DNA of 64,000 nucleotides from a virus. The notes under the pieces were generated by a model. The model ran no database searches. It was not told the DNA's origin and saw only the letters and a list, made by a program, of their open reading frames with translations. Below, piece by piece: positions 1-64,000 of this stretch. The stretch covers positions 28,604 to 92,603 of the IMG/VR virus record IMGVR_UViG_3300033141_004852, one strand, 5' to 3'. How positions within the stretch are numbered: position 1 is the first letter of the stretch; the number at the start of each line of letters is the position of its first letter. The translations under genes were made by a program, and so were the position numbers.

Positions 1-1226
1 ACTAACACCGTCAACAACGTCGTGTCCATCAACTCCACGAAGTCCAAACGTTGGAGGAGATACCATTCCGCAGTATGATGGGGGTGTTTCTTCGCGAGCT
101 TACCCCACACCGTCACCGCGCAGAAAGCAGGACCAGGGTCAACAGCGACGAATACTCGCTCTACCGGATACGCTAACGTCGGGCGTGACGATTGCTGCAT
201 CAACAACTGAAGCAACAAATCCTCCGCGGGGATACCCGTCTGCGCCACCACTTGCGGGTTGAGTTCCACAACTGAGTAATCTGAAATCTCAGGCTCTACC
301 GTACACGCTTCATACACTCGCAGGGGGAAACATGCTGCCACCGGGTCCCCCCATTGCCCGAGAGTGTTCCGCTTCCCATCATTGGAATACTGAGTGACGA
401 CAATCCGCCCCGACTTCGTGCGGTAATATGTACACCCGTTTTCTTCCAACACGCCCAAGAACGATTCCTGGGTTACCTTCGCGGAGAGGAAGGACGGAAT
501 ACGACGCTTCCATCGATACCAACGCCCTGCTTTGTTGTGGCACATTTCCGCGTATTTCGTCGTCCGATTACCATCGGGGACCCCGTAGTATTGCCAACAC
601 GCATCCCGATCCTTGGGATCGAAGGGGATAATCAGATCGACGAGGAACGTCCACCCCTTATCGGGGATGTCCTGCACCTCGTCCCCCCGAGCCCTCCGAG
701 GATGCTCCCCCTTGTACCCAATACCGCCCCGCCCGGGGATCAACGCCCGCAACCCCCAGCCGTTCTTCGCCTTGATCTCCCGCTTAGATTGTCGAACCCC
801 GGGCTTGCGCGGGTCCTCCTGCATCCACCACTTGAAGAAGGGGTGATCCAGGAGAAGAGCCACGACCTCATTGTATACCCGCATAGCGTGCTGATCCGTC
901 GGGCCGAGAACCCCCGTCTCCTGGTTAGGGTAGTTGATCATATCGAAGGCGGTCGCCCCCTGCAACCCCACAGTCGTCTTCCCAATCGCACGCCCCGCTT
1001 CGCAGAGGACCATCGGCCACAAGAGGAAGTAATACTGGTAGTACCAGACATCACGGGCGTGCTCGTCATCGTTCCAGATATAGTCCGCCAACGGTGCCGT
1101 CGACGCCGGGTCGGGGAGGAGGAACATCTGGAAAAGTACCGGATCCGTGAGGATCTCCCACAATGCTAGATCCTCATAATCAGGGGTTCGCTCTACCTGC
1201 CCAACTGCATCGCTAATCACCGTCAT
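1..1226 (-). CDS. terL: Terminase large subunit (3' end cut by window)
   Basis: ATPase and nuclease motor that packages phage DNA into proheads. The frame runs open from ATG 1226 to base 1 without a stop, giving about 408 residues, so the C-terminus lies outside the window. A Walker A-like motif GRAIGKTT is at residues 78-85, a Walker B-like GDE near 181-183, and VAVDPG near residue 365 fits the first acidic motif of the RNase H-like nuclease domain. The ATG overlaps the upstream gene end by 14 bases; GTG 1220 is an alternative start. Order and domain layout match TerL. The gene is the most distal one of the leftward block. Confidence 0.85.
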   Translation of the reverse strand, partial: MTVISDAVGQVERTPDYEDLALWEILTDPVLFQMFLLPDPASTAPLADYIWNDDEHARDVWYYQYYFLLWPMVLCEAGRAIGKTTVGLQGATAFDMINYPNQETGVLGPTDQHAMRVYNEVVALLLDHPFFKWWMQEDPRKPGVRQSKREIKAKNGWGLRALIPGRGGIGYKGEHPRRARGDEVQDIPDKGWTFLVDLIIPFDPKDRDACWQYYGVPDGNRTTKYAEMCHNKAGRWYRWKRRIPSFLSAKVTQESFLGVLEENGCTYYRTKSGRIVVTQYSNDGKRNTLGQWGDPVAACFPLRVYEACTVEPEISDYSVVELNPQVVAQTGIPAEDLLLQLLMQQSSRPTLAYPVERVFVAVDPGPAFCAVTVWGKLAKKHPHHTAEWYLLQRLDFVELMDTTLLTVL

Positions 1227-2124
1227 CACCAAACACTTGTGCCGCGCCACCCTCCACTCCCGCGGGCGCATCATCCTCCGGCACCGGCGACAGCCCATCT
1301 GCCTGCCGCCACGCCTGCCACATTTGATCCACCCCGGGCACGGATGTCTTGAGGATACGGGCCGCATCCTCCAAAGTCAACTTCGGGCGCCCACACTCGC
1401 ACTTCTCCTCCAACATCTCCCGCACAGCCGTGCTCCAAATCGGGAAAGTCGGGTGGTTGAGGAAAGCATGAGACCACGGCGTGTGGACGATCTTCCACTC
1501 GGCGGGGATACCATTCCCCTTCAAGGCGGCTATCACCGTCTCCGCCAACACGGTGTCGATCCCACGCCGCTCTAGAATCTGCTGAAACTGCGTCCAGTCC
1601 GGTCGGTACTCCACGCTCATCAAAGCGTAAACCATCTGAATATGCCCACACGCTCGGCATGCATACGCCCGCTCCAAGCCGTGCTTTTCCATGAAGCGCC
1701 CCACCCGCTTCCGCAACGCTTCCACATAGCGCATCGGATCCTCGCGGTCCGCGGAGGATCCAACGATGCCCATCTTCACGTACATATCCAGGAGATCCCG
1801 GCGGAGTCGGCGCGCCTCAGAGCGGAATCCCGAACTCACCTTCAAGTTCGGTACGGGCTTCGCATCCTCCATGCGCGCCTTCGCATCCAGGCGCAGTACA
1901 TCCAACTGCATCTGCAACAACATCCGCAACAAATGAGCGTTTGATACCTGCTGGAAGCTCTGGTAGCCCTCAAGAAGATTACGGAGAGCACTCGCCATCT
2001 CCGCCCGAAACTCCGCAGGGCAGTCAAGACTCGAACCATCGGGGAGACGCAGATCATCCTCCGAGACTATGGGAGCCGTCGGATCAACCTTCCCCGTGAG
2101 AGTGGCTTTGGAACTCCGCCGCAT
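1213..2124 (-). CDS. Unknown, possible terminase small subunit
   Basis: 303 residues directly upstream of terL and overlapping it, the usual place of a small terminase subunit. Visible: charged helical N-terminal half, CRACGH near residue 155 and CECGRP near 245 (a possible zinc ribbon), and a helix-turn-helix-like stretch LTLEDAARILK near 253. The C-terminus is acidic and low-complexity. The start overlaps the preceding gene by 41 bases and lacks a clear ribosome site, so it may lie further in. DNA recognition for packaging is inferred only from position and the HTH-like helix. Confidence 0.7.
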   Translation of the reverse strand: MRRSSKATLTGKVDPTAPIVSEDDLRLPDGSSLDCPAEFRAEMASALRNLLEGYQSFQQVSNAHLLRMLLQMQLDVLRLDAKARMEDAKPVPNLKVSSGFRSEARRLRRDLLDMYVKMGIVGSSADREDPMRYVEALRKRVGRFMEKHGLERAYACRACGHIQMVYALMSVEYRPDWTQFQQILERRGIDTVLAETVIAALKGNGIPAEWKIVHTPWSHAFLNHPTFPIWSTAVREMLEEKCECGRPKLTLEDAARILKTSVPGVDQMWQAWRQADGLSPVPEDDAPAGVEGGAAQVFGDDGD

Positions 2125-2551
2125 CCGGCACCTCCTCTACTCGGTAGTAAATCTGCTTCAACCTCGCTTGTGCTACCACCTGTTCAATTCGACATCCCTT
2201 GGAATCACCCCACCCGGGAAGAAACAACACAGCATCGGAACGATACAGCCACGCAATATCTGCCGGAAGCACGCGGTCGTAATCCGCCCACCACTCCAAC
2301 TCCGCCCCGTACAGGGCCGTTACGTGCGGACAGTACACCGCCCAACCCTTACGAGATACCTCGAAGAAAGCAGCCACAGCCGCCGCAACGTTCCGTTCGA
2401 GAATCGCCCGCCGACACGCTGCATCCGCAGGCGGGCTAATCGGCCCCGCCAAGTACAATGTAGGTATCTCCAGAGCCTGCTTACCGTACATCTCCGCGAG
2501 ATCCCAAATATGATCGTCCGTGCCCTTGGGAACTACGATGTTATCACTCAT
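2084..2551 (-). CDS. Nucleoside 2-deoxyribosyltransferase-like protein (DUF4406 type)
   Basis: 155 residues. Family motifs seen: TLYLAGPIS near the N-terminus (nucleotide-binding loop), and ADIAWLYRSDAVLFLPGW followed by DSKGCRIE, matching the 'cDaiymLpgW..S.GA..E' signature. Such proteins cleave or transfer deoxyribosyl groups, or bind nucleotides, in phage nucleotide metabolism. The start is taken at ATG 2551, which overlaps the upstream stop (ATGAGTGATAA); longer in-frame starts lie inside the upstream gene and are less natural. Confidence 0.7.
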   Translation of the reverse strand: MSDNIVVPKGTDDHIWDLAEMYGKQALEIPTLYLAGPISPPADAACRRAILERNVAAAVAAFFEVSRKGWAVYCPHVTALYGAELEWWADYDRVLPADIAWLYRSDAVLFLPGWGDSKGCRIEQVVAQARLKQIYYRVEEVPDAAEFQSHSHGEG

Positions 2552-3323
2552 CAGCACGCGGCCTCCAATCCCGAATCCGCCGCCACACCCCGCCAGGACA
2601 AGCATCCCACGACCAGAAGTTCGCTCCCAACAGCTTGGTATCATCGCACGCTTGGAGAAACACCTCGAACTTCTTGATCGCCTCCGATTGTTTATCCTCC
2701 GTCGGAGCACCCATCCCCGCCCAATATGCCGCGCCTGTGGGAATCAGAGGAATGTCGTCCCAGAAACCAACGTCTCGATACTGGCGGATACTCTCCGCCA
2801 ATGCCCACTTAGGATCATGTGAGTACCAATACACCTGCGGCATCACGAAGTCTACTTGGCGAGCGAACTCCCGCCAGGGAACACTCGCGTGCCGATGCGG
2901 GAGATAATACGATGAGAGGCCGATTCGCGTCTTCGCCCGCGCTCCCGACAACAACCGACATCGTAAGTGGCGGAGAAACTTCCGCACATCCTCGGGGTGG
3001 TTCTCCACCTCAACTTCCGCATCCACAACATACCAATCCACGTGATAATCATGGATGACCGACGCCGCCAACTCCGCTTCGAGAACATCCATTTCACAAG
3101 TGTGATACCCCCACAGCATAGGGATAATATCCGCTTCACGGAGTGCCCAAACTAGGTCCCCCAATTGCTGAGAATTGTAGCGATGTAGCCCCCGCGTCGT
3201 CGCCACCGCCTTGATCAGCACATACGACAACCCCGCGCGCTGCGCCTTCGCCACAATCTCCCCCACATCTCCCTCACATGCTTGGGAGATCTTCCAAATC
3301 CACATTCCCTTGCCAGTCAACAT
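2544..3323 (-). CDS. Glycoside hydrolase-like TIM-barrel protein, candidate endolysin
   Basis: 259 residues. It begins GMWIWKIS, then AGLSYVLIKA, alternating beta/alpha segments, WYVVDAEVEVE near residue 115 (acidic residues at a strand end, as in GH25-like lysozymes), FVMPQVYWYS near 180 and GANFWSWD near the C-terminus. This is the layout of lysozyme-type TIM barrels, so a peptidoglycan-cleaving lysin is the likeliest role. There is no signal peptide and no separate wall-binding domain. A holin is not adjacent; small membrane proteins lie at 4251-4421 and 20176-20367. Function inferred from fold-like motifs only. Confidence 0.6.
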   Translation of the reverse strand: MLTGKGMWIWKISQACEGDVGEIVAKAQRAGLSYVLIKAVATTRGLHRYNSQQLGDLVWALREADIIPMLWGYHTCEMDVLEAELAASVIHDYHVDWYVVDAEVEVENHPEDVRKFLRHLRCRLLSGARAKTRIGLSSYYLPHRHASVPWREFARQVDFVMPQVYWYSHDPKWALAESIRQYRDVGFWDDIPLIPTGAAYWAGMGAPTEDKQSEAIKKFEVFLQACDDTKLLGANFWSWDACPGGVWRRIRDWRPRADE

Positions 3324-3327
3324 AGCC

Positions 3328-3903
3328 TTACTCCTCGTCGGCAGTCACTCGCCGCAACGCCCCATCATCCTGAATCTGATAGACACGCAAGGCGCCGCAG
3401 CGAACGAACTCCCGGGACAGGTCGTCGTACCACAACCCCACACCCAGCGTCTCCTGGACAATAATGTCCCTAACGCCGACCTCCACCAAAAAGGCACAGC
3501 ACTTCCCACACGGCACCCCACAGTCACAAACAAGCACCGACCTCGCCAAGGTCTCTGGGGACACCCCCACATCCAGTGCTTTCCACACGGTACGCACCTC
3601 CGCATGTATGGCGGGGCAACCAGAGAGATCACTGCGGAAGGCGCGTCGGTTGAGAGGCCAGCGACAACCCATAGCGCACAAACCACTCGCCGCCGCAGGC
3701 GGTCCGTTCCAGCCCTCAGCAATAAGTGCCGCTTTCCGCGTTACCAGCACGCACCCAATCAGGCGGGAGTAGCATGTTCCAGTCCACACACCTACTTGGT
3801 GTGCCCGCCGAAACAAAGACGGTAGCCGCTCCACTAACTCACGATGATTGCTCAGATCGTCTTCTAGCTCGGCGTCGCTCAGCCTTTCGTCGGTTGTACT
3901 CAC
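3328..3903 (-). CDS. Deoxycytidylate (dCMP) deaminase family protein
   Basis: Converts dCMP to dUMP, feeding thymidylate synthesis. 191 residues from GTG 3903, preceded by GGAAGGAG. Zinc-site signature: H100-A-E102 (CPAIHAEV) and PCGKC at 131-135, the canonical HAE...PCxxC deaminase motifs. The open frame extends further upstream but only this GTG has a ribosome site. It overlaps the upstream HTH gene by 65 bases. It fits with the MazG-like and dUMP-linked functions (polymerase with uracil-DNA glycosylase domain) elsewhere in the window. Confidence 0.85.
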   Translation of the reverse strand: MSTTDERLSDAELEDDLSNHRELVERLPSLFRRAHQVGVWTGTCYSRLIGCVLVTRKAALIAEGWNGPPAAASGLCAMGCRWPLNRRAFRSDLSGCPAIHAEVRTVWKALDVGVSPETLARSVLVCDCGVPCGKCCAFLVEVGVRDIIVQETLGVGLWYDDLSREFVRCGALRVYQIQDDGALRRVTADEE

Positions 3904-4270
3904 GAATCCTCTCCTTCCGACACTTCTCACAGAGTTTCTTCCCCTTCTCACGCGGGCGGTTACAGGAGATACACCGCCAAATACCAAGTTGGCGGCGAAG
4001 TTCCCGCAGATGGCTCACCGAATACCCGGTAGCCCGCGCCACCTCGTCAAGCGTCAACCCCGAACGAAGGAGCCGGCGCGCCATCTTAGCATAGTCGGGG
4101 AGTCCCAGAGTCTTTCTCCCACCCGCGCGACTAACTACCTGCTGCACGTAGGAACGGCTGACGCCTACCTTACGCGCCACCGCAGCGTAGCGACCGCGGT
4201 ACATGGGGTCCAGGCCCGTCAGAAGTTCGAGGACCTGATCCTTCTTCGATTTACCAGTAGTGGGAGCCAT
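3839..4270 (-). CDS. HTH and zinc-ribbon DNA-binding protein
   Basis: 143 residues. Two helix-turn-helix-like stretches (AAVARKVGVSRSYVQQVV and LDEVARATGYSVSHLRELR), then a CxxC...CxxC zinc ribbon (CISCNRP...CEKCRKE), then a highly basic tail. Likely a sequence-specific DNA-binding regulator. ATG 4270 is chosen because GAGGTG precedes it; an upstream ATG at 4285 is possible. It overlaps both neighbours. Confidence 0.7.
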   Translation of the reverse strand: MAPTTGKSKKDQVLELLTGLDPMYRGRYAAVARKVGVSRSYVQQVVSRAGGRKTLGLPDYAKMARRLLRSGLTLDEVARATGYSVSHLRELRRQLGIWRCISCNRPREKGKKLCEKCRKERIREYNRRKAERRRARRRSEQSS

Positions 4271-4421
4271 TACGCACCTCATCATGCCAATGCGGACGTT
4301 GTGTAAAGTCCGTGTTCTGTTGTCGTCGTTGCGAACTCGGCAGGTTGTATCGCTTCGATTGCTCGTTGAGGATGTGGAATACCACCCAAACGAGAAAGCC
4401 CAGGATCACGATGCCCCACAT
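4251..4421 (-). CDS. Small single-span membrane protein
   Basis: 56 residues from ATG 4421, right after the TAG of the upstream gene and preceded by GAGGTGGTG. An N-terminal hydrophobic helix (WGIVILGFLVWVVFHIL) is followed by a polar, Gln/Arg-rich tail. Single-span proteins of this kind occur in phages as holin-, spanin- or host-interaction proteins; nothing identifies this one. Its end overlaps the start of the HTH gene by 20 bases. Confidence 0.55.
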   Translation of the reverse strand: MWGIVILGFLVWVVFHILNEQSKRYNLPSSQRRQQNTDFTQRPHWHDEVRNGSHYW

Positions 4422-4907
4422 CTAGATCACCACCTCGTCGGTGCCGTATGCCTTCCCCACCTTCTGGCGAACAGCCTCCGCCACAGTCGTCTGCGACTCA
4501 CGTAGCCGCATCGCCACCACAATCGCCGCCAACCAGAGAATGTCCTGCAACGACTCCACCCAATCCTCGTTGGCGGGCGAGACCTCGCCCTTCCCAAGAA
4601 TCCGCGAGCGAGTATCTTGTCCGATTAGATTGAGGAGGCGGATTGCCTTCTCCCCCAACCGCCGCGCCGGGGCGTGCCAAGGAGGACTCCCCTCACTCCG
4701 CGCCTGTGCAGTGTAATTCCAGAAGGTGTCCCCATCCGTGCCGTAGTCCTGCCCCTTCCGCACCGCCAACCCCGACACCACATCCAACATCGCCGCCACC
4801 GCGAGCACGCGGTCGGGGGGCATCTGCTGCAACTGCGCCAGTAGTTCATCGAAGTCGATGGTGAAGGGCCCGGCTACCAACGTTCGGTCTCGAATCTGCG
4901 CCGTCAT
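4422..4907 (-). CDS. DUF1599/nucleotide-modification-associated-like protein
   Basis: 161 residues, all helical. RKGQDYGTDGDTFWNY near residue 50 and EDWVESLQDILWLAAI near 115 resemble the K..DYG....F.N and D...Y signatures of the small DUF1599/NMAD1 family found beside phage nucleotide genes. Precise reaction unknown. ATG 4907 follows a GGAGG-type site. It lies upstream of the dCMP deaminase cluster. Confidence 0.6.
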   Translation of the reverse strand: MTAQIRDRTLVAGPFTIDFDELLAQLQQMPPDRVLAVAAMLDVVSGLAVRKGQDYGTDGDTFWNYTAQARSEGSPPWHAPARRLGEKAIRLLNLIGQDTRSRILGKGEVSPANEDWVESLQDILWLAAIVVAMRLRESQTTVAEAVRQKVGKAYGTDEVVI

Positions 4908-4973
4908 CGCAAACCTCCTCCAGGAGATGTGTGAGGGCCCGCCAGAAACGACGGGCCCCCGGCCAAGTGTGCA

Positions 4974-5459
4974 TCAGAACCGCACGGAAACCCCTGCGGC
5001 TACAGCCACGGCCCAGTTCGGCAGGCCGATCGGATCAAGGGTGTAAGAGCTGAGTTCATCGGGGACGAACTCCACGTAGATATTCAGCGAAGCACCCCGA
5101 ACGCTTCCTGCTTTAGTGCCCACTCCCATGCCGAGACGCCCCTTCGCCGGTTCCTTGGTCAGGACCCCGATGTTTCCCAAGAAAGGGGCGCCGTCGTAGC
5201 TACCGAAGCCGGCCTGCACGCCGGATAACACATTCGTGTCTCGGTCACCAGTTACGTACAGTAGATTCCCTGCATCAGGGGATTTGACCGCATCGGCGAG
5301 GAAACTCGCCCCCTCGGCCACCGCACCAGTCGCCACGACACCCGTATCCAGGGTATCGAGCAGGAACTCCGACAGCACGCTCGCCGTCGCCGGAGTCGTA
5401 GTCATGCTCACCATGCAAACGAGCAGGACCGTCAGCAACAACCATCGCATGAGTCGCAT
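4974..5459 (-). CDS. Secreted protein with signal peptide, possible outer-surface beta protein
   Basis: 161 residues from ATG 5459, with GGAAGGAGG eight bases upstream. N-terminus MRLMRWLLLTVLLVCMVS is a clear signal sequence, with TTPATAS as a likely cleavage zone. The mature part is Gly/Ala/Val-rich and ends in a Phe-terminated strand (AVAAGVSVRF), a pattern seen in beta-barrel or beta-sandwich envelope proteins. Could alter the host surface, for example superinfection exclusion; not recognised. Confidence 0.65.
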   Translation of the reverse strand: MRLMRWLLLTVLLVCMVSMTTTPATASVLSEFLLDTLDTGVVATGAVAEGASFLADAVKSPDAGNLLYVTGDRDTNVLSGVQAGFGSYDGAPFLGNIGVLTKEPAKGRLGMGVGTKAGSVRGASLNIYVEFVPDELSSYTLDPIGLPNWAVAVAAGVSVRF

Positions 5460-5479
5460 AGCGACCTCCTTCCGCCCCA

Positions 5480-6490
5480 TCATGTATGGGACACGTAGTC
5501 TAGTACGCGGTCCACGAACCGCGGCACGTCCTCACACGCAAAATCATAAGCCGGTGGAATCGTACCCCCGGGATCACTCATACTCGCCCCGTGCCGTACC
5601 GAGTACACGAACAACTGCGCCCGGTTCTCAGCGGCGCGGGAGAGAGCCCATCGCATCGCCCAGTGATTCCCGACATCCACCACGTACTCCACCGCCCGCT
5701 CCAGAAGTTCCACCGCCCCGAGATCATCGATACTCACCCACGGCTGCCGCTGCGGTGGCTTCGTCACATCCGCCGCATCGAGGGCAATCACCACATCGGC
5801 ATAGACACTATCCCGCGAGCCGTCAGCGGGACGCGGGTGTGGATTATCATGCAACAACGACAACAACGGGAGCGCGCACCCAACCCCACCGTCCCAGTAC
5901 CCACATGGTCGCCGAACTCCCGCCTGTGCCCCCACAATAGTCTCATGCCGGAAACCAAAGGGAATCGCCGTACTCGCGCGCACCGCCTGCGCCACCTCCA
6001 CCGGCTCGGGAGTCAACTGCGGGCCCATCATCGTCGTGACTCCGCAGTTGATGTTCCAAGCGGGAATGTACAATGCCGTCGACAAATCCTCAAAAGTGAC
6101 ACGCCCTATATGCCTACGCACCCACTCACGGATCTTGCCCCCCTCCAAGATTCCCGTAAACCCGGGGAGGAACTTCCGCTTCCACAAACTACGAAAGAGA
6201 GCGGTGTACACTCGACGACGGTTCCAATCCTCCCACACCGCACGAGAAGTAATGCCCAACAACGCCCGCTCCATATCCGCCGCAGGAAGACCCCGTGCGG
6301 CCAATGCCGCCCACGGCGCCGAACCACTCGACCCCGCATACGCCACCACGCGCCGCCGAAGCCCACGCCGCTCGAACTCGCGTACCAACGCCACGTACGC
6401 AGCAGCGGGCTTCAAACCACCGATAGAGCCTGTAATCGCAAAGGTATGCTTAGTCACCGAGCGCTCACCCACGTTTTCCCTTTCCCGCAT
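5480..6490 (-). CDS. Patatin-like phospholipase
   Basis: 336 residues. N-terminal GSIGGLKPAA fits the oxyanion-hole glycine loop, G53-S-S55-G-S57 the nucleophile elbow (Ser55), and D200-G-G the catalytic Asp of the Ser-Asp dyad (DG[GA]). Patatin-type enzymes hydrolyse acyl chains of membrane lipids. Odd: the usual GxSxG elbow reads GxSxS here. There is no signal peptide, so it acts in the cytoplasm or is carried in the virion. ATG 6490 overlaps the upstream gene by 26 bases; GTG about 11 codons later is an alternative start. Confidence 0.75.
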   Translation of the reverse strand: MRERENVGERSVTKHTFAITGSIGGLKPAAAYVALVREFERRGLRRRVVAYAGSSGSAPWAALAARGLPAADMERALLGITSRAVWEDWNRRRVYTALFRSLWKRKFLPGFTGILEGGKIREWVRRHIGRVTFEDLSTALYIPAWNINCGVTTMMGPQLTPEPVEVAQAVRASTAIPFGFRHETIVGAQAGVRRPCGYWDGGVGCALPLLSLLHDNPHPRPADGSRDSVYADVVIALDAADVTKPPQRQPWVSIDDLGAVELLERAVEYVVDVGNHWAMRWALSRAAENRAQLFVYSVRHGASMSDPGGTIPPAYDFACEDVPRFVDRVLDYVSHT

Positions 6491-6872
6491 TCTCCCGTTC
6501 CCACTTCTTCATCGCACTCCGCACAGCCGTCTGTTCGTGCTGCGCCTGCAACTGCTCGATCACTTCACCCTTCGACATTCTCTGCCAATCCGCCGTGCGT
6601 GAGCGAACTCCGCAGATCCCACACGTCAGATACTTCGGCAAAGGATCCGCAAACCGACGGATTCCCCGCTCACAACGAGGACAACGAAGCCCGAACGGGG
6701 GCGCTGGCGCATCATCGGTTACCATGATCTTCTGCTCCTTTGAGAACGAAGGTAGTAGGTGATACCACTGTGGTCCGGTATCTTCGAGTCCTACCCGCCA
6801 CACCTTGGGCATATCGACCCCGCACAGAAGCGCTCGAAGTCGCGTCTGGTTCCCGTAGGGGAACTTTGGCAC
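6465..6872 (-). CDS. Zinc-ribbon protein
   Basis: 135 residues from GTG 6872. LRCPRCERG and LTCGICGVR form a four-cysteine zinc ribbon; the C-terminal half is helical and charged. A shorter start at ATG 6725 has the best ribosome site (AAAGGAG) and gives 86 residues; the upstream 49 residues still look protein-like, so either form is possible. Role unknown; it sits between the patatin gene and a sigma-like gene. Confidence 0.6.
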   Translation of the reverse strand: MPKFPYGNQTRLRALLCGVDMPKVWRVGLEDTGPQWYHLLPSFSKEQKIMVTDDAPAPPFGLRCPRCERGIRRFADPLPKYLTCGICGVRSRTADWQRMSKGEVIEQLQAQHEQTAVRSAMKKWERENAGKGKRG

Positions 6873-6911
6873 GAGGTCTCAGCGCGGCCTGCCTCCTCTC
6901 ACCCACTACTT

Positions 6912-7442
6912 TCAAAATACTGTACCATCCAACGTCTGCAATACCATTCGCGCCGCTTTCCGCGCACGGCACAAACGCACCCGCTCCTTCCCGCGCAGAC
7001 TCTCACCCACCAGAGCCCTCTGAAGAATCTCCTGATAGTGCCGTGGCAACTGCGAGCAAACAGCGCCGAACAAACAACGCGCCACAGCATCGGCCTCCAC
7101 ATTTACTCCCGCACTCACCGCCCCCCGTTCTCCCGTCGGCAACATCCGTATCTCCGCATCCTCATCCGGCAACTCCATAACGGGATGGACACTCATCGCC
7201 CGCACCCAATTACTCGCCGCGCCCCGCAGCGACGCCCACACGTAGCCCCATTGTTCCCGAAGTGAGCGTGTACTATCAACCCGCGGAAGAATCAACGCAT
7301 ACAACGCCTCGATCAACGCCTCCTCCAGATCCTGATACTCAACTTCATCCTGCACCGGCAACCATTTCCGACTAAGCCTCCCCACAACTACCAACCACGT
7401 CTCCCCCGATACATCCTTCGGTGCTACCTCTTCCAGAAACAT
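6912..7442 (-). CDS. Sigma-70-like / RNA polymerase-associated protein
   Basis: 176 residues, ATG 7442 with TAGGAGG upstream. DLEEALIEALYALILPRVD resembles the start of a sigma region 2, GYVWASLRGAASNWVRA its following helices, and LPRHYQEILQRALVGESLRGKERVRLCRARKAARMVL a region 4 helix-turn-helix. Probably a divergent sigma factor that redirects host RNA polymerase. The full sigma factor at 8616-9395 is two genes away, so this may be a second-stage or auxiliary factor. Confidence 0.6.
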   Translation of the reverse strand: MFLEEVAPKDVSGETWLVVVGRLSRKWLPVQDEVEYQDLEEALIEALYALILPRVDSTRSLREQWGYVWASLRGAASNWVRAMSVHPVMELPDEDAEIRMLPTGERGAVSAGVNVEADAVARCLFGAVCSQLPRHYQEILQRALVGESLRGKERVRLCRARKAARMVLQTLDGTVF

Positions 7443-7451
7443 TCTGGCCTC

Positions 7452-7784
7452 CTAAGCCGCCCACTGCAATCGCTTCGCACCACAGAGTGGGCACCGTTTA
7501 TCCATCAACATCGCATCGGGTTTCAACAACACCCGCGACGTTCGTCCACACGCACGACACAACACCTCCGGCAACTCCTGGAGGAATTGCCGCACCCGCT
7601 CCGTCCGCAAGTACACCACCGAGGGTCCGCGTGTACCTCCGCTGAATAGCACTTCCGCCGTCAACCCCCGGACCAACAGGGTCCGCTTCCCGCTGGCAGC
7701 CCGTCCGAGTATCACCGTGAAACCGGGGCTACCTACGCGCTCCGCGTCTCGACATCTCCTTTCCAAGTCCACTAGACTCACCAT
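7452..7784 (-). CDS. Zinc-ribbon protein
   Basis: 110 residues. C-terminal CRACGRTS...CPLCGAK makes a zinc ribbon; the N-terminal part contains GRAASGKRTLL, which looks like a P-loop but lacks the Ser/Thr after GK and any Walker B. ATG 7784 lies only two bases after the -10 box of the 7787-7815 promoter, so transcripts from that promoter would miss it. Either it is translated from read-through mRNA or it starts further in. Confidence 0.6.
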   Translation of the reverse strand: MVSLVDLERRCRDAERVGSPGFTVILGRAASGKRTLLVRGLTAEVLFSGGTRGPSVVYLRTERVRQFLQELPEVLCRACGRTSRVLLKPDAMLMDKRCPLCGAKRLQWAA

Positions 7785-7786
7785 TA

Positions 7787-7815
7787 TCTATACCACATTT
7801 AGCCTGAAATGTCAA
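7787..7815 (-). promoter_or_regulatory. Sigma-70 promoter with palindromic spacer (leftward)
   Basis: On the minus strand: TTGACA (7810-7815), exactly 17 bases, TATAGA (7787-7792), with TGG before the -10. The 18 bases following TTG read ACATTT-CAGGCT-AAATGT, a perfect six-base inverted repeat. It is the leftward member of the promoter family found at 23032, 25418, 27489, 30215 and 32278. It would drive the zinc-ribbon and sigma-like genes towards the terminase. Confidence 0.8.
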
Positions 7816-8176
7816 GTGCTAATTTCACCCGCTGGAGAGACCGTACCCGCTCAATAGGTACTTCCAGAAGTCGCGACGCCGACTCGTGGTCCCAGGGCAT
7901 CAACGCCTGACACTTTGCCTCCGCCGCACGGTAGTTCGTCCGCACAGCACCCTGAAGCCACCGTAGGGCGTCCTGCGCCAACACCACCGAAGTCCTCGCC
8001 CCACTCAGATAGCGCCGGTACAAATTAGCGCGCACCAAATCGGCAGTCCACGGCCACACCCAAGACCAACGGCGGTCCACCAACCCTAGCGGAAACGCGT
8101 CGTCAAAAAGCCCCGATACACCATACTCGATCAGGAGATCTCTGCCATCGGCGTCGAGGAATTGGTAGCTATGCAC
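7799..8176 (-). CDS. Hypothetical protein
   Basis: 125 residues, not recognised. Trp- and Arg-rich helical protein, with the C-terminal half (ASRLLEVPIERVRSLQRVKLAL) resembling a DNA-binding helix pair. The start overlaps the upstream HIRAN gene by 46 bases. Its last codons overlap the -35 of the 7787-7815 promoter. Confidence 0.6.
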   Translation of the reverse strand: MHSYQFLDADGRDLLIEYGVSGLFDDAFPLGLVDRRWSWVWPWTADLVRANLYRRYLSGARTSVVLAQDALRWLQGAVRTNYRAAEAKCQALMPWDHESASRLLEVPIERVRSLQRVKLALDISG

Positions 8177-8619
8177 GGCGCATGTTCTCCCTGTCGCGGA
8201 ACCACGCGAATATACACATACAACCCCACTTGCTCGTCCTTATCGGGGTAGAATTGCCACACTTCCGCCTGCACACATACTCGCGGATATTGAAGCCACT
8301 CAGACACCTGAGTCGCCACCCCCCGCTCCCACTGATCCCGCGCATCCTCCCCACAGTTCGGACAATGAGAATACTCGTAATCGGGGAATGTCTGCTCGCA
8401 AACATGACACAGCGCGCGGTTCGGAAGGTAGCCGACAAACTGCCACCCATCACCTACCCAAGCATGGACTTGCACTGCATGGGAATCATGGGAGTTTTCC
8501 GGTTCGGGGACCAACTGCAACACATGCGGCCACATCCGCCGAAATCTCCCGAGGGCCCCCTGTACCTCCGGGCGGCGAGTCCCAACCAAGTGAGTATACC
8601 AGAAACGGAGGATTTTCAT
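8131..8619 (-). CDS. HIRAN-domain protein with inserted zinc finger
   Basis: 162 residues. VPEPENSHDSHAVQVHAW...FVGYLPNRAL is the HIRAN signature (E-P-x-N-x-x-D-x-x-A-V-x-V...GYLP), a domain that binds single-stranded 3' DNA ends and damaged DNA in HLTF/Rad5-type proteins. A CxxC...CxxC finger (CHVCEQ...CPNCG) follows directly after the GYLP strand. Stand-alone HIRAN proteins are uncommon in phages; a role in DNA-end handling is inferred. It overlaps the downstream gene by 46 bases and the sigma gene by 4. Confidence 0.75.
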   Translation of the reverse strand: MKILRFWYTHLVGTRRPEVQGALGRFRRMWPHVLQLVPEPENSHDSHAVQVHAWVGDGWQFVGYLPNRALCHVCEQTFPDYEYSHCPNCGEDARDQWERGVATQVSEWLQYPRVCVQAEVWQFYPDKDEQVGLYVYIRVVPRQGEHAPCIATNSSTPMAEIS

Positions 8620-9395
8620 GGCGACGCTCCCGCTACTGCATACTTCGTCTGATCATCGTCACCCATACACCAACGCCGCACCCGCTCCACCGACCGGCGT
8701 ATCCGCGCAGCAACCGTAGAAGCCGGGAGTCGATACCCAATAGCCAACTCCCGATACGACTGCTCATCCACATAGTATCCCCACACCAACTCACGATCAA
8801 GTGGTGGGAGGCGTTGCAGTCCATCCATCACCGCCACGCGACGAAGAATCCGATCCTCGAAACGCTCCCCCGTCTCCGAAGTCACCACATCCTGCAAGGT
8901 AGCGGGGGTTCCACTCTCACCACTATCCAGTGGTAAGTCAAGGCTCGTGACATTGGTGCAGATGTACCAGATCTGCGAGAGGCGCTCCACCATCTCCCCC
9001 GTAATTTGCTTCCCCAATACGGTGGCCTGCACATCTACCGCAATTTCCTCCGGGGTGGGTTGTCGGCGGAGCTGATCCGCCAACCGCTCCTGTGAGCGGT
9101 GAATCTTTGACATGATCTCCTGAATCCACGCAGGGCGCCGGATAAGGCGTCCCCGATCCCGGAGGTAATGCTGCATCCCACTGCGGCCGCGGTTCACCAA
9201 CCAGGTCACGATAGACGACTTACTCGGGTCGAACCACGCCATCCCACTAAGTGCCGACACCCACCCGGCCTGCACAAGATCTGCCCACTCATCCCGCGGC
9301 GCGCCCCACTTCCTCGCCAGATACCAAAGCGACTGCGTCACCTGGGCGATAACCAGAGGATTCAGATCCGACAGCGGAGAATCATCGGTAGCCAT
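8616..9395 (-). CDS. Sigma-70 family RNA polymerase sigma factor
   Basis: About 259 residues from ATG 9395, 6 bases after the upstream stop (GTG 9407 and TTG 9404 also in frame). Region 2: EWADLVQAGWVSAL...FDPSKSSIVTWL...GMQHYLRDRGRLIRRPAW (promoter -10 recognition). Region 3: a helix block with QPTPEEIAVDV. Region 4: LPPLDRELVWGYYVDEQSYRELA...STVAARIRRSVERVRRW, a clear HTH. It resembles the SigB/SigF/FliA group. It should give phage promoters preference on host polymerase, probably for late genes. Confidence 0.88.
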   Translation of the reverse strand: MATDDSPLSDLNPLVIAQVTQSLWYLARKWGAPRDEWADLVQAGWVSALSGMAWFDPSKSSIVTWLVNRGRSGMQHYLRDRGRLIRRPAWIQEIMSKIHRSQERLADQLRRQPTPEEIAVDVQATVLGKQITGEMVERLSQIWYICTNVTSLDLPLDSGESGTPATLQDVVTSETGERFEDRILRRVAVMDGLQRLPPLDRELVWGYYVDEQSYRELAIGYRLPASTVAARIRRSVERVRRWCMGDDDQTKYAVAGASP

Positions 9396-9400
9396 GCTAC

Positions 9401-9763
9401 TCAACACCCCTTACCATGTCGCAAAGGTCTGCACTCGTTGACACCCATTTTCCGCTCCACCGCCGCGCCCATATCCATCCCAACCGCTGCCGTGAGATCG
9501 AGGAGGCGAATCAACGTGTCGGCGAGTTCCTCCTCGATAGCATGGCGCGCAGCCTCATCTCGACGAGGCAGCCAGAGTCGGTAGGCTTCCATCGCCTCCC
9601 CCAATTCCGTGACAATCAACATGAGTTTCTCGGGGAAGTTATGCCAGCCGGTAGTGAATCCCTTCCTCTGCCGCCAGTCGGTGATATATTCCGAAAGCGA
9701 GCGTAATGCTCGCCGCACCCGTCGCCAGTCAGCCTGTGTCAACCTCGTACCATTCTCCATCAT
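9401..9763 (-). CDS. MazG-like NTP pyrophosphohydrolase
   Basis: 120 residues. EKLMLIVTELGEAMEAYR and EEELADTLIRLLDL are the ExxE...ExxD metal-binding helices of the all-alpha NTP-PPase (MazG/dUTPase-like) superfamily, which hydrolyses non-canonical or excess NTPs. Phage MazG proteins lower (p)ppGpp or clean dNTP pools. ATG ATG start at 9763 with GGAG upstream. Confidence 0.8.
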   Translation of the reverse strand: MMENGTRLTQADWRRVRRALRSLSEYITDWRQRKGFTTGWHNFPEKLMLIVTELGEAMEAYRLWLPRRDEAARHAIEEELADTLIRLLDLTAAVGMDMGAAVERKMGVNECRPLRHGKGC

Positions 9764-9766
9764 GTA

Positions 9767-10240
9767 TCACTCCGTGACCACCAAACGCTCGTCATCCCCC
9801 TCCCGCATATCCATCTCCGGCATCCCCGCGGCGCTGTGGTCATCCGTATAATACGCCGCCAAGAAAGCTCGCGTCAGCACCTCGACAACACGCTCCTCCA
9901 CATCCTGCACCCAGGCAATCCCGACGCGCAACGACGCGTCAATCCCCTTTCCCAGAATCCGCTCCGCGACGCTCACCCCCGCCCACGTCAGATCCGCCAC
10001 CAGGATATGAACGACCTCGTGGCAAGCAACTCGCCGACTGGGCTCCGCGCCGCGGGGGATCGTCACCGTCGCCATCCGGTAGTTGACCCACTCAGTGTCA
10101 GTCTCCGCGTCCACTTTCGCTGGTAAGTCATCCCCCCACCGGACACGAATCATCCAACCCGGGTCGCGTAGCAACCGAGTGGCCCAAACCCGGATCAGTT
10201 TCTCCCACACTGCTAGTTTATCGACTTCGGCGTCCGCCAT
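9767..10240 (-). CDS. Small zinc metallopeptidase-like protein (HExxH)
   Basis: 157 residues from ATG 10240 (TGAGGTG upstream; a GTG six bases earlier is in frame). RVACHEVVH carries the HExxH zinc site at about residues 74-78, and Glu115/116 in QDVEERVVEVL is a plausible third ligand. Layout of a minimal gluzincin, as in phage and ImmA/IrrE-like peptidases. Substrate unknown; a repressor or host regulator is possible. Confidence 0.65.
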   Translation of the reverse strand: MADAEVDKLAVWEKLIRVWATRLLRDPGWMIRVRWGDDLPAKVDAETDTEWVNYRMATVTIPRGAEPSRRVACHEVVHILVADLTWAGVSVAERILGKGIDASLRVGIAWVQDVEERVVEVLTRAFLAAYYTDDHSAAGMPEMDMREGDDERLVVTE

Positions 10241-10247
10241 AGTCACC

Positions 10248-10823
10248 TCACTTCATCTCGTGTACGGTAATCTCCACCACACACCCCTCACAATACCACA
10301 GAATCTCAGTTACTGCATCCCGCCGTGCAGGGAGACTGAAAGTCCGCCCCCGCCAATGCTCCCCTAGGGGACAAATATGAGCAACGTGGTTCTGATAGGA
10401 AACCAGATACTCCAGTTGCCGCCCACTATCCACCTGGCTCGTTGAGGGTCCCATTGTCATCACAATACGCTGGTCAGCAGGCTCCGGGCCCAACACGATC
10501 CCAGCTCCCACCTGATTCGCTCGAAAACGAGCGTACCGTAGCGGCCACACCTGCGCGGTCTCACGCGTCGCCCACCAGAAATCCGCCCACTTACGACGCG
10601 GAAGCCAGCAAGCAACGCGCTCAACCCGCACCCGCAAGTGGGAACCACTCCAGCGCAATGCCGCAATCGCCGAGCCGATCCCATCCCACTTCCCCACACG
10701 AACCTCATCCTGCGACCGCGGAGCCGCCAACTCCCATCGAGAATCACCGAGATAGGTCAGGCCTCGGTTATGTTCGGGTTTACCATCCCGACCCCAAAGG
10801 GGAAATACGCGGAGTGTGGACAT
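10248..10823 (-). CDS. Hypothetical protein
   Basis: 191 residues from ATG 10823 with GGAGG nine bases upstream. Not recognised. Trp/Arg-rich beta segments, and CPLGEHW and WYCEGC near the C-terminus that might bind a metal. Located between the MmcB-like and HExxH genes. Confidence 0.65.
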   Translation of the reverse strand: MSTLRVFPLWGRDGKPEHNRGLTYLGDSRWELAAPRSQDEVRVGKWDGIGSAIAALRWSGSHLRVRVERVACWLPRRKWADFWWATRETAQVWPLRYARFRANQVGAGIVLGPEPADQRIVMTMGPSTSQVDSGRQLEYLVSYQNHVAHICPLGEHWRGRTFSLPARRDAVTEILWYCEGCVVEITVHEMK

Positions 10824-10824
10824 T

Positions 10825-11667
10825 CTACTCAGCCTCCATCCGCCGAATCTTCGCCACCAACTCCTCCAACGATTCCCGAGACCACAACGTCCCCTCACCC
10901 TCTACATAGGTACGCACCGCCCGCAAGGCTTCCAGTGCCAACTCCCTTCGCTTCACAAACGTTGTCAAGGACCGGAGCAGTGTCTCCACCTGCGAGACAT
11001 ACACGTCCGGGCCCAGAAGTTCCCGAGCGGCGTCCATAATCCGCCGGGCATCTCGCTCATCTTCCCCCTCCACCTGCGCGAGCCTCCGCGCAATATCAAC
11101 CCCCAACTTACGAGCCCGTTCCGCTAAGCTCGCGTTTTCCTCCTCAATCAGACGATCACGAAGCACCCGCACCGCACTCCGACGCTCATCTATCGCGAAG
11201 AGGAGCGACTGCCATTCCCACTGATCAAGTGAACACTCCCGCCGCTGCGCACTCTTCCGCACCGTCCACGTACCCTTCGCGGGATTGTAGAGAATCACCC
11301 CACACTCGACCGGGACTTCCTCCAAACGGACCAATCCTGTAGGGAACGCGAAGAAGAGGCGATTACACAACGGCAGATAACGGCGGTACTTTCCCTGATG
11401 AACATCCCCGCGGAAATCCGCAGCGGAAACCTTCACTTCGTACGCTGTAAGGTCGGGGCGAGTATAACTCCGCCGCATCGTGAAGACATCGGGAACGGGA
11501 ATCCGCCCCCGGGCCAACCACCGGCTGCCGATGCCTACCCCCTGCCACACCAGCATGTTGTTCATAGACTCACAATGTTGGACAAGCAGATCGCAGAGGT
11601 CGCCGTGGGAACCAGACCAAGTAGAAGACCGTTGTGCTGACAACACCCTACCAGTCAAGTGAGGCAT
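10825..11667 (-). CDS. MmcB-like restriction-fold DNA repair nuclease
   Basis: 280 residues from ATG 11667, which overlaps the upstream stop (TGATG) and has GGGGGGAG before it. PDVFTM...LTAYEVKVSAADFRGD...KYRRYLPLCNRLFFAFP matches the D...ExK core and following 'D....KY..Y...c.r.yFa.P' of MmcB/PD-(D/E)XK proteins. The C-terminal half is a long charged helical region. Probably a DNA repair or structure-specific nuclease. Its first residues (MPxLTGRV) repeat those of the next gene upstream. Confidence 0.7.
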   Translation of the reverse strand: MPHLTGRVLSAQRSSTWSGSHGDLCDLLVQHCESMNNMLVWQGVGIGSRWLARGRIPVPDVFTMRRSYTRPDLTAYEVKVSAADFRGDVHQGKYRRYLPLCNRLFFAFPTGLVRLEEVPVECGVILYNPAKGTWTVRKSAQRRECSLDQWEWQSLLFAIDERRSAVRVLRDRLIEEENASLAERARKLGVDIARRLAQVEGEDERDARRIMDAARELLGPDVYVSQVETLLRSLTTFVKRRELALEALRAVRTYVEGEGTLWSRESLEELVAKIRRMEAE

Positions 11668-12173
11668 CAGCGCTCCCCCCTCGGCATCCCCTGCTGATAC
11701 CACCAGAGGATCCCCAAGGCGTCGGCCTCGTTATCATCGGCGATCTCCCTCCCATAATGCTCCGACACCGCCGCCATCATTTCCGCCTTACCAGCATTCC
11801 CCCTTCCCGTCACCGCCTTCTTCAGGGTGCCCGACGGAACACTATCATGGTCTGCCCCGCGCTCCGCCGCCCACTCTATCACGCGCGTGACCATCCCCAC
11901 ACATACAGCAGTGGCGGCGCCACCACGATGGTGCGCCGCCTCGAAAAGCACGAGATCCCCCGGACCGATGGGGAAAGTCTTCCGCAACCATTGATTGAAT
12001 CGCCAGAAACGCATTCCCGGCGACTCGTCCCGCCCTACAGCGAAACTCTGTACCCCTGATTCAATCACCTCACCATCCCAAACCGCCCACCCGGTATGGG
12101 TGGCCACGTCCAAGCACACAACCAACGGATGTGACCGCGCCGGTATCACCCTGCCGGTCAATTCCGGCATCAA
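11667..12173 (-). CDS. RuvC-like Holliday junction resolvase
   Basis: 168 residues, RNase H-like fold. LDVATHTGWAV supplies the first Asp (D22), VLFEAAHH a Glu (near 78), and DDNEADALGI (near 145) the last acidic pair; this is the D-E-DxxD arrangement of RuvC-type phage resolvases. Resolves branched replication and recombination intermediates before packaging. Also fits other RNase H-fold nucleases acting on DNA. Confidence 0.8.
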   Translation of the reverse strand: MMPELTGRVIPARSHPLVVCLDVATHTGWAVWDGEVIESGVQSFAVGRDESPGMRFWRFNQWLRKTFPIGPGDLVLFEAAHHRGGAATAVCVGMVTRVIEWAAERGADHDSVPSGTLKKAVTGRGNAGKAEMMAAVSEHYGREIADDNEADALGILWWYQQGMPRGER

Positions 12174-12457
12174 TCAAACCCCTCCACACACCCATAGCAA
12201 TAGGGTGCCAGATCCGCTTCGAAGGCCTCCGGCGCTCGCAACCAAGTCAGAATCCGCCGTATTTCCTCAGCGAACTCCCGATTTCCCGCTTTCTCCACCG
12301 CATCCGCATACGCCCGCATCGCCTCCCGAGCGCAGGGGTCCTCGTCCAACCGGAGCACGAAGTAGATGGCACGCGGATCTACTGCCGAACCGTCAGCGTG
12401 AGTAATGATGTACTTCCCCTTCTTCCACCCACCATCCAAATAATCGTGATCAGCCAT
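12170..12457 (-). CDS. Conserved phage hypothetical protein
   Basis: 95 residues, ATG 12457 after GGAGGTG. GKYIITHADGSAVDPRAIYFVLRLDEDPCAREAM is typical of a small family common in phages and prophages; function unknown to me. The C-terminal half is helical with a CYGC pair. It overlaps the RuvC-like gene by 4 bases. Confidence 0.75.
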   Translation of the reverse strand: MADHDYLDGGWKKGKYIITHADGSAVDPRAIYFVLRLDEDPCAREAMRAYADAVEKAGNREFAEEIRRILTWLRAPEAFEADLAPYCYGCVEGFD

Positions 12458-12674
12458 GAGACACCTCCTGTACTCGCGGAATACGTACCACCGTCACGAC
12501 CACCCGCACCACTCCCAACCACACCGACAGCGACCACACACCATTCCACCGCACGGCGCCGCAACCGAACTCCATCGTCCAGCAACGCCACCCCCGCCAC
12601 AAACCAGATCCGAAACAGATAATGTCGCCCCACTTACCCAAAGTCAGGCGCCGCCACCACAATCGGTGCTCCAT
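12450..12674 (-). CDS. Small Trp-rich, possibly membrane-associated protein
   Basis: 74 residues from ATG 12674, which has AAGGAG seven bases upstream. Rich in Trp, Val and Gly with a hydrophobic C-terminal stretch (VWLGVVRVVVTVV). It overlaps the upstream gene by 41 bases and the next by 8. A competing frame (12379-12633) starts with GTG but has no ribosome site, so this frame is preferred. Confidence 0.5.
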   Translation of the reverse strand: MEHRLWWRRLTLGKWGDIICFGSGLWRGWRCWTMEFGCGAVRWNGVWSLSVWLGVVRVVVTVVRIPRVQEVSHG

Positions 12675-12888
12675 GCTCATACTCCTTCATTCCACGGGAA
12701 AATCGCGGGAGACGACCAGTACGGCGAAACTCCTTACGTTCTCGTTGAGAGCGATCCTCCGCTTCCTCGGCAGTTTCCACCTCCTCCGCCCCACATTTGG
12801 AGCACCCCCACCGAATCCGCTGGGTGGAAGTAGTGGCGATATAGTACATATACTCCCCACAATGTCGAGGAGAATGTAGACTAGCCAC
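12634..12888 (-). CDS. Zinc-knuckle hypothetical protein
   Basis: 84 residues from GTG 12888 with GGGAGG upstream. One CSKCG pair plus HCGEY may bind zinc; the middle is highly charged and helical. Function unknown. Confidence 0.6.
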   Translation of the reverse strand: MASLHSPRHCGEYMYYIATTSTQRIRWGCSKCGAEEVETAEEAEDRSQRERKEFRRTGRLPRFSRGMKEYEHGAPIVVAAPDFG

Positions 12889-13242
12889 CGATACCTCCCT
12901 TGTAGAAACTCTCCGCGGAGAAGGCGTGTAAGGTGCTGGAGATCAAGCAAACAGCTGCACAAGCGAGAGCAGCACAAGATTCGCAAGCAGAGCACCCATG
13001 CGTACCTTCTCCGCGGAAAGGTCGACAACCTCGGTTGCCAACTCATCTCCACTTATACACTTGTCAAACTTCGGGGGAGGACAATCCCACCCACAGGCTT
13101 ATCCTCCCCCCGGACTGCATCCCGGAGCGGATGCACTCACCTCAGCACTCGTTTCCCCTGTGGGGGAGTATCACGACCAGCAGTGCATCGGGTACTCCCC
13201 CACATCGGGGACCGCGGGGGACGGCCAGGCGCGCGGGAAATC
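12889..13242. other. Intergenic stretch with a long inverted repeat
   Basis: No convincing gene. The minus strand has one short frame ending at 12943 with a hydrophobic tail (MGALLANLVLLSLVQLFA), but it lacks a start codon with a ribosome site and has an in-frame TAA upstream. The main structure is the hairpin at 13155-13210. Confidence 0.5.
13155..13210. repeat. Large perfect hairpin
   Basis: TGTGGGGGAGTA (13159-13170) and TACTCCCCCACA (13193-13204) are perfect 12-base inverted repeats around a 22-base loop; CCCC/GGGG outside extends the stem after a two-base bulge. It lies just downstream of the coiled-coil gene 13243-13548. No T-run follows on the transcribed strand, so it may be an mRNA stabiliser or processing site rather than a classical terminator. 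Confidence 0.6.
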
Positions 13243-13548
13243 TCAACGCACATCACCCGCACCCACCACCGTGATATTGCGCTGCTTGATTGCCGACCCC
13301 ACACGGCATTGCCCATCCTCGCCGATCTCCAGAATCCCCAAGCGTGCCAGGGTAGTAAGGAGTCTCTCGATCTCCTGCCCCACCCCCTGACGCTGCTGTT
13401 CAAGCGCCTTCATCACCGCTTGGTGGAGTTGCTGCATATCCGCCACGGCAGCCTGCACCTGCGCCCGCAACTCAGCCAAATCCTTGCCGATTTGATAGGG
13501 GTCCGTCACCAACCGAACTTCCGAGATCTTCTGGTCGTTATCAGCCAC
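13243..13548 (-). CDS. Coiled-coil hypothetical protein
   Basis: 101 residues from GTG 13548 (AAAGGAAAGGA upstream). Residues about 20-70 form a long Gln/Ala/Leu-rich amphipathic helix, followed by a small domain ending ITVVGAGDVR. Not recognised. Confidence 0.65.
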   Translation of the reverse strand: MADNDQKISEVRLVTDPYQIGKDLAELRAQVQAAVADMQQLHQAVMKALEQQRQGVGQEIERLLTTLARLGILEIGEDGQCRVGSAIKQRNITVVGAGDVR

Positions 13549-13640
13549 GATGAATCCTTTCCTTTCTCACACCCTATATACCGACGACTCGCTGAAATGT
13601 TACATCCACTCGTAGCCGCAACAACCCCACCAACAGTACC

Positions 13641-13955
13641 TCATCCAGCATCCCCCAGCGCCTCCCCCACCTTGTCGGGAAGCAACCATCGCCCATCATG
13701 CTCCTGAAGCCATCCGCCAAGACGCTGACGTGAGGAGAAAGGTTTCTCAGGAGGAACCACTCCAGCAGGGAGAAGAACTACGGCATCTAGGTGACCGGAA
13801 GCGTCGCAACGATCCACCCAAAACGCCCCCGACTTATCATTCACCAGGCGCAGATAGTATTCACACGGTTGGCGGGTTTCCGAGTTCCCCGGACTCCAGA
13901 TCACCACTCCGAACTCCCATTGACGATACAATTCCCGCTGTCCTTCCAATGGCAT
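13641..13955 (-). CDS. Hypothetical protein
   Basis: 104 residues from ATG 13955, GGAGG nine bases upstream. Begins MPLEGQRELYRQ; has beta-like WEFGVVIWSPG and EYYLRLVND segments. No known motif. Confidence 0.6.
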   Translation of the reverse strand: MPLEGQRELYRQWEFGVVIWSPGNSETRQPCEYYLRLVNDKSGAFWVDRCDASGHLDAVVLLPAGVVPPEKPFSSRQRLGGWLQEHDGRWLLPDKVGEALGDAG

Positions 13956-13960
13956 AAATC

Positions 13961-14224
13961 TCAGCCTCCTTTTTCGCACCCACAAGCCCTACCACTAGGC
14001 GCCTCATCCAGTTCTGCCAACGCCGCCTCGACTGCCTCCGCCAAGCCCTTATCCGTTACCAGCGGAGTAATCACGCAATATTCACCTTTGGGGCATCGAT
14101 AGACCATCCCCACCTTCGATGAATCCGCTGCCCATTGTATCTCCAACACCGAGACCTTGCCATCTGGAGTCGGAGGGCCAGCAACGGGGATACATTTGAA
14201 ATCAGAAGCGGCATGATGCATCAT
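13961..14224 (-). CDS. Hypothetical protein
   Basis: 87 residues, ATG ATG at 14224 after GGAGG. Beta-rich centre (VSVLEIQWAAD...GMVYRCPKGEYCVITPLV), then an acidic helix; ends in Cys-x-Cys (ACGCEKGG). Unknown. Confidence 0.6.
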   Translation of the reverse strand: MMHHAASDFKCIPVAGPPTPDGKVSVLEIQWAADSSKVGMVYRCPKGEYCVITPLVTDKGLAEAVEAALAELDEAPSGRACGCEKGG

Positions 14225-14279
14225 AACTACCTCCAGAAATACCTACACTACCAACATGTACCGATTGCCAACTAGAAAG

Positions 14280-14483
14280 TTACACTCCCGACCTCCTACG
14301 CAACCGTCGTATTCGAGAGGCTAGAAGCCGCGCACATGTCCGCGCACCCCGCAACACATCCAATGAGGCAGTATTCGGATTCCCAGCCTCAATCACCAAC
14401 TCCAACTCCGCCGCTATGTAATCGGGGTCATGGCGGCGCATCCGCGCAATTTGTTTATCGTAGCGTTCCTTGAGACTACTCAC
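14280..14483 (-). CDS. Small basic helical protein
   Basis: 67 residues from GTG 14483, overlapping the methyltransferase stop. Entirely helical with a strongly basic C-terminus (ASRIRRLRRRSGV), suggesting nucleic-acid contact. Not recognised. Confidence 0.6.
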   Translation of the reverse strand: MSSLKERYDKQIARMRRHDPDYIAAELELVIEAGNPNTASLDVLRGARTCARLLASRIRRLRRRSGV

Positions 14484-15384
14484 GGTGTGTCGCCTTCTCC
14501 CTCAACCCAAGGCTGCGACAAACACCCCCCACCTCATGTAACCGACGACGAGCCACACCCAACCACTCTTGGCATATCTCTATACCTATACACTTACGCC
14601 CCGTCAACTGTGCCGCGACCGCGGTAGTGCCGGAACCAAGAAAGGGATCCAAAACTATCTGCCCGGGGCATGTAAACAACTCGATCAAGTGCGCGAGCAA
14701 CCGCACCGGCTTGACGGTTAGATGTGTATTGTAAGCCTCTTTCGTCGGCTTCTCAACGTACATCAAAGTTGTGGGAGACGAACCATCGAGGGTCTTTGTA
14801 CTGTCTATCAGACCTACACGGTATCTGAGCCAGTTCTCGATAAATGACCCCTCCCGCGGTTTCATAGCCAACATGATAGTCTCGAACTGAGGACGAAGTT
14901 GAGGTGTCTTCCTACCCCGTAAGTCTGCAAGTATCTCCTCTTTCTTCTTCTCAGACAGGTCCATCTTCCTGACAAAGTGGGTCATCGAGAACGCTTTGAA
15001 CTGCGCACGCTTCTTATAGTGCCAGGCAAGCAGATCTCGTATCTCAAACCCAGTGTTTTCGGCTGCCACTGCTAAACGATGATAGAGGCGAGGCTGGCTA
15101 AAACAAAGGAAATATCCACCCGGGACCAACACCCGAAATAACTGCGAAGCAATAGGCTCCATAAACTCCTGAAACGCCACAGCCTGCTTGCGGTCAAACT
15201 TCATACCAACCGGCAAACCTCCGACCACCCCCGTTGCCCGCGGTGCAGCCCTACCACCCTTGCGCCATCGCGCGTCCAACCCATCAAGGAAATACGGTGG
15301 ATCAGTTAGCACCAACTGAATCGAAGAATCGGGTATCTTTTTTAGCCGATCCCTGCAATCACCGAGCCACAATTGACTAGTCAT
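14476..15384 (-). CDS. DNA adenine-N6/cytosine-N4 methyltransferase (DPPY type)
   Basis: 302 residues from ATG 15384 (AAGAAGG-like site). Catalytic DPPY at about 28-31, SAM-binding DPFLGSGTT near 256: the order (catalytic motif first, FxGxG last) is that of beta-class amino-methyltransferases. It transfers methyl groups to DNA, probably protecting phage DNA from host restriction; no cognate nuclease is next to it. A TARGET-like variable region lies between. AT content is slightly higher than in neighbours, hinting at separate acquisition. Confidence 0.85.
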   Translation of the reverse strand: MTSQLWLGDCRDRLKKIPDSSIQLVLTDPPYFLDGLDARWRKGGRAAPRATGVVGGLPVGMKFDRKQAVAFQEFMEPIASQLFRVLVPGGYFLCFSQPRLYHRLAVAAENTGFEIRDLLAWHYKKRAQFKAFSMTHFVRKMDLSEKKKEEILADLRGRKTPQLRPQFETIMLAMKPREGSFIENWLRYRVGLIDSTKTLDGSSPTTLMYVEKPTKEAYNTHLTVKPVRLLAHLIELFTCPGQIVLDPFLGSGTTAVAAQLTGRKCIGIEICQEWLGVARRRLHEVGGVCRSLGLREKATHRE

Positions 15385-15464
15385 AAAGGTCTTCTTTTCA
15401 CGTAGGTTCAAGTTGTGCCTTTATCACCACACCGAAGACCAACCACCCTCCGCTTCATTTCCCC

Positions 15465-15953
15465 TCATCCCCCAACTACCCGCAAATGAGTCGCCACCAC
15501 ATAAGCCGCCTGGAAACACACAACCACGTCCTCGAAAACCACCCTGAGTTCCCGCTCCTCTCGCGGGCTAGTATGCCAGTAGATCATCTGCACCCCGCGC
15601 GAACCCGCCTCATACACCGTCGGCACCAACACATCCGGCGCCCGCCCTTGGGGATGATTATCCTGGACATAAACATCCATCACCACCGCCCGCACAATCT
15701 CTCCACCTGTTACCTTCTCCATCGTTGACTCCTTCTGAGCAAGCAACCGCCAGTAAAGTTCCTCGCCTTTACTCACCGAAAGTAAAGGTATTTGCGAACG
15801 CGCCCCACAACTACTAAGGCATCTAGTACAAAGCGGCATCCGAGGACGACGGGGGAGAAGCGTCACGCGGATATACTCAGGACCATCATCCTCCGAACCC
15901 ATCTCCCAAAAACTCCAACACATCTTCGCCCACGCGCCATATTTTACCGCCAT
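15465..15953 (-). CDS. Hypothetical protein
   Basis: 162 residues from ATG 15953 (TGAGGA upstream; TTG 15965 also possible). Contains a CTRCLSSCG knuckle near residue 43 and a beta-rich C-terminal part (VVFEDVVVCFQAAYVVATHLRVV). Not recognised. Confidence 0.6.
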   Translation of the reverse strand: MAVKYGAWAKMCWSFWEMGSEDDGPEYIRVTLLPRRPRMPLCTRCLSSCGARSQIPLLSVSKGEELYWRLLAQKESTMEKVTGGEIVRAVVMDVYVQDNHPQGRAPDVLVPTVYEAGSRGVQMIYWHTSPREERELRVVFEDVVVCFQAAYVVATHLRVVGG

Positions 15954-15968
15954 GACGCAATTCAATCC

Positions 15969-16256
15969 TCATAGCACGTCGTCCTCATCCACGATCTCGT
16001 AGTCTTCCCCCACGCACTCCACCCCCAACGATTCCGTCAATTCGGGGTCCCGCAACATAGCGTCCACATGCCAGGGCCAATCCGGCGACTTCGCAGGATG
16101 ATCATCCGGTAGCCGGACCATATCCCCACTCGTCCCCTCGAAGTCCTCCAGCGGCGGATGGTGGACACCCCATTTGATCCCATAGCCGGTAAGACCGTGG
16201 AACACCACCGTCCCCACACGCCTATCCAGTAGTCGTACAAGCGTACCGATCTCCAT
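15969..16256 (-). CDS. Hypothetical protein
   Basis: 95 residues, ATG after GAGGAAAG. N-terminus EIGTLVRLLDRRVGTVVFHGLTGYGIKW looks like a small SH3/Tudor-like beta barrel; acidic C-terminus. Overlaps the TOPRIM gene end by one base. Function unknown. Confidence 0.65.
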   Translation of the reverse strand: MEIGTLVRLLDRRVGTVVFHGLTGYGIKWGVHHPPLEDFEGTSGDMVRLPDDHPAKSPDWPWHVDAMLRDPELTESLGVECVGEDYEIVDEDDVL

Positions 16257-17074
16257 TATCCACTTTCCTCCTCAGCAATCTCCACCAAGCGTTGGCGGTC
16301 CCTGCACTCCTGCTCCTGGGCTTCCTCCCAAGCACCCTCATCGGTGATATGCTCACGCACTGAATCCTCAATCAATTTCTCCAACACATCCGGTGGCAGA
16401 GCATCCAACTCCACCGTGTCCTCACCGTGCGCCGCGAGGAAGCCCGCTGTCCGACTATCAGTATCCTTCGGCGGCGTCGGAGGAAGTTGATGACGCTCAA
16501 TCTGCTCGGGGAGCAGCGCTACCCGCTTCAGCGATACCCGCCATCCCCACGTTACCCGCAATTCCTCCTCGATAGAGCGGTTGATGTCAACTCCCGAGGG
16601 GTCCCAATCCCCGAAGTAGAGGATATTCCGCACCCGCCGATCCTTCGCCGCCACCAAGGTGCTCACCGAAGGATAGCCTCGACAAATCTGCAACGTCACT
16701 TGGAGGCGGTCTACCACCGGCAGGAACACTGTCGCCAGCGCCTGCTTCTCCAACCATACCTCTGGAGGTGAGTCCTGCTCCGCCCAATAATCGCGGCGGT
16801 AGCCATTCACCAACCCTCGCAAGAAATCACCCAAATCCGACCAACCACCGTGGTGCTGGGGCATCCGCGTCAAATCGGTGAAGGCATGAGGGGAAAGTTT
16901 CCCGTTTTTCCGCCACCGGGTCAGATGCGCGACGAGACGCTTGTACGAGCGCAGCGAGTTCGGAATGACTAGCCCTGCCACAAGTCGATAATAAAGTTGT
17001 CGGACGGTAATCGCCGAACCGTATTCGGCCAATACACACCGACACGCTCGCAAGAGATCGTCAGTCTTACTCAT
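16256..17074 (-). CDS. Spo11/topoisomerase VI subunit A-like TOPRIM protein
   Basis: 272 residues from ATG 17074 (GGAGTGG upstream). TVRQLYYRLV (24-32) matches the winged-helix catalytic-tyrosine motif (RDIYY) of Spo11/TopVI-A; VWLEKQALATVF (E109) matches the TOPRIM 'vEKeavF' motif; GDWDPSGVDI (D156-x-D158-P-x-G) matches the DxDPxG metal site. Topoisomerase VI-A and Spo11 make double-strand breaks through a tyrosyl link. This protein is shorter (TopVI-A is about 370 residues) and no B subunit is seen nearby. It may cut or nick DNA in recombination or relax it with a host partner; activity is inferred. Confidence 0.75.
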   Translation of the reverse strand: MSKTDDLLRACRCVLAEYGSAITVRQLYYRLVAGLVIPNSLRSYKRLVAHLTRWRKNGKLSPHAFTDLTRMPQHHGGWSDLGDFLRGLVNGYRRDYWAEQDSPPEVWLEKQALATVFLPVVDRLQVTLQICRGYPSVSTLVAAKDRRVRNILYFGDWDPSGVDINRSIEEELRVTWGWRVSLKRVALLPEQIERHQLPPTPPKDTDSRTAGFLAAHGEDTVELDALPPDVLEKLIEDSVREHITDEGAWEEAQEQECRDRQRLVEIAEEESG

Positions 17075-17418
17075 TCTACCACTCCATCCTGTGCCAAATC
17101 TGCCTCGGCATCCACGTCCCCCGGATAATAATCCGGGAGAAGAAAGACAGTACCCCACCACTCCCCATTATGCACCCGACAATCCCCGCATTGTCGCGGA
17201 TGGGCACACTCAACCCCACACTCCCCCGACCCCTCCTTCCAAGTGAAGAGGTACATGTTAGCCGTGAAGAAAACGGTGCTACAACACCGCTCACACCACG
17301 CCCATCGTACCTCATACGATAACGAATAACTCCTGACAACGCCTTGCTTCCGCGGGTGACCAAATAGGCGACACAACAACCTACCCCATGCCAACGACAA
17401 CCGCTGCCAGAATCTCAT
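17071..17418 (-). CDS. Cysteine-rich zinc-binding protein
   Basis: 115 residues from ATG 17418 (GAAGGAG upstream, start overlapping the previous stop). FGHPRKQ then WCERCCSTVFF and CGVECAHPRQCGDC give up to eight Cys/His ligands; an N-terminal amphipathic helix (WQRLSLAWGRLLCRLFG) precedes them. Unknown role. Confidence 0.6.
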   Translation of the reverse strand: MRFWQRLSLAWGRLLCRLFGHPRKQGVVRSYSLSYEVRWAWCERCCSTVFFTANMYLFTWKEGSGECGVECAHPRQCGDCRVHNGEWWGTVFLLPDYYPGDVDAEADLAQDGVVE

Positions 17419-17939
17419 CAACTCAACTCCTTCATCAGACGACGTAGCACGGGCCTCAGCAGCCGCCAACTCGTTACATGGAAAATCAACGGAGCAGGCT
17501 CTCCCAGACGCTCCTGCACCGCCTCCGCGATCTCAAGTTGGTCTTCCAAATACAGACACGGCAATCGGCTAGATACCCTGGGGATCACAGTCAGACAAGA
17601 TACCTTGTGCTCCACAGCGTCTAACCACGGAGGGCGCATACACAAATCACCATATGGAACATCATGCTCGCGCAACCACTCGACAGTCAGGTGCATAAAA
17701 CGGGCTTCCCGAGCCGTCACCAAGCGAATATACCACCCTGCCTCGTGAAACTCCCGCAACAACGCGAGCGCATCCGGGTCCGGCAGTGCTCGCCGGAGTA
17801 GCCGCTCCGCCAACCGCGTCGCGACGAGGAACTTCCACACCGCGTCTCCGAGGCGCCGGTGTCCACGTAGGAACGACAACTCCTGCCTCGTCAGCGTACC
17901 ATCGATGTCGCAGACCACCACCGGCCGCGTATCAGTCAT
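17418..17939 (-). CDS. HAD-superfamily phosphatase / polynucleotide phosphatase-like
   Basis: 173 residues from ATG 17939 (AAAGGAG upstream). VVVCDIDGTLT is the DxDGT nucleophile motif, IRLVTAREARF supplies the motif II Thr, K near 112 and YLEDQ the motif III/IV acidic region. It resembles the phosphatase half of T4 polynucleotide kinase and related phage HAD proteins acting on nucleotides or nucleic-acid ends. No kinase domain is fused. Confidence 0.75.
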   Translation of the reverse strand: MTDTRPVVVCDIDGTLTRQELSFLRGHRRLGDAVWKFLVATRLAERLLRRALPDPDALALLREFHEAGWYIRLVTAREARFMHLTVEWLREHDVPYGDLCMRPPWLDAVEHKVSCLTVIPRVSSRLPCLYLEDQLEIAEAVQERLGEPAPLIFHVTSWRLLRPVLRRLMKELS

Positions 17940-18576
17940 CAACGGGCTCCTTTCTTCGAGTAGATGGTATCCACGCTAACTCGCCAGGCTCCGGCGGGAA
18001 GTCGATCACTCGCGGCTCCCCATCCTCTCCCGAGACCCGCCTTACGTAGCAGGGAACGCCTGCCTCGCGGCATTGCTCCTGAATAGAGCGGAACCACGCG
18101 CACTTCGCTCCACCATCGTCCCCACACCCCGCCACCACCTGTCGGAGATCCCGAAGATAAGGAGTAAGATCCACTTCCTCCCATAGAGGTTCCAATACCA
18201 CGCCTCGATTACCGTGAGCGATCTCCAGCAACTCAGGTACACGCTCGTTCACATCCGCCTGCGTCGAACAACGCACGAGAAACCACACGTTCTCCCACGC
18301 GGGGACTTGGCCATCACTGCGGTGGATGAAACTCGCGAGGGACCACGACTCCAACTCCCGCCGCAACTCCACCACGTGAGTAGTCACGACCAGGAAGGTA
18401 TGCTGAGGGTGTCGCAGCATCTGCCCAAACACGCGGTCGCGAGTATCGCCATCCACGCCACCACCCAGGAGATCCATGCCCACGAGTACAACCAGCGGTG
18501 CATAGATGTCCGGGAACGTCGGCTCCGCCCGCGGGTTCCAGATTCGAGACCAAAATGCTAGTCCTGTACCGATCAT
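17932..18576 (-). CDS. Phage Gp37/Gp68 family (DUF5131) protein, N-terminally reduced
   Basis: 214 residues from ATG 18576 (GGAGG upstream). MLRHPQHTFLVVTTHVVEL, VWFLVRCSTQADVNERVPELL and GVVLEPLWEEVDLTPYL match the radical-SAM-like Gp37/Gp68 family, and C-terminal CAWFRSIQEQCREAGVP matches its 'W...i..qC..a.vp' end. Unlike typical members, the N-terminal Cys cluster that would hold an Fe-S centre is missing, so it may be catalytically changed. Confidence 0.65.
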   Translation of the reverse strand: MIGTGLAFWSRIWNPRAEPTFPDIYAPLVVLVGMDLLGGGVDGDTRDRVFGQMLRHPQHTFLVVTTHVVELRRELESWSLASFIHRSDGQVPAWENVWFLVRCSTQADVNERVPELLEIAHGNRGVVLEPLWEEVDLTPYLRDLRQVVAGCGDDGGAKCAWFRSIQEQCREAGVPCYVRRVSGEDGEPRVIDFPPEPGELAWIPSTRRKEPVDD

Positions 18577-18935
18577 TCTAAGTCCTCCAGATCCTCCCAT
18601 CGTCTCCACCCCTCACCTGAGCGCCGCTCCCACACCTGCAAGACCGCGACAGTCTTGACGACTCGGAAATCATCCCCTTCACCAGAGCACTCATGCCACG
18701 GCGGCGGCCCATACTCGGGAATAGGAAGCAGCGGGCCGCCCCAACGTACCTGCACCCGCATCTTCCTCCCACAATGAGGGCACTTCACCGCCAGGAGTGC
18801 CACCTGATAGTAGTAAGGCGCCGGACACACGTCGGGGTGGAACTCACCGTACCGGGGCGTGCCGTTGAAGTCCCACCACGATGGTGGCTCCGCTATCCGC
18901 GACAGAATATCCTCGTACCGTTGGTGCATCATCAT
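18573..18935 (-). CDS. Zinc-ribbon hypothetical protein
   Basis: 120 residues; three consecutive ATGs at 18935 after GGAGTGG. CPHCGRKM near residue 52 and a later HEC pair suggest a zinc site; rest beta-rich with Trp and Pro. Overlaps the upstream gene by 92 bases, unusually long here. Confidence 0.6.
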   Translation of the reverse strand: MMMHQRYEDILSRIAEPPSWWDFNGTPRYGEFHPDVCPAPYYYQVALLAVKCPHCGRKMRVQVRWGGPLLPIPEYGPPPWHECSGEGDDFRVVKTVAVLQVWERRSGEGWRRWEDLEDLE

Positions 18936-19332
18936 TCGGTCTCCACTCCCTCAAGGACACGGCGAACTTCCCGCTCCCTAGCACACACACAGCGCCTACG
19001 TCGCAAATGTTCTCCCGCGGGCAGTCATCCAGCAAGTCGTAGTGGTGACACTCACAGCGGAGACTCCTTTTCAACGCCGCCCGTCGTGCCTTGTCGATTC
19101 GGTCGCGTAGTTGATCCCGCTCGGCGACAAGATGCTCCAGGGCCTGCCCCATATCGAATATCCAACTCGTTATGACATCTGCATGACGCGCCGCGGCACT
19201 CGTCAAACCCAATGCCGTACATGCCGCCCCATGCTTCGGACACTCATACTGCTGAGTCGCCGCATCCCCATCACCCTCGAAATCTTCGGCACCCTTCACT
19301 ACGAGTTCTTCACCACACCAACAACTAGGCAT
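18844..19332 (-). CDS. Zinc-binding coiled-coil protein
   Basis: 162 residues from ATG 19332 with AAGGAGG ten bases upstream. CWCGEE...CPKHGAAC and CECHHYDLLDDCP flank a helical stretch (LEHLVAERDQLRDRIDKARRAAL). The last 30 residues lie over the next gene and look less protein-like, so an indel near the end is possible. Confidence 0.55.
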   Translation of the reverse strand: MPSCWCGEELVVKGAEDFEGDGDAATQQYECPKHGAACTALGLTSAAARHADVITSWIFDMGQALEHLVAERDQLRDRIDKARRAALKRSLRCECHHYDLLDDCPRENICDVGAVCVLGSGKFAVSLREWRPNDDAPTVRGYSVADSGATIVVGLQRHAPVR

Positions 19333-19600
19333 CGCTATCATCCTCCTTCGGGTACTTCTCGCAGAGGGATTCGTGGGCGAGGAGGGATGTGCAACGCGGA
19401 CAGGAACACTCGCGAAGCGGCACGTCCCAAGACCGACGAGTAGAGACGCGCAATGCCTCCGCCAACCTCTCCGCGTCTGCTCGCCAGGCGTCGCGCTCGT
19501 CCTCTAGGCGGCGATAGCATTCTCTGCTGACGGGCATCATGGCCGCGAGTTCCTCTGGGCCCCATGTGCCTCCTTCCACGTCCGTATTCTCTTTCATCAT
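19325..19600 (-). CDS. Hypothetical protein with CxxC pair
   Basis: 91 residues, ATG ATG at 19600 after GAAGGAGG. Helical centre (SRECYRRLEDERDAWRADAERLAEAL) then CSCPRCTSLL. Like the adjacent gene it combines coiled coil and cysteines. Unknown. Confidence 0.6.
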   Translation of the reverse strand: MMKENTDVEGGTWGPEELAAMMPVSRECYRRLEDERDAWRADAERLAEALRVSTRRSWDVPLRECSCPRCTSLLAHESLCEKYPKEDDSDA

Positions 19601-19607
19601 TCCTCCT

Positions 19608-19862
19608 TCATTGCGGAATATCAGGGGCCGCCTTGGCGTCAATACCACGAAGTACGCGTGCCAATTCATTCCTCGCCGTTGCCCGTCTGCTGGAACTGAC
19701 GTTTACTTCTATAGTGGTAAGTCGCCCATCAACCCACGTTCTCCGATAAGCAGATTCCTCGCATAGAGTGAAGGAGTTCCACTGAGTATGACGCGGGGTA
19801 CAATACACCCACCCCATCTCCCTAATAGTTTGCTCAAAATCTCTTATGCCCTTTCCCTTCAT
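19608..19862 (-). CDS. Small alpha/beta protein, weakly HicA-like
   Basis: 84 residues from ATG 19862 after GAAGGAG. IRDFEQTIREMGWVY, a central polar strand and TTIEVNVSSSRRATARNELARVLRGI give the helix-strand-strand-helix outline of dsRBD-like HicA toxins, but the diagnostic GSH motif is not present (RHTQW instead). HicA relation is a guess. Confidence 0.55.
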   Translation of the reverse strand: MKGKGIRDFEQTIREMGWVYCTPRHTQWNSFTLCEESAYRRTWVDGRLTTIEVNVSSSRRATARNELARVLRGIDAKAAPDIPQ

Positions 19863-20161
19863 TCGCTCTCCTTCCCGCCGAGGGCGCGGGGTGCTTCCTC
19901 TACACATTTCATCATTTGGGTATGTGTGGAGTGAACACTTAGTGCTTGCAACCTTTCCCGCGCCTTCCTCACGCACCCTTCCTCCGGCTCACCCTCGAAG
20001 CCGTAGAACTTGTTGGCCGCGCGGGCAAGCACGCCATATCTCATGCGTATCGGTTCGGGTGCAGTCTTCCAATCACGCTCGGCATCCTCAAACTCTGCGC
20101 CTCGGTATGCTTGACAGAAATCTGCGTGGTGTATTGCCTTCGCCATCTCCTCAAGGCTCAT
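19859..20161 (-). CDS. Hypothetical protein, paralogue of 21189-21605
   Basis: 100 residues from ATG 20161 (GGAGGAG upstream). Helical. LARAANKFYGFEGEPEEGCVRKARERL is nearly repeated in the protein at 21189-21605 (LARAASKFYGIEGDPEAGCV), showing a duplicated family. Function unknown. Confidence 0.65.
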   Translation of the reverse strand: MSLEEMAKAIHHADFCQAYRGAEFEDAERDWKTAPEPIRMRYGVLARAANKFYGFEGEPEEGCVRKARERLQALSVHSTHTQMMKCVEEAPRALGGKESE

Positions 20162-20175
20162 CTCATGCTCCTCCA

Positions 20176-20367
20176 CTACCGGAGAATAGCCCACAACGCC
20201 AACACCACGACTCCCAGAACGAAGCACGCCGCCGAATTGCGACGATCTCTATCCCCAAGCGGCCGGTAATGCACCCAGAAAACAAGGGGGACCAGCACCC
20301 CCAGGCACGCGAGAGTTCCCCCCAGAGCCAGCAACACGCGGAGAACCAGGGCGTGGAGGTCAGACAT
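20176..20367 (-). CDS. Two-span small membrane protein, holin candidate
   Basis: 63 residues, ATG after TGGAGG. Two hydrophobic helices (VLRVLLALGGTLACLGVLVPLVF and AACFVLGVVVLALWAI) joined by a charged HYRPLGDRDRR turn. Size and topology fit class II holins, but no lysin is adjacent, so other membrane roles are open. Confidence 0.6.
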   Translation of the reverse strand: MSDLHALVLRVLLALGGTLACLGVLVPLVFWVHYRPLGDRDRRNSAACFVLGVVVLALWAILR

Positions 20368-20707
20368 TCAGGGCCTCCAGATCATCCAACACCCGCCGCA
20401 GGGCGTCGAGCGCCGATTCCGCCGTGATACGACCGCACACGACATACCGCGCGATCATGTAGGGTTCCACATCCACCAACTCCCCCGACGGAGCATCGCA
20501 GACGTAGTCGCGCTCGCACAACTCCGTCGCCGGACACGTCGCATGGCAATCTCCCGACTCCACTAACCCGGGACCGGCAACCTTACAGAAGGGACACTGC
20601 TCCCCGTTCGTGAGGGCCTCCGCGCGCTCCCACTGCCCCCGCTCCGCCGCCTTCACCGCGGCGCGGTACGCCCGAAGAGATTTCCGGTAAGCCTGCTTGT
20701 AGGTCAT
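20360..20707 (-). CDS. Cysteine-rich hypothetical protein
   Basis: 115 residues from ATG 20707 (GAGGAAGAGGG upstream). Basic helical N-terminus, then CPFCKV...CHATCPATELCERDYVC with six cysteines, then an acidic helix. Possible zinc-binding host-interaction protein. Confidence 0.6.
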   Translation of the reverse strand: MTYKQAYRKSLRAYRAAVKAAERGQWERAEALTNGEQCPFCKVAGPGLVESGDCHATCPATELCERDYVCDAPSGELVDVEPYMIARYVVCGRITAESALDALRRVLDDLEALNV

Positions 20708-20720
20708 TTTCCCTCTTCCT

Positions 20721-20936
20721 CTAGCAAGCAAGGCGGAGACTAACCAACTCCGCACTCTCATCTATTTCGAGACGCTCTTCATCAAACCACTGCCCTTTAC
20801 CAGGCGCGCCCTCGATAACGACACGAGGCGTCACCTCCACACGCACGTTAGCAAACAGATACTCCGTGCGTCCTGTTACCACACCGGAGAATCCGCTGAT
20901 ACGATCCTTCACCGTCTGACCCAACCGCGTTGTCAT
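20721..20936 (-). CDS. Small KOW/SH3-like protein
   Basis: 71 residues, ATG after GGGAGG. TRLGQTVKDRISGFSGVVTGRTEYL resembles the G-x-V-x-D...GxxGxV pattern of small SH3-like barrels found in many phages. Role unknown. Confidence 0.6.
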   Translation of the reverse strand: MTTRLGQTVKDRISGFSGVVTGRTEYLFANVRVEVTPRVVIEGAPGKGQWFDEERLEIDESAELVSLRLAC

Positions 20937-21202
20937 CGAGATCCTCCCGAATGTCTTCTCCTCGGCTTTCGACTATAGGCACCGGCCAACCCCGCCAGTC
21001 GACGAGCAAGGTATCCCGTAGCGCTAGCGGCTTCGCGTAAGTCAGCCACCAACTCAGCGTCGCTTTGTCGCGTAGCGCCATTCTCTACCCACTCATGTAC
21101 AGCCCCCTGTGCCGCAGCCGCCATGACAACGAGTAGGGACGGCACCTCCCTGCCCAATGCCTCCAAACGCGACGCTAACTTATCCCGGTCAATGGGCTTC
21201 AT
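20933..21202 (-). CDS. Hypothetical protein
   Basis: 89 residues from ATG 21202 after GGAGATCTG. Ala/Leu-rich helices; basic C-terminus (SRKPRRRHSGGSR). Unknown. Confidence 0.55.
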   Translation of the reverse strand: MKPIDRDKLASRLEALGREVPSLLVVMAAAAQGAVHEWVENGATRQSDAELVADLREAASATGYLARRLAGLAGAYSRKPRRRHSGGSR

Positions 21203-21605
21203 CAGATCTCCGACCGCCTTCCCCGCCGAGGGTGTGGAGTGCATCGCTGACAAACTCGGACGCGTCTCTCAGCGCGCAGCCGAGTATCTCACGTGGGTGC
21301 TCCCGACAATTTGGATACGGCCCCGCACCGCAGCTCTTACAGTTGTTTCGATGAATCACCAGCAGACTGTGCTTTGCCTGTCGCAGGAGCTCGCGGACAT
21401 GCTGCACACAACCCGCCTCGGGATCACCCTCGATACCGTAGAACTTACTCGCCGCGCGGGCGAGGGCATAACTACGGTCCCGGGCGTGCTGAGACGCTTC
21501 CGCCCACGGGATGGGAACGTGCTCCGACCACGCGTCCTCCCCAGACTGCTCATAACGATACTCCGGGGCCGCCTCGTATAGTGCCTTCGCCAGGTCCTCC
21601 CTCAT
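21189..21605 (-). CDS. Hypothetical protein, paralogue of 19859-20161
   Basis: 138 residues. N-terminal 80 residues align with the protein at 19859-20161; the C-terminal part adds a CKSCGAGPYPNCREH zinc-like segment and a helix. GGGG precedes ATG 21605. Confidence 0.6.
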   Translation of the reverse strand: MREDLAKALYEAAPEYRYEQSGEDAWSEHVPIPWAEASQHARDRSYALARAASKFYGIEGDPEAGCVQHVRELLRQAKHSLLVIHRNNCKSCGAGPYPNCREHPREILGCALRDASEFVSDALHTLGGEGGRRSDEAH

Positions 21606-21769
21606 TCCCCCATCCTCCCCACTCGCGCCGCCTCCTCCACACGTACCAGCACCTTCCGCAACTCGGCAATTTCATCGCGGATAGCGCACAATCGCTCATA
21701 CAGCACCAACCCCCAGCTGATCACGGACCCGAGGATGCCCGTGCAAACCAGGAGAATAAGATACAGCAT
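21602..21769 (-). CDS. Single-span membrane protein with coiled coil
   Basis: 55 residues from ATG 21769, which follows the upstream stop and has TGAGGAACG before it (ATG 21784, 21793 and 21805 also in frame). YLILLVCTGILGSVISWGLVL spans the membrane; EIAELRKVLVRVEEA is a coiled coil. Layout like inner-membrane spanins or small anchoring proteins. Confidence 0.6.
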   Translation of the reverse strand: MLYLILLVCTGILGSVISWGLVLYERLCAIRDEIAELRKVLVRVEEAARVGRMGE

Positions 21770-21776
21770 ACGTTCC

Positions 21777-22010
21777 TCAAACATCGTCTTCACCATCCTC
21801 TCCATCCCCGCTACCTACCGCGGGAAGTCCCAGCACCTCCCCGAAGTCGGCCCCGCAATTCCAGCACCTATTCGCACCCGGGGGACAGAGACCCCCGCAG
21901 CCGCCGTCGCGGGGATTACAGAGCAGCCTCTCCCGCCACGAGTCCGCCCGAATATCCCCACTGGACTCCACCACCGTCCCCAAGTTTACCGGATGTACCA
22001 CCTTCTTCAT
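21777..22010 (-). CDS. Zinc-ribbon protein with acidic tail, first gene of leftward block
   Basis: 77 residues from ATG 22010 (GAGGAGGG eleven bases upstream); GTG 22097 would add 29 residues. CNPRDGGCGG...CWNCGAD is a zinc ribbon; the tail is GDGEDGEDD. It is the promoter-proximal gene of the leftward operon, so probably among the first made. Confidence 0.6.
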   Translation of the reverse strand: MKKVVHPVNLGTVVESSGDIRADSWRERLLCNPRDGGCGGLCPPGANRCWNCGADFGEVLGLPAVGSGDGEDGEDDV

Positions 22011-22177
22011 ACGGAAGCCGCCCTCCTCTACCTCCGGTGACAATCGAGGTAATAGATGTTGTTGGGCTCGATTTTCATCATAATTGTCAACGCTCACCTC
22101 CTATATACACCCCCGCACCCGAAATTGTTTCATCGAGACGGTGAAACTACCCCCCGAGGATAGTATTCCCATGTAGT

Positions 22178-22191
22178 GGGGGGGGGGGGGG
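22178..22191 (+). repeat. Homopolymer of 14 G
   Basis: An uninterrupted G14 tract preceded by CCCATGTAGT. Such tracts vary in length by slippage and are also prone to sequencing error. Confidence 0.8.
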
Positions 22192-22284
22192 AGCGTGGGG
22201 AATCTACCACCTACTACAACAGGAGATCCGGGGGGAACCCGCTGTAAAAAGACTAAGTACCCTAGTACCGCCATTTTCGTCATA

Positions 22285-22313
22285 TTTATACCAAATGGGA
22301 CCCGTTTCAGAGG
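22285..22313 (-). promoter_or_regulatory. Leftward promoter candidate C (extended -10)
   Basis: Minus strand TGG-TATAAA (-10 at 22285-22290) with the GGGTCCCAT part of the palindrome in the spacer; the -35 (CCTCTG) is poor. The region after the -10 repeats that of candidate A. Confidence 0.5.
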
Positions 22314-22547
22314 AGGAGCTTATTTCATCGCCGGGGGGAACTCCCGGTTGAAAATGATAGTCCCGTGCAGTTGGTAGCAGATCCCGCAACCTACGGCGAT
22401 TTTCTATCACTGAAAAATGACTGAGGGGGGATTGTAGGCGAACTTGCGACAACAACTTACGTCGAGGGGGATCCTACGAGGGGATACCAATTTGGTGCCC
22501 ATTGTGAATCTCGAAGTACCTATCTCCCTGTTCCCATCACATTGGGG

Positions 22548-22576
22548 ATAGTATGGGACCCATTCTAGAGGTCGAA
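22548..22576 (-). promoter_or_regulatory. Leftward promoter candidate B with palindrome
   Basis: Minus strand TTCGAC (22571-22576), 17 bases, TACTAT (22548-22553). The spacer ends in the palindrome ATGGG-T-CCCAT (22553-22563), a likely operator overlapping the -10. Confidence 0.6.
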
Positions 22577-22675
22577 ATTAGGGAGGGAGAATACAATATA
22601 GATCAGGATGTGCACGCGGGGACAAGGAACAGACTGGGAAGATTACCTTGGCACTCTCATTTTCGTCATATCTAG

Positions 22676-22705
22676 ATAGTATGGGACCCATGCTAAGATG
22701 TTGAA
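22676..22705 (-). promoter_or_regulatory. Leftward promoter candidate A with palindrome
   Basis: Minus strand TTCAAC (22700-22705), 18 bases, TACTAT (22676-22681), same palindrome at 22681-22691. It lies 128 bases from copy B and shares about 40 bases with it, including GAAATT.GGGAGGG on the plus strand. Confidence 0.6.
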
Positions 22706-23031
22706 ATTGGGGAGGGTGTGCGTAGGAGGTGTCGATAATTGGTATGAGAATAGCCCACCCCTTGCTACCTCGGCAGGCGGAAACATGGGGGTGTACTGCA
22801 TAGGCCGGAGGGATAACGGGCCTTATCAACCTGGCCGCGCGGCCGCATGATCCGCCGTTAGCGGCCGGGAAGAGGGGCATTTTCGCCAATTCGGACAGGG
22901 GCAGATTCGGGCATGCTGAACACGCCGAAACGGTCCGCCGAATGGCGCGGCACACCCGAAGGTGTCTCCCCCTCTCCCCCTCACCACTACCCCCTTGGTG
23001 ATCTTTTATCCCGGATCGCCACAATTCCCTG

Positions 23032-23060
23032 TTGACAGTTACGGCGATATATGGTATATA
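23032..23060 (+). promoter_or_regulatory. First rightward promoter
   Basis: TTGACA, 17 bases, TATATA with ATGG directly before the -10 (extended -10). Preceded by ACAATTCCCTG, as at 25418. Drives the gene at 23092, whose ribosome site AGGAGG follows 15 bases later. Confidence 0.9.
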
Positions 23061-23091
23061 AGGATAGTAGATCAGGAGGTAGAGCACAACA

Positions 23092-23316
23092 ATGACTACT
23101 AGCAAAGCGCAGGCAATCGTGAACTACTACCGCGAACACCCTCGGCATGGTATCCGGGTATGGTTAGAGGAGGCAGATGTAGACGGACTCTACGCCGCGA
23201 TCATTGTCGAATCCGATGCGCGTGATTGGCGCCGGTCTATTCGGCGACTAGCACGGCGCCACCACCTGCGGGTTGAATCCTGGTATCAACCCCTACACCA
23301 GGGGACGCTAGTCTAA
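23092..23316 (+). CDS. Small hypothetical protein, first rightward gene
   Basis: 74 residues. A single small alpha/beta domain (GIRVWLEEADVDGLYAAIIVES...) with basic helix RRSIRRLARRHH. First gene behind the strongest promoter, so probably an immediate-early host-takeover protein. Not recognised. Confidence 0.7.
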   Translation: MTTSKAQAIVNYYREHPRHGIRVWLEEADVDGLYAAIIVESDARDWRRSIRRLARRHHLRVESWYQPLHQGTLV

Positions 23317-23360
23317 ACCGGGATAGGTGTCCCGGAATCACTCTATGGAGGTAGAGGAAG

Positions 23361-23519
23361 ATGGTAGCAAGACACACCTATCATGTGGCGGTATCAATCC
23401 GCTATGCCCGCCAGGTGCTGGACAGCATGGAGCAGGAAGGACGCGAGGTGATTCCCCCGTGTGAGAATGTGGACCGGGCAGGCAGATGCCGCGGCCACCA
23501 AGTAAAGGAGGGAGAATAA
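23361..23519 (+). CDS. Very small hypothetical protein
   Basis: 52 residues, ATG with GGAGGTAGAGG upstream. Begins MVARHTYHVAVS; helical centre; one cysteine pair separated by eight residues. Its TAA overlaps the ATG of the next gene. Confidence 0.6.
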   Translation: MVARHTYHVAVSIRYARQVLDSMEQEGREVIPPCENVDRAGRCRGHQVKEGE

Positions 23520-23716
23520 TGGTGGGCGACAACACAATCCACCTGCATACAATCAGATGCTACTGCGATCCCGGCCGCGTGTGGATTGTCGCCACACGCG
23601 GCACACAATCGCGAATTATAAACCCCTGGCCTGCTACACCGCAGGAGGCGGCCAGGCAGATACAACGCCTACGGGAGAAACTGGAGGCGGAGGGAACATG
23701 CATACAATCCAGGTGA
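23519..23716 (+). CDS. Small hypothetical protein
   Basis: 65 residues from ATG 23519 (GGAGGGAGAA upstream). Beta strand RVWIVATRG then an amphipathic helix AARQIQRLREKLEAEG. Unknown. Confidence 0.6.
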   Translation: MVGDNTIHLHTIRCYCDPGRVWIVATRGTQSRIINPWPATPQEAARQIQRLREKLEAEGTCIQSR

Positions 23717-24105
23717 TATTACGGGATTGTACCACGCAAGAGGACCATGTAGCCCTGCCGGAGGCAGGTAGCCGCGATCTGCGGGAGATGCTGGAGAGCA
23801 AGGGGGACTATGTGCTACAGCGCCTGGCCGCGGCGTTGTCGCCCGTTGTAGCGGCAGAGGAGGCGGAGGCGCGGGCGCGCGCCGCGCGCACCCTCACTCC
23901 TGCCGAACAGGGGATACTACAACGGGCCATACGCGCCGAAGGTTGGACAGTAGAGGCGATCACGCATGAAGGGCGCGTGATGCTGAAGATCAAGAACCCT
24001 CCCGAATCCGCCACCTGGCGGGCCGATGCCTATAGGGTGGCCAGGGCATTCGGGCTTCGCGTCCTGGAGTTTCTCCCGGAAAGGAGCGCGATCCTGTCCC
24101 GTTGA
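23698..24105 (+). CDS. Hypothetical protein
   Basis: 135 residues from ATG 23698 (GCGGAGGG upstream), overlapping the previous gene by 19 bases. A helical Ala/Glu/Arg-rich centre, then an alpha/beta part (GWTVEAITHEGRVMLKIKNP...). Unknown. Confidence 0.65.
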   Translation: MHTIQVILRDCTTQEDHVALPEAGSRDLREMLESKGDYVLQRLAAALSPVVAAEEAEARARAARTLTPAEQGILQRAIRAEGWTVEAITHEGRVMLKIKNPPESATWRADAYRVARAFGLRVLEFLPERSAILSR

Positions 24106-24113
24106 TATGCCGG

Positions 24114-24176
24114 GCGCGCGGGTGTCCCCGCGCGCTCTTCCCTCTCTGCCTCCGGGAGGGGACAGAGAGGGAAGAG
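24114..24176 (+). terminator. Double hairpin after gene
   Basis: GCGCGCGGG/CCCGCGCGC (24114-24122, 24127-24135) followed by a perfect 14-base stem CTCTTCCCTCTCTG/CAGAGAGGGAAGAG (24135-24148, 24163-24176). No T-run, so termination is not certain; may protect mRNA ends. Confidence 0.55.
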
Positions 24177-24184
24177 GTAGCACC

Positions 24185-24212
24185 TTGACAACGGAATACG
24201 CGCCTCTACTCT
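24185..24212 (+). promoter_or_regulatory. Weak promoter candidate
   Basis: TTGACA, 16 bases, TACTCT. The -35 is perfect but the -10 is poor and the TGGTATA context of the other promoters is missing. It would transcribe the pseudoknot at 24228 as a leader. Confidence 0.3.
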
Positions 24213-24227
24213 ACCTCCGGGAGGGGA

Positions 24228-24311
24228 GGGACTAGGATCACCAATCCCCTCCTCTCCTGCTAGGGAATTAGCGATCCTAGTCCCCTAGCAGGAGGGCGCG
24301 ACGCGCCCTCC
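24228..24311 (+). ncRNA. Pseudoknot-type structured leader
   Basis: Two perfect interleaved inverted repeats: GGGACTAGGATC (24228-24239) with GATCCTAGTCCC (24273-24284), and TCCTGCTAGGG (24255-24265) with CCCTAGCAGGA (24283-24293), order A-B-A'-B'. A third perfect stem GGAGGGCGCG/CGCGCCCTCC (24291-24311) overlaps B'. It precedes the gene at 24340. The topology is either a pseudoknot or a switch between exclusive hairpins. Confidence 0.55.
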
Positions 24312-24339
24312 CGAATCTAATCTACGGAGGTAGAGGCAG

Positions 24340-24900
24340 ATGGTAGCAGGACAGCAACAGATAGTGGGTATGGACGTCCCGGCCCGGAACCTGCTGGACT
24401 TGGACGCGGACGCCGTGCGCGAGGAACTGAATCGCGCGCAGATGGTGCTGGAGGACGGAAACATTATCCAATCCGTGTACCTCGGCCAATGTTGGGTGTT
24501 GTGTCCCGACGAGGCCGAACTGCGCGAACTGTTCCCTGCCAACGCCGACGCGACACGCGGTGAACTCGAAGATTATTGGTGGCAGGAGGCGGAGGCGTGG
24601 ATCACGGAGAACATGCCAGGAGTGTTCCTGCAGCAGGAGGCGGGAGAAACATACCTCCAGCAGGTGGCCCAGGAACTCCACGAATGCTTGCAGGTAGACG
24701 AATGCCAAGGAACCCTCTCCTATGGCGGCCGCGTGGTATACCGTCTACCAGATGCCGCGCGGGAACACGTGGAGTGTGTGTTTGATGCCCTCCTGCGCGC
24801 CGCGACCAGGTGGTGTAGACGCAAAGGGTTTTGGCCATGGGTTGTGTCCGTAAATCCCTCCGGCGAAGTGTTCACGCACATCCCGCCCGTCAACGCGTAG
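24340..24900 (+). CDS. Hypothetical protein
   Basis: 186 residues, GGAGG upstream. Acidic, helical N-terminal two thirds (Trp/Glu-rich WWQEAEAWITENMP), then a small beta segment with GRVVYRLP and WPWVVSVNPSGEVF. Not recognised; expression probably governed by the structured leader. Confidence 0.7.
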   Translation: MVAGQQQIVGMDVPARNLLDLDADAVREELNRAQMVLEDGNIIQSVYLGQCWVLCPDEAELRELFPANADATRGELEDYWWQEAEAWITENMPGVFLQQEAGETYLQQVAQELHECLQVDECQGTLSYGGRVVYRLPDAAREHVECVFDALLRAATRWCRRKGFWPWVVSVNPSGEVFTHIPPVNA

Positions 24901-25208
24901 AGGATCGGGCCGGCAACCTTGCCGGCCCCTCCCGGAAGGTGATCGCCACCAATCACCTTCCGGGAGGGATAGAGTAGAGGTGTAGATTCACACATTCGCA
25001 GGTGATCCGCTGATCCTGCGAAGTGTCTAAATTGTCCTGCCCGCGCGCCTTGCCGCGAAGCAAGCAAGTGCTAGGTTGGTATGATCGCAGAAGCAGGCAA
25101 GCACCTGGCCCCCTGGACACCTGCGGCAGGAGGCCGGGGGAGGTCGCGGGCAGGGGAGGTAACAGGGAGGTAACAGCACCTCGCGTAACACAACAGGAGG
25201 CCAGGTAA
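24901..25208 (+). other. Structured intergenic stretch
   Basis: Two adjoining perfect hairpins (GGGCCGGCAA/TTGCCGGCCC at 24907-24928; a 16-base stem at 24928-24943/24952-24967) and a third, TTCGCAGG/CCTGCGAA (24995-25022). A frame at 25023-25208 has no usual start and reads low-complexity, so is not called. GGTTGGTATGAT near 25075 resembles an extended -10 but lacks a -35. Confidence 0.5.
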
Positions 25209-25421
25209 ATGGACTACGTAGATGGTGGTAACGGGAATATCATTGTAACGCACGCAGGGAAACCTGTAGCGGTGATCCTCTCCGAGGGTGAACACCTCTG
25301 TGAAAACTGCTACAGGCGGCCCGCGGAACATACCCTCTATATTCCCGATGAACCCGACGGCGAGAACAGGCCATTCTCCACAGGAAACACCAAAAGGGGG
25401 TGTAACACAATTCCCTGTTGA
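25209..25421 (+). CDS. Small protein with CxxC
   Basis: 70 residues, CAGGAGG upstream. NIIVTHAGKPVAVIL then CENCYRRPAEHTLYIPDEP. Its 3' end overlaps the next promoter (25418). Unknown. Confidence 0.6.
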   Translation: MDYVDGGNGNIIVTHAGKPVAVILSEGEHLCENCYRRPAEHTLYIPDEPDGENRPFSTGNTKRGCNTIPC

Positions 25422-25446
25422 CAATTCGGGGGAATTGTGGTATAGG
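25418..25446 (+). promoter_or_regulatory. Rightward promoter with perfect palindromic operator
   Basis: TTGACA, 17 bases, TATAGG, TGTGG before the -10. ACAATTC-GGGG-GAATTGT (25421-25438) is a perfect inverted repeat filling the spacer; a second pair CACAATTCCC (25406-25415)/GGGAATTGTG (25430-25439) flanks the -35. Strong sign of a dimeric repressor site. Confidence 0.85.
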
Positions 25447-25473
25447 TAGAATACCAACAGGAGGTAGGACACT

Positions 25474-25680
25474 ATGGCGAGGTTATACGCAAGGCTGAAT
25501 GCCGACGCAAGCAAGCACGAGGTAACCCGCCGCGGCCACCGCCGAATCACCGCCCGCCTAGAGACGTGGGGTGGGGCGGTGGAGGTAACGCTATGCGCAA
25601 ACGGTTCCTTCACTGTCACGAAGGGGCCGAAACATAACCCGCAGGAGGTGATCGCCGTCGGAAGCCTCCCCCTGGAGTAA
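25474..25680 (+). CDS. Small hypothetical protein
   Basis: 68 residues, AGGAGGTAGG upstream. Basic N-terminus, beta strands RRITARLETWGGAVEVTLC and SFTVTKGP. First gene behind the 25418 promoter. Confidence 0.65.
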   Translation: MARLYARLNADASKHEVTRRGHRRITARLETWGGAVEVTLCANGSFTVTKGPKHNPQEVIAVGSLPLE

Positions 25681-25696
25681 CACCCCCGGCCACCCT

Positions 25697-25738
25697 CCCC
25701 TCTCCCGGTCGCGCTGATCTACACGGCAGGGAGAGGGG
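25697..25738 (+). terminator. Hairpin after gene
   Basis: CCCCTCTCCC/GGGAGAGGGG, ten perfect pairs, 22-base loop; no T-run. Confidence 0.5.
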
Positions 25739-25769
25739 ATGGGAGAACACATAATAGGAGGCAGGACAG

Positions 25770-26303
25770 ATGCCGCCGTCACCGTATGAACCCGCCCCGG
25801 TAACTATCGGGGAGAAGTGGGCGCACGGACGCCCCTGCCCGGCAACAGATAGGTTTTCGCGGGCGCTCCTGTATCTGCGACAATTAGACAAAGATGCCGC
25901 GGACCGCGTAGAACACCACGCCGCGGCGTATGTAACAGTGCTCCACCAAAACCCCGACGACGTACAGGCCGATGAGAGAGTGTGGGAATACCTGCAAGAG
26001 GTATATACGCTGATAGAAGAGCACGCAGAGGCCTATACGTACTTCGGCGCGTGTCGCGAGGGAGGCCCCGGTGTCGGGTGTTGGCCGGATTGGGATAGAG
26101 TACAGGACGCCCTCGCGAATGGTGATCTGCTAACCGCAGATACGGTCCTTGCAGAGGATTCTCACACTATCAATAGCCCGCGTGATCTGCGCGAAGGCGC
26201 GCTGATATTCGCGGGCGACGCCGCGCAAAACACGGGAACCCTCTGGCAGGTGGTGGAGGTCGCGGGCGACCGCGTAACCCTGCGGAGGTGTTGGGAAGAG
26301 TAA
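25770..26303 (+). CDS. Hypothetical protein
   Basis: 177 residues, GGAGG upstream. Helical, acidic N-terminal 130 residues; C-terminal EGALIFAGDAAQNTGTLWQVVEVAGDRVTLRRCW looks like a small beta barrel. Unknown. Confidence 0.65.
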   Translation: MPPSPYEPAPVTIGEKWAHGRPCPATDRFSRALLYLRQLDKDAADRVEHHAAAYVTVLHQNPDDVQADERVWEYLQEVYTLIEEHAEAYTYFGACREGGPGVGCWPDWDRVQDALANGDLLTADTVLAEDSHTINSPRDLREGALIFAGDAAQNTGTLWQVVEVAGDRVTLRRCWEE

Positions 26304-26309
26304 CAGGAA

Positions 26310-26349
26310 CCTCCCTCCTGCGACTAGTGATCTGGCCGCAGGAGGGAGG
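26310..26349 (+). terminator. Perfect 13-base hairpin
   Basis: CCTCCCTCCTGCG (26310-26322) and CGCAGGAGGGAGG (26337-26349), loop of 14. No T-run. Confidence 0.55.
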
Positions 26350-26378
26350 GGACAAACACAGAAGGGAGGTAGGTAACA

Positions 26379-26722
26379 ATGGTAACAGCGTATGAAAAGG
26401 CCGTAGAACGGGGCGGTGAAGGTCTCGAAGGCTACACCCCGGTATCGGGGCGAACTGCCCGACGTGTTGCCGCAGGTGGGGCGTGGACGCTGAGGACGCC
26501 GCCGCGGTCGCCAGGTTCAGCGACCGTATCAGTGGGGGGGAGGTAGAAGAGGATGGTGGGTTTTCCTGGGCCGCCTGTGATCTGTGCGGAAGCACGTTGG
26601 GCGGGGATAGATTCGCGGCCCACGGATTCACCCCGGAAGGCAAACTGATCCACCTGGATATATGCATGGACTGTTTGCAGTACCTCGCCAACGGAACAAT
26701 CCCGGAAGAGTGGGAGGGATAA
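26379..26722 (+). pseudogene. Frameshifted zinc-ribbon gene, paralogue of 29526-30218
   Basis: ATG 26379 has a strong site (GGGAGGTAGG) but its frame closes at 26546. The -1 frame, with no start of its own near a ribosome site, continues NCPTCCRRWG...ACDLCGSTLGG...DICMDCLQYLANGT, which aligns with NCPTCLRLYG...PCDLCGAPPG...VICADCAAYFANGT of 29526-30218. The frames meet around GGTATCGGGGCGAAC (26441-26455). Either a one-base indel (or assembly error) or -1 slippage on GGGG. GTG 26483 could start a shortened 79-residue product. Confidence 0.6.
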
Positions 26723-26726
26723 CACT

Positions 26727-27056
26727 ATGGACAGGTTTGAGAAGTACGCCCCTTATCACCCTTGGGGGGACGTTGCGCGGTATGCCGCGCGGTTGTACCC
26801 CAATGCCCACGAGATGCAAGCGTGGACACAAGCCACCGCGGCCGCCTGCGGCCGCGCGTACTTGGAGAATCGTGCGCTCCTGCGGCTTTATGCGCGTGAT
26901 TTGGCGAAGAAGGCCGTCACCCTTCTCCGAGGCGAGGTGACTGTAACGGAGGTGATCCCCGACTACCTCCGGGACGCGCCGAATGCCCCGCGGACTATCC
27001 CGGAAGCACTGGCGATCCTCGCCCAAGAGTCTATTTGGGCAGCAGCAGGACTATAG
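26727..27056 (+). CDS. Hypothetical helical protein
   Basis: 109 residues, starting four bases after the previous stop. Helical throughout, with a Tyr/Arg/Ala-rich centre. Unknown. Confidence 0.65.
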   Translation: MDRFEKYAPYHPWGDVARYAARLYPNAHEMQAWTQATAAACGRAYLENRALLRLYARDLAKKAVTLLRGEVTVTEVIPDYLRDAPNAPRTIPEALAILAQESIWAAAGL

Positions 27057-27084
27057 ACAATCAAGAAGAAGGAGGTAGGACACT

Positions 27085-27483
27085 ATGCGCGTAACAATTG
27101 AGTGGGGCCACCCCGACGCGGGGCAGAACTACGTGGAGCGGATTCGCTTGTGTCCCGCGTATCGGGACTACGTGAAGGACCCGCGGGAGGTGGTGCTGGA
27201 GGCCGACGGCGGCGACCTCGGCATGATTCGCAACGGCGGGCGCGGGTGGGTTTGCGTCCTCTATCCCGACGGTAACTGCCCACACACAGAACCCCGTAAC
27301 GGAGAATGTGCGGCATGTAAACTGACCTGCGCAGTCCCCGTGTTCGCCCTGGACGGGACACCCGTAGACGGGGAGGCCGCGGAGGTATGTACCCCCCAGG
27401 AGGCCGCCGCACAAGCGGAGGCGGCAATCCGCGAGGTAGTAGACGAATGGATTATTGACCTCGTGGAGGCCGCAGAGGAATAA
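27085..27483 (+). CDS. Hypothetical protein with zinc-like cysteines
   Basis: 132 residues, GGAGGTAGG upstream. Beta-rich N-terminal half (VTIEWGHPDAGQNYVERIRLC), CPHTEPRNGECAACKLTC as a possible zinc site, then an acidic helical tail. Unknown. Confidence 0.65.
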   Translation: MRVTIEWGHPDAGQNYVERIRLCPAYRDYVKDPREVVLEADGGDLGMIRNGGRGWVCVLYPDGNCPHTEPRNGECAACKLTCAVPVFALDGTPVDGEAAEVCTPQEAAAQAEAAIREVVDEWIIDLVEAAEE

Positions 27484-27488
27484 CCCTG

Positions 27489-27517
27489 TTGACAATTCGG
27501 GAGAATCATGGTATATA
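27489..27517 (+). promoter_or_regulatory. Rightward promoter with partial palindrome
   Basis: TTGACA, 17 bases, TATATA, ATGG before the -10. ACAATTC-GGGA-GAATCAT keeps five of seven palindrome positions of the 25418 promoter. Confidence 0.85.
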
Positions 27518-27539
27518 CTACCGGGAGGTAGGAAAAACA

Positions 27540-27788
27540 ATGGCGAAACGCGTAACTGCCGGAAAGTGGTATCGCTACACCGCCGCGCACTTGATGGATC
27601 GGGTGATTCACCCGCCCGACAACCTGCAACCGGGCGACCTCGTGCAGGTCAAGAACCTGACCGGGTGTCCCCCCTGTAACACAATGGGCATGGCGCACGT
27701 GGTACACCCCGACGGCACCCTTGGAGGACTGGTATACACGGCAAGCCTAGAACCTGCCCGCGCCCCCCAGAAGGAGAATGCCGCATGA
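27540..27788 (+). CDS. Small hypothetical protein
   Basis: 82 residues from ATG 27540 (GGGAGGTAGG upstream). KRVTAGKWYRYTAAHL, then PGDLVQVKNLTGCPPCNTMGMAHVV, resembling a small SH3-like fold with one CxxC. Confidence 0.65.
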   Translation: MAKRVTAGKWYRYTAAHLMDRVIHPPDNLQPGDLVQVKNLTGCPPCNTMGMAHVVHPDGTLGGLVYTASLEPARAPQKENAA

Positions 27789-28054
27789 CTACTACCCACC
27801 AGGTAACAGGTTGGACTTCTGAGGAATGGCAACAAGCAAGCGTGATCGGTTACGGGGATTACCGCAACAGTATTCCCGGAATCACGTATGCCTTGACCGC
27901 GAATGGGGATGTACTGGTAGCCCGAAACGCAGGTGCTGATCTGCGCCTCCGCTACAACGTTCCCCCGGCTACCCCGGACTTCGGCCCCGCGGAGAGGGCG
28001 GCACTCGCTCGCCGTCGCCTGCGCGCCGACGGCTGGCCCCTGCGAGGGAGGTAA
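27785..28054 (+). CDS. Small hypothetical protein
   Basis: 89 residues, overlapping the previous gene by four bases (ATGA), GGAG upstream. Ends in an Arg/Ala-rich helix. Unknown. Confidence 0.6.
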   Translation: MTTTHQVTGWTSEEWQQASVIGYGDYRNSIPGITYALTANGDVLVARNAGADLRLRYNVPPATPDFGPAERAALARRRLRADGWPLRGR

Positions 28055-28056
28055 CA

Positions 28057-28251
28057 ATGAGAATGAGAACACCTCCCCACCAAGTGACAACGGAACCCGT
28101 GGACTGCACCTGCGCGAAGTGCGGTGGCCCCGCGGTTATCTACCCCGTCCCGCGACCGCGGGGAACCTGTATCTGCAAACGGTGTTCCCCACCGTGGGCC
28201 GCCGACTTCGTAAACTTTCTCCTGCAACAGGAGCAAGAAGGGGGCAAGTAA
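28057..28251 (+). CDS. Zinc-ribbon mini-protein
   Basis: 64 residues, GGGAGG upstream. CTCAKCGGP...CICKRCSPP is a four-cysteine zinc ribbon; helical C-terminus. Confidence 0.65.
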   Translation: MRMRTPPHQVTTEPVDCTCAKCGGPAVIYPVPRPRGTCICKRCSPPWAADFVNFLLQQEQEGGK

Positions 28252-28252
28252 C

Positions 28253-28675
28253 ATGCGAATGATCTTCGCCCTCCAATACGCCGAGGGCTACCCGACGGCA
28301 TACCACGTTCCCGCGGAACGGTGGCAGGAGGCGTCCCGCCATACTCGCTACCCCGACGCGCTGATAGCGCAGAGGAAGCACAACCTGCGAACCGGGGGTA
28401 AATGTGTCTACCGCGTAGTGCCCCTCCGGGATACCTTCGCGACGTTTACCTTCCTCTGCCAGGGGGCGCGGGCAACGGACTATCGCTGCCCACACAACGC
28501 TCACGAGCGTGTAACAGTCCCCTGGCCCGCGGGGACACCGTACCCCCTACGTCCAACCCTACCAAGGTGGGCCGCCAGCAACCTCTGCATGGCATGCGCC
28601 AACGCGGCAGAGGTCGCCGACACACACAAGAAAGGTGAGGAAGAACATGCTCTTGACCGCAGAACTTTGGTATGA
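28253..28675 (+). CDS. Hypothetical protein with cysteine pairs
   Basis: 140 residues. Alpha/beta N-terminus (MIFALQYAEGYPTAYHVPAERW), then CQGARATDYRCPHNAHERV and LCMACANAAEV, a possible split zinc site. Unknown. Confidence 0.6.
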   Translation: MRMIFALQYAEGYPTAYHVPAERWQEASRHTRYPDALIAQRKHNLRTGGKCVYRVVPLRDTFATFTFLCQGARATDYRCPHNAHERVTVPWPAGTPYPLRPTLPRWAASNLCMACANAAEVADTHKKGEEEHALDRRTLV

Positions 28676-28892
28676 ATCTCACCGCGGGAGTGGGCGCGTG
28701 ATCTGCCGATCTGCCGCAGAATTGAAGCGCGCCCTAGCACGAACCCGCCCGGACTATGCTAGCCTCACCGTCGCCCGGAGGGGTGCACCTGCCACCTCGT
28801 GGGATTCTGCCCACAATGCAAGGCAGAACTACACGCTGATCTGCGGGGGGGTGTATGATCTACCGCCCGCCAATTATGACGGGGATTTTTGA
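28647..28892 (+). CDS. Small hypothetical protein
   Basis: 81 residues from ATG 28647 (GGTGAGGAAG upstream), overlapping the previous gene by 29 bases. Alpha/beta; unknown. Confidence 0.6.
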   Translation: MLLTAELWYESHRGSGRVICRSAAELKRALARTRPDYASLTVARRGAPATSWDSAHNARQNYTLICGGVYDLPPANYDGDF

Positions 28893-28915
28893 TCTACTAC
28901 AGGAGGTAGGACCCT

Positions 28916-29206
28916 ATGCTAGAGGAAGAGTGCAAGATTCGCACCACGTTTGAACTGTGCCGCCGGGGTGTAACAGTCACAGATGCCCTGCGCTTGTTCC
29001 GCACGGCACGGAGGCTACGCCGCCTCTGCCTGCACTATGCCGAACGCCCACTCACGCCCGGCGAACTCAGAAGACTAGTGGAGGCGAAGGCCGTCCTAGA
29101 AGCAGCGGACGGCGTGAGCACGCAGCGCGACCCGCGCTACACCGTCGCCTATCTAACGGTGGAGGGCGCAACGGGAGAGGAAGTCAAACTCCCCCTAGAC
29201 TGCTGA
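28916..29206 (+). CDS. Small helical protein
   Basis: 96 residues, CAGGAGGTAGG upstream. Arg-rich helices (ALRLFRTARRLRRLCLHYA), then TVAYLTVEGATGEEVKLPL. Unknown. Confidence 0.65.
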   Translation: MLEEECKIRTTFELCRRGVTVTDALRLFRTARRLRRLCLHYAERPLTPGELRRLVEAKAVLEAADGVSTQRDPRYTVAYLTVEGATGEEVKLPLDC

Positions 29207-29224
29207 TCTGTGAGGAAGGCTACC

Positions 29225-29509
29225 ATGCCCACAGCGAATGATAGCGACGTAGCACTCACCCCGACGGTGCAAGTGGGGCCGGGGGGAATCACTTGGCGGG
29301 AGGCGTTAGCACAAGCACCGCCCGGAGGGCATTATCGGGCGATTCCCTATCCACAGGTTCCGGGCCTGCTTGTACAAGTAATCGTGGGGGCACGCGTGGT
29401 ATTCTCCGGGATGGTAGTATGCCGCCGCTCCCGATCTGATCTGGCGCGGTGGACGCGTGAGGTGAGGAAACTCCACGGATGGATTGTTCTGCCAAGTCAA
29501 ACACCGTAA
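29225..29509 (+). CDS. Small hypothetical protein
   Basis: 94 residues from ATG 29225 (GAGGAAGG upstream). Beta-rich LLVQVIVGARVVFSGMVV, basic helix after it. Unknown. Confidence 0.6.
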   Translation: MPTANDSDVALTPTVQVGPGGITWREALAQAPPGGHYRAIPYPQVPGLLVQVIVGARVVFSGMVVCRRSRSDLARWTREVRKLHGWIVLPSQTP

Positions 29510-29525
29510 CAGGAGGTAGGAGAGA

Positions 29526-30218
29526 ATGACACTAGGACTATACCAATACCTGCGCGACCTTGCCCCGAAAACCCGAACCTACGCGGGTAACGGGAACAAC
29601 AAGGTCGTACCGGGAGCGGCACCAAACTGTCCGACCTGCCTGCGCCTCTACGGACTGACCAGCCCACAAGCCTTCGCTGATCTGCTAGAGGTAGAGGGTG
29701 AGCCGGACCCCTTCACAGGTGGGGACCCCTGCGATCTCTGCGGGGCACCGCCGGGCCTGCGTGTAACAGCGCACGCTGAGGACCGCGAAACAGGAAGGCT
29801 AGTACACCTCGTGATCTGTGCCGACTGTGCCGCCTACTTCGCTAACGGCACCCCTCCGACCGACGTTGACCTCACGTTTGAGCGGTGTTGGACAGCGCCC
29901 ATAAACCCCGATGCCTGGGGCGTATGGTGGGAGGGCAAACGCTTTCCCGACGGGCGCGGAATCCTCTTCGTGGAGGTCGCCCGTAGTCCAGCACCACCCG
30001 ACCCGGCACTCGTGCAGGACGTGCTGAATAACGCGGGTGGCGATCCCGTGGAGAAAGTCCGGCATGGCGACGCCTGGATTCTGAAAACTTGGCATGACTC
30101 CCCGGAGCGAAAAGCGCTAATCGCTGCCCGCGTGATCCGACGCTGGCGACAAGGGTGGCGCCGCGGAGTGAATAGCATGTATAAGCACCACCCCGAATTA
30201 GCGACAATCACTACTTGA
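29526..30218 (+). CDS. Double zinc-site protein, intact paralogue of the 26379 gene
   Basis: 230 residues, CAGGAGGTAGG upstream. NCPTCLRLYG, PCDLCGAPPG and VICADCAAYFANG give three CxxC pairs; the C-terminal 110 residues (VEKVRHGDAWILKTWHDSPERKALIAARVIRRW) are helical and basic. Probably a nucleic-acid- or protein-binding early protein. Its final codons overlap the next promoter. Confidence 0.7.
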   Translation: MTLGLYQYLRDLAPKTRTYAGNGNNKVVPGAAPNCPTCLRLYGLTSPQAFADLLEVEGEPDPFTGGDPCDLCGAPPGLRVTAHAEDRETGRLVHLVICADCAAYFANGTPPTDVDLTFERCWTAPINPDAWGVWWEGKRFPDGRGILFVEVARSPAPPDPALVQDVLNNAGGDPVEKVRHGDAWILKTWHDSPERKALIAARVIRRWRQGWRRGVNSMYKHHPELATITT

Positions 30219-30243
30219 CAATTCGGGCGAAACATGGTATGCT
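30215..30243 (+). promoter_or_regulatory. Rightward promoter
   Basis: TTGACA, 17 bases, TATGCT, ATGG before the -10; spacer ATTCGGGCGAAAC keeps the TTC-N4-GAA core. Confidence 0.85.
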
Positions 30244-30265
30244 GAGTAACAGGAGGTAGGAAAAC

Positions 30266-30748
30266 ATGTACTTGATCTTACAAGAGGAAAACGTCGGCGG
30301 GTGCGTTGTCCGTTTCGGCACAGATTGTCACGGAATGTATGAACTCACTATGCACCTGTCCAACGAATCCCCGCCTAACGCACCTTCGTTAGCGAACTTG
30401 ATAGAGAGGTGGGGCCTGTGTCCCCTCACTTCTGACACCCCCGAAGAAAACGCGACACGAATCCCCGTAGCCCCACGAGTCAGCGCGCAGGAGGTACTGT
30501 CCCGAATCCCGGAGGCACAAACACTCGCGGACCGGATGCCGGGGGGTAGTAGTATTATACTGTTGCTCGGCAAACAGCGATATGACGTAGTCCCCACCGT
30601 CCAATTCGCTCTCCCAAACTGGGCCGACCGCTATGCCGCGGTGGAGGTAGCATTCTGTGATGACTCCACCCGCGAATACGACCCCGAACTACGTCTAGGG
30701 CTACTCCAAACGCGCTGCGCAGAGTGCGGCCTAGTCCTTGACGACTGA
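30266..30748 (+). CDS. Hypothetical protein
   Basis: 160 residues, AGGAGGTAGG upstream. Beta-rich N-terminus, acidic; ends with a single CAECGLVLDD knuckle. Unknown. Confidence 0.65.
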   Translation: MYLILQEENVGGCVVRFGTDCHGMYELTMHLSNESPPNAPSLANLIERWGLCPLTSDTPEENATRIPVAPRVSAQEVLSRIPEAQTLADRMPGGSSIILLLGKQRYDVVPTVQFALPNWADRYAAVEVAFCDDSTREYDPELRLGLLQTRCAECGLVLDD

Positions 30749-30782
30749 TCCAAAACACCATTAGGAGGCAGGAGGCGTAACA

Positions 30783-31412
30783 ATGCAAGAAGTGTCAGAG
30801 GTATTGGAGTTTGCGGACGGTGCAACGCTAAGAATCATGCCGGACCCCAACCCTCCGAATCCCCGCGAATCGGATAACTTGGGGAAGATGATATGCTGGC
30901 ATTCACGGTACAACCTCGGCGACCGCCACGACTTCGCGACCCCGCAGGACTTTCACGAGTGGGAGGCAAGCCCGGCCGGAGAGGGTGCGGAGGTTCTACC
31001 CCTCTACCTGCTAGACCACAGCGGTATCACCATGAGCACCAAACCCTTCTCCTGCCGGTGGGATAGCGGCTGCGTCGGATTCATCTCCGTAACAAAGACC
31101 CGGATTCTCCAAGAGTACGGAGAAGATACCAAAGAGGTACGCGCTCGCGTCCGCGAGGTACTACGGAACGAGGTGGCCACTTATGACAAGTGGCTCCGGG
31201 GGGACACTTGGGGGTACGCCCTATTCGGGCCTCCGGTCACCTGCGACAAGTGCGGACACACGGAGACCCCGCTCCTGGACTCTTGCTATGGGTTCTTCGG
31301 ATCGGACCACGAAGCGTCCGGCATGTTCGACAACCTCCCCGATCCCTACGGCAAGTGGGCAAAAGAAGGTAACTACACTGAGAAAGAGGACCGGACCCCA
31401 TGCAGAGTATAA
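30783..31412 (+). CDS. Hypothetical protein related to plasmid/phage antirestriction-region proteins
   Basis: 209 residues, GGAGGCAGGAGG upstream. ATLRIMPDPNPPNPRESDNLGKMICWHSRYNLGD...F, PLYLLDHSGITMST, WDSGCVGFISVTKT and CYGFFGSDHE are the conserved blocks of a protein family often found on plasmids and phages with 'DPNPxNPRE' at the N-terminus. Function not established to my knowledge; early expression suggests host takeover. Confidence 0.7.
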   Translation: MQEVSEVLEFADGATLRIMPDPNPPNPRESDNLGKMICWHSRYNLGDRHDFATPQDFHEWEASPAGEGAEVLPLYLLDHSGITMSTKPFSCRWDSGCVGFISVTKTRILQEYGEDTKEVRARVREVLRNEVATYDKWLRGDTWGYALFGPPVTCDKCGHTETPLLDSCYGFFGSDHEASGMFDNLPDPYGKWAKEGNYTEKEDRTPCRV

Positions 31413-31561
31413 CCGCCATGATCTGCCGATTCGTGGACGTTGTCACAGACTGCATGGACGCGGCGACGCCCTACGTACCCTACGCTGGAGCGGCGATCCT
31501 CACGTACATAGCCTGGCGTATGTACGTTGGGATAGAGCACACTCTCGGACCCATACCCTAG
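31400..31561 (+). CDS. Small membrane-anchored protein
   Basis: 53 residues, ATG overlapping the previous gene by 13 bases. A Cys-containing amphipathic N-terminus, then YVPYAGAAILTYIAWRMYVGI as one membrane span. Low ribosome-site strength. Confidence 0.5.
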   Translation: MQSITAMICRFVDVVTDCMDAATPYVPYAGAAILTYIAWRMYVGIEHTLGPIP

Positions 31562-31890
31562 CCGATCCCCCGCCCACCCCTGGGGGAATCGGTAGCGAAG
31601 GGAGGCGGAGACAATGTAATACTGATCCCCGATAATCGCGTGCTAATAGGTTGAACGGGGAGGGTTCCCCCGGTCGGGGGGACTCTCCCCCAAGGAAGCG
31701 GGAGCACCGTATCCTTGGGGGAGGGGCTAGAGAAACCTTGACAACCTGGCAGGGTGAGTAACTTGTCCCCACGGGGGCACGGGAGGCATTCCTACCTCCG
31801 GGGACACCCTCGCGGTGCGGGGGTGTCCCTCCCTCCCGTGACGGTCCACGGGGATCGCCACGGGAGGGCAAACTACTAGGAGGTAGTATC
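31562..31890 (+). ncRNA. Highly structured non-coding stretch
   Basis: No gene in 329 bases. Several perfect or near-perfect stems: CCGATcCCCC/GGGGGaATCGG just after the stop, GTTCCCCC/GGGGGGAC near 31672-31691, CTCCCCCAAGGA/TCCTTGGGGGAG near 31684-31722, and GGGGACACCC/GGGGTGTCCC near 31800-31830 nested in GGGAGG/CCTCCC. It could end the upstream unit and act as a leader for the gene at 31891, or be an RNA itself. Confidence 0.45.
31738..31764 (+). promoter_or_regulatory. Weak promoter candidate
   Basis: TTGACA followed after 15 bases by TAACTT; spacing short and no TGGTATA context. Confidence 0.3.
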
Positions 31891-32100
31891 ATGTACCGAG
31901 TGACGTTGGAGTCCGAAGAATATGGGGTAGAGGAGTTTCGCTACCCCACGCTAAGGGATGCGCGGGAAGCAGTAGCCCGCCTCAGTGAGGAATGTGTAAA
32001 TGCTCACAAGCGGGACGGGGTAGAACGTAGGATTGTCCTGCATATCCCCGCACGAAGTGCCGACCCCGCCGCCGCCAAAGAGGAGGCGGAATCATGCTGA
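31891..32100 (+). CDS. Small hypothetical protein
   Basis: 69 residues, AGGAGGTAG upstream. YRVTLESEEYGVEEFRYPTLRDAREAVARL is one strand-strand-helix unit. Unknown. Confidence 0.65.
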   Translation: MYRVTLESEEYGVEEFRYPTLRDAREAVARLSEECVNAHKRDGVERRIVLHIPARSADPAAAKEEAESC

Positions 32101-32276
32101 AGTGCCTTCGCCGCCACCTTCTGTATCTGGAGTGGTGGTGCTACAAGACTGCCGCCGACGCCTTCGTGGCGCTGGCGCGGAGCGCGGGGGACGCGCTCCT
32201 GCAAATCCACGGATACCCGGCTGAGGAAGACGCTATCCACCGGGCCGCGACTCCCCCACACGCCCGCCCGAAGTAA
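32094..32276 (+). CDS. Small helical protein
   Basis: 60 residues from ATG 32094 (GGAGG upstream), overlapping the previous gene. An amphipathic Trp/Leu/Ala helix (LLYLEWWCYKTAADAFVALA) may lie on a membrane. Confidence 0.6.
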   Translation: MLKCLRRHLLYLEWWCYKTAADAFVALARSAGDALLQIHGYPAEEDAIHRAATPPHARPK

Positions 32277-32277
32277 C

Positions 32278-32306
32278 TTGACACCGCGGGCGAAACATGG
32301 TAACAT
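32278..32306 (+). promoter_or_regulatory. Rightward promoter
   Basis: TTGACA, 17 bases, TAACAT, ATGG before the -10; spacer CCGCGGGCGAAAC related to those at 27489 and 30215. Confidence 0.8.
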
Positions 32307-32337
32307 GCGCGAGGTAACAAACAGGAGGTAGCACAGA

Positions 32338-33201
32338 ATGTATACCGCCGAAGACTTGAGTATCATCGCCGTTGGCTTCCGCCCCGAAGACCGGGACTTC
32401 ACGGTTGACGACTCCCGGTACTGGGTATGCACCACCATGCTCACGACCGAGCAAGAGCACCGCTACGGACTTCCCCTGTACCCACAGACCCCCACTTGGT
32501 GGCCGCTCGACTACGGTAGCGCCACCCCCACACCAGAGGAGAGGGCGGCAAAGCACTTGGGGGACGTGATCCTCAACAACCTCTCCACAGTCCTGCTTGT
32601 CCATGATCGGGAACAAGACGCGTACGGTATCTGCTACCGCGAAGAGAGGACGGCTCCAGAAGAGGTGATCGCCGCCTATCTGATCTGCGGACTCCTGCCA
32701 CCAGTCTCCCTCGTGGAGCACTTCAGTACCCGCCTCGACCCCCGCGGGAACCTCCCGACCTCCACTTATCAAGCGGTACTGGAGGCGTGTCACCTCACCA
32801 CGCGGGAGGCACGGCGAGGCGATACCGCGCAGAAGGTCGCCAACCTCTGGACCGGGTGGGTTCCGCCCTCGGAGATTGGCGGGGCTATAGAGCGGTGGAC
32901 AGAAACACTCCCCGTCGGCCCGCTCCAGGAACGGTTGGGGTTCTGGATTGATCTGAAAGACAGTCCCGACACAGACGAAGAGACGGGGGAGCCGCTCCTA
33001 CGACTGGCCGTCTGCACCGAAGCCGGGAACGTCCTCACCAGCACGGGGACGGGCGTCCCCGCCACCGCGACACCGGAAGAGCGCGCACAGGCGCTCGCCA
33101 ACGCCGCCGCAGCCGTCCACCGCGCCTTCGAGAAGGCTGCCGAGAAGATTGTCGCCCGCCTCTCCGGGAACGACTTCCGAGAGGGAGTGCCCGATGCCTA
33201 G
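32338..33201 (+). CDS. Hypothetical protein
   Basis: 287 residues, AGGAGGTAG upstream. Two parts: an alpha/beta N-terminal region (to about 150) and a helical C-terminal region with an Ala-rich coiled stretch (AQALANAAAAVHRAFEKAAEKIV). Not recognised. Confidence 0.7.
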   Translation: MYTAEDLSIIAVGFRPEDRDFTVDDSRYWVCTTMLTTEQEHRYGLPLYPQTPTWWPLDYGSATPTPEERAAKHLGDVILNNLSTVLLVHDREQDAYGICYREERTAPEEVIAAYLICGLLPPVSLVEHFSTRLDPRGNLPTSTYQAVLEACHLTTREARRGDTAQKVANLWTGWVPPSEIGGAIERWTETLPVGPLQERLGFWIDLKDSPDTDEETGEPLLRLAVCTEAGNVLTSTGTGVPATATPEERAQALANAAAAVHRAFEKAAEKIVARLSGNDFREGVPDA

Positions 33202-33691
33202 ACCGCACCAGGGAGCACGGTATACTTGGCCGAAGAAAGATGAGGAGTACCGCCTCTACCGACTACACCTGCGCGAAGACGGCGAATCCTGGACTGAGTA
33301 CATGCTCGTGTTGCAAGGGGATGATCACAAGGATACCAGAGGCCGCCCGGATGCCCTGGTTTGTGGTGTCCGCGGTGACCCCAACAGCCTCTACTTCGGC
33401 TCCGTAGACGTACAACACATACTAGGTTCATGCTCGCACAAGCGGGTAACATGGGATGAACTTCCCCCCGAATGGCAGGACGCCTATCTACGCTGGGGGG
33501 TAGACGCTTCAGCACGGGGCCTCCACCTCACCACGGAGCCGGATACTCCCGTCCACAAGGTCGCTGATCTGCTTTGGAGAATCCGACGCCTGGCGGTGGA
33601 CTGCGACCCCGCGGAAGAAGACCCACTGGCGGTGATCAATAACTTAGCGAAGGAAGCCCTCGCTACGCTACAGTCTGTCTCTACCTCCTAG
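33194..33691 (+). CDS. Hypothetical protein
   Basis: 165 residues from ATG 33194 (GAGAGGG upstream), overlapping the previous gene by 8 bases. Short beta hairpins YRLYRLHLREDGESW...YMLVLQG, then helices. Followed by a GC-rich inverted repeat near 33705-33765. Confidence 0.65.
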   Translation: MPRPHQGARYTWPKKDEEYRLYRLHLREDGESWTEYMLVLQGDDHKDTRGRPDALVCGVRGDPNSLYFGSVDVQHILGSCSHKRVTWDELPPEWQDAYLRWGVDASARGLHLTTEPDTPVHKVADLLWRIRRLAVDCDPAEEDPLAVINNLAKEALATLQSVSTS

Positions 33692-33797
33692 CGACCCCCC
33701 GGTCGCGCCCGGTCTCTGGGCCGGGCCGTGCTCACCCCCACAGCGGGTACGGCCGGGCCTGGAGAAACCCAGGTAACACATACAGGAGGTAGCGAAG

Positions 33798-34481
33798 ATG
33801 ACGTGTAGTATCTGCGAACGTACAGCGCCACTCACTCCATGCAAACTCTGCGACAGGATGATCTGCCACCAATGCTCCGTTCGCGTTGGGGAGCACACCT
33901 ACTGCGGACCCTGCCTTGTGCGGGAGCAACCGCCGTTCAATCCCCAGCGCGGACACGTCCCCCAAGTGGACCAGCGAGTAGTGGTAACGGACCCACCCGC
34001 TGATCTTCGACACCGCGCCCAGCAGGTCGGCGCCGTCCAGGCGATCACGTGGGAGTGGGAACCGGACGAGAATCTCGAAAACAAAGGGTACTGGGATGCC
34101 ATAACGGGGGTAGTTTTCCGCGATGGTAAGGTCGAAACAATCCCCTGCCGCTCCCTCACCCCGATCCACCAAGCACTTCGGGTAGTCCGCCGACTCGTCT
34201 GCCCGAAGGAGGCAACACACTTGCCGGATACGTACAATGACGACGTGTATATCGTCAATCCGCCGATCGGGGCAGGCAAGGACGGCGACTTGATCTACCA
34301 CGAGGTTGGCGTCTTACTGCAGGCAGACGGGACCTGCACGAATCGCTGGGCGGACGGCACCGTCGGCGTCCCCTCCAAACTGGCGGAATTGGTGGAGGAA
34401 CTCGCCGCCGATATTGACGGCGCAAACTGCGCCCACTGCGGGGAGATCGCCGAATGGCGCGACGTGGATGTGCCACTATGA
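33798..34481 (+). CDS. B-box/zinc-finger protein
   Basis: 227 residues, AGGAGGTAG upstream. N-terminal CSICERTAPLTPCKLCDRMICHQC...YCGPC is a cross-brace zinc finger of the B-box/RING-like type; ANCAHCGE closes the C-terminus. The middle is alpha/beta. First of three zinc proteins flanking the sliding clamp gene. Confidence 0.65.
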   Translation: MTCSICERTAPLTPCKLCDRMICHQCSVRVGEHTYCGPCLVREQPPFNPQRGHVPQVDQRVVVTDPPADLRHRAQQVGAVQAITWEWEPDENLENKGYWDAITGVVFRDGKVETIPCRSLTPIHQALRVVRRLVCPKEATHLPDTYNDDVYIVNPPIGAGKDGDLIYHEVGVLLQADGTCTNRWADGTVGVPSKLAELVEELAADIDGANCAHCGEIAEWRDVDVPL

Positions 34482-34675
34482 AACAGGGAGCCTGCACGAT
34501 CTGCCACTCTTTCCCCGTTCCTACCCGCACCTGCCCCGGCTGCGGCAGGATAGTGGGGCAGGAATGCTTCGCCGACGCGGAGCGATGCCGACTCTGTGAC
34601 GAATGCTCAGAGCACCAAGAGGAGGTAACAAACAATGGCGAAACCCGCCCTGGACTGCACCGTAACCTACGCTGA
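34478..34675 (+). CDS. Zinc cross-brace mini-protein
   Basis: 65 residues from ATG 34478 (ATGA overlap). CTICHSF...CPGCGRIVGQECF...CRLCDEC has the same C-spacing as 33798 and 35831. Its end overlaps the clamp gene by 41 bases, so translation may be coupled. Confidence 0.65.
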   Translation: MKQGACTICHSFPVPTRTCPGCGRIVGQECFADAERCRLCDECSEHQEEVTNNGETRPGLHRNLR

Positions 34676-35819
34676 TCTGAACAACGGCGCCGCCGTATCG
34701 CGCGTGATCGGTCGCGGTCGCTACGCCCTGCCGATCTGTGAAAATGTGGCGATCCGAACAGAAGGGCAGAAAATCCGGTGTTGGGCGTACCCCGCCGGAC
34801 CCGCTGCTGCTTGGGACTTCAACGCGCGGGTAGCAGTCAGTGGGGGAATCACCGTCCCCGCCCGGACCCTCAAACGCGTGCTCAAAGCACTGAAAACGAA
34901 GGCGCGGGAACCCCTGCGGCTCCAAGCACCGGACCCCTCTCACTTGACTATCACCGCGGGTAACACCCAAGTCAGCCTCCAGGGGCTCCCGATAGAAGAA
35001 TACCCGCCCCTCCCCCACATCAAAGACCCCTCCACCTACCAAGTCACGGTGGGGATTCTCCGTGAGGCATCCACCCGCCTACTCCCCCTCGCCAAAGCGG
35101 CGGTGGAGGAGAAGTGGCAGGGGATTCACGTCATCCCCACCGACACAGACGCCGTGGGCTTCTGGGCCACAGACAGATTCCGAGTAACGCACATACCACT
35201 CACCCCCACCGCGCAGACGGGGATGCAGCATATTCTAATCCCTACCGAGGCCCTAGAACACTTCCTCGCCCTCAGCCGCCGACTCGACGGCGAGGAACCC
35301 GCATACATCCACGCAGGACAGAGTGCAGAGAGAGACGATCCCGCACCGCGGGTAACACTCACCTGTGGCCCCCTAACTGTTACTGCAGGCTCCTTCACCC
35401 CCAAAGATCCCGGCTTCGCAGCCTGGACGGGGAAGCAGGTGCTGAAACCGCCATATGCCGTAGACCGAGAAGAACTCGCTGACGCTATCAGTACCCTTGC
35501 CGGAATCGCCCAGGATGTGGAGGGGAAGCGCGTCGAACTCCACTTCAACCCCCCGAACCTACGCCTAGGGACAGGAAACGGCGAAACAGGGCGCGCGGAG
35601 GTAACTATCCCCCTGAAGAACATCCCCAACGCTGAAACCAACCCCGAAACTTGTCGCCATGATATACATCATGGCTTTCTCCACGACGCCGTCGCATCCG
35701 TCGGCGGGAATATCGTCGCCATTTACCCGCCCGGAGACAAGTGGGGACCTCTTCTGATCCAATCAGTAGAGGACTCACTTCCTATGCAAGTATGGATTCA
35801 GCCGCTCAATCCAGAATAG
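34635..35819 (+). CDS. dnaN: DNA polymerase sliding clamp (beta subunit type)
   Basis: 394 residues, GAGGAGG upstream. Three repeated clamp domains: residues about 1-125, 126-255 and 256-394. VPARTLKRVLKAL, LTITAGNTQVSLQGLPIEEYPPLP, GFWATDRFRVTHIPL and the C-terminal LLIQSVEDSLPMQVWIQPL match the conserved DnaN blocks (T-D-R-x-R, M-P-hydrophobic end). Encircles DNA and holds the polymerase. A bacterial-type beta clamp in a phage is less common than a gp45-type trimer. Confidence 0.88.
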   Translation: MAKPALDCTVTYADLNNGAAVSRVIGRGRYALPICENVAIRTEGQKIRCWAYPAGPAAAWDFNARVAVSGGITVPARTLKRVLKALKTKAREPLRLQAPDPSHLTITAGNTQVSLQGLPIEEYPPLPHIKDPSTYQVTVGILREASTRLLPLAKAAVEEKWQGIHVIPTDTDAVGFWATDRFRVTHIPLTPTAQTGMQHILIPTEALEHFLALSRRLDGEEPAYIHAGQSAERDDPAPRVTLTCGPLTVTAGSFTPKDPGFAAWTGKQVLKPPYAVDREELADAISTLAGIAQDVEGKRVELHFNPPNLRLGTGNGETGRAEVTIPLKNIPNAETNPETCRHDIHHGFLHDAVASVGGNIVAIYPPGDKWGPLLIQSVEDSLPMQVWIQPLNPE

Positions 35820-35830
35820 GAGGCACACCA

Positions 35831-36016
35831 ATGCTGGTCACGGAAGTCATGGTCTGTGCTATCTGCGGAGCACAAACAGACGGGCAGGGACCAACCTGCC
35901 CACACTGTAACCGCAACGTCTGCCCTAACTGCTTCGCTATCCCACCGGGCACCGAAGACGAAGATGATCCCGGCGTTTGCCGCGACTGCTTCCGCGGCTC
36001 CACGCAGAATAAGTAA
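35831..36016 (+). CDS. Zinc cross-brace mini-protein
   Basis: 61 residues from ATG 35831 (AGGAGG upstream). CAICGAQ...CPHCNRNVCPNCF...CRDCF, eight cysteines in the same spacing as the proteins at 33798 and 34478. Confidence 0.65.
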   Translation: MLVTEVMVCAICGAQTDGQGPTCPHCNRNVCPNCFAIPPGTEDEDDPGVCRDCFRGSTQNK

Positions 36017-36044
36017 CAAAACACACCACAAGATGTATATAAAG

Positions 36045-36170
36045 AGTGAGAGTCCGGGTTACCAAGGTGCTACCTCCAATGGATCATCCCGGACAAGTGA
36101 GGCCGGCTCTCGGTTTTCACCACGAGGCCCTTCGATCATAACCGGAGCCGGCCCCTCTCACTAGAGAGGG
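36045..36170 (+). ncRNA. Three-way-junction leader RNA with alternative hairpin over the ribosome site
   Basis: P1: AGTGAGAG (36045-36052) with CTCTCACT (36155-36162). P2: TCCGGG/CCCGGA (36053-36058, 36088-36093). P3: GGCCGGCTC-T-CGGTT (36101-36115) with AACCG-GAGCCGGCC (36140-36153). All perfect apart from one bulge. The P1 3' strand is also the left arm of CCCTCTC-ACTA-GAGAGGG (36153-36170), whose right arm is the purine-rich ribosome site seven bases before ATG 36178. P1 and the masking hairpin exclude each other, as in translational riboswitches. P2 and P3 loops both end in GATCAT. Matches no riboswitch class I know. Confidence 0.65.
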
Positions 36171-36177
36171 TAAGCCC

Positions 36178-36705
36178 ATGAAGACAGAGATACGCCGCAT
36201 TCACAGTAGTCACATCGCTGACTACGCCGCCTTCCTGGCGATCTGCCTACGCGACAGGGTATTCGTAGGCAGAACCTGCCTCCGCACTCTCCTGCCAATG
36301 CAAGTGCAGACACTCCTGAGTCACCTCTTCTCCGCAGACGCCCAATACTACCTCGTCTTGACCGGACGGGCACGCGGGCGCTACCCTACAGCATTCCTCA
36401 TCCTAGACCCCCAGCCGTGGGATACCGTGCAAATCTACTACTTCTCCCACCCGCGGCGGCGCCGCCAAACATTCTGGAGCGACCTCTGGCCACAGGTAAC
36501 AGCGGCCGCCGTCGAAATGGGCGCCTTCCGCCTGGAGATCGAAGTCAGTAGTGCCCACGAGAGTTTCCTGGAGGCGCTGAAAGCACGCCAATCGGAGACG
36601 GGCCTCCGCCTGGAGGGAATCCGACGCCTTGCCGTCCTCGATGCAGACGGTAACCGTCGCGACCTCTACCTCTTCGGGAAAGTCCTCGGAGATCACGGAG
36701 GGTAA
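36178..36705 (+). CDS. GNAT acetyltransferase-like protein
   Basis: 175 residues. IRRIHSSHIADYAAFL, YYLVLTGRARGRYPTAFLILDP, and FRLEIEVSSAHESFLEALK...YLFGKVL follow the GNAT strand/helix order (N-terminal helix pair, acceptor strands, C-terminal 'a..fyeklGF' block replaced by a degenerate version). The Q/RxxGxG/A loop is not clear, so activity is doubtful. Translation is probably controlled by the RNA element just upstream. Confidence 0.5.
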   Translation: MKTEIRRIHSSHIADYAAFLAICLRDRVFVGRTCLRTLLPMQVQTLLSHLFSADAQYYLVLTGRARGRYPTAFLILDPQPWDTVQIYYFSHPRRRRQTFWSDLWPQVTAAAVEMGAFRLEIEVSSAHESFLEALKARQSETGLRLEGIRRLAVLDADGNRRDLYLFGKVLGDHGG

Positions 36706-36709
36706 CAAC

Positions 36710-37741
36710 ATGTACCCCGAACTCGACCAACTCCTCCTACCGGAGTTTCAAGCGTACATCCGCGCACTCAAAGGGCACCGGAGCCCACAAACTGTGCGGA
36801 TATACCGGAGCCGCCTGCGGTGGCTCTCCCGCAAACTACAGGAGCGGGGGCTGAAGCCGTTGGAGGTAACGGAGGCAGACCTCACGAGACTCCGGGAGGA
36901 TACCTTCGACGAGATCACCCCCTCCATGTGGAATCAAACACTCCACGCGGTAACGCGCTTCTATGAAGAGGCCGTCCGCCGGGGGGAGATCGCCCAATCT
37001 CCACTCATTCCCCGCCTATTCCGGCAAGAAACCCCCAAACCACCCAGGGAGCCTCTGACACAGGAGGTCCTCGATGGGATACTCGCCGCCGCGCGGAAGG
37101 AGGGGATGCCCTGGCCTCTGGTGATCCAGGTCATGGCATTCGCCGGCCTCCGCCGCGACGAAGTATGCCGCCTGCGGCGCCAGCACCTTCTCATCAGTCA
37201 ATATCGGGAAGACCACGAGGACCCAAGCACCGCCTATAGTCTGTGGGTGCTCGGTAAGGGTAACAAAGGCCGCTCGGTGGCAATCCACCGCAGTCTCTAC
37301 GAGGCTATAGAGGCATATCTAGCATGGCGGACACACGAGATGGACGATCACGATGAGCACATGTTCGTCTACTATCACCCCGGCTCGTGGCGAGCAACGG
37401 GGAAACCGCGCCACCCCCGCTCGAAAGCGGAGCCGCACCCCCTGACTGGCGACCTGATCTGGAGACGCGTGCGGGAGTTTGCCCGCGACACCGCGAACCC
37501 GCGGGTAACGCCCCATGATCTCCGTGCCCACTTCGCCACGCGGGCACTCATGCGCGGTGTACCCCCTAGCCTAGTGAAATTGTGGATGGGGCATAGCCAC
37601 GAGCGCACCACGATGGGCTACTTCCGCCCCGCCGGGGATACCATCGCCGCCATTCCCGGCATCATCCTGGCGGATGTAGACCTAGAAAGGTTGGAGAGAG
37701 AATGCAGAGAACTCCTGACTCCTCGCACACACCACGAGTAG
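36710..37741 (+). CDS. Tyrosine recombinase (XerC/D-like integrase)
   Basis: 343 residues from ATG 36710 (GGAGGG upstream). SAM-like N-terminal domain (FQAYIRALKGHRSPQTVRIYRSRLRWL), then the catalytic domain with Arg in AGLRRDEVCRL (near 146), Lys in GKGNKGRS, H-x-x-R in HDLRAHFATRAL (near 270), His/Trp in WMGHSHERTT and the nucleophile Tyr near 303 (MGYF). It could integrate the phage or resolve genome multimers. No attachment site was recognised beside it. Confidence 0.88.
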   Translation: MYPELDQLLLPEFQAYIRALKGHRSPQTVRIYRSRLRWLSRKLQERGLKPLEVTEADLTRLREDTFDEITPSMWNQTLHAVTRFYEEAVRRGEIAQSPLIPRLFRQETPKPPREPLTQEVLDGILAAARKEGMPWPLVIQVMAFAGLRRDEVCRLRRQHLLISQYREDHEDPSTAYSLWVLGKGNKGRSVAIHRSLYEAIEAYLAWRTHEMDDHDEHMFVYYHPGSWRATGKPRHPRSKAEPHPLTGDLIWRRVREFARDTANPRVTPHDLRAHFATRALMRGVPPSLVKLWMGHSHERTTMGYFRPAGDTIAAIPGIILADVDLERLERECRELLTPRTHHE

Positions 37742-38409
37742 GAATCTACGGAATCCCCTACACACGCAATCCCTATCCCGGGAAGTTTGTCGTGGTGGAG
37801 GGGCCCGACCGCGTGGGGAAGAGCACCCTTGTCACCCGCCTAGCCGCGGCCCTCGAAGAAGAAACCAGCGAACCTTGGCACACACTCGCCGCAACCGACG
37901 GAATCGGAACCGTCCCCGGTTTGCTAGAACTGCGAGAGTTCCTGCTCCACAGTGGAGAGTGTCTCCGGCAACCCGTCCTCTTCGAGTACGTCACATCTGC
38001 TGCCTGTTGCCTAACACAAACAGAATTACTACTCCCAAAATTGGCTATGGGGATCAACGTCCTCATGGATCGGTGGTTTCCCTCCGCCTTCGTCTACGGT
38101 CAGCAGCAGGGGCTAGACCTGAGTTTCCTGATCGCCCTCAAGCAGCCCCTGCTTGTCCCCGACACCCTCCTCATCATCAGCCGCGACCGCTGCCTACCCC
38201 GACGAGGTAACAAGCAAGACGCGTGGGATGCCAACGAGCAACAGCACGCGATCCGGCGCCTCTATGAGTGGCTCCTGGGATGGTGGAGGGAGAACGTCCC
38301 CACCTGCCCGGCGGGGATGCTGAAACTCAGCGTGAAAGACAACCGAGAAGTCTCCTACCACCGCGCCCGCCGCCGTCTTTACGATCTCTGGGGAGGGAAA
38401 CCACGGTGA
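37702..38409 (+). CDS. Thymidylate/deoxynucleoside-monophosphate kinase-like protein
   Basis: 235 residues, overlapping the integrase by 40 bases, GGAGAG upstream. KFVVVEGPDRVGKSTLVTRL carries the P-loop (residues 34-42); MDRWFPSAFVYGQ is the D-R-x-x-x-S-x-x-Y-Q block of Tmk. The LID region is longer than usual. Phosphorylates dTMP or related dNMP for DNA synthesis, together with the deaminase at 3328. Confidence 0.75.
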   Translation: MQRTPDSSHTPRVGIYGIPYTRNPYPGKFVVVEGPDRVGKSTLVTRLAAALEEETSEPWHTLAATDGIGTVPGLLELREFLLHSGECLRQPVLFEYVTSAACCLTQTELLLPKLAMGINVLMDRWFPSAFVYGQQQGLDLSFLIALKQPLLVPDTLLIISRDRCLPRRGNKQDAWDANEQQHAIRRLYEWLLGWWRENVPTCPAGMLKLSVKDNREVSYHRARRRLYDLWGGKPR

Positions 38410-39995
38410 ATACCGTGCGAATCATCGCCGGGCCCGTGCGCGGCGCCATTCAAGGGTATCAGCACCTCCCTCCCGACGTGAAAGCAGCACTCTCCGCCCG
38501 GACACAATTCGAGATCGAGGGAGCCTGGTACGTCCACGCGGCGAAGGCGGCGAAAGCCGCCGCTGAGGGCCAAGACCCCGACACCGTATGGGATGGGCGA
38601 ATAAGACTCCTGACCAACAGTGGAACCTACCCTGCAGGACTGACGGCAATCCTCGTAGAGGAACTCCAACGCCTGGGTTACTACGTGGAGGTCGTTCAAC
38701 CTCGAACTGCACCACCCCCAACGGTAACAGGGGGGCAGCCGCAGATGACCCTCTACCCGATCCAGGAAGCGGCAGTAATCGCCCTACTCCAGGAGCGAGT
38801 TCCCCCGCGGGGTATTCTCCACGCAGCCCCCCGCTCGGGGAAGACCCTCATGGCGGCGGAGATCGCCCGACGCCTAGGGCAGGAGCGCACCCTCTTCCTC
38901 TGCGAACGCTTGGATATAGCCCGCCAGGCCGTGGAGAAGTTTCGCGCCTACCTCCCCGAACACTGGACCATCGGCCACGCCTACGATGGCGAGTTTGAGC
39001 CGGGTAACATCGTCATCGCGACGGTGCAGACACTCTGCCACGTCCTCGGGATCGTCTCGTCCTCTAAACGCAAGAAGGGGGATGTAATAGAACAACCCCT
39101 CCCCGACTCCCAGCGAGCAGTAATGGCGGACTTCGCCCACAAGGCGACGGTTATTCTCGTCGACGAATGTCACCACGCCGCCGCTGAGAGTTACCGCGCG
39201 GTACTCAAGCGCTGCACCAACGCATACTGGGTCTACGGGTTGTCGGGGAGTCCCTGGCGAGATGACGGAGCCGATCTGTGGATGATCGGCGCCATCGGGC
39301 CGATCCTCTACACAATCGGCCGCAAGCAGATGATCGACGCGGGGCTCCTCGTCCCCTGCCACATCTACCTCGTGACCTTGCCGAAAAAGCGGTTCCCTAG
39401 TAAGTGGAACTACGCTCAGAGGAGGGCGGAGTACGTCATCCGCAACCCCGTCCGAAACGCCGCCATCGCCGAGTGGACAAAGTACCACGTCGAAGCCGGG
39501 CACTCGGTGATGATCCTCGTCGACTACATCACACACGCGCGCGTGCTCCACAACGCCCTCGACCAATATGGGGTGCCACACGCGGTGATGACCGCCTCCT
39601 GCCAATTCGCGAAGGAGGGCGACCAACGCCCCCAAGTGTGGCAGGACCTCCAGGACAAGAAGGTGCCGTGCCTTATCACCACCCTCGCCAACGAGGGTAT
39701 AGATGTCCCCAGCCTCGACTGTGTGGTAATCGCCGGGGGTGGAGAGAGTACGGTGCAGGCGGTACAACGCCTGCGTTGTATGACCGCCTACCCGGGGAAG
39801 CAGTGTGGGTACGTGTTGGACTTCAACGATCAGGCACGCTACTTCTCCACGCACGCGCTGGAGCGCCTACGCACCTACCAATCGGAAGATCCGGGGGTTT
39901 TCGAGATCCACCACGTTACCTCGTTCGCCGACCTTACGGAGGACGAGGCCGAAAGGAGACTAGCCGATGCTACGAGCGCATCTGACGATCAGTGA
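38406..39995 (+). CDS. SF2 DNA helicase (UvsW/DEAD-like)
   Basis: 529 residues from GTG 38406 (GTGA overlap, GGAGGG upstream). Motif I APRSGKT near 140, motif II DECH near 253, motif III SGSPWR, motif VI QAVQRLRCMTAYPGK. N-terminal 100 residues are a separate domain. Resembles UvsW and ERCC3/RecG-type branch-migration helicases. Works in recombination-dependent replication or repair. Confidence 0.85.
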   Translation: MNTVRIIAGPVRGAIQGYQHLPPDVKAALSARTQFEIEGAWYVHAAKAAKAAAEGQDPDTVWDGRIRLLTNSGTYPAGLTAILVEELQRLGYYVEVVQPRTAPPPTVTGGQPQMTLYPIQEAAVIALLQERVPPRGILHAAPRSGKTLMAAEIARRLGQERTLFLCERLDIARQAVEKFRAYLPEHWTIGHAYDGEFEPGNIVIATVQTLCHVLGIVSSSKRKKGDVIEQPLPDSQRAVMADFAHKATVILVDECHHAAAESYRAVLKRCTNAYWVYGLSGSPWRDDGADLWMIGAIGPILYTIGRKQMIDAGLLVPCHIYLVTLPKKRFPSKWNYAQRRAEYVIRNPVRNAAIAEWTKYHVEAGHSVMILVDYITHARVLHNALDQYGVPHAVMTASCQFAKEGDQRPQVWQDLQDKKVPCLITTLANEGIDVPSLDCVVIAGGGESTVQAVQRLRCMTAYPGKQCGYVLDFNDQARYFSTHALERLRTYQSEDPGVFEIHHVTSFADLTEDEAERRLADATSASDDQ

Positions 39996-40350
39996 ATGTG
40001 AAGAAGTGTGGGCCCCCATCCCCCAGAGGAGCACGCGCGCCGACGCGCTAGCCAACCCCACCACCTGGATACCCGCCGATGAAGGGGAGCATCAAGGTCT
40101 GAAACGAGAACACTGCTACATCGCCTACCGCGTGGTTGTGCGCGTGATTGTGGGGACCACCGTCTACGAGTGGGAATACGTCGTCTCCGATCTCCACGAA
40201 CTCGCCCGACTCCTCGGGCGTCTCGACCACCCAGCACACCGCACATACCAACGCCGGGCTCATACCGGACCGCCCCAGGCAACGAGCGCCAGCACACTCC
40301 CACCTCCTATCCCAGGACCCACCACACCCCAGCGGAAGGAGCCCGTCTAA
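39967..40350 (+). CDS. Hypothetical protein
   Basis: 127 residues, overlapping the helicase by 29 bases. Beta strands CYIAYRVVVRVIVGTTVYEWEYVV, then a Pro/Thr-rich tail. Unknown. Confidence 0.65.
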   Translation: MLRAHLTISECEEVWAPIPQRSTRADALANPTTWIPADEGEHQGLKREHCYIAYRVVVRVIVGTTVYEWEYVVSDLHELARLLGRLDHPAHRTYQRRAHTGPPQATSASTLPPPIPGPTTPQRKEPV

Positions 40351-40805
40351 TGCCCGTCCACCCAACACGACGCCGACCACGAAGCCGCCACCTCGGAGGC
40401 TTTTGGCGCCAAGCATACTCCTGGCGGTGGGATGCCCCACACCCCGTACCGAAGAAGGAACAGCGGTGGTATATCACCGCCCACGCGGCACTGAAAGTCC
40501 TCCGCGAGCAAGAGGGTATAGACACCACCTGGCTGAGGAACTTCATCACCTGGTACTTCACCTGGTGGACGTTCCACGGCAAGGTAGATGCCGCCTCCAT
40601 GCGCCTCTACAGCGAACACCCGCGGACACTCCTCGCCCGCAGCCAGGACGGCACCTACTTCATCCTCGAAGCCTACAAGGCGTGGACTCAGCAGTACGCG
40701 CACATGCTCGCGCAGGCGTCGATCCCCGAGATCGCCCAGCAGTACCGGACGGTTCCGCACACGACTCACCACCCCGGACCGTGGGAGACAGAAGATGTTG
40801 ACTGA
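40350..40805 (+). CDS. Hypothetical Trp-rich protein
   Basis: 151 residues from ATG 40350 (AAGGAG upstream). Basic N-terminus, then aromatic helices (NFITWYFTWWTFHGK). Unknown; in the replication cluster. Confidence 0.65.
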   Translation: MPVHPTRRRPRSRHLGGFWRQAYSWRWDAPHPVPKKEQRWYITAHAALKVLREQEGIDTTWLRNFITWYFTWWTFHGKVDAASMRLYSEHPRTLLARSQDGTYFILEAYKAWTQQYAHMLAQASIPEIAQQYRTVPHTTHHPGPWETEDVD

Positions 40806-41928
40806 TCAGCAGTGGCAGGCTTTCCTACACTGGTTCAACGGCTACTACTTGGAGGCACTGGCCGACACCTCCCTAGTGGGGGAGGCGCGGATCAGGGAGA
40901 ACCTCCACATCCTCTACCCGCTCTACCAAGCATGGCAACGCTGCCAGCAGTGTCAGGAGGGTAACGGGTGCAACGGGCAGAAGATGGAGTTGGATGTGTC
41001 CGCCTCGCGGTTCTATGGGGAGTACCTGCCGAAGATCACCCCCTGCCCAAACTTCCCCCGCCCACTAGTTGACGTTTTTACTGGTTTACAGGGTACGGGG
41101 TTTTCAACTCCCATGCTCAACAAAGTGGTCCAGAAACTGACAAAAATGTCAAGCGATTCGGACTTGACAAAAATGGAACAAAAAAACGGCTTGACAAAAA
41201 CGGAGCGTTTTTCCGAAATTACAAACGGCTTGACAAAAACGGAAGGACGCGGCCGAAACTGCAAAAACGACGAAATCAGGGGTGAAAAATCAGATCAGGG
41301 ATGGGAAAATACCCCTATTTCACTTATTTTGTCAAGGCTGGAAACAGAGGGAGTGGGGAGGGAATTACTCGTGAATGGGGGACTCGTTGTCTTACCACTG
41401 TCGATTTACGGCGGCAAAGGGGTACAAAATGGGGCTGAAGGGCGAATAGAAAGAATTATATCTCTAGGTAGTAGAGAGAGTATTACTACCACGCGCGCAC
41501 GCGCGCACGCGAGGGCCTACGAGATTCCGATTTTTGGGGATGGTGTAATTCAGGCTTCGGGAGTGAGTGCCCACGAACTCGGTCATTGGTTGGGGGTGTT
41601 CCTCGCTCTCCACGGAGTGGCCGCGGGGTTCCTCGATGCTCTCGGGATGCACGCCGCCGGTGACTGGGGGGACTCCCCCCTCGCGCAGTTTCTCCAATAC
41701 AGCGAGGAGGTGGGCGCCCTCGTGGTAACGAACTACGATCACCTGCCCCCCGGGAGGCAGTCGACATCCCTGGTGTTGGCGGCGCTCTCGCGTTTCCTCT
41801 CCGAAGATGGAATACTGTGGGTGGTGATCTCGCAGCCGCCGGAGCAGATGCAGGTGCGAGATCCCCTGGAAACCCCCGTTTGGAGTGAGATCCTGGAACT
41901 GCCACGATACGAGGTAGTCAACCCATGA
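40795..41928 (+). CDS. Putative replication initiator/helicase loader with internal iterons
   Basis: 377 residues from ATG 40795 (overlapping the previous gene). Helical N-terminal domain with CQQCQEGNGC; a central segment (about 110-230) that is AT-richer and repeats LTK-[MT]-E units; and a C-terminal ATPase-like domain, HELGHWLGVFLALHGV...GALVVTNYDHL...DGILWVVISQ, resembling the Walker B half of DnaC/DnaA-type loaders without a P-loop. Directly upstream of the DnaB-like helicase. The arrangement recalls lambda O, whose gene contains the origin. Function inferred. Confidence 0.55.
   Translation: MLTDQQWQAFLHWFNGYYLEALADTSLVGEARIRENLHILYPLYQAWQRCQQCQEGNGCNGQKMELDVSASRFYGEYLPKITPCPNFPRPLVDVFTGLQGTGFSTPMLNKVVQKLTKMSSDSDLTKMEQKNGLTKTERFSEITNGLTKTEGRGRNCKNDEIRGEKSDQGWENTPISLILSRLETEGVGRELLVNGGLVVLPLSIYGGKGVQNGAEGRIERIISLGSRESITTTRARAHARAYEIPIFGDGVIQASGVSAHELGHWLGVFLALHGVAAGFLDALGMHAAGDWGDSPLAQFLQYSEEVGALVVTNYDHLPPGRQSTSLVLAALSRFLSEDGILWVVISQPPEQMQVRDPLETPVWSEILELPRYEVVNP
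41137..41243 (+). repeat. Iterons, candidate replication origin
   Basis: Four direct copies of CTTGACAAAAAyGGA-like sequence: 41137 (CTGACAAAAATG), 41163, 41190, 41229, spaced 26, 27 and 39 bases, plus an inverted copy ATTTTGTCAAG at 41326-41336. The surrounding 400 bases are clearly AT-richer than the genome. Typical of an iteron origin with an AT-rich unwinding zone. Confidence 0.6.
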
Positions 41929-43346
41929 CGGCGCGGACTTCCATCCTCGCCTATGTTGTCGACTTCGAGGGAGAACTCGACCCGCAATGGGCGGCGATTC
42001 TCCACGCTGAGTCGGTTCTCCCAACCTACCTGCATGAGTACGACATCCAGCGCGAGCAGTGGGTGAATACCTGGCAGGCGGTGATCTACAAGGCGGCGAT
42101 GCACTACTACCTCCGCACCGCCCGCCTGGTCACGCCGGAGATACTTACCTCGTTACTACCCCAGTACGGTGTCCCCGCCGCCCACGTCCCCGGTTACCTG
42201 ACGGCGCTGGAGGAGGCGCGCCTCCATCGGCCGCTTACGGAGGCGAACATCCGCCACCTGATCGGACAACTGCGGGTCTACCGCACCCAGCGCGAGTGGG
42301 AGCGCATTGCCATCGAGGCGGGGGAACTCATGCAGCGTGACCCCCACGCGGGTATCGAGTTCGTGCAGACACACCTCGCCGCCTTGCAGGAGGAGACGCA
42401 CCCGACTACGCAGATTTGGGACTTCCGCGCCCGCGCCCGCGAGCGCTGGGAGCGCCACGAGCGCTTCGCCGCGCAGGAGAATGTCCACGGGCACTACACG
42501 GGGCTGCAAACCTACGACCAGCGCACGCGGGGGATGCTTCCGGGGGAGATGCTCGTCCTCGCCGGGCGTACGAGTCAGGGGAAAACGGCGGTGTTGCAAC
42601 ACTGTGCCTGGCGCTCTGTCTGGCGGGGCTTCAACGTCGTGTTCTTCTCCGCGGAAATGGGGTGGTCGGCGGAGCACCACCCGCTGCTAGATCGTTTCGA
42701 GGCGATGGCAACCGGATGGTGGAAGGCACAGAGCCTCCGCTGGGGTACGCTCGGCGACGAGCAGCAACGTGCGGTGCTGAAGACTTGGTTCGACTTGTTC
42801 TCGCGCTTGAAGGGGAACCTCTGGATTGTACCCCCGCAACGATGTGGGCGCTTGCAGGAGATTGTCGCGGAGACCCGCGCCCTCGCCCGCCGCAATCCGA
42901 TCCACTTGCTGGTCGTCGACTACATCAACGAGATCACCGCGGGGCGTCGCGAGGTGTGGAAGGACAAGCATCTGGTGACAGAGGGCCTCAAACGCTTAGC
43001 GGAGGAGATCGGCTGCCCGATCATCACCGCCACCCAGGTCAGCCGCCACGGACACCTCCGGGGAGTAGATGCCGACGCCGCCGAGTTGGCGAGTGAGAGC
43101 GAAGGCATCGCGAAGGTAACGGACTCCATGATCTACCTCTACCGGGACAAGGTATCCCGGGACCGACTGATTTTCGAGGTCAAGAAAGCCCGCTTGGGGG
43201 AGACATCCTGGGCATTCAGCGCCTACGTGGATTTCTCCATCCCGTTGATCTCAGGATTCATCGAAACCCCCCTCAACGAGTTCCGGCGAGCGGAGGCGCG
43301 TATGGCACGCGACCAACGCCGCCTGAAGCGAAAGGACCAAGTCTGA
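41925..43346 (+). CDS. dnaB: Replicative DNA helicase (DnaB-like)
   Basis: 473 residues, ATGA overlap with the upstream gene. N-terminal helical domain to about 170, then the RecA-like motor: GRTSQGKTA (213-221), FFSAEMGW, Walker B HLLVVDYINEI near 330, ATQVSRHG near 370 and the R-finger region SEGIAKVTDSMIYLYRD. Unwinds DNA at the fork; works with the primase halves at 43545 and 51981. Confidence 0.88.
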   Translation: MTARTSILAYVVDFEGELDPQWAAILHAESVLPTYLHEYDIQREQWVNTWQAVIYKAAMHYYLRTARLVTPEILTSLLPQYGVPAAHVPGYLTALEEARLHRPLTEANIRHLIGQLRVYRTQREWERIAIEAGELMQRDPHAGIEFVQTHLAALQEETHPTTQIWDFRARARERWERHERFAAQENVHGHYTGLQTYDQRTRGMLPGEMLVLAGRTSQGKTAVLQHCAWRSVWRGFNVVFFSAEMGWSAEHHPLLDRFEAMATGWWKAQSLRWGTLGDEQQRAVLKTWFDLFSRLKGNLWIVPPQRCGRLQEIVAETRALARRNPIHLLVVDYINEITAGRREVWKDKHLVTEGLKRLAEEIGCPIITATQVSRHGHLRGVDADAAELASESEGIAKVTDSMIYLYRDKVSRDRLIFEVKKARLGETSWAFSAYVDFSIPLISGFIETPLNEFRRAEARMARDQRRLKRKDQV

Positions 43347-43537
43347 TGGATGTCAGTGTCAGTCGTCTACACTCAGCGGTCATCGGCTTCACCGACCGCG
43401 AGCGCACGCAGTTGATCCACGCCCTGGATCAGTTGCTTGCCAACGGTGACGTCCCCCTCCGGTGGGAGGGGTTGACCGCCGACGACATCGAGTGCCTAGG
43501 ACGCTTGCGGACCGCACTCGCGGAAGCGGGAGGTTAG
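43346..43537 (+). CDS. Small hypothetical protein
   Basis: 63 residues, one-base overlap with the helicase gene. Helical (RERTQLIHALDQLLANG). Possibly a helicase or primase accessory protein by position only. Confidence 0.6.
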   Translation: MDVSVSRLHSAVIGFTDRERTQLIHALDQLLANGDVPLRWEGLTADDIECLGRLRTALAEAGG

Positions 43538-43544
43538 CACCCAG

Positions 43545-44081
43545 ATGGTGGTCGACCCCCTCCAGGGATTGGGAAACAATACGGAGGCCATCGTCCGCGC
43601 TCTCAAGATCGCGCTCCGACCTGTTGCTGGCGGTTTCAGCGGCCACTGCCCGCTCCCGGATCACGAGGATTCCACCCCCTCGTTCCAGGTTTATCGCGGC
43701 CCGGGGGGAGAAGACCGTGGTTGGTACTGCTTCGGTTGCGGGCGCGGCGGCGATGGCGCATCACTAGTCACCTACCTCCGCGGGGTATCCCGGAAGCAGG
43801 CGCTGGAGATACTTTACCGCGGGCGGGCTATCGCGGGATTGCGAGCGCGACTTCCCCGACCTGGCGAACCGGCACCGATGGAGTCGGAGACGCTGACTTA
43901 CTACATGCGGATCAATCACTGGCTTCGGCGTCTGCGACAGATACTACCGCGTGGTCTGTGGTATGAATTAGCACGGCGGGCGGATGAAGCCTGGCAACAC
44001 GACCCCGCAGATTTGATGGCTCTGCGGGAGGTCTACACCATGATCACCAAATGGGTTGAGGAGACACCCCATGCCGCTTGA
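43545..44081 (+). CDS. DNA primase zinc-binding subunit (CHC2 domain)
   Basis: 178 residues. CPLPDHEDSTPSF...GWYCFGCGRGGDGASL is the CHC2 zinc ribbon of DnaG primases (CPFHxExxPSF...YxCFGCgxGGD). The polymerase and TOPRIM parts are missing; a DnaG core lies at 51981-52727. C-terminal 70 residues are helical. GGGAGG lies about 12 bases before ATG. Confidence 0.8.
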   Translation: MVVDPLQGLGNNTEAIVRALKIALRPVAGGFSGHCPLPDHEDSTPSFQVYRGPGGEDRGWYCFGCGRGGDGASLVTYLRGVSRKQALEILYRGRAIAGLRARLPRPGEPAPMESETLTYYMRINHWLRRLRQILPRGLWYELARRADEAWQHDPADLMALREVYTMITKWVEETPHAA

Positions 44082-45222
44082 TTTGGAACAGATTCGCAAC
44101 CAGATTGTCGTCGCGGATGTGCGCGACTTCTGCCGAGAGATACCTCCCGAGACTGTTCACGCCATCATCACCTCCCCACCCTACTTCCGACAGCGAGTGT
44201 ACGAGGGGGTGGAGCCCAGCGTTTGGGGCGGAGCGGGCATCTGCGACCATGAATGGGAGCAGATCCGCGTGCGTGATTCCAACCTCGGTGGAGGACGCGG
44301 TGCCCGGAGTAAGAAGCAGGCTCAAAATCCTGGGTCCTACCAAACCGACCCCAATCGACGCTACCTGTCCTCGGAGTTATGCCGCCACTGCGGAGCTTGG
44401 CGGGGAACTCTCGGCAACGAACCCACTGCCGAGCAGTACGTCGCCAATCTACTTGAAGTAGCACGCGGGTGGTGGCGGGTACTCCGCGACGACGGCAACT
44501 TGCTCATCGTACTCGATGGAAAATACAACGGTAGTGGGGGAGCGGGTGGCGACTACAACCTCGGTGGTTCCCGCGCGGGGCAGCCGCGGTATCCCCGCAC
44601 AGCGGTCCCGAGATACAAACACAAGGATTGGATTCCCATCCCCTGGTTGGTGGGAATCGCTTTCCAGCGTGCGGGGTGGTATCTCCGCCTCGACATCATC
44701 TGGCAGAAGAATCGGCTTTGCGAATCAGCGAAGGACCGTTTCAGTCGTGGTCACGAGTACATTCTGCATCTGACGAAGCGGCCCCGCAATTACTGGAACT
44801 ACGAGGCCGGATGTGTTCCCGCGAAGCACACGGGGGATGGCCGCGGAGCACGCACTGACAACCGTCGGGGGAAGCCGGGCATCAACGCCATGCACGGAAA
44901 GACCCCCGCCCTCCGCAATCGACGGTCGGTGATCTACTTCCCCAACCAACCTTCGGGGGTTCCGCACTATGCCACCTACCCACCGCGGTTGATTGACTTG
45001 CTGGTGCAGGTGAGCACCCCACCGGGGGGAATCGTGTTCGACCCCTTCATGGGTGTGGGGACTACGGCGATTAGTGCCCTCAGACAAGGGCGCAGTTTCG
45101 TAGGGTGTGAAATCTCGTCCACATACGTGGAATTGGCCCGCCAACGCCTAGAAAAATCTGGTTTTGATGTAACAAATCGGCGTGAAACTGTTACATTCCC
45201 AACGGAGGAGAAACGCTTATGA
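44071..45222 (+). CDS. DNA cytosine-N4 methyltransferase (SPPY type)
   Basis: 383 residues from ATG 44071 (GAGGAG upstream). TSPPYF near residue 37 and C-terminal DPFMGVGTTAISAL; LCRHCGAW is an inserted CxxC. SPPY is usual for m4C enzymes. Protects phage DNA or marks it. It differs in class from the DPPY enzyme at 14476. Confidence 0.85.
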   Translation: MPLDLEQIRNQIVVADVRDFCREIPPETVHAIITSPPYFRQRVYEGVEPSVWGGAGICDHEWEQIRVRDSNLGGGRGARSKKQAQNPGSYQTDPNRRYLSSELCRHCGAWRGTLGNEPTAEQYVANLLEVARGWWRVLRDDGNLLIVLDGKYNGSGGAGGDYNLGGSRAGQPRYPRTAVPRYKHKDWIPIPWLVGIAFQRAGWYLRLDIIWQKNRLCESAKDRFSRGHEYILHLTKRPRNYWNYEAGCVPAKHTGDGRGARTDNRRGKPGINAMHGKTPALRNRRSVIYFPNQPSGVPHYATYPPRLIDLLVQVSTPPGGIVFDPFMGVGTTAISALRQGRSFVGCEISSTYVELARQRLEKSGFDVTNRRETVTFPTEEKRL

Positions 45223-46478
45223 CTATGCCTGTGAATGCACCCCCACCGCCGCAGGCGACGGAGCCGGTTGACCCCGGCGCTATGCGGCCCGTCAACATGG
45301 ATGCTCTGAAGAAGGAACTCGTAGTGTGGGACCCCGAACATGTCCCACCCGGCTCGTGGTTCATCGCGAAAAACGGTAGCCGGGTAGTTCAGGTGATGTC
45401 CTACGAGGAAACCGGCCAACGCGACGCGGCAGGGAACATGATCTACAACACCGTCGTTCGCATCTACGGCACGGTGATTCCGACGACTGAGCAGGAGTTG
45501 CAGGAGTTCGAGGAACAGACCGATAATCAGTGCCCCGCAACGACTGCAACCGGAGAGTATTTCCAGGTGTGGTTACTGGAGACGCCGCCCATCGTGAAGA
45601 AACTCCAGGAGCAGGATACCCAGGTAGCGCAGGCAGCCCCTGCTCCACCACCCCCACCTGCCCCCGTCACCCCGGAGCCCCTCGCGGAGCCAACGCAGGC
45701 TGCTGCTCCCGTAACACCGGCACCGGCGCCGCCACAGGTGACCCCTACCCCCGTTACTCCGGGGGCCCCACCTCCACCATCGCAGCCTGCGACGCCTACT
45801 CCCGCTCCAACTCCGGTGCCGGAGCCGCAACAAAATGCGACCAATACACAGCCGGAGCCAGAGGGTGCGACACCGGCTGCGGGTGCTGCCGTAACACAGA
45901 CTGTATCCCCGAGTGGGGTTGATGCGGTGATGGCCCCGCCGCCGGTTGTACCTGCACCGCCAACTCCGGCAGAGTTTGCCCCCGCCCCACCTCCGGCGGC
46001 ACCGATGCAGACGGTGGACAAGTGCCCCGATCATCCCCGCTATCGAGGTAAGGGGAAGCCGAAGACGAAGTGTCCCGTGTGCTGGCAGCTACACCGCCAA
46101 GTTGCACCGGAAGACTGGCGGAAGCACTATGCTCGCGTCTTCGGAGACGACCCGGGACCTGCCAACGCGCAGGAACCGCAAACCTCGGAGGCACCGTCTC
46201 CCCCGACAACGGAACCCGCGCCCAGCGAGTCTGCAACGACTACGACTTCTGACCCCGAGCCGGGAACTACCACCCCACCGCAGCCTGACGCGGGTTTGAC
46301 GGGTGCTACTGAAGCAGTCACTCCCGCCAATACCCCGTCGGCACCGGGGTTCTCCATCCTGGTTGCCACCACGACAGGACGTGTGGTGGAGGTGGACGTC
46401 CTCGCCTTCATGCGCGCTCTTGGTCAGCACCTCACATATCTCCACGAGCGCATCGCGAAGTTGGAGGAGGGTTCCTAA
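45219..46478 (+). CDS. Proline/alanine-rich protein with zinc knuckle
   Basis: 419 residues, ATGA overlap. A folded N-terminal domain (to about 130) with VVWDPEHVPPGSWFIAKNG, a long Pro/Ala/Thr-rich linker, a CPDHPRYRGK...KTKCPVCWQLH zinc site near 275, another low-complexity linker, and a coiled C-terminus LVATTTGRVVEVDVLAFMRAL. A scaffold protein between replication enzymes is a guess from location. Confidence 0.65.
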   Translation: MTMPVNAPPPPQATEPVDPGAMRPVNMDALKKELVVWDPEHVPPGSWFIAKNGSRVVQVMSYEETGQRDAAGNMIYNTVVRIYGTVIPTTEQELQEFEEQTDNQCPATTATGEYFQVWLLETPPIVKKLQEQDTQVAQAAPAPPPPPAPVTPEPLAEPTQAAAPVTPAPAPPQVTPTPVTPGAPPPPSQPATPTPAPTPVPEPQQNATNTQPEPEGATPAAGAAVTQTVSPSGVDAVMAPPPVVPAPPTPAEFAPAPPPAAPMQTVDKCPDHPRYRGKGKPKTKCPVCWQLHRQVAPEDWRKHYARVFGDDPGPANAQEPQTSEAPSPPTTEPAPSESATTTTSDPEPGTTTPPQPDAGLTGATEAVTPANTPSAPGFSILVATTTGRVVEVDVLAFMRALGQHLTYLHERIAKLEEGS

Positions 46479-46499
46479 GCGAGAGCAGGGGCGACCGCT

Positions 46500-49124
46500 A
46501 TGCACACAGCCTGCGATAGTTGTTCATTACATAAGACGGCTACTCAGATCGTCCGCCCCCGGGGTCCAGTCAGCGCTCCGGTGGTCTTGGTCGGCGAAGC
46601 TCCGGGGGCGGACGAGGACGCTCAGGGAGTACCCTTCATCGGCCCAGCTGGACAACGCCTGGAGCAGATACTCCGCACAGTCGGGGGTATCTTCGCCGAT
46701 GTGGGGAAGCCGGATAGTGGGCCGCTCATCTGCAACGCCGTCCAATGCCGACCCCCGGGGAATCGTACTCCCACACCTCGGGAAATCAAAGCCTGTGTGG
46801 CCACACATGTCCACAAGGTATTGACGGCGCACCCTCGCAAGTTGGTAGTTGCTCTCGGGAGTACGGCGTGGAAGTTCCTGTCCCCACACGCTTGGGAACG
46901 CGATATTCCCCACCCTAGCATTCGCACTATCAACGGCATCATCTCCGAGCATCCGGCTTACGGCCATGTAATGGCCACCTTCCACCCGTCGGCGGCCCTG
47001 CGTTCGGAGGTATATCACCAGCCACTGGTTGATGCGCTATTCCGCGCGAAGCAGTTTCTGGAAGGGCATGTCTTCCGCCCGAAATACGAGGTCGATTACA
47101 TCGATACTCTCGCCCGCGCGAACCAAGCAATCCACGCGATTCCAGACGGGTCGGATGTCTACCTCGATGTGGAGACGACGGGGCTCAACCCGCTGAAGGA
47201 CGCGCTGACGATGTTCGCCATCCGCGTCAAGGGACACTCGGTCGTCCACGTCATCAACTGGGCGAAGATCTACCGCGAGTTGCCACAGGGTGCGCTCAGT
47301 ACCATGCGCGTCTTCCTCATCCAGTTGTTCCAGCGCTGCCGTCTCCACAACCAGAATTGGAAGTTCGATGCCAAGTTCCTCTACCGGACCTTCCACCACC
47401 GGGTTTTCCTCGATGGTTGGTGGGGGGACCCGATGGTGAAGCACTTCCTCATCGACGAGAATAGCGGCCACGGGCTCAAATCGCGGGCGGCACTGGATCT
47501 TGGTGCATTGGACTGGGACGGTGCCATGCACCAGCGGTTGCAGGCTAAACCCACCGACGACACCAACGATTGGCTCCCGTTCCCAATCACGCTCGGGCAG
47601 GGGAAGAATCGGCGGTCGCTACTTCGGTGGATTCGCGGGCCGGAATTGGCAGAGTACGCGGCAGCCGATGTGGTGATGACTGACCACCTGGACACGATGT
47701 ATGACTCCCAAATGGAGGAAGAGTGCGTCCAGCATACCTACTGGCGGATCACGCGCCCGATCATCTCCATGCTCGCCCGCGCGGAGTTGCGGGGGATTCA
47801 GATCGACCGCGAGGGTCTGCAACAGTATCGAGAAGAGTTGGTAGCGCAACTCCACTGGTGTAATCAGCAATGGGAGCGAATCAAGCCGGGTTTCAACTTC
47901 AACTCCGATGCGCAAATCCGTCATCTGCTCTTCGATCAACTACGGCTCCCACAGGACCCCGAATTGGAGCGGACGGACACGGGGAAGATCAGCATCGCGA
48001 GCGACAACCTCCACCACCTGGCGCGGGTTACCGACAACGAGGTAGCCCGACAATGGATTCGCATCCTCCTCCGTAGCCGCGTCGTCCACAAACTCCTCAA
48101 CACCTACGTGATCCCGTTCGGCCAGCAACTAGACGAATATGGAATCCTCCGCGGCAGTTTCATCATCTGCCCCTCCGCCGAGCATTGGCGTGGCGGGGAC
48201 GATGCCAAAGGTGGGACGGTTACGGGCCGCCTGAGTTCCGCGAACCCGAATCTCCAGAATATCCCCGACATCATGCGCGGGCTCTTCATCGCCCGCGACG
48301 GTTACCAGTTGCTCGACGCGGATATTTCGCAGACGGAGGTACGCGGTTGGGCACTCCTCTCCGATGACCCGGCGTTACTCCAAGTAGTCGCTTCGGAGGA
48401 CGTTCACTGCGGCATGGCGCGGATGATTTGGCCGGAACTCGCCAACTGCTCTGACCAGGAAATCAAGACCCAGCACGCTGCCAAGCGTAAGATCGCGAAG
48501 ACGATAGTCTTCGCTGCCATTTATCAGGCGTCTCCGGGTCGCCTGGCTATCCAAGCGGGGATTTCGGTTGAGGATGCGAAGAAACTCATCGTACTCCTTC
48601 AGGAGCGGTTCACCCGGGGGTGGCGATGGATCCAAGAAGTGCAGACTTTCGTACAAAAGCACGGCTACATCGCGAGTTATTTCGGGCGCCGCCGCCGTCT
48701 TCCCGACGTTTGGAATGGGAATGAGGGAGTACGGGCGCGGACTCTCCGTCAGGCGGTGAACTCCCCCGTTCAGGGATTAGGTGCAGACGTCTGCTACCTA
48801 GCCGGTATTGGTGGGTTGCGCTGGCTACAAGAGCGGGGGTTCCATACGGGAGAAGTCGACAGCCCAGTTTGTGAACTTCTCACGGTTCACGATTCGTGGC
48901 TCTTCGAGGTGCGGGAGGACCTCGTGCCGCATATTGCCCCCCACTGGGCAGAGGTTCTCACGCAAACGTACAAAACGAGTTCGGGGGCGGATGTGCGCTT
49001 CCCCGCCGATGTGAAATTAGGTCGGCGATGGAAGGACCAGTGGGAAGACCTCCCAATTCCGAGTGTGGAGGCGTTGCGGGCACATATCAACAAGGCCTGC
49101 GCCCTCGCGGAGACTACGGCATGA
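46500..49124 (+). CDS. Family 4 uracil-DNA glycosylase / 3'-5' exonuclease / family A DNA polymerase fusion
   Basis: 874 residues. 1 to about 190: UDG family 4 with CDSC and QCRPPG...C (four Fe-S cysteines), GEAPGADEDAQGVPFIGPAG and MATFHPSA. About 215-400: DnaQ-like exonuclease, YLDVETTG, WKFDAKF, ADVVMTD. About 430-874: polymerase with motif A LDADISQTEVR (near 607), motif B RKIAKTIVFAAIYQ (near 665), motif C TVHDSWLFEV (near 795). It is the replicative polymerase. A fused UDG domain also occurs in some other phage polymerases. Motif C has Ser where PolA has Glu (VHDE). Confidence 0.9.
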   Translation: MHTACDSCSLHKTATQIVRPRGPVSAPVVLVGEAPGADEDAQGVPFIGPAGQRLEQILRTVGGIFADVGKPDSGPLICNAVQCRPPGNRTPTPREIKACVATHVHKVLTAHPRKLVVALGSTAWKFLSPHAWERDIPHPSIRTINGIISEHPAYGHVMATFHPSAALRSEVYHQPLVDALFRAKQFLEGHVFRPKYEVDYIDTLARANQAIHAIPDGSDVYLDVETTGLNPLKDALTMFAIRVKGHSVVHVINWAKIYRELPQGALSTMRVFLIQLFQRCRLHNQNWKFDAKFLYRTFHHRVFLDGWWGDPMVKHFLIDENSGHGLKSRAALDLGALDWDGAMHQRLQAKPTDDTNDWLPFPITLGQGKNRRSLLRWIRGPELAEYAAADVVMTDHLDTMYDSQMEEECVQHTYWRITRPIISMLARAELRGIQIDREGLQQYREELVAQLHWCNQQWERIKPGFNFNSDAQIRHLLFDQLRLPQDPELERTDTGKISIASDNLHHLARVTDNEVARQWIRILLRSRVVHKLLNTYVIPFGQQLDEYGILRGSFIICPSAEHWRGGDDAKGGTVTGRLSSANPNLQNIPDIMRGLFIARDGYQLLDADISQTEVRGWALLSDDPALLQVVASEDVHCGMARMIWPELANCSDQEIKTQHAAKRKIAKTIVFAAIYQASPGRLAIQAGISVEDAKKLIVLLQERFTRGWRWIQEVQTFVQKHGYIASYFGRRRRLPDVWNGNEGVRARTLRQAVNSPVQGLGADVCYLAGIGGLRWLQERGFHTGEVDSPVCELLTVHDSWLFEVREDLVPHIAPHWAEVLTQTYKTSSGADVRFPADVKLGRRWKDQWEDLPIPSVEALRAHINKACALAETTA

Positions 49125-49735
49125 ATATCGAGTACGCCCAACTCCGCTATCTACTCCGACTGAGTTCCGCCGCGTTGGTGGAACAAATCGGTCGCGACGA
49201 TTTCGCGACCTTGTTGACGGCGTATATGGAGAAGGCGCGCGCTGAGCACCAGACATTCCGTGAGGAGGTGCTGGCGCGGCCGGAGGCGCAGCGCGCCCTC
49301 AACTACGACTACGAAGCAGCTGCTGGACATTTGGAGGAGGCTACCCAACTCCGCCTCCCGTCGCAGATGTACTACTCCAACATGGTGCAGTGGTTGGGCA
49401 CCATCGAGGCCTGGCGAGAATACATCACATCTTACTACCTTGTCGCCACGACACATGCAGCCACTCTCGAAGGGGTGGTCAAGGTACTCGCCGCCGATTG
49501 GCAATCGAGATCCCTAGCGCAAACAGAGCAAGCCGCTCGGTCCGAAGCCATTGGAGTCGATAAGGACCTTCATCTAGTGCTCACTCGCGCTCAGAATCTT
49601 CGGGATCAGTGCCGCAGGGTATTCGAGCGCTTAGACCACCAGTGGAACACAATCAGTCGCATGGCGACGATTCTCCAGGATCAGGTTCGTACTGGGGACA
49701 TGGTAGTGCAAACACGACTACAGAGAGGAGATTGA
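49121..49735 (+). CDS. Helical hypothetical protein
   Basis: 204 residues from ATG 49121 (ATGA overlap). Almost wholly helical with coiled-coil character. Between polymerase and SSB; perhaps a polymerase partner. Confidence 0.65.
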   Translation: MNIEYAQLRYLLRLSSAALVEQIGRDDFATLLTAYMEKARAEHQTFREEVLARPEAQRALNYDYEAAAGHLEEATQLRLPSQMYYSNMVQWLGTIEAWREYITSYYLVATTHAATLEGVVKVLAADWQSRSLAQTEQAARSEAIGVDKDLHLVLTRAQNLRDQCRRVFERLDHQWNTISRMATILQDQVRTGDMVVQTRLQRGD

Positions 49736-49740
49736 AGACA

Positions 49741-50796
49741 ATGCCTGTTCACGCGACGAGGCCGCGTTCTATGCGGCCGCAGGGAAAGTACCGTCTCGTA
49801 CTCCCCAAACCGGGGGAGCAGCGACGCATCCGCATCCTGACGAACATCATGCCCGATGGGCCGTATGGGACTATCCCATCCTACTCCGAGCACCGAGTGC
49901 CGAATCCGCAGCCCGGGCGATCCTGGCCGGTATCGGTCCCGTGTATCGAGGAGCGGCTACCGGGGCAATGTCGGCGGATTGCTCTGCCGGGTGGGGGTTG
50001 CCTCCACGACTACGAGGTCCGTGACCGGCCGGTCGTAGTCGTGTGGGACTACGAGCAAAACACCCCCGCAATTCTGGATCTGCGTTGGTCCATGTTCACC
50101 ACAATCATCCGCTGCTCGGAGATGAAGGAGTGGGGCGATCCCCGCAACTACGACTTCATCATCACGTGTGGAGTCAAGGCGGGGACAACGAATCAGCCTG
50201 AGCGTCTGCTGCAGGCCGTTCCCGCCCAACCGGCGGACCCTGCATGGTGGGCGCAAATCGAGCAGATACTGCCTCAGTACGAAGCCCACATGGACCCGGA
50301 CGTGACCGCGGAGGAAATCGCAGCGTTCCTCCAGGGGCAGGTGCTCCCCGAGGGAGCGGCACTCCCCGCACCAGCGGGTGCTCCCCCGACTACTGCGGGT
50401 GGGGTTGTTGTGCCCCCGGCTCCAGTAGCGAGCCCTGCCAACCCTCCGGCGGGTCCGGCTGCTCCCGTGGTCGCCCCGCCGCCGACTGTCCCTAACGCAG
50501 TGCCGCCCGCGGCCCCAGCTGCCCCGGGTCCTGTCAGCCCCCCTACGGCGCCTGTAGCGCCGCCGGGAGCCCCTGAGGCTCCCCCGACTCCTAGCGCGGC
50601 ACCGAGCGCGGCTCCAGCAGCCCCTACGGCGCCCGCTGCCCCCTCTGTACCGGGATCGGAGTTGCCGGGTCCGACTGCCGCTCCGGCAGCACCGGCGGCT
50701 CCTGCGCCTGCTGCACCAACGGCGCCTGCTCCGGCGCCTGCTGCTCCCACAACGGCGGTTCCCGCCCCTGACGGCATTCCGCCTACGTGGCAGTAG
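49741..50796 (+). CDS. Candidate single-stranded DNA-binding protein (gp32-like)
   Basis: 351 residues from ATG 49741 (GAGGAG upstream). Residues 20-165: RIRILTNIMPDGPYG...WPVSVPCIEE...DYEVRDRPVVVVWDYEQNTPAILDLRWSMF...NYDFIITCGVKAG, the layout of phage gp32-like SSBs (OB-fold with Cys/His insert). The last 150 residues are an Ala/Pro tail ending GIPPTWQ rather than acidic. Just upstream of recA. Confidence 0.6.
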   Translation: MPVHATRPRSMRPQGKYRLVLPKPGEQRRIRILTNIMPDGPYGTIPSYSEHRVPNPQPGRSWPVSVPCIEERLPGQCRRIALPGGGCLHDYEVRDRPVVVVWDYEQNTPAILDLRWSMFTTIIRCSEMKEWGDPRNYDFIITCGVKAGTTNQPERLLQAVPAQPADPAWWAQIEQILPQYEAHMDPDVTAEEIAAFLQGQVLPEGAALPAPAGAPPTTAGGVVVPPAPVASPANPPAGPAAPVVAPPPTVPNAVPPAAPAAPGPVSPPTAPVAPPGAPEAPPTPSAAPSAAPAAPTAPAAPSVPGSELPGPTAAPAAPAAPAPAAPTAPAPAPAAPTTAVPAPDGIPPTWQ

Positions 50797-50811
50797 CACG
50801 GACTCCCTCGT

Positions 50812-50862
50812 GGGGTGGAGGCAGCAAGCGGTTCCGGTCGCCCCCCGCACTGCCTCCACCCC
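50812..50862 (+). terminator. Perfect 13-base hairpin between SSB and recA genes
   Basis: GGGGTGGAGGCAG (50812-50824) pairs with CTGCCTCCACCCC (50850-50862). No T-run; followed at once by the recA ribosome site, so an attenuator or mRNA stabiliser. Confidence 0.55.
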
Positions 50863-50880
50863 CGTTGAAAGGGGTACTCT

Positions 50881-51984
50881 ATGCGAAAATCATCGACGCA
50901 GAAGAAGTTTCTTGGGAATCCCATCAATCTACTAATGGACGAAGAGATTGAGGGTCCCCGCGTCATCAGCACGGGGAACTTTGATCTCGACTACCGCATC
51001 TTGACTATCGGTGGTGTCCCGCGAGGCATCATTACCGAGTTCTTCGGCGCCGAGCAGTCGGGGAAGAGTACCCTTGCTCTGAGTGTCATCGCCAACGCAC
51101 AGCGTGCCGGGCTCCGATGTGCTCTGTTGGAGACGGAGACCTTCGTTCGCACCCCCGAGGGGAAGAAGTGGGCCAAGGCGCTCGGGGTAAACCTAGCCCC
51201 CGAGTGGTTGACGTACTGGAACGAAGTCGGACCGGCGGAGTCATTGCTGCGGGGACTCCTCGATGTGATGAAGTCGGGAGAATACGGGGTCGTGGTGTTG
51301 GATTCGCTACCCTTCCTGCGAACTCAGAGTCAAATGGACGCCTATGGGGGAAGAGACGCCGACAGTCAAGGCCGAATAGCAGACCTCGCCAATACTCTTA
51401 CTTTCTTCGCTCCTGCATTGGCGTTGGAAGCCTACAACAACCAAGTGGCATTCATCGTGACGAATCAAGTGCGGGTTAGCATCACACCCGCGTCGCCGAT
51501 GGAGGCGCGCATGAGCGCGATGACAAAGGCGGCGAGGGGTACAATCCGCACCCCCGGTGGGCGAGCCTGGCGCCACGCGTGCTCTCTGCGGTTGTTCTTC
51601 CAACGCACGGGGGCACTCTTCGAGGGCGACGAACTCGTGGGTACGCAGGCGGAGGCTCTGCTTGTGAAATCCCGAGTCTCACCCCCACTCCGGCGAACGG
51701 GGAAGGATTGCCCGGAGATTCGCTTCTACTTCGATGGGCGGGTAATGGACGAGCCCGCGACTTTGTTGGATTACGCGCTCGCATACCAGCTGATTCAGCA
51801 GAAAGGTGCACATTACTTCCTCCCCGACGGCCAGCGTTTCCACGGGCGAGATGCACTCCGCGCGGCCTGCGACAACCCGACGTTCTTAGATTGGCTACGA
51901 GAGGCGACGTTGGCAATTGCCCGCGCGAACCCCAGTGGGGAAATGCAAGCCGTAGCCGCCGAGGAAGATCAGGTAGTGACATGA
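50881..51984 (+). CDS. RecA/UvsX-like recombinase
   Basis: 367 residues, AAAGGGG upstream. FFGAEQSGKSTLAL (P-loop near 54-66), LLETETF (Walker A-linked Glu), YGVVVLDSLPFL (Walker B near 138), VTNQVRVSI with loop 2 region, then TPGGRAWRHACSLRL. Lacks the N-terminal polymerisation helix of long RecA, and has a C-terminal extension. Catalyses strand exchange. Confidence 0.85.
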   Translation: MRKSSTQKKFLGNPINLLMDEEIEGPRVISTGNFDLDYRILTIGGVPRGIITEFFGAEQSGKSTLALSVIANAQRAGLRCALLETETFVRTPEGKKWAKALGVNLAPEWLTYWNEVGPAESLLRGLLDVMKSGEYGVVVLDSLPFLRTQSQMDAYGGRDADSQGRIADLANTLTFFAPALALEAYNNQVAFIVTNQVRVSITPASPMEARMSAMTKAARGTIRTPGGRAWRHACSLRLFFQRTGALFEGDELVGTQAEALLVKSRVSPPLRRTGKDCPEIRFYFDGRVMDEPATLLDYALAYQLIQQKGAHYFLPDGQRFHGRDALRAACDNPTFLDWLREATLAIARANPSGEMQAVAAEEDQVVT

Positions 51985-52727
51985 GTACGCCGCCGGAGTT
52001 TCTCCAGGATATAGTCCAGCGTGGAATCACGTATCGGGAAGTCATCCTTACCTTGCCCGAGGCACACGAGGATGGGCAGCGACTCCTCGCTTTCTTCCAC
52101 ACGCGGGGAATCACCTCCGACCAGATTTCCCGCTGGGGGTTGGGAATGCTTCCCCCCGAGTGGGCAGGTGAGCACTGTGCTGCCCTCAACCAACGACTTC
52201 TGATTCCCATCCGGGACGCTCACTACAACCTAGTGAGTGTCAGCGGACGGGCACTTTTCCCCGCCCAGGAACCGAAGTTCTGGCACTTCCCCTTCAACAA
52301 GCGTCATGTACTGTGGGGGTTGGGTCACCTAGCAACGCGCATCGAGGAGATGAACTTCGCCTTCCTCGTCGAGAGTTACTTCGACGTACTTGCACTGGAA
52401 CGATGTGGGTTCCCCGCGGTGGCGTTCATGGGGAGTTCACTCGCGATTGACCAGGCTGCACTGTTGGCGCGATATACCCAGCGGGTCTGTTACATCGCCC
52501 ACCGCGACAAAGCCGACCCCGGGGTTGTTGAGCGTCAAGTCCTCCACCCTCTGCGTAGAATGGGGATGAAGGCGGTGTGGGTGACGGTATCCCACGGGTC
52601 GGACTTCGACGAATACTACCGACTAGGCGGGCACGAGCACGCGGTAGCCAGCGCCCATGAAGCCTTTCGGTTACTCCAACCGCGTGCACCCACCCCGTGG
52701 AAACATCGTGTGAGAAAATATGCCTAA
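51981..52727 (+). CDS. DnaG-type primase core (TOPRIM), metal site altered
   Basis: 248 residues from ATG 51981 (ATGA overlap with recA). LNQRLLIPIRDAHYNLVSVSGRAL...PKFWHFPF matches the DnaG core; FLVESYFDVLALERCGFPAVAFMGSS matches TOPRIM (VEGYFD...), keeping the Glu. The DGD metal motif reads HRD (IAHRDKADPG), so its first Asp is missing. Zinc domain is encoded at 43545. It could still be active, or be a helicase/primer partner. Confidence 0.75.
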   Translation: MSTPPEFLQDIVQRGITYREVILTLPEAHEDGQRLLAFFHTRGITSDQISRWGLGMLPPEWAGEHCAALNQRLLIPIRDAHYNLVSVSGRALFPAQEPKFWHFPFNKRHVLWGLGHLATRIEEMNFAFLVESYFDVLALERCGFPAVAFMGSSLAIDQAALLARYTQRVCYIAHRDKADPGVVERQVLHPLRRMGMKAVWVTVSHGSDFDEYYRLGGHEHAVASAHEAFRLLQPRAPTPWKHRVRKYA

Positions 52728-53706
52728 GATCACCCGTATCGAGCTCACGAATGTGCAGGCACACGCCCACACGACGCTGGAGCCAGCGCCGGGGCTTACG
52801 TATCTGGTCGGCCCCACCAACGTGGGCAAGTCCGCTATCGTACGTGCTCTCCGCTGGTGTCTGGATGGGGGTGATGGATGGCTTGTCCTCCGACGCCGAG
52901 GACAGGAGGAAATCCAGGTCACGGTAGTCTTCGACAACGGATGGACGATTACCAGGCGGCGGGCGGAGTATGAAAACGTCTACGAGGTCACGGAGCCCAA
53001 CGGTAAGAAACACGTATTCGACAAAGTGGGGCGGGAAGTACCGGAGTTAGTCAGGAAGGTCACCGGCTTCCGCTCTGTGGTGTTGGATCGGGAGCCGTAT
53101 TTCCTGAATATCCTCCGCCAGCATGATCCCCTGTTCCTCATTACGGAGAGTCCCGTAAGTGTTCACCGGCAACTTTCGCGGTTAGTGGACACGGATATTC
53201 TGGAGGAGGCTAGCCGCGTTGCTCAATCCGACGCGAGAAAAGCCGATACGGAAATCCGCTATCTCTCCAATGAGATCGCCAAGTGCAGAGACCGCCTGAA
53301 GGACCTCGCGTGGCTAGACGCCACGGAGGAGATACTACCTACGCTGGAGACACACCTTGCGAAGCTGAAGACTCTGACCGCGCAGGCAACGGAGATGGAC
53401 CGGCTGCTGACGCGCCTGGTCCTCTATCAGCAACGTCAGCAAGCCTACGATGTGGATAGGCAGCGTGCGGGGAACATCGACGCCGCTGCCGCCGAGCGAA
53501 GCCTGCAACAGTGGGAACAGGCTACACAGCGTTTGCAGCAGATTCTCATCTACCAACAGCGAGCACAGACCATCCAACAACGGCAGGCGGCGACCTCCCG
53601 CGAGATCGCTAATATACAAGCACGTGCAGAGCAAGCGCGCGCCCTCCTAGCCCAAGTGCGGACTTGTCCTACCTGCGGACAGCCTGTCTCGCCGGAGGCA
53701 TTGTGA
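52720..53706 (+). CDS. SbcC/Rad50 N-terminal half, ending at the zinc hook
   Basis: 328 residues, 8-base overlap with the primase core. GPTNVGKSA (P-loop 31-39), Q/R-rich first lobe, then one long coiled-coil arm (about 180-318) and CPTCGQP at 319-325 just before the stop. In SbcC the CxxC hook sits mid-arm between two coiled coils; here translation stops there. The other half is at 54914. Confidence 0.8.
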   Translation: MPKITRIELTNVQAHAHTTLEPAPGLTYLVGPTNVGKSAIVRALRWCLDGGDGWLVLRRRGQEEIQVTVVFDNGWTITRRRAEYENVYEVTEPNGKKHVFDKVGREVPELVRKVTGFRSVVLDREPYFLNILRQHDPLFLITESPVSVHRQLSRLVDTDILEEASRVAQSDARKADTEIRYLSNEIAKCRDRLKDLAWLDATEEILPTLETHLAKLKTLTAQATEMDRLLTRLVLYQQRQQAYDVDRQRAGNIDAAAAERSLQQWEQATQRLQQILIYQQRAQTIQQRQAATSREIANIQARAEQARALLAQVRTCPTCGQPVSPEAL

Positions 53707-54677
53707 TGGCGAAGTTCATCTACATCACGGATATACACGCCCGCCTCCGAGCCCCCGCCGGCCGCAGTGATCCCGACTTCCTGGAGACAGTAGACCAGAA
53801 ACTCTGGAGCATTCTCTCCTGGGGGATGCAAAATGGCGTCGACGCCGTGCTCTGTGGGGGAGACATCACCGACCATCCACTACCAGGATACCGGGTGCTG
53901 GCGATGCTCGCGAAGTTGATTCACTACAGCGAGATCCCCTGGTACGTTTGCCTCGGACAGCATGATGTCTTCGGCTACAACGTAGAGCAGCACGAGACCA
54001 TCGCCGCCCGTTTGTTGGAGACCACGATGCCGAAGCACTTTCACATTCTCCCCGACGGTTGGGCGGGGGAGGTACTTGATGATTTTGGGGTCCGTATCGC
54101 GGGGCTGCATGTCCGCTCCGACGGCCCCGACAAACTCCCCGAGGCTCTGAAATCGCTAGCGGGGAAGGCCGACATCGTGATAGCACATGTGATGGTGACG
54201 CCCAAATCCGCCATCTACCACCATATCGCGCTCGCGGACGTGCCCGCGGCGGTTCCCCTGCTTCTCCTGGGGGATTACCATCCAGGGTTCTACTGGCGGG
54301 GACAAATGGAGAATGGGCAACCGGCGACGATCCTCAACCCGGGGGCACTACTGCGTATGTCTCGAAGCCCCAGCGATATGGAGCGGGAACCCCGGTTCGT
54401 AGTTATCGATACCGACCATCTCGACCAGCCGCAGTTCATGCGGCCGGCGTTTCGGACAGACATTTGGCAAGCCGATCCCGACACGACGGCGTTGGAGAAG
54501 CAACGGTTACAGCAGTTCGTGACCGAACTCTCCACCTTGAGCACTACCGCCCCCAGTTATCAGGGGGTGGAGGAACTCCTACGCGTGGCGGCGAAGATGG
54601 TAGATGCTCGCCAGGAGGTAGTGGATTACGCGCTACAACTAACGAGAAAATGTCTTCAGGAGGCAGGTCGTGAGTAA
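53706..54677 (+). CDS. SbcD/Mre11-like nuclease
   Basis: 323 residues from ATG 53706 (one-base overlap). Phosphoesterase motifs: ITDIHAR (near 8), CGGDITD (near 50), LGQHDVF (near 84), IAHVMV (near 161), LGDYHPG (near 195). The third motif is GQHD where the family has GN(H)[DE], so the Asn metal ligand is changed to Gln. C-terminal capping region helical. Forms the nuclease of the SbcCD complex. Confidence 0.82.
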   Translation: MAKFIYITDIHARLRAPAGRSDPDFLETVDQKLWSILSWGMQNGVDAVLCGGDITDHPLPGYRVLAMLAKLIHYSEIPWYVCLGQHDVFGYNVEQHETIAARLLETTMPKHFHILPDGWAGEVLDDFGVRIAGLHVRSDGPDKLPEALKSLAGKADIVIAHVMVTPKSAIYHHIALADVPAAVPLLLLGDYHPGFYWRGQMENGQPATILNPGALLRMSRSPSDMEREPRFVVIDTDHLDQPQFMRPAFRTDIWQADPDTTALEKQRLQQFVTELSTLSTTAPSYQGVEELLRVAAKMVDARQEVVDYALQLTRKCLQEAGRE

Positions 54678-54933
54678 TATTACCGCTGCACAATTCCAGG
54701 AAGCCCGCCGACAACTGGCGGAGGCACGCGAGACCCAGGCACGTCTGACAGCTACTCACGCGAGTTTACAGGAGGAGTATCAGCGCCTGGAGCAAGAGTG
54801 TCAGCAAACACTCGGGTGCTCCCTGGCCGAACTCGTGCAGAAGCGACAGGAAATCGAGGCTCAAATCACCCAAGCGCGAGCGGAGTTCTACGCTGCGCTG
54901 GGAAAGGTGCCCAATGCTTCCGCAACAATCTGA
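54670..54933 (+). CDS. Small coiled-coil protein inside the sbc operon
   Basis: 87 residues from GTG 54670 (AGGAGGCAGG upstream). Continuous heptads (QEARRQLAEARETQARL...QKRQEIEAQITQARAEF). It lies between sbcD and the second SbcC half and overlaps both, so it may supply part of the missing arm. Confidence 0.65.
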   Translation: MSNITAAQFQEARRQLAEARETQARLTATHASLQEEYQRLEQECQQTLGCSLAELVQKRQEIEAQITQARAEFYAALGKVPNASATI

Positions 54934-55555
54934 CGAGGAGCGAGCCCTGGTTGAGTTGCGGACCCGCGTCACATCCGCTCAGGGGAAGCGGGATCTCCTG
55001 CAATCACAACTGCGGGATCTACTCTCGCGGCGGGACGCCGCAAAGGGACGCGCTCACTTAGCGAAGGAGGCTGCGGCGCTACTACACCAGGCTACCTCGG
55101 CAGCGCGCACCCAACTCCAACGCCTGGTGGAGCCGTTGATGTCGGAGGCGCTCCAACAACTCCTCGGCGGGCAAGCGCGGTTCCACCTGCGCTTCGGCAC
55201 CAGTGCCGGTAAGGTAATAGCACGGTTGGTCACGATCACGGATAAGGGGTTGGAGGTCGAGGGGATCGATAGCTTCGGCGGCGGAGTCGCCGACCTGGAA
55301 TCGATGCTGTTCCGGCTAATCTTCATCGCGCGGTTGGGGCTGCCACGGGTTGTCATCCTCGATGAGCCGTTTCGGAACATCCACGGCCACGGGGCACTGG
55401 AAACTATCGCCGACTTCCTCCGCACTCTCGTCGACGAGCTCGGGTATCAGATTATCGTCGTGACGGGGGACGAAGACGTATCGGCGTCGGCTGCCGATGC
55501 CATCTTTCAGGTAGCACCCGACGACGCGGGCGCGGATGTTCAGCGCGTCCGCTGA
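54914..55555 (+). CDS. SbcC/Rad50 C-terminal half
   Basis: 213 residues. A short coiled coil (to about 60), the ABC signature DSFGGGVADLESMLFRL near 120 and Walker B VVILDEPFRNI near 150, then D-loop and IIVVTGDED. No CxxC in it, so it cannot make the usual intramolecular hook with the N-terminal half. Confidence 0.8.
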   Translation: MLPQQSDEERALVELRTRVTSAQGKRDLLQSQLRDLLSRRDAAKGRAHLAKEAAALLHQATSAARTQLQRLVEPLMSEALQQLLGGQARFHLRFGTSAGKVIARLVTITDKGLEVEGIDSFGGGVADLESMLFRLIFIARLGLPRVVILDEPFRNIHGHGALETIADFLRTLVDELGYQIIVVTGDEDVSASAADAIFQVAPDDAGADVQRVR

Positions 55556-55567
55556 AGGAGAGAATCA

Positions 55568-56431
55568 ATGGCTGCGAGAATCGCTGTATGTGTACTCAAC
55601 TGGAATCGCCTGGAGATGCTCCAACGCTGCGTACGCAGTATCTTGGATGTAGATGCGGGAGCGGAGTTCGATCTAATCATCAACGACGTCGGTTCCACCG
55701 ATGATGTGCGGGAGGCGATCTACCGCGAGTACCGCCACGTCGCCCAACTCGTCTTCGATCCCCCGAGTGCCGAGGGACCGCCAACCCGAGGCTACGCGGA
55801 GTCTGTGAATCGCGTGCTACGACTGGCGTTCTCAGACAAGCATACAGAGTTCGCTTTCCCCCTCAACAACGACAACACCGTGACCCCGGGGTGGTTGGTG
55901 GGGTGTCTCCAGCGCTTCATCCGCGACCGCGAGATCGGACACGTGGGACCGATGGTCCTCTATGGCCCAAGCTGGCCGGAGAAGTATGGCTACGTCCAAA
56001 GTGCGGGGGCCTGCTTCGTGGAGGAACCGCAGCACGGTTGGGTGACGAAGAGTTACTACGAAGGTAGACCCTCCGACTACCCCGCGGTGCTGGAGGAGTA
56101 CGATGCTTGGTACACGGGGTTCGGTATGTACCGCCGCGATTTATTCGAGGAGCTTGGTGGTTTGTCGGAGGATTACCCCCCGATCTACTTCGACGACGCG
56201 GATTGGGGGCTTCGTGTATGGGCAAATCAGTACCGTGTCGCCTACACTCCCCACTCGATCATCTTCCACGACCACCCACCCGCGTTCCACGAAGATCCCA
56301 CCCGACAGCATCATATCACTACCAATGCGGGCGCGGGGAGGAATCGAGCACTGTTCCTCGAACGGTGGCAAGGTTTCCTCCGCAACGAAGATGGGATTCT
56401 TCCCCCAATTCCTGAAGGAGCACTGCGATGA
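55568..56431 (+). CDS. Glycosyltransferase family 2
   Basis: 287 residues, AAGGAG upstream. AVCVLNWNRLEMLQRCVRSIL, NDVGSTDDVRE, FPLNNDNTVTPGWL (DxD-like NND) and FDDADWGLRVWANQYRVAYTP are GT2/GT-A hallmarks. First gene of the glycan cassette. Confidence 0.8.
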   Translation: MAARIAVCVLNWNRLEMLQRCVRSILDVDAGAEFDLIINDVGSTDDVREAIYREYRHVAQLVFDPPSAEGPPTRGYAESVNRVLRLAFSDKHTEFAFPLNNDNTVTPGWLVGCLQRFIRDREIGHVGPMVLYGPSWPEKYGYVQSAGACFVEEPQHGWVTKSYYEGRPSDYPAVLEEYDAWYTGFGMYRRDLFEELGGLSEDYPPIYFDDADWGLRVWANQYRVAYTPHSIIFHDHPPAFHEDPTRQHHITTNAGAGRNRALFLERWQGFLRNEDGILPPIPEGALR

Positions 56432-57216
56432 CACTCACACACGAATACTGGGAGACGATCGCCCAGAAGAATCAGCGGCTGGCAAGGCTCGCGGAGACGG
56501 GAGACCTCGGAGGCCTACGCCGAGCCATCGAGACCGAGGGTGGTAGCTGGCATGTGTCCGCCGAGGTTGGAACCCCCTTCAACTTCTATCTCCGCCATTG
56601 TGCGGCGGCGTGGCATCAGTGGTGCCCCAATGAGATCCAGGAGTTCCGGGAGTTGTTCAACCGTGTAGAGCCTCAACCGCACAGCATTCTCGATCTGGGA
56701 TTCGGTTATGGGCATATCTTGTTGGACTTGATGCAGACAGCCCAAGCTACCGATCCCAGCATTATCCGTCGATTGGTGGGTGTCGACTTAGCTCCACAGG
56801 CGAAGGAAAAACTCCAGCAGCAAATCAACGAGGCGTCCTTTATCCCTGTAGTCACCCCCGAGCTCCACACTGCCAACGCCTGCACAGTTCGGTTGGACGA
56901 GAAGTTCGACCTCGTACTTGCTATGCAGATCATCGAGCACCTCTCGCCCCAACAGGGGCAGGCGTTGCTAAAGACAGCGTGGGCGCATACACCACCCTCG
57001 GGTACTCTCATATTGAGCACCCGCCTCAATGAGAACCTGGGTCACGCTCTGGTACAATGTCCTGGGTGTGAGCACGTCTTCCACCCAGCTGGGCACGTCC
57101 GTAGTTTCTCGGAAGTTCTGTTGCGGGCGGAGTTGCTCATCGCCGGATGGTGGGTTGTTCATACTCATATTACCCCAGGAGTCATTCGAGTCCTATGTCG
57201 AAAACTTCAATCGTAG
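56428..57216 (+). CDS. SAM-dependent methyltransferase (class I)
   Basis: 262 residues, ATGA overlap. ILDLGFGYGHILLDL (motif I), VGVDLAP, FDLVLAMQIIEHLSP are class I methyltransferase signatures. Substrate probably a sugar or lipid-linked sugar given its neighbours. Confidence 0.8.
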   Translation: MTLTHEYWETIAQKNQRLARLAETGDLGGLRRAIETEGGSWHVSAEVGTPFNFYLRHCAAAWHQWCPNEIQEFRELFNRVEPQPHSILDLGFGYGHILLDLMQTAQATDPSIIRRLVGVDLAPQAKEKLQQQINEASFIPVVTPELHTANACTVRLDEKFDLVLAMQIIEHLSPQQGQALLKTAWAHTPPSGTLILSTRLNENLGHALVQCPGCEHVFHPAGHVRSFSEVLLRAELLIAGWWVVHTHITPGVIRVLCRKLQS

Positions 57217-58142
57217 CGTTAGTCCTAGAGAGTATGGAGCCGGGGAATCTCCACACCGGCATCTACTGGGGCCTCCGCGATTGCGGGGTGCCCGTGTACC
57301 CAATTGTGCTTCCACGCGATGATGGGCAACATCAGGAATGGCGGTCGCGGTTGCTTCGGCGTCTATTGCGACAGTTACCAACGCGCTTCATAATTACGGT
57401 CGGTCCCAACGACCACTTGGAGGAGCAGGCATTCGATTTCCCTGGCACTTACATCGTCTCCATCCAAGTCGACGACCCGTGGGCACTGGACCATAAGCGT
57501 CTTCATCTACCTATAGGGTGCCGAGAGATACTCACGTCCTGCCCCGCGGATACGATGCCAGAACGCTATCGATGTTGGGCAGGTAATTCCGATCTGCGCG
57601 TGCACTATCTACGCTTCGGGGTGGATCTGCGCGTTTTCCGCCCTATGCCCGTAGGTCCCCCAGAATATCGAGGATTGTTCATTGGCACCGCTTATCACCA
57701 AAGACGGCAAATGGTGGAGGTACTCCAGCGTCGGGGAGTTCCCATTCAATGCTTAGGGCCGGGGAATAGTCCGGCGTGGGATAACAAACGCTTACCAGCT
57801 TGGGAAATCCCTCTCTATTACTCGCTGGCGGATGTGTGCATTTCTTTCTCTGATCAACCGGATGGAGTCGTAAGCCAGAAGATCCGCCCCTACGAAATCG
57901 CCGCCTCGGGAGGGGGCTGCCTTCTCGTTCAACGAGAGCCGACCGCCTGCGCGGAGTTCGACGAGGAGACGGCGGTCTTCTTCGATACCGTGCAGGAGTT
58001 ACAGGACCGACTTCAGTCGCTACTTGACGATCCCCCACGCCGCCAACGACTCACCCAATCCGCACTGAAACTAGCTCGGGCAAAGTTCTCCTGGGAGTCT
58101 CGCTTGCGCCCCCACGTCGAGCGCTGGAAGGAGATCTGGTAA
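57195..58142 (+). CDS. Glycosyltransferase (CgeB/YkvP-like, GT-B)
   Basis: 315 residues from ATG 57195. RGLFIGTAYHQRRQMVEVL and SDQPDGVVSQKIRPYEIAASGGGCLLV...FFDTVQELQDRLQSLLDDPPRRQRL match the CgeB-type C-terminal domain. Confidence 0.8.
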   Translation: MSKTSIVALVLESMEPGNLHTGIYWGLRDCGVPVYPIVLPRDDGQHQEWRSRLLRRLLRQLPTRFIITVGPNDHLEEQAFDFPGTYIVSIQVDDPWALDHKRLHLPIGCREILTSCPADTMPERYRCWAGNSDLRVHYLRFGVDLRVFRPMPVGPPEYRGLFIGTAYHQRRQMVEVLQRRGVPIQCLGPGNSPAWDNKRLPAWEIPLYYSLADVCISFSDQPDGVVSQKIRPYEIAASGGGCLLVQREPTACAEFDEETAVFFDTVQELQDRLQSLLDDPPRRQRLTQSALKLARAKFSWESRLRPHVERWKEIW

Positions 58143-59035
58143 TGCGTATCATCATGCGGTCGCACCATTTCCCTCTACCCCAGGATAGCATCCCCCACGG
58201 GGGAGTGCAGGAGCATATCTTCCAGGTCACGCGGGTTCTCCGCGACCGCGGGCACACCGTCGAGTGGTACTACCCCCACCAACACCCCCATACTCCCGGC
58301 GATCTGGAGGTGACCCACGACTACTCCGCCTGGGATTGGAAGCAGCATGACGCCCCGCGGACCCTGGTAGTATTCCACGGATGGGAGGGGAAGAGTCCCC
58401 CCGACCCAGCGGTCGTTGCCGAGCGGCAACAGATTTCCCACGCGGCAGATGAGACCATCGCCGTCGGGGAGTTCATTCCCCGTTGGTATGGGGGAAAGAT
58501 CGACCACGTCATCTGGGGTGGGGTAGAAATCCCCGAGAGGATTCCCACACCTATACCCGGTCGCGCTGTATGGGTGGGGAGATTGGCGCCGGATACGGGG
58601 GCTGTGTTGCTTATCCACCACGCGGTCTCCGCTGGATGGAAAGTCGATGTCCTCGGCGATGGCCCCCACGCGGAGAGCATCCGCACCTACCCCAACGTGA
58701 AGATGTGGGGATTTGTCCCCCAAGGCCTCGTGAGGGATGTAGTAGGTGAATCCACCATCGTCCTCGCGGCCGGATACTTGAGCATCCTCACTGGCTATGC
58801 CTACCAACGCCCTGTTTTCAGCATCATCCCCCCGGGGAATGAGGTCAAACGCGACTATCTGGAGCTGATGCCCCACCCGCCCACGATTATCGAGGGGCCA
58901 CAGTTGCTGGAGGAAATACTCCATACACAGTCATACACAACACCCTCGACTGAGGAGGCTATCCAACAGCGCTTCCAGTGGGCAACGCAACAAACCTGGG
59001 ATGCCGTTGCTGATCTATACGAGGATGCTGTCTAG
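58142..59035 (+). CDS. Glycosyltransferase (GT-B, family 4-like)
   Basis: 297 residues, overlap with the previous stop. PHGGVQEHIFQVTRVLRDRGHTVEWY, AVWVGRLAPDTG and AAGYLSILTGYAYQRPVFS outline a short GT4 fold. Confidence 0.75.
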   Translation: MRIIMRSHHFPLPQDSIPHGGVQEHIFQVTRVLRDRGHTVEWYYPHQHPHTPGDLEVTHDYSAWDWKQHDAPRTLVVFHGWEGKSPPDPAVVAERQQISHAADETIAVGEFIPRWYGGKIDHVIWGGVEIPERIPTPIPGRAVWVGRLAPDTGAVLLIHHAVSAGWKVDVLGDGPHAESIRTYPNVKMWGFVPQGLVRDVVGESTIVLAAGYLSILTGYAYQRPVFSIIPPGNEVKRDYLELMPHPPTIIEGPQLLEEILHTQSYTTPSTEEAIQQRFQWATQQTWDAVADLYEDAV

Positions 59036-59036
59036 G

Positions 59037-60020
59037 ATGCGTATCGCAACCGTCAACCGCCCCCCGGAGCCGCTGGGGGGAGATGAGATACAACGACGAT
59101 ACCTAGCGCGGGAACTCGCGGCGTTGGGAGTCGAGGTCGTACACGCTCACACAGGAGCGGCAATCACCCGACTACCCTGCGTTGATCTCATTCACACCTA
59201 CAACCTCCATCTTCCGACGACGGAGCTCGCGGCGCGAGAAGCCCGCCACCGGCGGATTCCCCTCGTCATCTCCCCCATTGTCAACCCGGGAATCCATTAT
59301 CCGGCATGGGCACTGGATGTAGTGCGCCAATCGCGGTTGATCCTCGGGAACTCCCAGCAGACAGCAACCCACTTACAACGCGTTCTGGGATGTCCTGGCG
59401 AGGAAATTGCCAGCAAGTGCGTATGGCTTCCCGTGGGAATAGACCACGAATGGCTCCAGGAAACAGAGGGGTCGATCAACGACATCGCCACCCCTATTCC
59501 CATCATTTGCGTTGGGCGCCTGGAACCTCGCAAGCGCCAGCTGGCACTGTTGGAGACGATCCAGCGTAAGGATCCAGACATCCTCGGAGAATATGGGTTG
59601 GTATTCGTCGGACGATGCTCACCCACGGAGAAGAAGCAGTATCTCCATTTCCCCAATGTAGTCTTGGCCGGAGAGCGTTCTCACGAGGATGTGCGTTGGC
59701 TTCTCCACAACGCGTGGGTACATGTTCTCCCTACACAGTATGACAACCCCGGGCTAGTCAACCTCGAAGCCGCCGTCTGTGGATGTGAGGTTGTCACGAC
59801 GGACTTACCGGACATCCGCGACTACTTAGGCAGCTACCCCTACTATGTTCAGCATTTGGAGGAGTTCGTCCCCAAGATCCGCGAGGCACTGGAAGCCTCC
59901 CGCCGTCGACAGGGAGATACAACTCCCCCACCTATGGCGAAGATGCTCGCCCGACGATTTTCCTGGGAAAACGTGGCTGCTCGTCTGGTAGAATACTATG
60001 AGAGGGCGTTAGGACAATGA
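59037..60020 (+). CDS. Glycosyltransferase family 4
   Basis: 327 residues from ATG 59037. GGDEIQRRYLARELAALGVEV, CVGRLEPRKRQLALLETI, HVLPTQYDNPGLVNLEAAVCGCEVVTTD (E-x7-E region) are typical. Confidence 0.8.
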   Translation: MRIATVNRPPEPLGGDEIQRRYLARELAALGVEVVHAHTGAAITRLPCVDLIHTYNLHLPTTELAAREARHRRIPLVISPIVNPGIHYPAWALDVVRQSRLILGNSQQTATHLQRVLGCPGEEIASKCVWLPVGIDHEWLQETEGSINDIATPIPIICVGRLEPRKRQLALLETIQRKDPDILGEYGLVFVGRCSPTEKKQYLHFPNVVLAGERSHEDVRWLLHNAWVHVLPTQYDNPGLVNLEAAVCGCEVVTTDLPDIRDYLGSYPYYVQHLEEFVPKIREALEASRRRQGDTTPPPMAKMLARRFSWENVAARLVEYYERALGQ

Positions 60021-60952
60021 CACCCAAACCCAATGTACTCATTATCGTCTTCGATGCTCTGCGGGGAGATGTGAGGATACCCGCTCTCCAGCAACTGGCG
60101 AAACAGGGGTGTACTTTCCCCCATGCACTCTCCGCCGGGACCGCGACCTGCTTCTCCGTAGCGGGGATGCTCTTCGGGGGCAAGGATCTCCTCGTCTATC
60201 ACCAGGGTAAGTGGAAGATGGCGCCGCAGGCACTCTCCTTAGCGGAGGTTCTGCGTGTATCCCACGAAACCGCATTCATCACCGGGAACTTCCTGCTCTC
60301 GAAGTTCGAGATGCTCCACCGCGGCTTCGACTACGTTCACACCCCTAAGCTCACGGGGATATTCTGTCCCGAGGAGGGGGCTCAGGTATTAGAGCACGCT
60401 CGTACCTGGAAGAAGCAAGTAGACCCCCGGGAACCGTGGTTCTGTTACCTGCACTTCTTCGAGCCACACGCTCCCTACACGACGCCGCTACCAGATATTG
60501 AGCCGCCTACGGAACGAGTGGCAGGGGGTTGGACACAAGATGACATGACCCCCGAGGAATATACATATCTCCACCAGCGATACACGCATCATGCGCAAGT
60601 TACGGTGCCGCCTTTGCTGGAGCAGGCACTCACCCTCGCCGACGAGAATACTATCATCGTCGTTACCTCCGACCACGGACAAGCCTTCGGGGAGAAGGGG
60701 ATGATCGAGCACGTCAACGCCCACGGCCCCAACATTCAGGAGGGCGTGCCTCGCTGGGATCTCCTCTGGCAGATCCCCGCTGTTCGCTCTGTGCCCCTGA
60801 TTATCGTAGGCCCGGGCATTTCCCCCGCGGTTGACCTCACCAGTGTCTGCACCGCGTGGTTGGGTGCCTACATCACCGCGTATCTCGGACAGCCACCCTC
60901 GGAGGACGACCTCGTAGCAGAGAAACTACGTGACCTGGGGTACATTGCATGA
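60017..60952 (+). CDS. Sulfatase/alkaline-phosphatase-fold enzyme
   Basis: 311 residues, ATGA overlap. NVLIIVFDALRGD (metal Asp), TATCFSVAGMLFGG (nucleophile region; Thr or Cys), FLHFFEPHAPY-like block and VVTSDHGQAFGEKG (metal D-H). The C-x-P-S-R sulfatase signature is absent, so a phosphotransferase or phosphonate-type activity is more likely. Set in a glycan cassette. Confidence 0.75.
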   Translation: MTPKPNVLIIVFDALRGDVRIPALQQLAKQGCTFPHALSAGTATCFSVAGMLFGGKDLLVYHQGKWKMAPQALSLAEVLRVSHETAFITGNFLLSKFEMLHRGFDYVHTPKLTGIFCPEEGAQVLEHARTWKKQVDPREPWFCYLHFFEPHAPYTTPLPDIEPPTERVAGGWTQDDMTPEEYTYLHQRYTHHAQVTVPPLLEQALTLADENTIIVVTSDHGQAFGEKGMIEHVNAHGPNIQEGVPRWDLLWQIPAVRSVPLIIVGPGISPAVDLTSVCTAWLGAYITAYLGQPPSEDDLVAEKLRDLGYIA

Positions 60953-61851
60953 TTGACTCCTACGAGCCCCGTGTCGGAGCGCAGATACTCATCCATGCAC
61001 CGGAAGGCGATGTCGGTCGACTCACTACGCAGGCAGCCGCCGTCGCTGTGCGGAGCCTGTTCGAGAGTGACATCCCCTCAACCTTACTTCGCGTTGTCGT
61101 CGTTGACAACGGGAGCACACACCTCACATTCCACGAGTGGCTACAGGAGAAAGTGTATCCCAACCCGCAGGTGCGCGTCGTGCGTATTGAGTGCACATCC
61201 TTCAGCCGAGGACGAAATGTGGGGTATCGCCGATTGCTGGAATGGGACGAGTATCCTTGGGATATAGCGCTGGAGTTCGACGTGGACAACATCTTCCCCA
61301 AAGTCTGGTTTGAGCCCCTCCGGCGATACTTGGCAACCCACCCCCAAGTGGGACTTCTCTCCCCCGGCACGGTCATGTCCGATCACTGGGAACCCTGCGA
61401 AGTCCCCACGGCGGTAATCGACTACGAGACTATGCACTACGATGAAATGCGCCGCCGAGTCAATAAAGTATGCGCTATCTGCCGCGCCGCATTCGGTGGG
61501 AAGCGGGGGGTAGTCCGCCACCCCCCGGTATTGAAACGCCGCGTTTGTTTGGAGGACATCGGACTCTACGACGAAGGCTACGAGGGTGGAGGATGGGAAG
61601 ATTGGGACGAGGTAATGCGTGCTCACAAAGGCGGGTGGCTTACCCGTACTTGCCTTGATAGCTTCGTCTTCCACTGGACAGCGTGGTCGCATGTGCTCAA
61701 CAATGGCTGGGTGGGAGAAAATCCCGTGCGGCTGTACCAGCGCAACCAGCGGCGCTTCTTCTCCAAGTTCCCCGATAGTCACGACTTCTACCGCGAGTAC
61801 CTCCGAAACCGCGGACAACTCTATCATCCATCAGCGAGGTTGGAGATATGA
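60949..61851 (+). CDS. Glycosyltransferase family 2
   Basis: 300 residues, ATGA overlap. LLRVVVVDNGSTHLTFHEWL, ALEFDVDNIFPKVWFEP (DxD) and CLEDIGLYDEGYEGGGWEDWDEVMRAH are GT2 blocks (EDxD-type). Confidence 0.8.
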   Translation: MIDSYEPRVGAQILIHAPEGDVGRLTTQAAAVAVRSLFESDIPSTLLRVVVVDNGSTHLTFHEWLQEKVYPNPQVRVVRIECTSFSRGRNVGYRRLLEWDEYPWDIALEFDVDNIFPKVWFEPLRRYLATHPQVGLLSPGTVMSDHWEPCEVPTAVIDYETMHYDEMRRRVNKVCAICRAAFGGKRGVVRHPPVLKRRVCLEDIGLYDEGYEGGGWEDWDEVMRAHKGGWLTRTCLDSFVFHWTAWSHVLNNGWVGENPVRLYQRNQRRFFSKFPDSHDFYREYLRNRGQLYHPSARLEI

Positions 61852-62471
61852 CCCAACCCACCTACCACCGACGAGAGGAACTCCCCCACTTACCCGCGGC
61901 GTTGCGGGTGTGCCTCGCGCGCTACTGGCTAGCCGCGGACCTCATCCACCTCTGCTTGGGCTCGGACATAGTGGTACTCGACGCCCCCTGCGGTATCGGG
62001 GAGGGGTCTGCTATCCTCGACCGCGCTTACCCCGAGCAGTGGCCACAGGTCTATGGTATAGATACAGAAGAGGATGTGATTATCACCGCCCAAGATACCT
62101 TCAGTCATGGAGAGATTCCTATTCACTTTCAGGTAGGGGACCTGCACGCGCTTCCCTACCCCTTCGCTTACTTCGACGCTGTGGTTTCCCTCGGGGGTTT
62201 AGACGGCTGCGACCCAGAATCTCTCGTCCAGGAGTTCAGTCGCGTCCTCAAACCCGAGGGGTTGTTGTTTGCGAGTATTTCCCGCACTCCTCCCCACTTC
62301 CCCACTCCTGAGTCCGTGCGGGAGCTGCTGAAACCGTGGTTCAGCGGGAGTATCACGCTGGGCACACAATGTCGTACCCCACGCGAGAGCCTATCCATGT
62401 CCCTGGAGCACGATTGCCTCGACGAAGCACACCTCTGCTCGGACTGGCTGGTCCTCGCACGAAAGGAGTGA
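61848..62471 (+). CDS. SAM-dependent methyltransferase (type 11)
   Basis: 207 residues, ATGA overlap. VVLDAPCGIGEGSAIL (motif I), YGIDTEEDVI, GDLHALPYPFAYFDAVVSLGGLD, FSRVLKPEGLLFAS. Small-molecule or glycan methylation. Confidence 0.8.
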   Translation: MTQPTYHRREELPHLPAALRVCLARYWLAADLIHLCLGSDIVVLDAPCGIGEGSAILDRAYPEQWPQVYGIDTEEDVIITAQDTFSHGEIPIHFQVGDLHALPYPFAYFDAVVSLGGLDGCDPESLVQEFSRVLKPEGLLFASISRTPPHFPTPESVRELLKPWFSGSITLGTQCRTPRESLSMSLEHDCLDEAHLCSDWLVLARKE

Positions 62472-62476
62472 GGTTA

Positions 62477-63844
62477 GTGACATCCCAACCAGATCCCGTG
62501 CTCAACGAGATCATCCGGCGAGCACTGGAAAAAGGCGGCCCCGATGTCGCAGGCTGTACCATGAATGAATGGGCGCGGACCCACTGGCGAGTTCTCGGGT
62601 GCCAGTCCGCGAATGCTCTCCGCCTCCGTGCTACGAGACTACTTCGGGAAGGACTGGAGAAATCACAGAATCTCGTAGTAGCGGAGGACATCCCCACCGC
62701 CCCCGCGGAGGCGATTCGAGAATTGCGGGTGCAGCTCGAACGTGCCCACCAACGTAGCAAACGGACAGCCGCGTGGGAGGAAATCTTCCGCCGGACCGTG
62801 GAAGACTGTCTGACCAGCTTCCAGCCGGTGGAGATCCCCCAGGTACGCCCAACTCCGGCGTCGAAGGACCGCCTCCCGGAGTTGGCGGTCCCCATTGTCT
62901 CCGACATGCACACCGGAGCCTTCCACACCCCGGAGGAGACGGCGGGGCTAACGCAGTTCAATCAATCAATCCTCCTCGATGAGGTGCGGAGGTGGAAAAC
63001 GAACCTCAGCGACTGCCTCGCTGTAGTTCGCAGTGGAGTCCACGTCTCTCGTTGCCTTATGCTCTGGCTCGGAGATATGGTGACGGGGGAGGACATCTAC
63101 CCCAAACAACTCGCTGAAATCGATGCGAAGTTGATGGACCAGATTATCCTCACGGCGTACATCCTCGCGGACATGGTTCTCCACTGTGCCAAGACGTTCG
63201 AGAAAGTCGAGATCATCGCCGTCGAGGGCAACCACGGACGTACGCAGACGACGACGCTGAGTATCGACCGCTTGGTGTACATCATCGTGCAGCTGCTCCT
63301 CCGCGGGCAGAAGAATGTGACTCTGCATCTCAGCCAATCCCCGTTCGTAGCCTTCAGCGAGCCCTCCGTAGACCGCTCGGAGCCGTGGAACTACTTGGTT
63401 AGCCACGGTCAGGATGTCAAGGCATGGAACCGCATACCCTACTACGGTCTTGACCGTGCCCGGGCGGAGTGGATCGACCTCACGGGCCTCGTCTACGATT
63501 CCGTGATCGTGGGCCACCACCACCGCTATGCGGAGACAGCGGGGTGGATTATGAATGGAACCTGGGTGCCGGGGAGCAAGTACAGCGTCTCCAAGATGCG
63601 CGCTGCTTCACAAGCTACGCAGGGCCTCCTCTTCCACAACCCGAAGATCGGCTGGACTAGTCGTTGGCCTTTGTACTTGACTGAGCGTCCGCGTTACCCG
63701 CGTGTCGATGTCACGGATCTGACTATCCATACCCCCACAACCGACAGTTGGGCGAGTCTCCTCCGGCAGACACTCCCCCCAGACTTGCAGGAGGAGCCGC
63801 ATCTGGGGAAGCGTACCAAACGGGGGAGAAAGACCACGAAGTAG
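62477..63844 (+). CDS. Metallophosphoesterase with N-terminal HTH-like domain
   Basis: 455 residues from GTG 62477 (AAAGGAG eight bases upstream). N-terminal 60 residues resemble a homeodomain-like HTH; a coiled region follows. Catalytic domain: VSDMHTGAF (near 152), WLGDMVTG, EGNHGR, GHHHRYAETAGW. Similar two-part proteins occur in many large phages; they are probably DNA or nucleotide phosphoesterases. Basic C-terminus (KRTKRGRKTTK). Confidence 0.8.
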   Translation: MTSQPDPVLNEIIRRALEKGGPDVAGCTMNEWARTHWRVLGCQSANALRLRATRLLREGLEKSQNLVVAEDIPTAPAEAIRELRVQLERAHQRSKRTAAWEEIFRRTVEDCLTSFQPVEIPQVRPTPASKDRLPELAVPIVSDMHTGAFHTPEETAGLTQFNQSILLDEVRRWKTNLSDCLAVVRSGVHVSRCLMLWLGDMVTGEDIYPKQLAEIDAKLMDQIILTAYILADMVLHCAKTFEKVEIIAVEGNHGRTQTTTLSIDRLVYIIVQLLLRGQKNVTLHLSQSPFVAFSEPSVDRSEPWNYLVSHGQDVKAWNRIPYYGLDRARAEWIDLTGLVYDSVIVGHHHRYAETAGWIMNGTWVPGSKYSVSKMRAASQATQGLLFHNPKIGWTSRWPLYLTERPRYPRVDVTDLTIHTPTTDSWASLLRQTLPPDLQEEPHLGKRTKRGRKTTK

Positions 63845-63873
63845 TTCATCCATCGCAGCCTCCATACAGGGAA

Positions 63874-63907
63874 GAGAACCCCCTCCTATATCCAGGAGGG
63901 GGTTCTC
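63874..63907 (+). terminator. Terminator-like hairpin
   Basis: GAGAACCCCCTCCT (63874-63887) and AGGAGGGGGTTCTC (63894-63907), 14 perfect pairs, six-base loop, ending the rightward block. T-run lacking; TCATATC follows. The last 90 bases of the window show no gene. Confidence 0.65.
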
Positions 63908-64000
63908 ATATCAGTGTCAGGAGGTATCGGTAGCGGGGGACTCAACGCCGTCGCGGGCGGAGATTCTCAATGTCAGGCAGACACGATTGGAAATCCTGCA

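Follow-up and report, generated by a model that had tools for sequence, protein, structure and literature searches.

A divergent Mini-A protein encoded on a virus contig: a Topo VI-A/Spo11-like protein with conserved predicted active site and clasp residues and no detectable B subunit

Background

Spo11 functions with degenerate B-like partners that are poorly recognisable from sequence, and Topoisomerase VIII, which belongs to the type IIB group found on mobile elements, carries an ATPase part. Mini-A, a type IIB-like group of mobile elements as well, differs from Topoisomerase VIII in having no ATPase part. The group was named by Takahashi et al. 2020 among the type IIB topoisomerase-like proteins and is presented in reviews as comprising truncated Top6A homologues of archaeal viruses and bacteriophages of unknown function (PMC8185306, PMC7614492), the exemplar drawn being that of Pseudomonas phage NP1 (PMC7614492 Fig. 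4). These sources describe no Mini-A biochemistry. Mini-A counts among a handful of type IIB-like groups that have no known activity; it is common, and its active site is fully conserved. Knowing what a Top6A core does without an ATPase would bear directly on how Spo11 came to leave breaks unsealed. In Topo VI the cleavage reaction is restrained by a "clasp" between R102 and E342, and the mutant E342Q cuts more (PMC13040014).

In this work we have analyzed a protein encoded in a 64,000-nucleotide stretch (the window) of a 92.6-kb contig from an uncultivated phage, which a sequence-only reading had described as a phage Spo11/TopVI-A-like protein without a B subunit. This is an already named kind of protein, Mini-A, because the published exemplar from NP1 matches it directly, and the window protein is a divergent further member. 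It is highly probable (roughly 0.85) that the protein is a Mini-A member with a predicted competence for tyrosine-mediated DNA cleavage. What is added here is that, of the two adjacent tyrosines, it is the second that is conserved, that counterparts of the R-E clasp are kept and that Mini-A has no linked partner gene.

Results and discussion

Location of the Mini-A gene and its motifs

The gene occupies positions 16256-17074 on the minus strand, from the ATG at 17074 to the TAA at 16256, as one open frame, and the plus strand of the same segment is interrupted by stops. Its translation is 272 amino acids, in agreement with the earlier count of about 100 fewer than Topo VI-A. The upstream gene (17071-17469, minus strand) overlaps it by ATGA and the downstream one (15969-16256, minus strand) by TAATG; the two neighbours serve as operon context only. 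Because of these overlaps the start codon is considered well placed, and the gene lies in a tight operon.

The motif VRQLYYR (residues 24-30, 16985-17005, minus strand) contains R25, the equivalent of the clasp arginine, and Y29 (codon 16988-16990, minus strand), the predicted catalytic tyrosine. VWLEKQA (residues 106-112, 16739-16759, minus strand) provides the predicted metal-site residue E109 and is aligned with the EKxA of Top6A, and DWDPSG (residues 156-161, 16592-16609, minus strand), aligned with D-x-D-P-x-G of Top6A, provides the predicted metal-site residues D156 and D158. The glutamate of ELDA (16400-16411, minus strand), E222, corresponds to the glutamate that forms the clasp in Top6A, which in M. 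mazei is E342.

Family membership and relatives

PHROG 6247, "DNA topoisomerase", matches residues 16-269 of the window protein (6e-61). The NP1 protein shows 37% identity over 97% of it (tblastn, E 7e-39), and a plasmid protein annotated "Topo Mini-A" 31% identity. Matches were obtained in 70 phage records (tblastn), every one below 60% identity, from Pseudomonas, Salmonella, Xanthomonas, Flavobacterium, Roseobacter, Microbacterium and other phages, and in 47 plasmid records, mainly from Streptomyces. Relatives were also present in at least 594 stretches of IMG/VR viral contigs (alignment-based scan) and in 313 stretches of one-genome-per-species data for bacteria and archaea. In our own tree the window protein falls among phage, plasmid and genome homologues; the nearest ones are encoded on Nealsonbacteria-type MAG contigs (45-46% identity), their grouping with the window protein having a support of only 0.29.

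With NP1 and PHROG 6247 the window protein shares coding by a mobile element, the truncated Top6A form, the motifs and the absence of a B subunit. Its N-terminus is shorter by about 11 residues than that of most relatives, and it carries W at the H/F position of GD[H/F]DPSG, as do 3 of 181 aligned sequences.

The Pfam families TP6A_N and TOP6A-Spo11_Toprim gave no match in the window protein up to E 10. Among 17 Mini-A members checked none matched either family above the curated cut-off; weak matches to each occurred in two members (best E 0.009 and 0.033). PDB sequence searches, with the single sequence and with a profile, returned nothing useful.

Conservation of the active site and the clasp

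Conservation was assessed in 181 aligned sequences, made up of the window protein and 180 relatives encoded by phages, by plasmids and in genomes. The residues R25, Y29, Y44, D67, R70, E109, G133, D156, D158, P159, G161, D206, G217 and E222 are invariant in all 181. The PHROG 6247 match, together with this identity of residues, shows that the three motifs are not due to chance. The first tyrosine of the pair, Y28, is replaced by F, H or W in 15 of the 181 sequences, and on conservation the second one, Y29, is predicted to be catalytic. The spacing of R102 and Y106 in M. mazei Top6A (PMC13040014) agrees with that of R25 and Y29.

When an archaeal Top6A set collected by family search was compared with the Mini-A profile, RQLYY was placed on RxxYY, EK on EK and DxDPSG on DxDPxG, in the Spo11/TopVI-A order noted earlier from the sequence alone for VRQLYYR, VWLEKQA and DWDPSG. 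ELDA was matched with KxExxA, a conserved motif of Top6A, in the global alignment. The local hhalign score was 40.0 with a 17-sequence Top6A profile and 29.8, confined to the TOPRIM region, with a 37-sequence profile; the 20 shuffled-column controls, which reached 25.0 at most, were run with the latter profile. In the global hhalign alignment with the 17-sequence set E222 falls on the glutamate that is invariant in the K-x-E motif of Top6A and that, by residue offset, corresponds to E342; R25 aligns with R102.

As judged from these alignments, putative counterparts of the R-E clasp, R25 and E222, are conserved in every Mini-A sampled. Their invariance suggests that cleavage is controlled, and probably reversible, rather than that of a bare nuclease, and the conserved clasp makes Mini-A function a simple mutant question.

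Predicted fold

The AlphaFold model of the window protein (68 sequences) has a mean pLDDT of 93.7 and contains an N-terminal winged helix and a TOPRIM domain, the combination whose absence the sequence-only reading had named as a refutation. With the whole model Foldseek returned no significant match to Topo VI, either among PDB structures or among viral models; the structural case rests on VIA re-ranking. The top VIA row for the whole model was Topo VI-A 1d3y (Z 12.3, 152 residues, rmsd 5.3), followed by 9o0g of Topo VI (Z 11.9), MksG 8b7f (Z 11.8) and JetD 7til (Z 11.2), with Spo11 8uru lower in the list (Z 9.5). Topo VI holoenzymes and Spo11 core complexes are among the close matches, and all these whole-model matches span residues 76-243, the TOPRIM part. 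The TOPRIM domain itself is placed at residues about 93-243 (16346-16798, minus strand).

The N-terminal 95 residues modelled alone form a winged helix (pLDDT 87.5) that covers residues 1-68 (16871-17074, minus strand). Foldseek ranked Topo VI-A 1d3y first for this domain, with an E-value of 2.6 that is not significant alone; the VIA scores were Z 7.5 over 65 residues for Topo VI-A and Z 6.4 for Spo11 8uru, and generic winged helices, e.g. Zur, score like Topo VI-A. The winged-helix assignment is firm, and a special kinship of this predicted domain with Topo VI-A draws on the fold, the spacing of the motifs and the order of the domains taken together.

Topo VI-A is thus the best structural match, with the winged helix bearing Arg and Tyr, the TOPRIM bearing E, D and D, and the clasp Glu; Mini-A differs from it in its shorter chain, the missing B subunit and the weak sequence similarity. 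Spo11, which shares the two domains, is more distant than Topo VI-A. Since the Topo VI tyrosine acts with the TOPRIM of the partner subunit, the two being about 10 Å apart before cleavage (PMC13040014), nearness of the YY pair to the DxD site within one chain, proposed earlier as a refutation test, is not a valid one.

The close similarity of the TOPRIM part to JetD and MksG, which nearly match the Topo VI-A score there, together with weak but recurring Pfam DUF2399 matches in 7 of the 17 members, would fit a TOPRIM nuclease whose hydrolysis of DNA makes no use of the tyrosine, as in the Wadjet/MksBEFG nucleases. We hold this to be improbable, as R25 and Y29 of the winged helix are fixed while the adjacent Y28 drifts, the N-terminal domain is nearest to the Topo VI-A winged helix in Foldseek, and the neighbours examined, namely a methyltransferase, a HAD phosphatase, DUF5131 and unknowns, included no recognisable SMC genes of a JetABC/MksBEF operon.

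B subunit and partner genes

The earlier statement that no GHKL gene is present in the window holds across the whole 92.6-kb contig. HMM searches for HATPase_c (PF02518) and for the transducer domain of Topo VI-B (PF09239) gave no match in any of 20 elements, namely the contig and 19 complete relatives (16 phages, 3 plasmids), and were positive in control genomes. The contig is classed as "linear", so the virus genome may be incomplete, and for this virus the absence of a B subunit applies at the level of the contig. No partner gene was conserved within 6 kb of Mini-A in 82 non-redundant loci, the commonest neighbour family being a helicase in 10 of the 82 and never adjacent.

A full Topo VI-like enzyme that borrows its GHKL subunit from the host, or uses an unrecognised phage B subunit, has a precedent in the hard-to-spot partners of Spo11. 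It is nevertheless an unlikely explanation given the lack of a conserved neighbour and of GHKL in all 20 elements, an 8.8-kb plasmid included; nor was a partner resembling Top6BL or Rec102 found. Because there is neither a B subunit nor a shared neighbour, Mini-A appears to work alone or with host factors.

Proposed mechanism

A Mini-A that cleaves through its tyrosine would probably act as a homodimer gripping duplex DNA that is bent or crossing. In either half, one subunit would contribute Y29, which attacks a backbone phosphate held by Mg2+ at E109, D156 and D158 of the other subunit. Both strands would thereby be cut in a staggered fashion, leaving 5'-phosphotyrosyl ends. Such a break would be held and normally resealed, because the R25-E222 pair would restrain the winged helix in the way known for R102-E342 of Topo VI. 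ATP-driven strand passage is not expected because Mini-A has no GHKL subunit; the ATP-independent outcome would be either DNA relaxed or unlinked by uncoupled passage, or programmed breaks feeding phage recombination and replication. A role specifically in phage DNA replication or recombination is put forward tentatively, at somewhat less than an even chance.

The virus contig

Genes for a UvsX/RecA-like recombinase (50881-51984), a DnaG-type primase, a Rad50/SbcC-like ATPase (52720-53706) and an Mre11/SbcD-like phosphoesterase (53664-54677) are consecutive on the plus strand between 50881 and 54677. Their presence would suit a dedicated recombination initiator whose breaks are processed by the phage Mre11/Rad50-like and RecA-like proteins in a meiosis-like manner. 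This seems unlikely, as an SbcD-like gene occurs in only 2 of the 19 other complete Mini-A elements and RecA in none, and the RecA/SbcCD-like genes lie about 34 kb from Mini-A on the opposite strand. Also improbable is the fuller version, a B-independent, clasp-regulated break maker that starts the Mre11/Rad50/RecA-like pathway of this phage as a viral counterpart of meiotic breaks. A general link of Mini-A with RecA and SbcCD was rejected, 17 of the 19 complete elements being without the SbcD-like gene and all 19 without RecA of that family. Since most of them lack both, the tyrosine-mediated cleavage proposed above is not built on these genes.

The contig also encodes a tape-measure protein, a DNA polymerase I-type polymerase, a DnaB-like helicase and an RNA polymerase sigma-factor-like protein (8616-9407, minus strand; PHROG 351, 1.1e-15). 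A beta sliding clamp-like gene is located at 34635-35819 on the plus strand (PF00712, 2.5e-6); such clamps are unusual in phages. The tyrosine integrase-like gene (36629-37741, plus strand; PHROG 1, 4.6e-36) indicates that the virus may be temperate. Glycosyltransferase and sulfatase-fold genes stand in series at 59001-61851 on the plus strand and may serve to modify the DNA or the virion with sugars.

Plasmid-borne Mini-A

In Streptomyces and relatives Mini-A lies close to plasmid ends more often than expected for a uniform distribution (KS p 0.003 over 23 records, uncorrected for kinship); linear topology is confirmed in only some of these records. In two cases a "helicase associated domain protein" is encoded near the very end. 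A link of plasmid Mini-A with telomere biology is possible. The archaeal plasmid LC711082.1, of 8776 bp, carries Mini-A among mostly unknown genes and offers a minimal system for its function.

Follow-up and report, generated by a model that had tools for sequence, protein, structure and literature searches.

The complete genome of an uncharacterised phage (a 92,603-base record, 92.6 kb) carries six near-identical, strong predicted promoters of the form TTGACA-N17-TGG-TA, located at 23032, 25418, 27489, 30215 and 32278 on the + strand and at 7815 on the - strand. Positions are those of the window, the 64,000-nt stretch of DNA that was analysed (28,604 to 92,603 of the record). The five rightward sites are spaced ~2.1–2.7 kb apart where the rightward replication arm begins, while the single leftward family promoter lies in the other arm. 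The relevant features are as follows.

23032..23060, + strand: promoter 1, TTGACA GTTACGGCGATATATGG TATATA; heads the rightward arm; ATG at 23092, 31 nt past the -10; no dyad (1 of 6 spacer pairs complementary)
25418..25446, + strand: promoter 2, TTGACA ATTCGGGGGAATTGTGG TATAGG; ATG at 25474; inverted repeat ACAATTC-GGGG-GAATTGT at 25421-25438, with an extra ACAATTC copy at 25407
27489..27517, + strand: promoter 3, TTGACA ATTCGGGAGAATCATGG TATATA; partial dyad; ATG at 27540, 22 nt past the -10
30215..30243, + strand: promoter 4, TTGACA ATTCGGGCGAAACATGG TATGCT; TTC-N4-GAA core only; ATG at 30266; the TTGACA contains the TGA stop of the upstream gene
32278..32306, + strand: promoter 5, TTGACA CCGCGGGCGAAACATGG TAACAT; ATG at 32338; left half of the dyad lost, right half in common with promoter 4 (16 identical bases)
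7787..7815, - strand: leftward promoter, TTGACA TTTCAGGCTAAATGTGG TATAGA; ATG at 7784; inverted repeat ACATTT-CAGGCT-AAATGT at 7795-7812, overlapping the 3' end of gene 7799-8176
13575..13603, - strand: degenerate leftward family member, GTAACA TTTCAGCGAGTCGTCGG TATATA; GTG start at 13548
8616..9395, - strand: phage-encoded sigma-70-family factor (regions 2, 3 and 4)
3839..4285, - strand: two-HTH and zinc-ribbon protein, proposed as the repressor in the preliminary description (given there as 3839-4270)

The promoter family is real. The preliminary description had called for a whole-genome motif search, and a matrix scan of the entire 92,603-base record recovered the same six sites, with scores of 34–45 and nothing else above 9 bits. 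When 29-bp matrices were rebuilt with each site left out in turn, every one of the six outscored all non-family positions (185,146 positions). TATA followed the spacer at 4 sites compared to 0.05 expected from shuffles, and 80 other phage loci (1.37 Mb) held only 5 TTGACA-N14-TGN-TA sites, as against 6 in 92.6 kb here. The initial reading of TTGACA-N17-TATA preceded by TGG in six promoters was accurate for the boxes, the 17-base spacing and the TGG, but not for TATA, which is TATG at 30215 and TAAC at 32278. The family shows the hallmarks of sigma-70/sigma-A extended -10 promoters (a TTGACA-like -35, a 16–18 bp spacer and a TATAAT-like -10 with TG), and all five rightward leaders contain a Shine-Dalgarno sequence, with the ATG 22–31 nt downstream of the -10. 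At 7815 (-), the -10 ends 2 nt upstream of the annotated ATG at 7784, so a transcript from this site would either have no leader or begin within the gene. The promoter palindromes had been placed on both halves of the genome; one leftward site, 7815 (-), agrees with this, but it is the sole site for that half. A degenerate seventh site at 13603 (-), overlooked in that description, shares its left half (GTAACATTTCAG-N9-GGTATA) with 7815 (-) and has neither the right arm nor the TG. The phage-encoded sigma-70-family factor (8616..9395, -) provides a rival explanation for the promoter classes.

The evidence for a phage-wide family of promoters that share a conserved spacer is good. Identity within the spacer was ~0.62–0.71 across the six sites, compared to 0.24–0.33 in most (more distant) flanks, and in a leave-one-out scan that used the spacer only, the positions whose score matched or exceeded that of the left-out site numbered 1, 5, 8, 132, 170 and 439 of 185,146. 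The shared spacer element has the consensus ATTCGGGcGAAacATGG. An exact 13-mer, TTGACAATTCGGG, is common to 25418, 27489 and 30215, and the nearest non-promoter matches to it differ by at least 2 mismatches. Across the whole genome there were no free-standing operator copies outside promoters, as all close matches were promoters. As conservation extends past the promoter boxes into the spacer, a shared recognition element is suggested, and conservation of this normally variable segment in six promoters suggests that one regulator may control them together.

The symmetry of the spacer was less uniform than its sequence. Two perfect 18-base palindromes had been reported; the inverted repeats are present at two of the six sites (25418 and 7815 (-)), but their centres are unpaired (7+4+7 at 25421-25438 and 6+6+6 at 7812-7795). 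The TTC-N4-GAA core that the other sites were said to keep occurs in two more (27489 and 30215), but not at 23032 (TTA-CGGC-GAT) or 32278 (CGC-GGGC-GAA), and the palindromic 7815 site itself reads TTC-AGGC-TAA, without that core. The arms are partly forced by the promoter, with ACA supplied by TTGACA and TG by the extended -10; in a promoter of the TTGACA-N17-TGn-TATA type, only spacer bases free of promoter constraints should count when a palindrome is assessed. Over these free spacer pairs, symmetry gave p = 0.023, or 0.043 over five axes (whole columns permuted jointly), a weakly significant dyad excess. At least four of six pairs were complementary at 3 of 6 sites here vs. 0 of 26 TTGACA-N17-TA spacers in the 80 other phage loci, and the pair sp1/sp12 occurs in two variants, A-T and T-A, both complementary. 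Only 1–2 of 6 spacer pairs are complementary at 23032 and 32278, the central GG (sp6-7) is invariant in all six sites and asymmetric, and the most conserved spacer bases, this GG together with A at sp10, are not symmetric. A dimeric repressor, as proposed earlier, could bind the palindrome, but the symmetry is marginal, is absent from two or three sites and is broken by the GG.

We favour, with a probability of about 0.5, early promoters that are coordinated through an operator-like spacer, to which one regulator, most likely a repressor, would bind. Five rightward and one leftward host-sigma-type (extended -10) early promoters would share the conserved spacer element as the putative binding site of a protein that, when bound, probably excludes RNA polymerase. 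Such a repressor would turn the early transcription units off together, either in lysogeny or after early expression, and might bind as a dimer on the dyad or asymmetrically on the -35/spacer block. It is doubtful that these promoters belong to a new immunity or early-shutoff circuit, in which a new type of regulator would recognise all the early promoters by their spacers, with no other target in the genome, in a phage lineage that has no known relatives.

A tentative alternative is that strong early promoters without an operator were copied within the arm, through recombination or short duplications; the spacers would then resemble one another by leftover ancestry or because strong promoters were selected, and the inverted repeats would be by-products of TTGACA...TGTGG. 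Indeed, the sites are probably in part copies of one another and therefore not independent: besides TTGACAATTCGGG, the blocks CGGGCGAAACATGGTA (common to 30215 and 32278), CCCTGTTGACA (common to 23032, 25418 and 27489) and CACAATTCCCTG (upstream of both 23032 and 25418) look like mosaic copies. The dyad p of only ~0.02–0.04 and the chance occurrence of similar spacers in unrelated Clostridia and phage promoters point the same way. However, the likeness ends at the promoter edges, where the flanks become near random, and a normally unconstrained spacer has been kept across opposite arms (7815 (-) vs. the right arm).

An asymmetric operator bound by a monomeric repressor, in the style of cluster A mycobacteriophages, is unlikely. 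The best-conserved bases (GG at sp6-7 and A at sp10) are non-symmetric, three sites carry the exact 13-mer, and every site is oriented in the direction of transcription. Repressors of the L5 type act on DNA as monomers that contain two DNA-binding domains (PMC9283540, PMC6550527), and a two-HTH protein is encoded here. However, promoter-free 'stoperator' copies are missing, vs. 20–30 sites in cluster A phages, and a zinc ribbon accompanies the two HTH motifs in that protein, which has neither a relative in the phage collection nor a structural match to a repressor. It is encoded within the leftward arm, in a region of later genes and next to a glycoside-hydrolase-like lysis gene, and nothing connects the protein to the promoter sites; we did not retain it as the repressor. 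Its AlphaFold model was of low confidence and gave no significant Foldseek match, PDB sequences yielded a short partial match only, and INPHARED contained no close relative of it or of the PolA, DnaB, terminase, portal-like and sigma proteins. Among the proteins scanned, no convincing member of the repressor families sought was found, the only candidate being this unlinked two-HTH protein. A Phd/YefM-like match in 25209-25421 was dismissed (16.7 bits vs. a cut-off of 29.8).

Searches of IMG/VR through PolA, a DUF6582-containing structural protein, the probable terminase and the topoisomerase returned no relatives; the alignment-based topoisomerase scan gave 80 loci that were at most 43% identical, none of which had a syntenic gene set (local tblastn, 129 predicted proteins). 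The TTCGGG form of the motif occurred in one, unrelated, IMG/VR contig. Exact ACAATTC-N4-GAATTGT within TTGACA...TA promoters was present in four otherwise unrelated IMG/VR contigs vs. 0 with one composition-matched scrambled control, a difference that is not significant, and by rough estimate promoter abundance would yield a handful. In bacterial genomes, TTCGGG-N-GAA was found in nine scattered Clostridia promoters, at least 2 of which precede tRNA genes; these matches were rejected as a host fingerprint, since chance on strong promoters could account for them. We also set aside the palindromes in further promoter spacers of a 105.6-kb contig (G003), because that contig had been picked for one palindrome and was biased. 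It is very improbable that a host regulator, e.g. a LexA-like repressor, binds the spacer and lets the phage sense a host state such as DNA damage: the four contigs would fit, but 4 vs. 0 carries no significance and the Clostridia promoters showed no SOS context.

The coordinated promoters with an operator-like spacer can be compared to several known systems. They resemble bacterial sigma-70/sigma-A extended -10 promoters (TTGACA, 17-bp spacer, TGn-TAtaat, a start codon 22–31 nt past the -10), but differ from ordinary ones, which do not conserve spacer sequence, in that the spacer is conserved between copies. Cluster A mycobacteriophages (L5/Bxb1) have 20–30 sites of 13–14 bp that lack dyad symmetry, follow the direction of transcription and lie mostly outside promoters, some being operators inside early promoters (PMC6550527, PMC9283540). 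The present phage likewise has multiple short, transcription-oriented motif copies in early promoters; unlike cluster A, with its known repressor gene and its numerous asymmetric sites mostly outside promoters, there are six or seven sites, all in promoters, and the repressor was not found. The cluster O mycobacteriophage Corndog carries 17-bp clean dyads (TGTTCGG-N3-CCGAACA) in >30 copies, many of which lie within genes and have no link to promoter spacers, along with 8–9 predicted SigA promoters, some of them leaderless (PMC4351075). Both phages combine a repeated dyad with several SigA-type promoters, but the six or seven sites here have an imperfect dyad that occurs only in promoter spacers, which sets the family apart from the cluster O type. 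In phiC31 (conserved inverted repeats) and P1 (c1 operators), the same repressor site recurs at several early promoters and one protein silences all of them; in those phages the repressor and its binding have been demonstrated, whereas the operator-like spacer described here is predicted from sequence. An operator-like spacer in coordinated early promoters is best read as a type of arrangement that is already known, here in a new phage. Since one repressor acting on many early promoters is familiar, the gain is mainly for an uncharacterised phage lineage: if the spacer is an operator, it would give a compact readout of the genes that are switched together in an orphan phage, as well as a bait for its repressor.

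The motif TTGACA-N17-TATA occurred four times in the window, cf. 0.05 in shuffled sequence, and allowing TATG and TAAC as well gave six sites, all of which had TGG directly 5' of the -10 element; the TATA ascribed to the whole family thus applied to four of them.

Sites of the promoter family, all of the TTGACA-N17-TGG-TA type (first base of TTGACA; strand; dyad pairs, i.e. complementary spacer positions, out of 6)
23032; +; 1
25418; +; 4
27489; +; 4
30215; +; 4
32278; +; 2
7815; -; 3

The whole-genome motif search suggested in the preliminary description was run on the full record, where a matrix scan scored these six sites at 34–45 bits and nothing else above 9, bearing out a genome-specific family of five rightward sites and one leftward site. 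With leave-one-out matrices, every site scored above all non-family positions (185,146 scanned), and across 80 other phage loci totalling 1.37 Mb TTGACA-N14-TGN-TA occurred just five times. All five rightward sites end 22–31 nt 5' of an ATG that is preceded by AGGAGG or GGGAGG, and are very likely promoters. The case for 7815 (-) is weaker, as the end of gene 7799-8176 overlaps this site and just 2 nt separate its -10 element from ATG 7784, such that the message would be leaderless or internally started. The hexamers are of the standard sigma-A type, and the sigma-70-family factor encoded at 8616-9395 (-) would not be needed for their recognition.

The spacers of ordinary sigma-A promoters are not known to be conserved. 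In this family, mean pairwise identity over the 14 free spacer bases was 0.62 among the six sites and 0.71 among four; flank identity was mostly near random (0.24–0.33), and slightly higher in the five bases preceding TTGACA (0.30–0.40). When the spacer of each site was scored against the other five, 1, 5, 8, 132, 170 and 439 of 185,146 positions scored as high as the site left out, which is the strongest evidence that something besides RNA polymerase may recognise these sequences. Alternatively, the likeness might reflect copied promoters that have not fully diverged, as suggested by mosaic sharing of TTGACAATTCGGG, CGGGCGAAACATGGTA and CACAATTCCCTG among sites. The family is real and genome-specific, with an unusually conserved spacer, and we give operator function of that spacer, symmetric or asymmetric, an even chance (probability about 0.5).

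The preliminary description had reported perfect 18-base palindromes at two sites. Inverted repeats were present at both, with unpaired centres (25421-25438, 7+4+7; 7812-7795, 6+6+6); TTGACA and the extended -10 TG partly fix their outermost pairs. A count over six spacer pairs per site gave 18 dyad pairs in total vs. 9.4 expected (p = 0.023 with columns permuted jointly; 0.043 over five axes). Among 26 TTGACA-N17-TA spacers taken from other phage loci none reached four, but the three family sites with four pairs are probably partly copies of one another. Sites 23032 and 32278 lack a real dyad, and the central GG, identical in all sites, is non-complementary. A degenerate seventh site at 13603 (-), GTAACATTTCAG-N9-GGTATA, retains the left half only. 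These observations are therefore compatible with a symmetric operator, with an asymmetric one or with no operator at all.

When 85 proteins from both arms were compared with Pfam and PHROGs, and those of the right arm with NCBIfam as well, no repressor family was found, the two-HTH protein at 3839-4285 (-) excepted. That protein, the proposed repressor, carries two HTH motifs and a zinc-ribbon and weakly matches a 'DNA binding protein' family and a D5-like regulator. It adjoins a glycoside-hydrolase-like gene in the leftward arm, where an immunity repressor is unlikely to be encoded, and a fold search with its single-sequence AlphaFold model (mean pLDDT 68) gave no significant match. A dimeric palindrome-binding repressor was not established.

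The TTCGGG form of the motif had one IMG/VR match, in an unrelated contig, and matched nine scattered Clostridia promoters among 84,980 bacterial and archaeal genomes, two of which (L009, L017) apparently precede a tRNA-Leu gene. The exact dyad ACAATTC-N4-GAATTGT was found in promoter context in four unrelated virus contigs (one scrambled control, 0). Because such collections hold many TTGACA-N17-TGn-TA promoters, these counts are no evidence for a shared operator. An unrelated virus contig (L005:2604-2780) has a TTGACAATTCGGGAGAA..TGGTAAAAT promoter and, downstream of it, non-coding DNA whose long inverted repeats (AAAGAGCCACAGTGA/TCACTGTGGCTCTTT) might mark a structured RNA. The 105.6-kb virus contig G003 (contig of L019) has many rightward TTGACA-N17-TA promoters, including 11 sites on the + strand between 2806 and 45535, and several of its spacers carry differing short dyads (e.g. 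AGAT-TCTAG-ATCT, ACAATTC-CCTG-GAATTGT). DNA and protein searches found no close relative of the phage: the 23-33 kb DNA had zero matches in 50,697 phage records, and PolA, DUF6582 structural, probable terminase, portal-like, topoisomerase, sigma and two-HTH protein queries returned nothing close.

The record (92,603 bases, of which the window is 28,604-92,603) appears to be a complete genome, because its two ends carry an exact 114-base direct terminal repeat (1-114 of the full record; window 63887-64000). The leftward arm, left of about 22.1 kb, encodes virion proteins, a probable terminase, lysis-like and nucleotide genes and the sigma factor; the rightward arm, right of 23.09 kb, begins with many small proteins, followed by a sliding clamp, tyrosine recombinase, helicases, DnaB, primase, RecA-like protein and PolA. 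At 46500-49121 (+), a uracil-DNA-glycosylase domain and a family A DNA polymerase that includes a 3'-5' exonuclease share one open frame, and the 16256-17074 (-) product belongs to phage 'DNA topoisomerase' family phrog_6247, with about 38–43% identity to proteins from many unrelated phages/plasmids. GC skew of the + strand was about -0.2 across the leftward arm vs. about 0 across the rightward arm (window 1-22000 vs. 23000-64000), which we read as differing codon or strand bias; AT skew was positive over most of the window. Clustered TTGACAAAAACGG repeats at 41152-41245 (41164, 41191, 41230), directly upstream of the DnaB-like helicase gene, resemble origin iterons. Within the roughly 1-kb non-coding divergent region, 22265-22720 (-) holds GGGTCCCA in three leftward repeats (22303, 22561, 22689), two sharing ATGGGTCCCATACTAT after TTTCrAC and two sharing ATATGACGAAAATG, which could represent a second class of leftward promoters or operators. 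Strong G+C-rich inverted repeats with 17-23-nt arms and no T tracts lie between early-arm genes, and are possible terminators or processing sites separating promoter units.

G+C-rich inverted repeats between early-arm genes
24135-24311
24927-24968
25693-25742
26310-26349
31685-31723
31831-31868

Control of many early promoters by one repressor is an established arrangement, as in phiC31 and P1. The repressor of cluster A mycobacteriophages binds as a monomer with two DNA-binding domains, and its asymmetric 13-14-bp sites lie mostly outside promoters, with some inside (PMC9283540, PMC6550527). Cluster O phages combine 8-9 predicted SigA promoters with a 17-bp dyad, of undefined function there, in >30 copies (PMC4351075). 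The present family resembles all four in logic, but the only class to which it could be assigned is that of sigma-A-type promoters.

Follow-up and report, generated by a model that had tools for sequence, protein, structure and literature searches.

Translational riboswitches whose three-way junction is closed by a P1 helix are represented by the purine and TPP classes. Like these riboswitches, the leader described here has a P1 strand that doubles in a hairpin masking the ribosome site; unlike them, it has no Rfam match and no conserved core. Riboswitches are known in phages but are rare; for example, the methylophage Melnitz carries a glutamine riboswitch (PMC9004378), which belongs to a recognised class, whereas the present element matches none. 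According to PMC4166951, the leader of lambda cIII (Altuvia et al. 1989) can take either of two conformations that exclude each other, and in one of them the ribosome site is blocked. Judged against that summary, the present leader would work most like that of lambda cIII: in our folding model it also has two exclusive conformations, one of them masking the ribosome site. The two differ in fold. The temperature behaviour that defines lambda cIII in the same account (the masked form at higher temperature) was not reproduced by our model, in which the share of free ribosome site rose or stayed almost flat with temperature.

The element lies in a 64,000-nucleotide stretch of DNA (the window), which corresponds to positions 28604–92603 of a 92,603-base IMG/VR virus record; coordinates below are those of the window. 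The initial annotation described the element as a riboswitch-like junction that controls the gene at 36178, and the most that the evidence allows is "a structured leader that may control translation."

Genomic setting and anatomy of the leader

From 32338 to 60952, genes run rightward and mostly overlap or are closely spaced, and this operon encodes a sliding clamp, a tyrosine recombinase, a thymidylate kinase, a ResIII helicase, a DnaB-like helicase, a DNA methyltransferase, a family-A DNA polymerase, and RecA. The gap at 36017–36177 (161 nt) is unsurpassed in size among the 22 tightly packed genes between 32338 and 51984, and in the whole operon it is exceeded only by the poorly resolved stretch at 51985–52719. 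The codon scores of the frames in this gap were like those of off-frame DNA, so the leader fold does not arise as a side effect of coding, and a coding reading of the gap was rejected on this score. Elsewhere in the operon, the ORF at 40795–41928 contains an iteron-like array at 41164–41242, in which TTGACAAAAA(C/T)GG occurs three times against 0.7 expected (at most two mismatches allowed). GATC occurs 320 times across the window (1–64000), compared with approximately 227 expected from base composition.

The product of the gene at 36178 is GNAT-like in its predicted fold. In its structure prediction, although of low confidence (mean pLDDT 46), the elements follow the order seen in GNAT proteins, and each of the 38 PDB matches with E ≤ 0.001 was an acetyltransferase, which bears out the GNAT-like assignment of the initial annotation. 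Sequence profiles gave no Pfam or PHROG match and one meaningless NCBIfam match. The GNAT-like product offers no hint of a ligand. The features of the locus are as follows.

36036–36043, plus strand: TATATAAA, putative promoter -10-like sequence, the only copy in the record
36045–36052, plus strand: P1 5' strand, AGTGAGAG
36052–36094, plus strand: P2 arm, with outer stem GTCCGGG/CCCGGAC, inner hairpin CCA-AGGT/ACCT-TGG, and GATCAT at 36082
36095–36100, plus strand: P2–P3 linker AAGTGA, which together with G36101 repeats the P1 motif AGTGAG (36096–36101)
36101–36153, plus strand: P3 arm of 14 bp with one bulge, inner hairpin CGAG/TTCG, and GATCAT at 36134
36155–36162, plus strand: P1 3' strand, CTCTCACT, overlapping the 5' arm of the mask hairpin
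36153–36170, plus strand: mask hairpin CCCTCTC-ACTA-GAGAGGG, covering the ribosome site at 36164–36170
36178–36705, plus strand: GNAT-like acetyltransferase gene (175 aa), the presumed target

The stems and the mask hairpin are real complementarities. P1 consists of eight perfect pairs (AGTGAGAG/CTCTCACT, 36045–36052 with 36155–36162), although in the minimum-energy fold its innermost base, G36052, is taken by P2. P3 is formed by 36101–36109 with 36145–36153 and by 36111–36115 with 36140–36144, leaving T36110 as the bulge. The lengths first given for P1 (8 bp) and P3 (14 bp with one bulge) were therefore right, whereas the outer stem of P2, given as 6 bp, has 7 bp (36052–36058 with 36088–36094). 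The linkers of the three-way junction are 0, 6 (36095–36100), and 2 nt long. AGTGAG occurs both in P1 (36045) and in the P2–P3 linker (36096), so that CTCTCACT has a third possible partner; the occupancy of this pairing was near zero in the folding model.

The P2 and P3 arms are alike in that AGTGAG lies ahead of each and GATCAT lies just before the 3' strand of each stem. Aligned locally, the two units scored 21, whereas shuffles averaged 15.4 (P = 0.055), a marginal likeness that would be compatible with, but no proof of, an old duplication. The initial annotation took the two GATCATs, which are indeed present in both arms, for paired binding sites. This reading is weak, because GATCAT is found at 20 positions on this strand across the window, and by our own estimate the chance of meeting another copy no more than 52 nt away in either direction is about 3%. 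No other GATCAT hairpin across the record resembled the arms of the element. Since GATC is its own reverse complement, a loop–loop contact of 4 bp between the arms is conceivable.

Other leaders of this phage are also structured. The leader at 24205–24339, before the ORF at 24340, forms a four-way junction of abutting GC-rich stems in which the ribosome site is itself part of the outer stem, CTCTACCTCC/GGAGGTAGAG; with an MFE of -88.7 (24200–24370) and a ribosome-site pairing of 1.00, it is more extreme than the 36045 element. The leader at 31770–31890, before the ORF at 31891, consists of abutting hairpins with the ribosome site within CTACTAGGAGGTAG, and this site may instead pair with CTACCTCC upstream, a segment that is also able to pair with a GGGAGG lying still farther upstream. 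Like these two leaders, the 36045 element is non-coding and has abutting stems that end on the ribosome site; unlike the 24340 leader, its ribosome site is not paired by the outer stem itself. It has no sequence in common with either leader. Furthermore, paired abutting perfect hairpins with stems of up to 17 bp, perhaps terminators without a T run, flank the unit 24185–24900 at 24114–24176 and 24907–24968.

Competition between P1 and the ribosome-site mask

The mask hairpin pairs 36153–36159 with 36164–36170 (7 bp), and because 36155–36159 are common to P1 and the mask, the two helices cannot coexist. The claim that the P1 3' strand is shared with a 7-bp ribosome-site hairpin thus held, and this sharing is the arrangement expected of the expression platform of a riboswitch, which in a loose form was found at 4 of 99 gene starts (see below). 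In stepwise folding of the growing transcript, P2 formed, then P3, and then P1 at 36162, whereas the masking CCCTCTC/GAGAGGG pairing was possible only past 36170, after P1. The P1 state and the masked state over 36040–36200 differed by approximately 0.2 kcal/mol in ensemble energy, in a model that is limited to secondary structure and takes no account of ribosomes. At 37°C, the modelled occupancy of P1 was 0.43–0.49 and that of the mask 0.50–0.55 in RNAs ending at 36200; P1 was dominant (0.82) in the RNA ending at 36177; and when at least 53 nt of coding region was included, the mask reached at least 0.91 and P1 fell to 0.00–0.08. In the P1 state, GGG at 36168–36170 can still pair weakly with CCC at 36175–36177, which leaves the "on" state less than fully open. 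In other words, of the proposal that forming P1 frees the site, the mutual exclusion with the mask stood and the full opening did not. The minus strand was about as stable as the plus strand, since nearly all pairs are Watson–Crick; such strand-symmetric folding does not mark the plus-strand RNA as the functional form.

The putative -10 sequence TATATAAA at 36036 resembles that of the promoter at 23032 (TTGACA-N17-TATATA), and its best -35 is GTAACA at 36013, which matches at four of six positions. If TATATAAA is used, the RNA would start within the P1 5' strand, and the switch would operate on read-through RNA only; an RNA starting at 36048 had no P1 in the model. Five related promoter-like sites, at 23032, 25418, 27489, 30215, and 32278, have TTGACA followed after 17 nt by a TATA- or TAAC-like hexamer, and most have a AGGAGGTAG ribosome site close behind.

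Relatives, chance, and rival explanations

Rfam searches of the window with gathering and loose thresholds gave nothing above the gathering threshold and two sub-threshold matches on the minus strand (E = 2.1 and 4.3), in agreement with the earlier impression that no known riboswitch class fits. Neither phage and plasmid records nor the 161 loci retrieved via relatives of the DNA polymerase and helicase yielded a homologue of the element, and a single-sequence covariance model run on the whole record and these loci found only the element and its own reverse strand. IMG/VR protein searches with the GNAT, recombinase, clamp, and DNA polymerase sequences gave no homologue, nor did a peptide pattern search with the recombinase give a match. 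Because no homologue of the RNA or the GNAT gene was found, there is no covariation to count. Alignments of the DNA polymerase (24–30% identity; 30% to the best IMG/VR relative and 27% to the best phage record) and of the helicase (24–35%; 28% to the top-ranked relative) yielded distant relatives only, and GTDB genomes gave one distant relative at 29% identity. By these comparisons, the source is an orphan phage genome in which the neighbours of the GNAT-like gene have distant relatives only; no close relative of the phage was found in the searched set, outside which the records nearest to the window's own may fall. A pattern search of IMG/VR for the mask hairpin before an ATG gave two matches of nearly identical DNA, which were discarded as unrelated because they lack the arms and any relative of the neighbouring genes. 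An intrinsic terminator was rejected because no T run follows P3 or the mask hairpin, and a tRNA or tmRNA because ARAGORN made no call.

Against 2000 dinucleotide shuffles, the MFE of the element gave z = -2.9 (P = 0.008), a three-way junction whose branches reach 7 bp or more gave P = 0.0015, and low energy together with junction branches of at least 6 bp gave 0.0005. When the upstream DNA was shuffled and the ribosome site retained, the combination of a ribosome-site hairpin of 7 bp or longer and a competing helix no shorter than 8 bp had P = 0.0035. These tests are not independent, and the region had been picked by eye out of 64 kb. The element stands out less against natural windows of its own genome: a comparable junction occurred in 1.6% of 2776 equal windows, 72 of 6388 windows folded better given their GC content, and 4 of 99 gene starts, some of them of doubtful ORFs, passed a loose mask-plus-competitor test in which G-U pairs were allowed. 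These genome-based figures favour a chance structure in GC-rich intergenic DNA, selected by eye; we regard this as unlikely, because the element occupies the only large gap between closely packed operon genes and its energy and branches are jointly so rare in shuffles.

A more serious rival, arising from the stronger folding of the leaders before 24340 and 31891, is that this phage has a generic habit of hairpin-rich leaders, whose role would be RNA stability, RNase processing, or constant low translation, with the P1/mask overlap being non-regulatory. Those leaders also involve the ribosome site, several intergenic hairpin pairs occur in the 23–32 kb region, and in long RNAs of the 36045 element the mask is simply formed. 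This reading, which we hold to be doubtful but not far-fetched, leaves unexplained why a perfect 8-bp P1 closes both arms almost flush while sharing bases with the mask (P = 0.0035 when the mask is included), and the element has no sequence likeness to the other leaders. The repeats could alternatively act as DNA, for example in an operator or at a place where the tyrosine recombinase encoded at 36710 binds or carries out crossover. The strand symmetry of the Watson–Crick repeats, the recombinase gene 0.5 kb downstream, and the duplicated GATCAT and AGTGAG would fit such a role, but a whole gene separates the element from the recombinase, a simple att core would not usually have several nested arms, and no host or integrated copy is known; a DNA element is accordingly improbable. 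Slightly less probable again is a new class of phage riboswitch, in which the GATCAT arms would bind a ligand or protein dimer, hold P1, and switch on the acetyltransferase, since no homologue, covariation, or known class supports the riboswitch reading first proposed. Least probable of all is a leader frame of 43 codons (ATG 36033 to TAG 36164), on which a ribosome would melt P1–P3, stop in the mask loop, and couple translation of the GNAT gene. This frame exactly spans the element and ends inside the mask hairpin; however, no ribosome site precedes ATG 36033, the codon score equals that of off-frame DNA and lies under all 3000 in-frame samples, and an open frame of 43 codons is often expected by chance.

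A cis-acting structured leader that sets the amount of GNAT-like protein made is the reading that we tentatively prefer, at somewhat less than even chances. It is supported by the gap position, the off-frame codon score, the excess over shuffles, the P1/mask overlap, the near-balance of the two states, and the formation of P1 first; counted against a switch are the lack of a homologue, the masking in long RNAs, the strand symmetry, the 4 of 99 starts, and the marginal arm likeness (P = 0.055).

Proposed mechanism and meaning

In the leader mechanism that we propose, P2, P3, and P1 would form in turn on the nascent RNA, the P1 3' strand being made ahead of the ribosome site. Once 36164–36170 is transcribed, CCCTCTC/GAGAGGG pairing would capture the P1 3' strand and mask the ribosome site. 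If P1 is stabilised, by a protein or ion on the arms or by slow refolding, translation would stay on, and if P1 is lost, translation would be lowered; the direction implied by the anatomy is that P1 is on and its absence off. Transcription through the element, its effect on translation, and any trigger are what we infer from the anatomy, and the likeliest trigger is folding kinetics, an RNA-binding protein, or an RNase rather than a metabolite. At present, the element is one orphan sequence, and its value is that it provides a precise construct for a simple reporter assay. If the proposal is true, a phage-borne translational switch, located in a replication operon and before an acetyltransferase gene, would be added to a short list.
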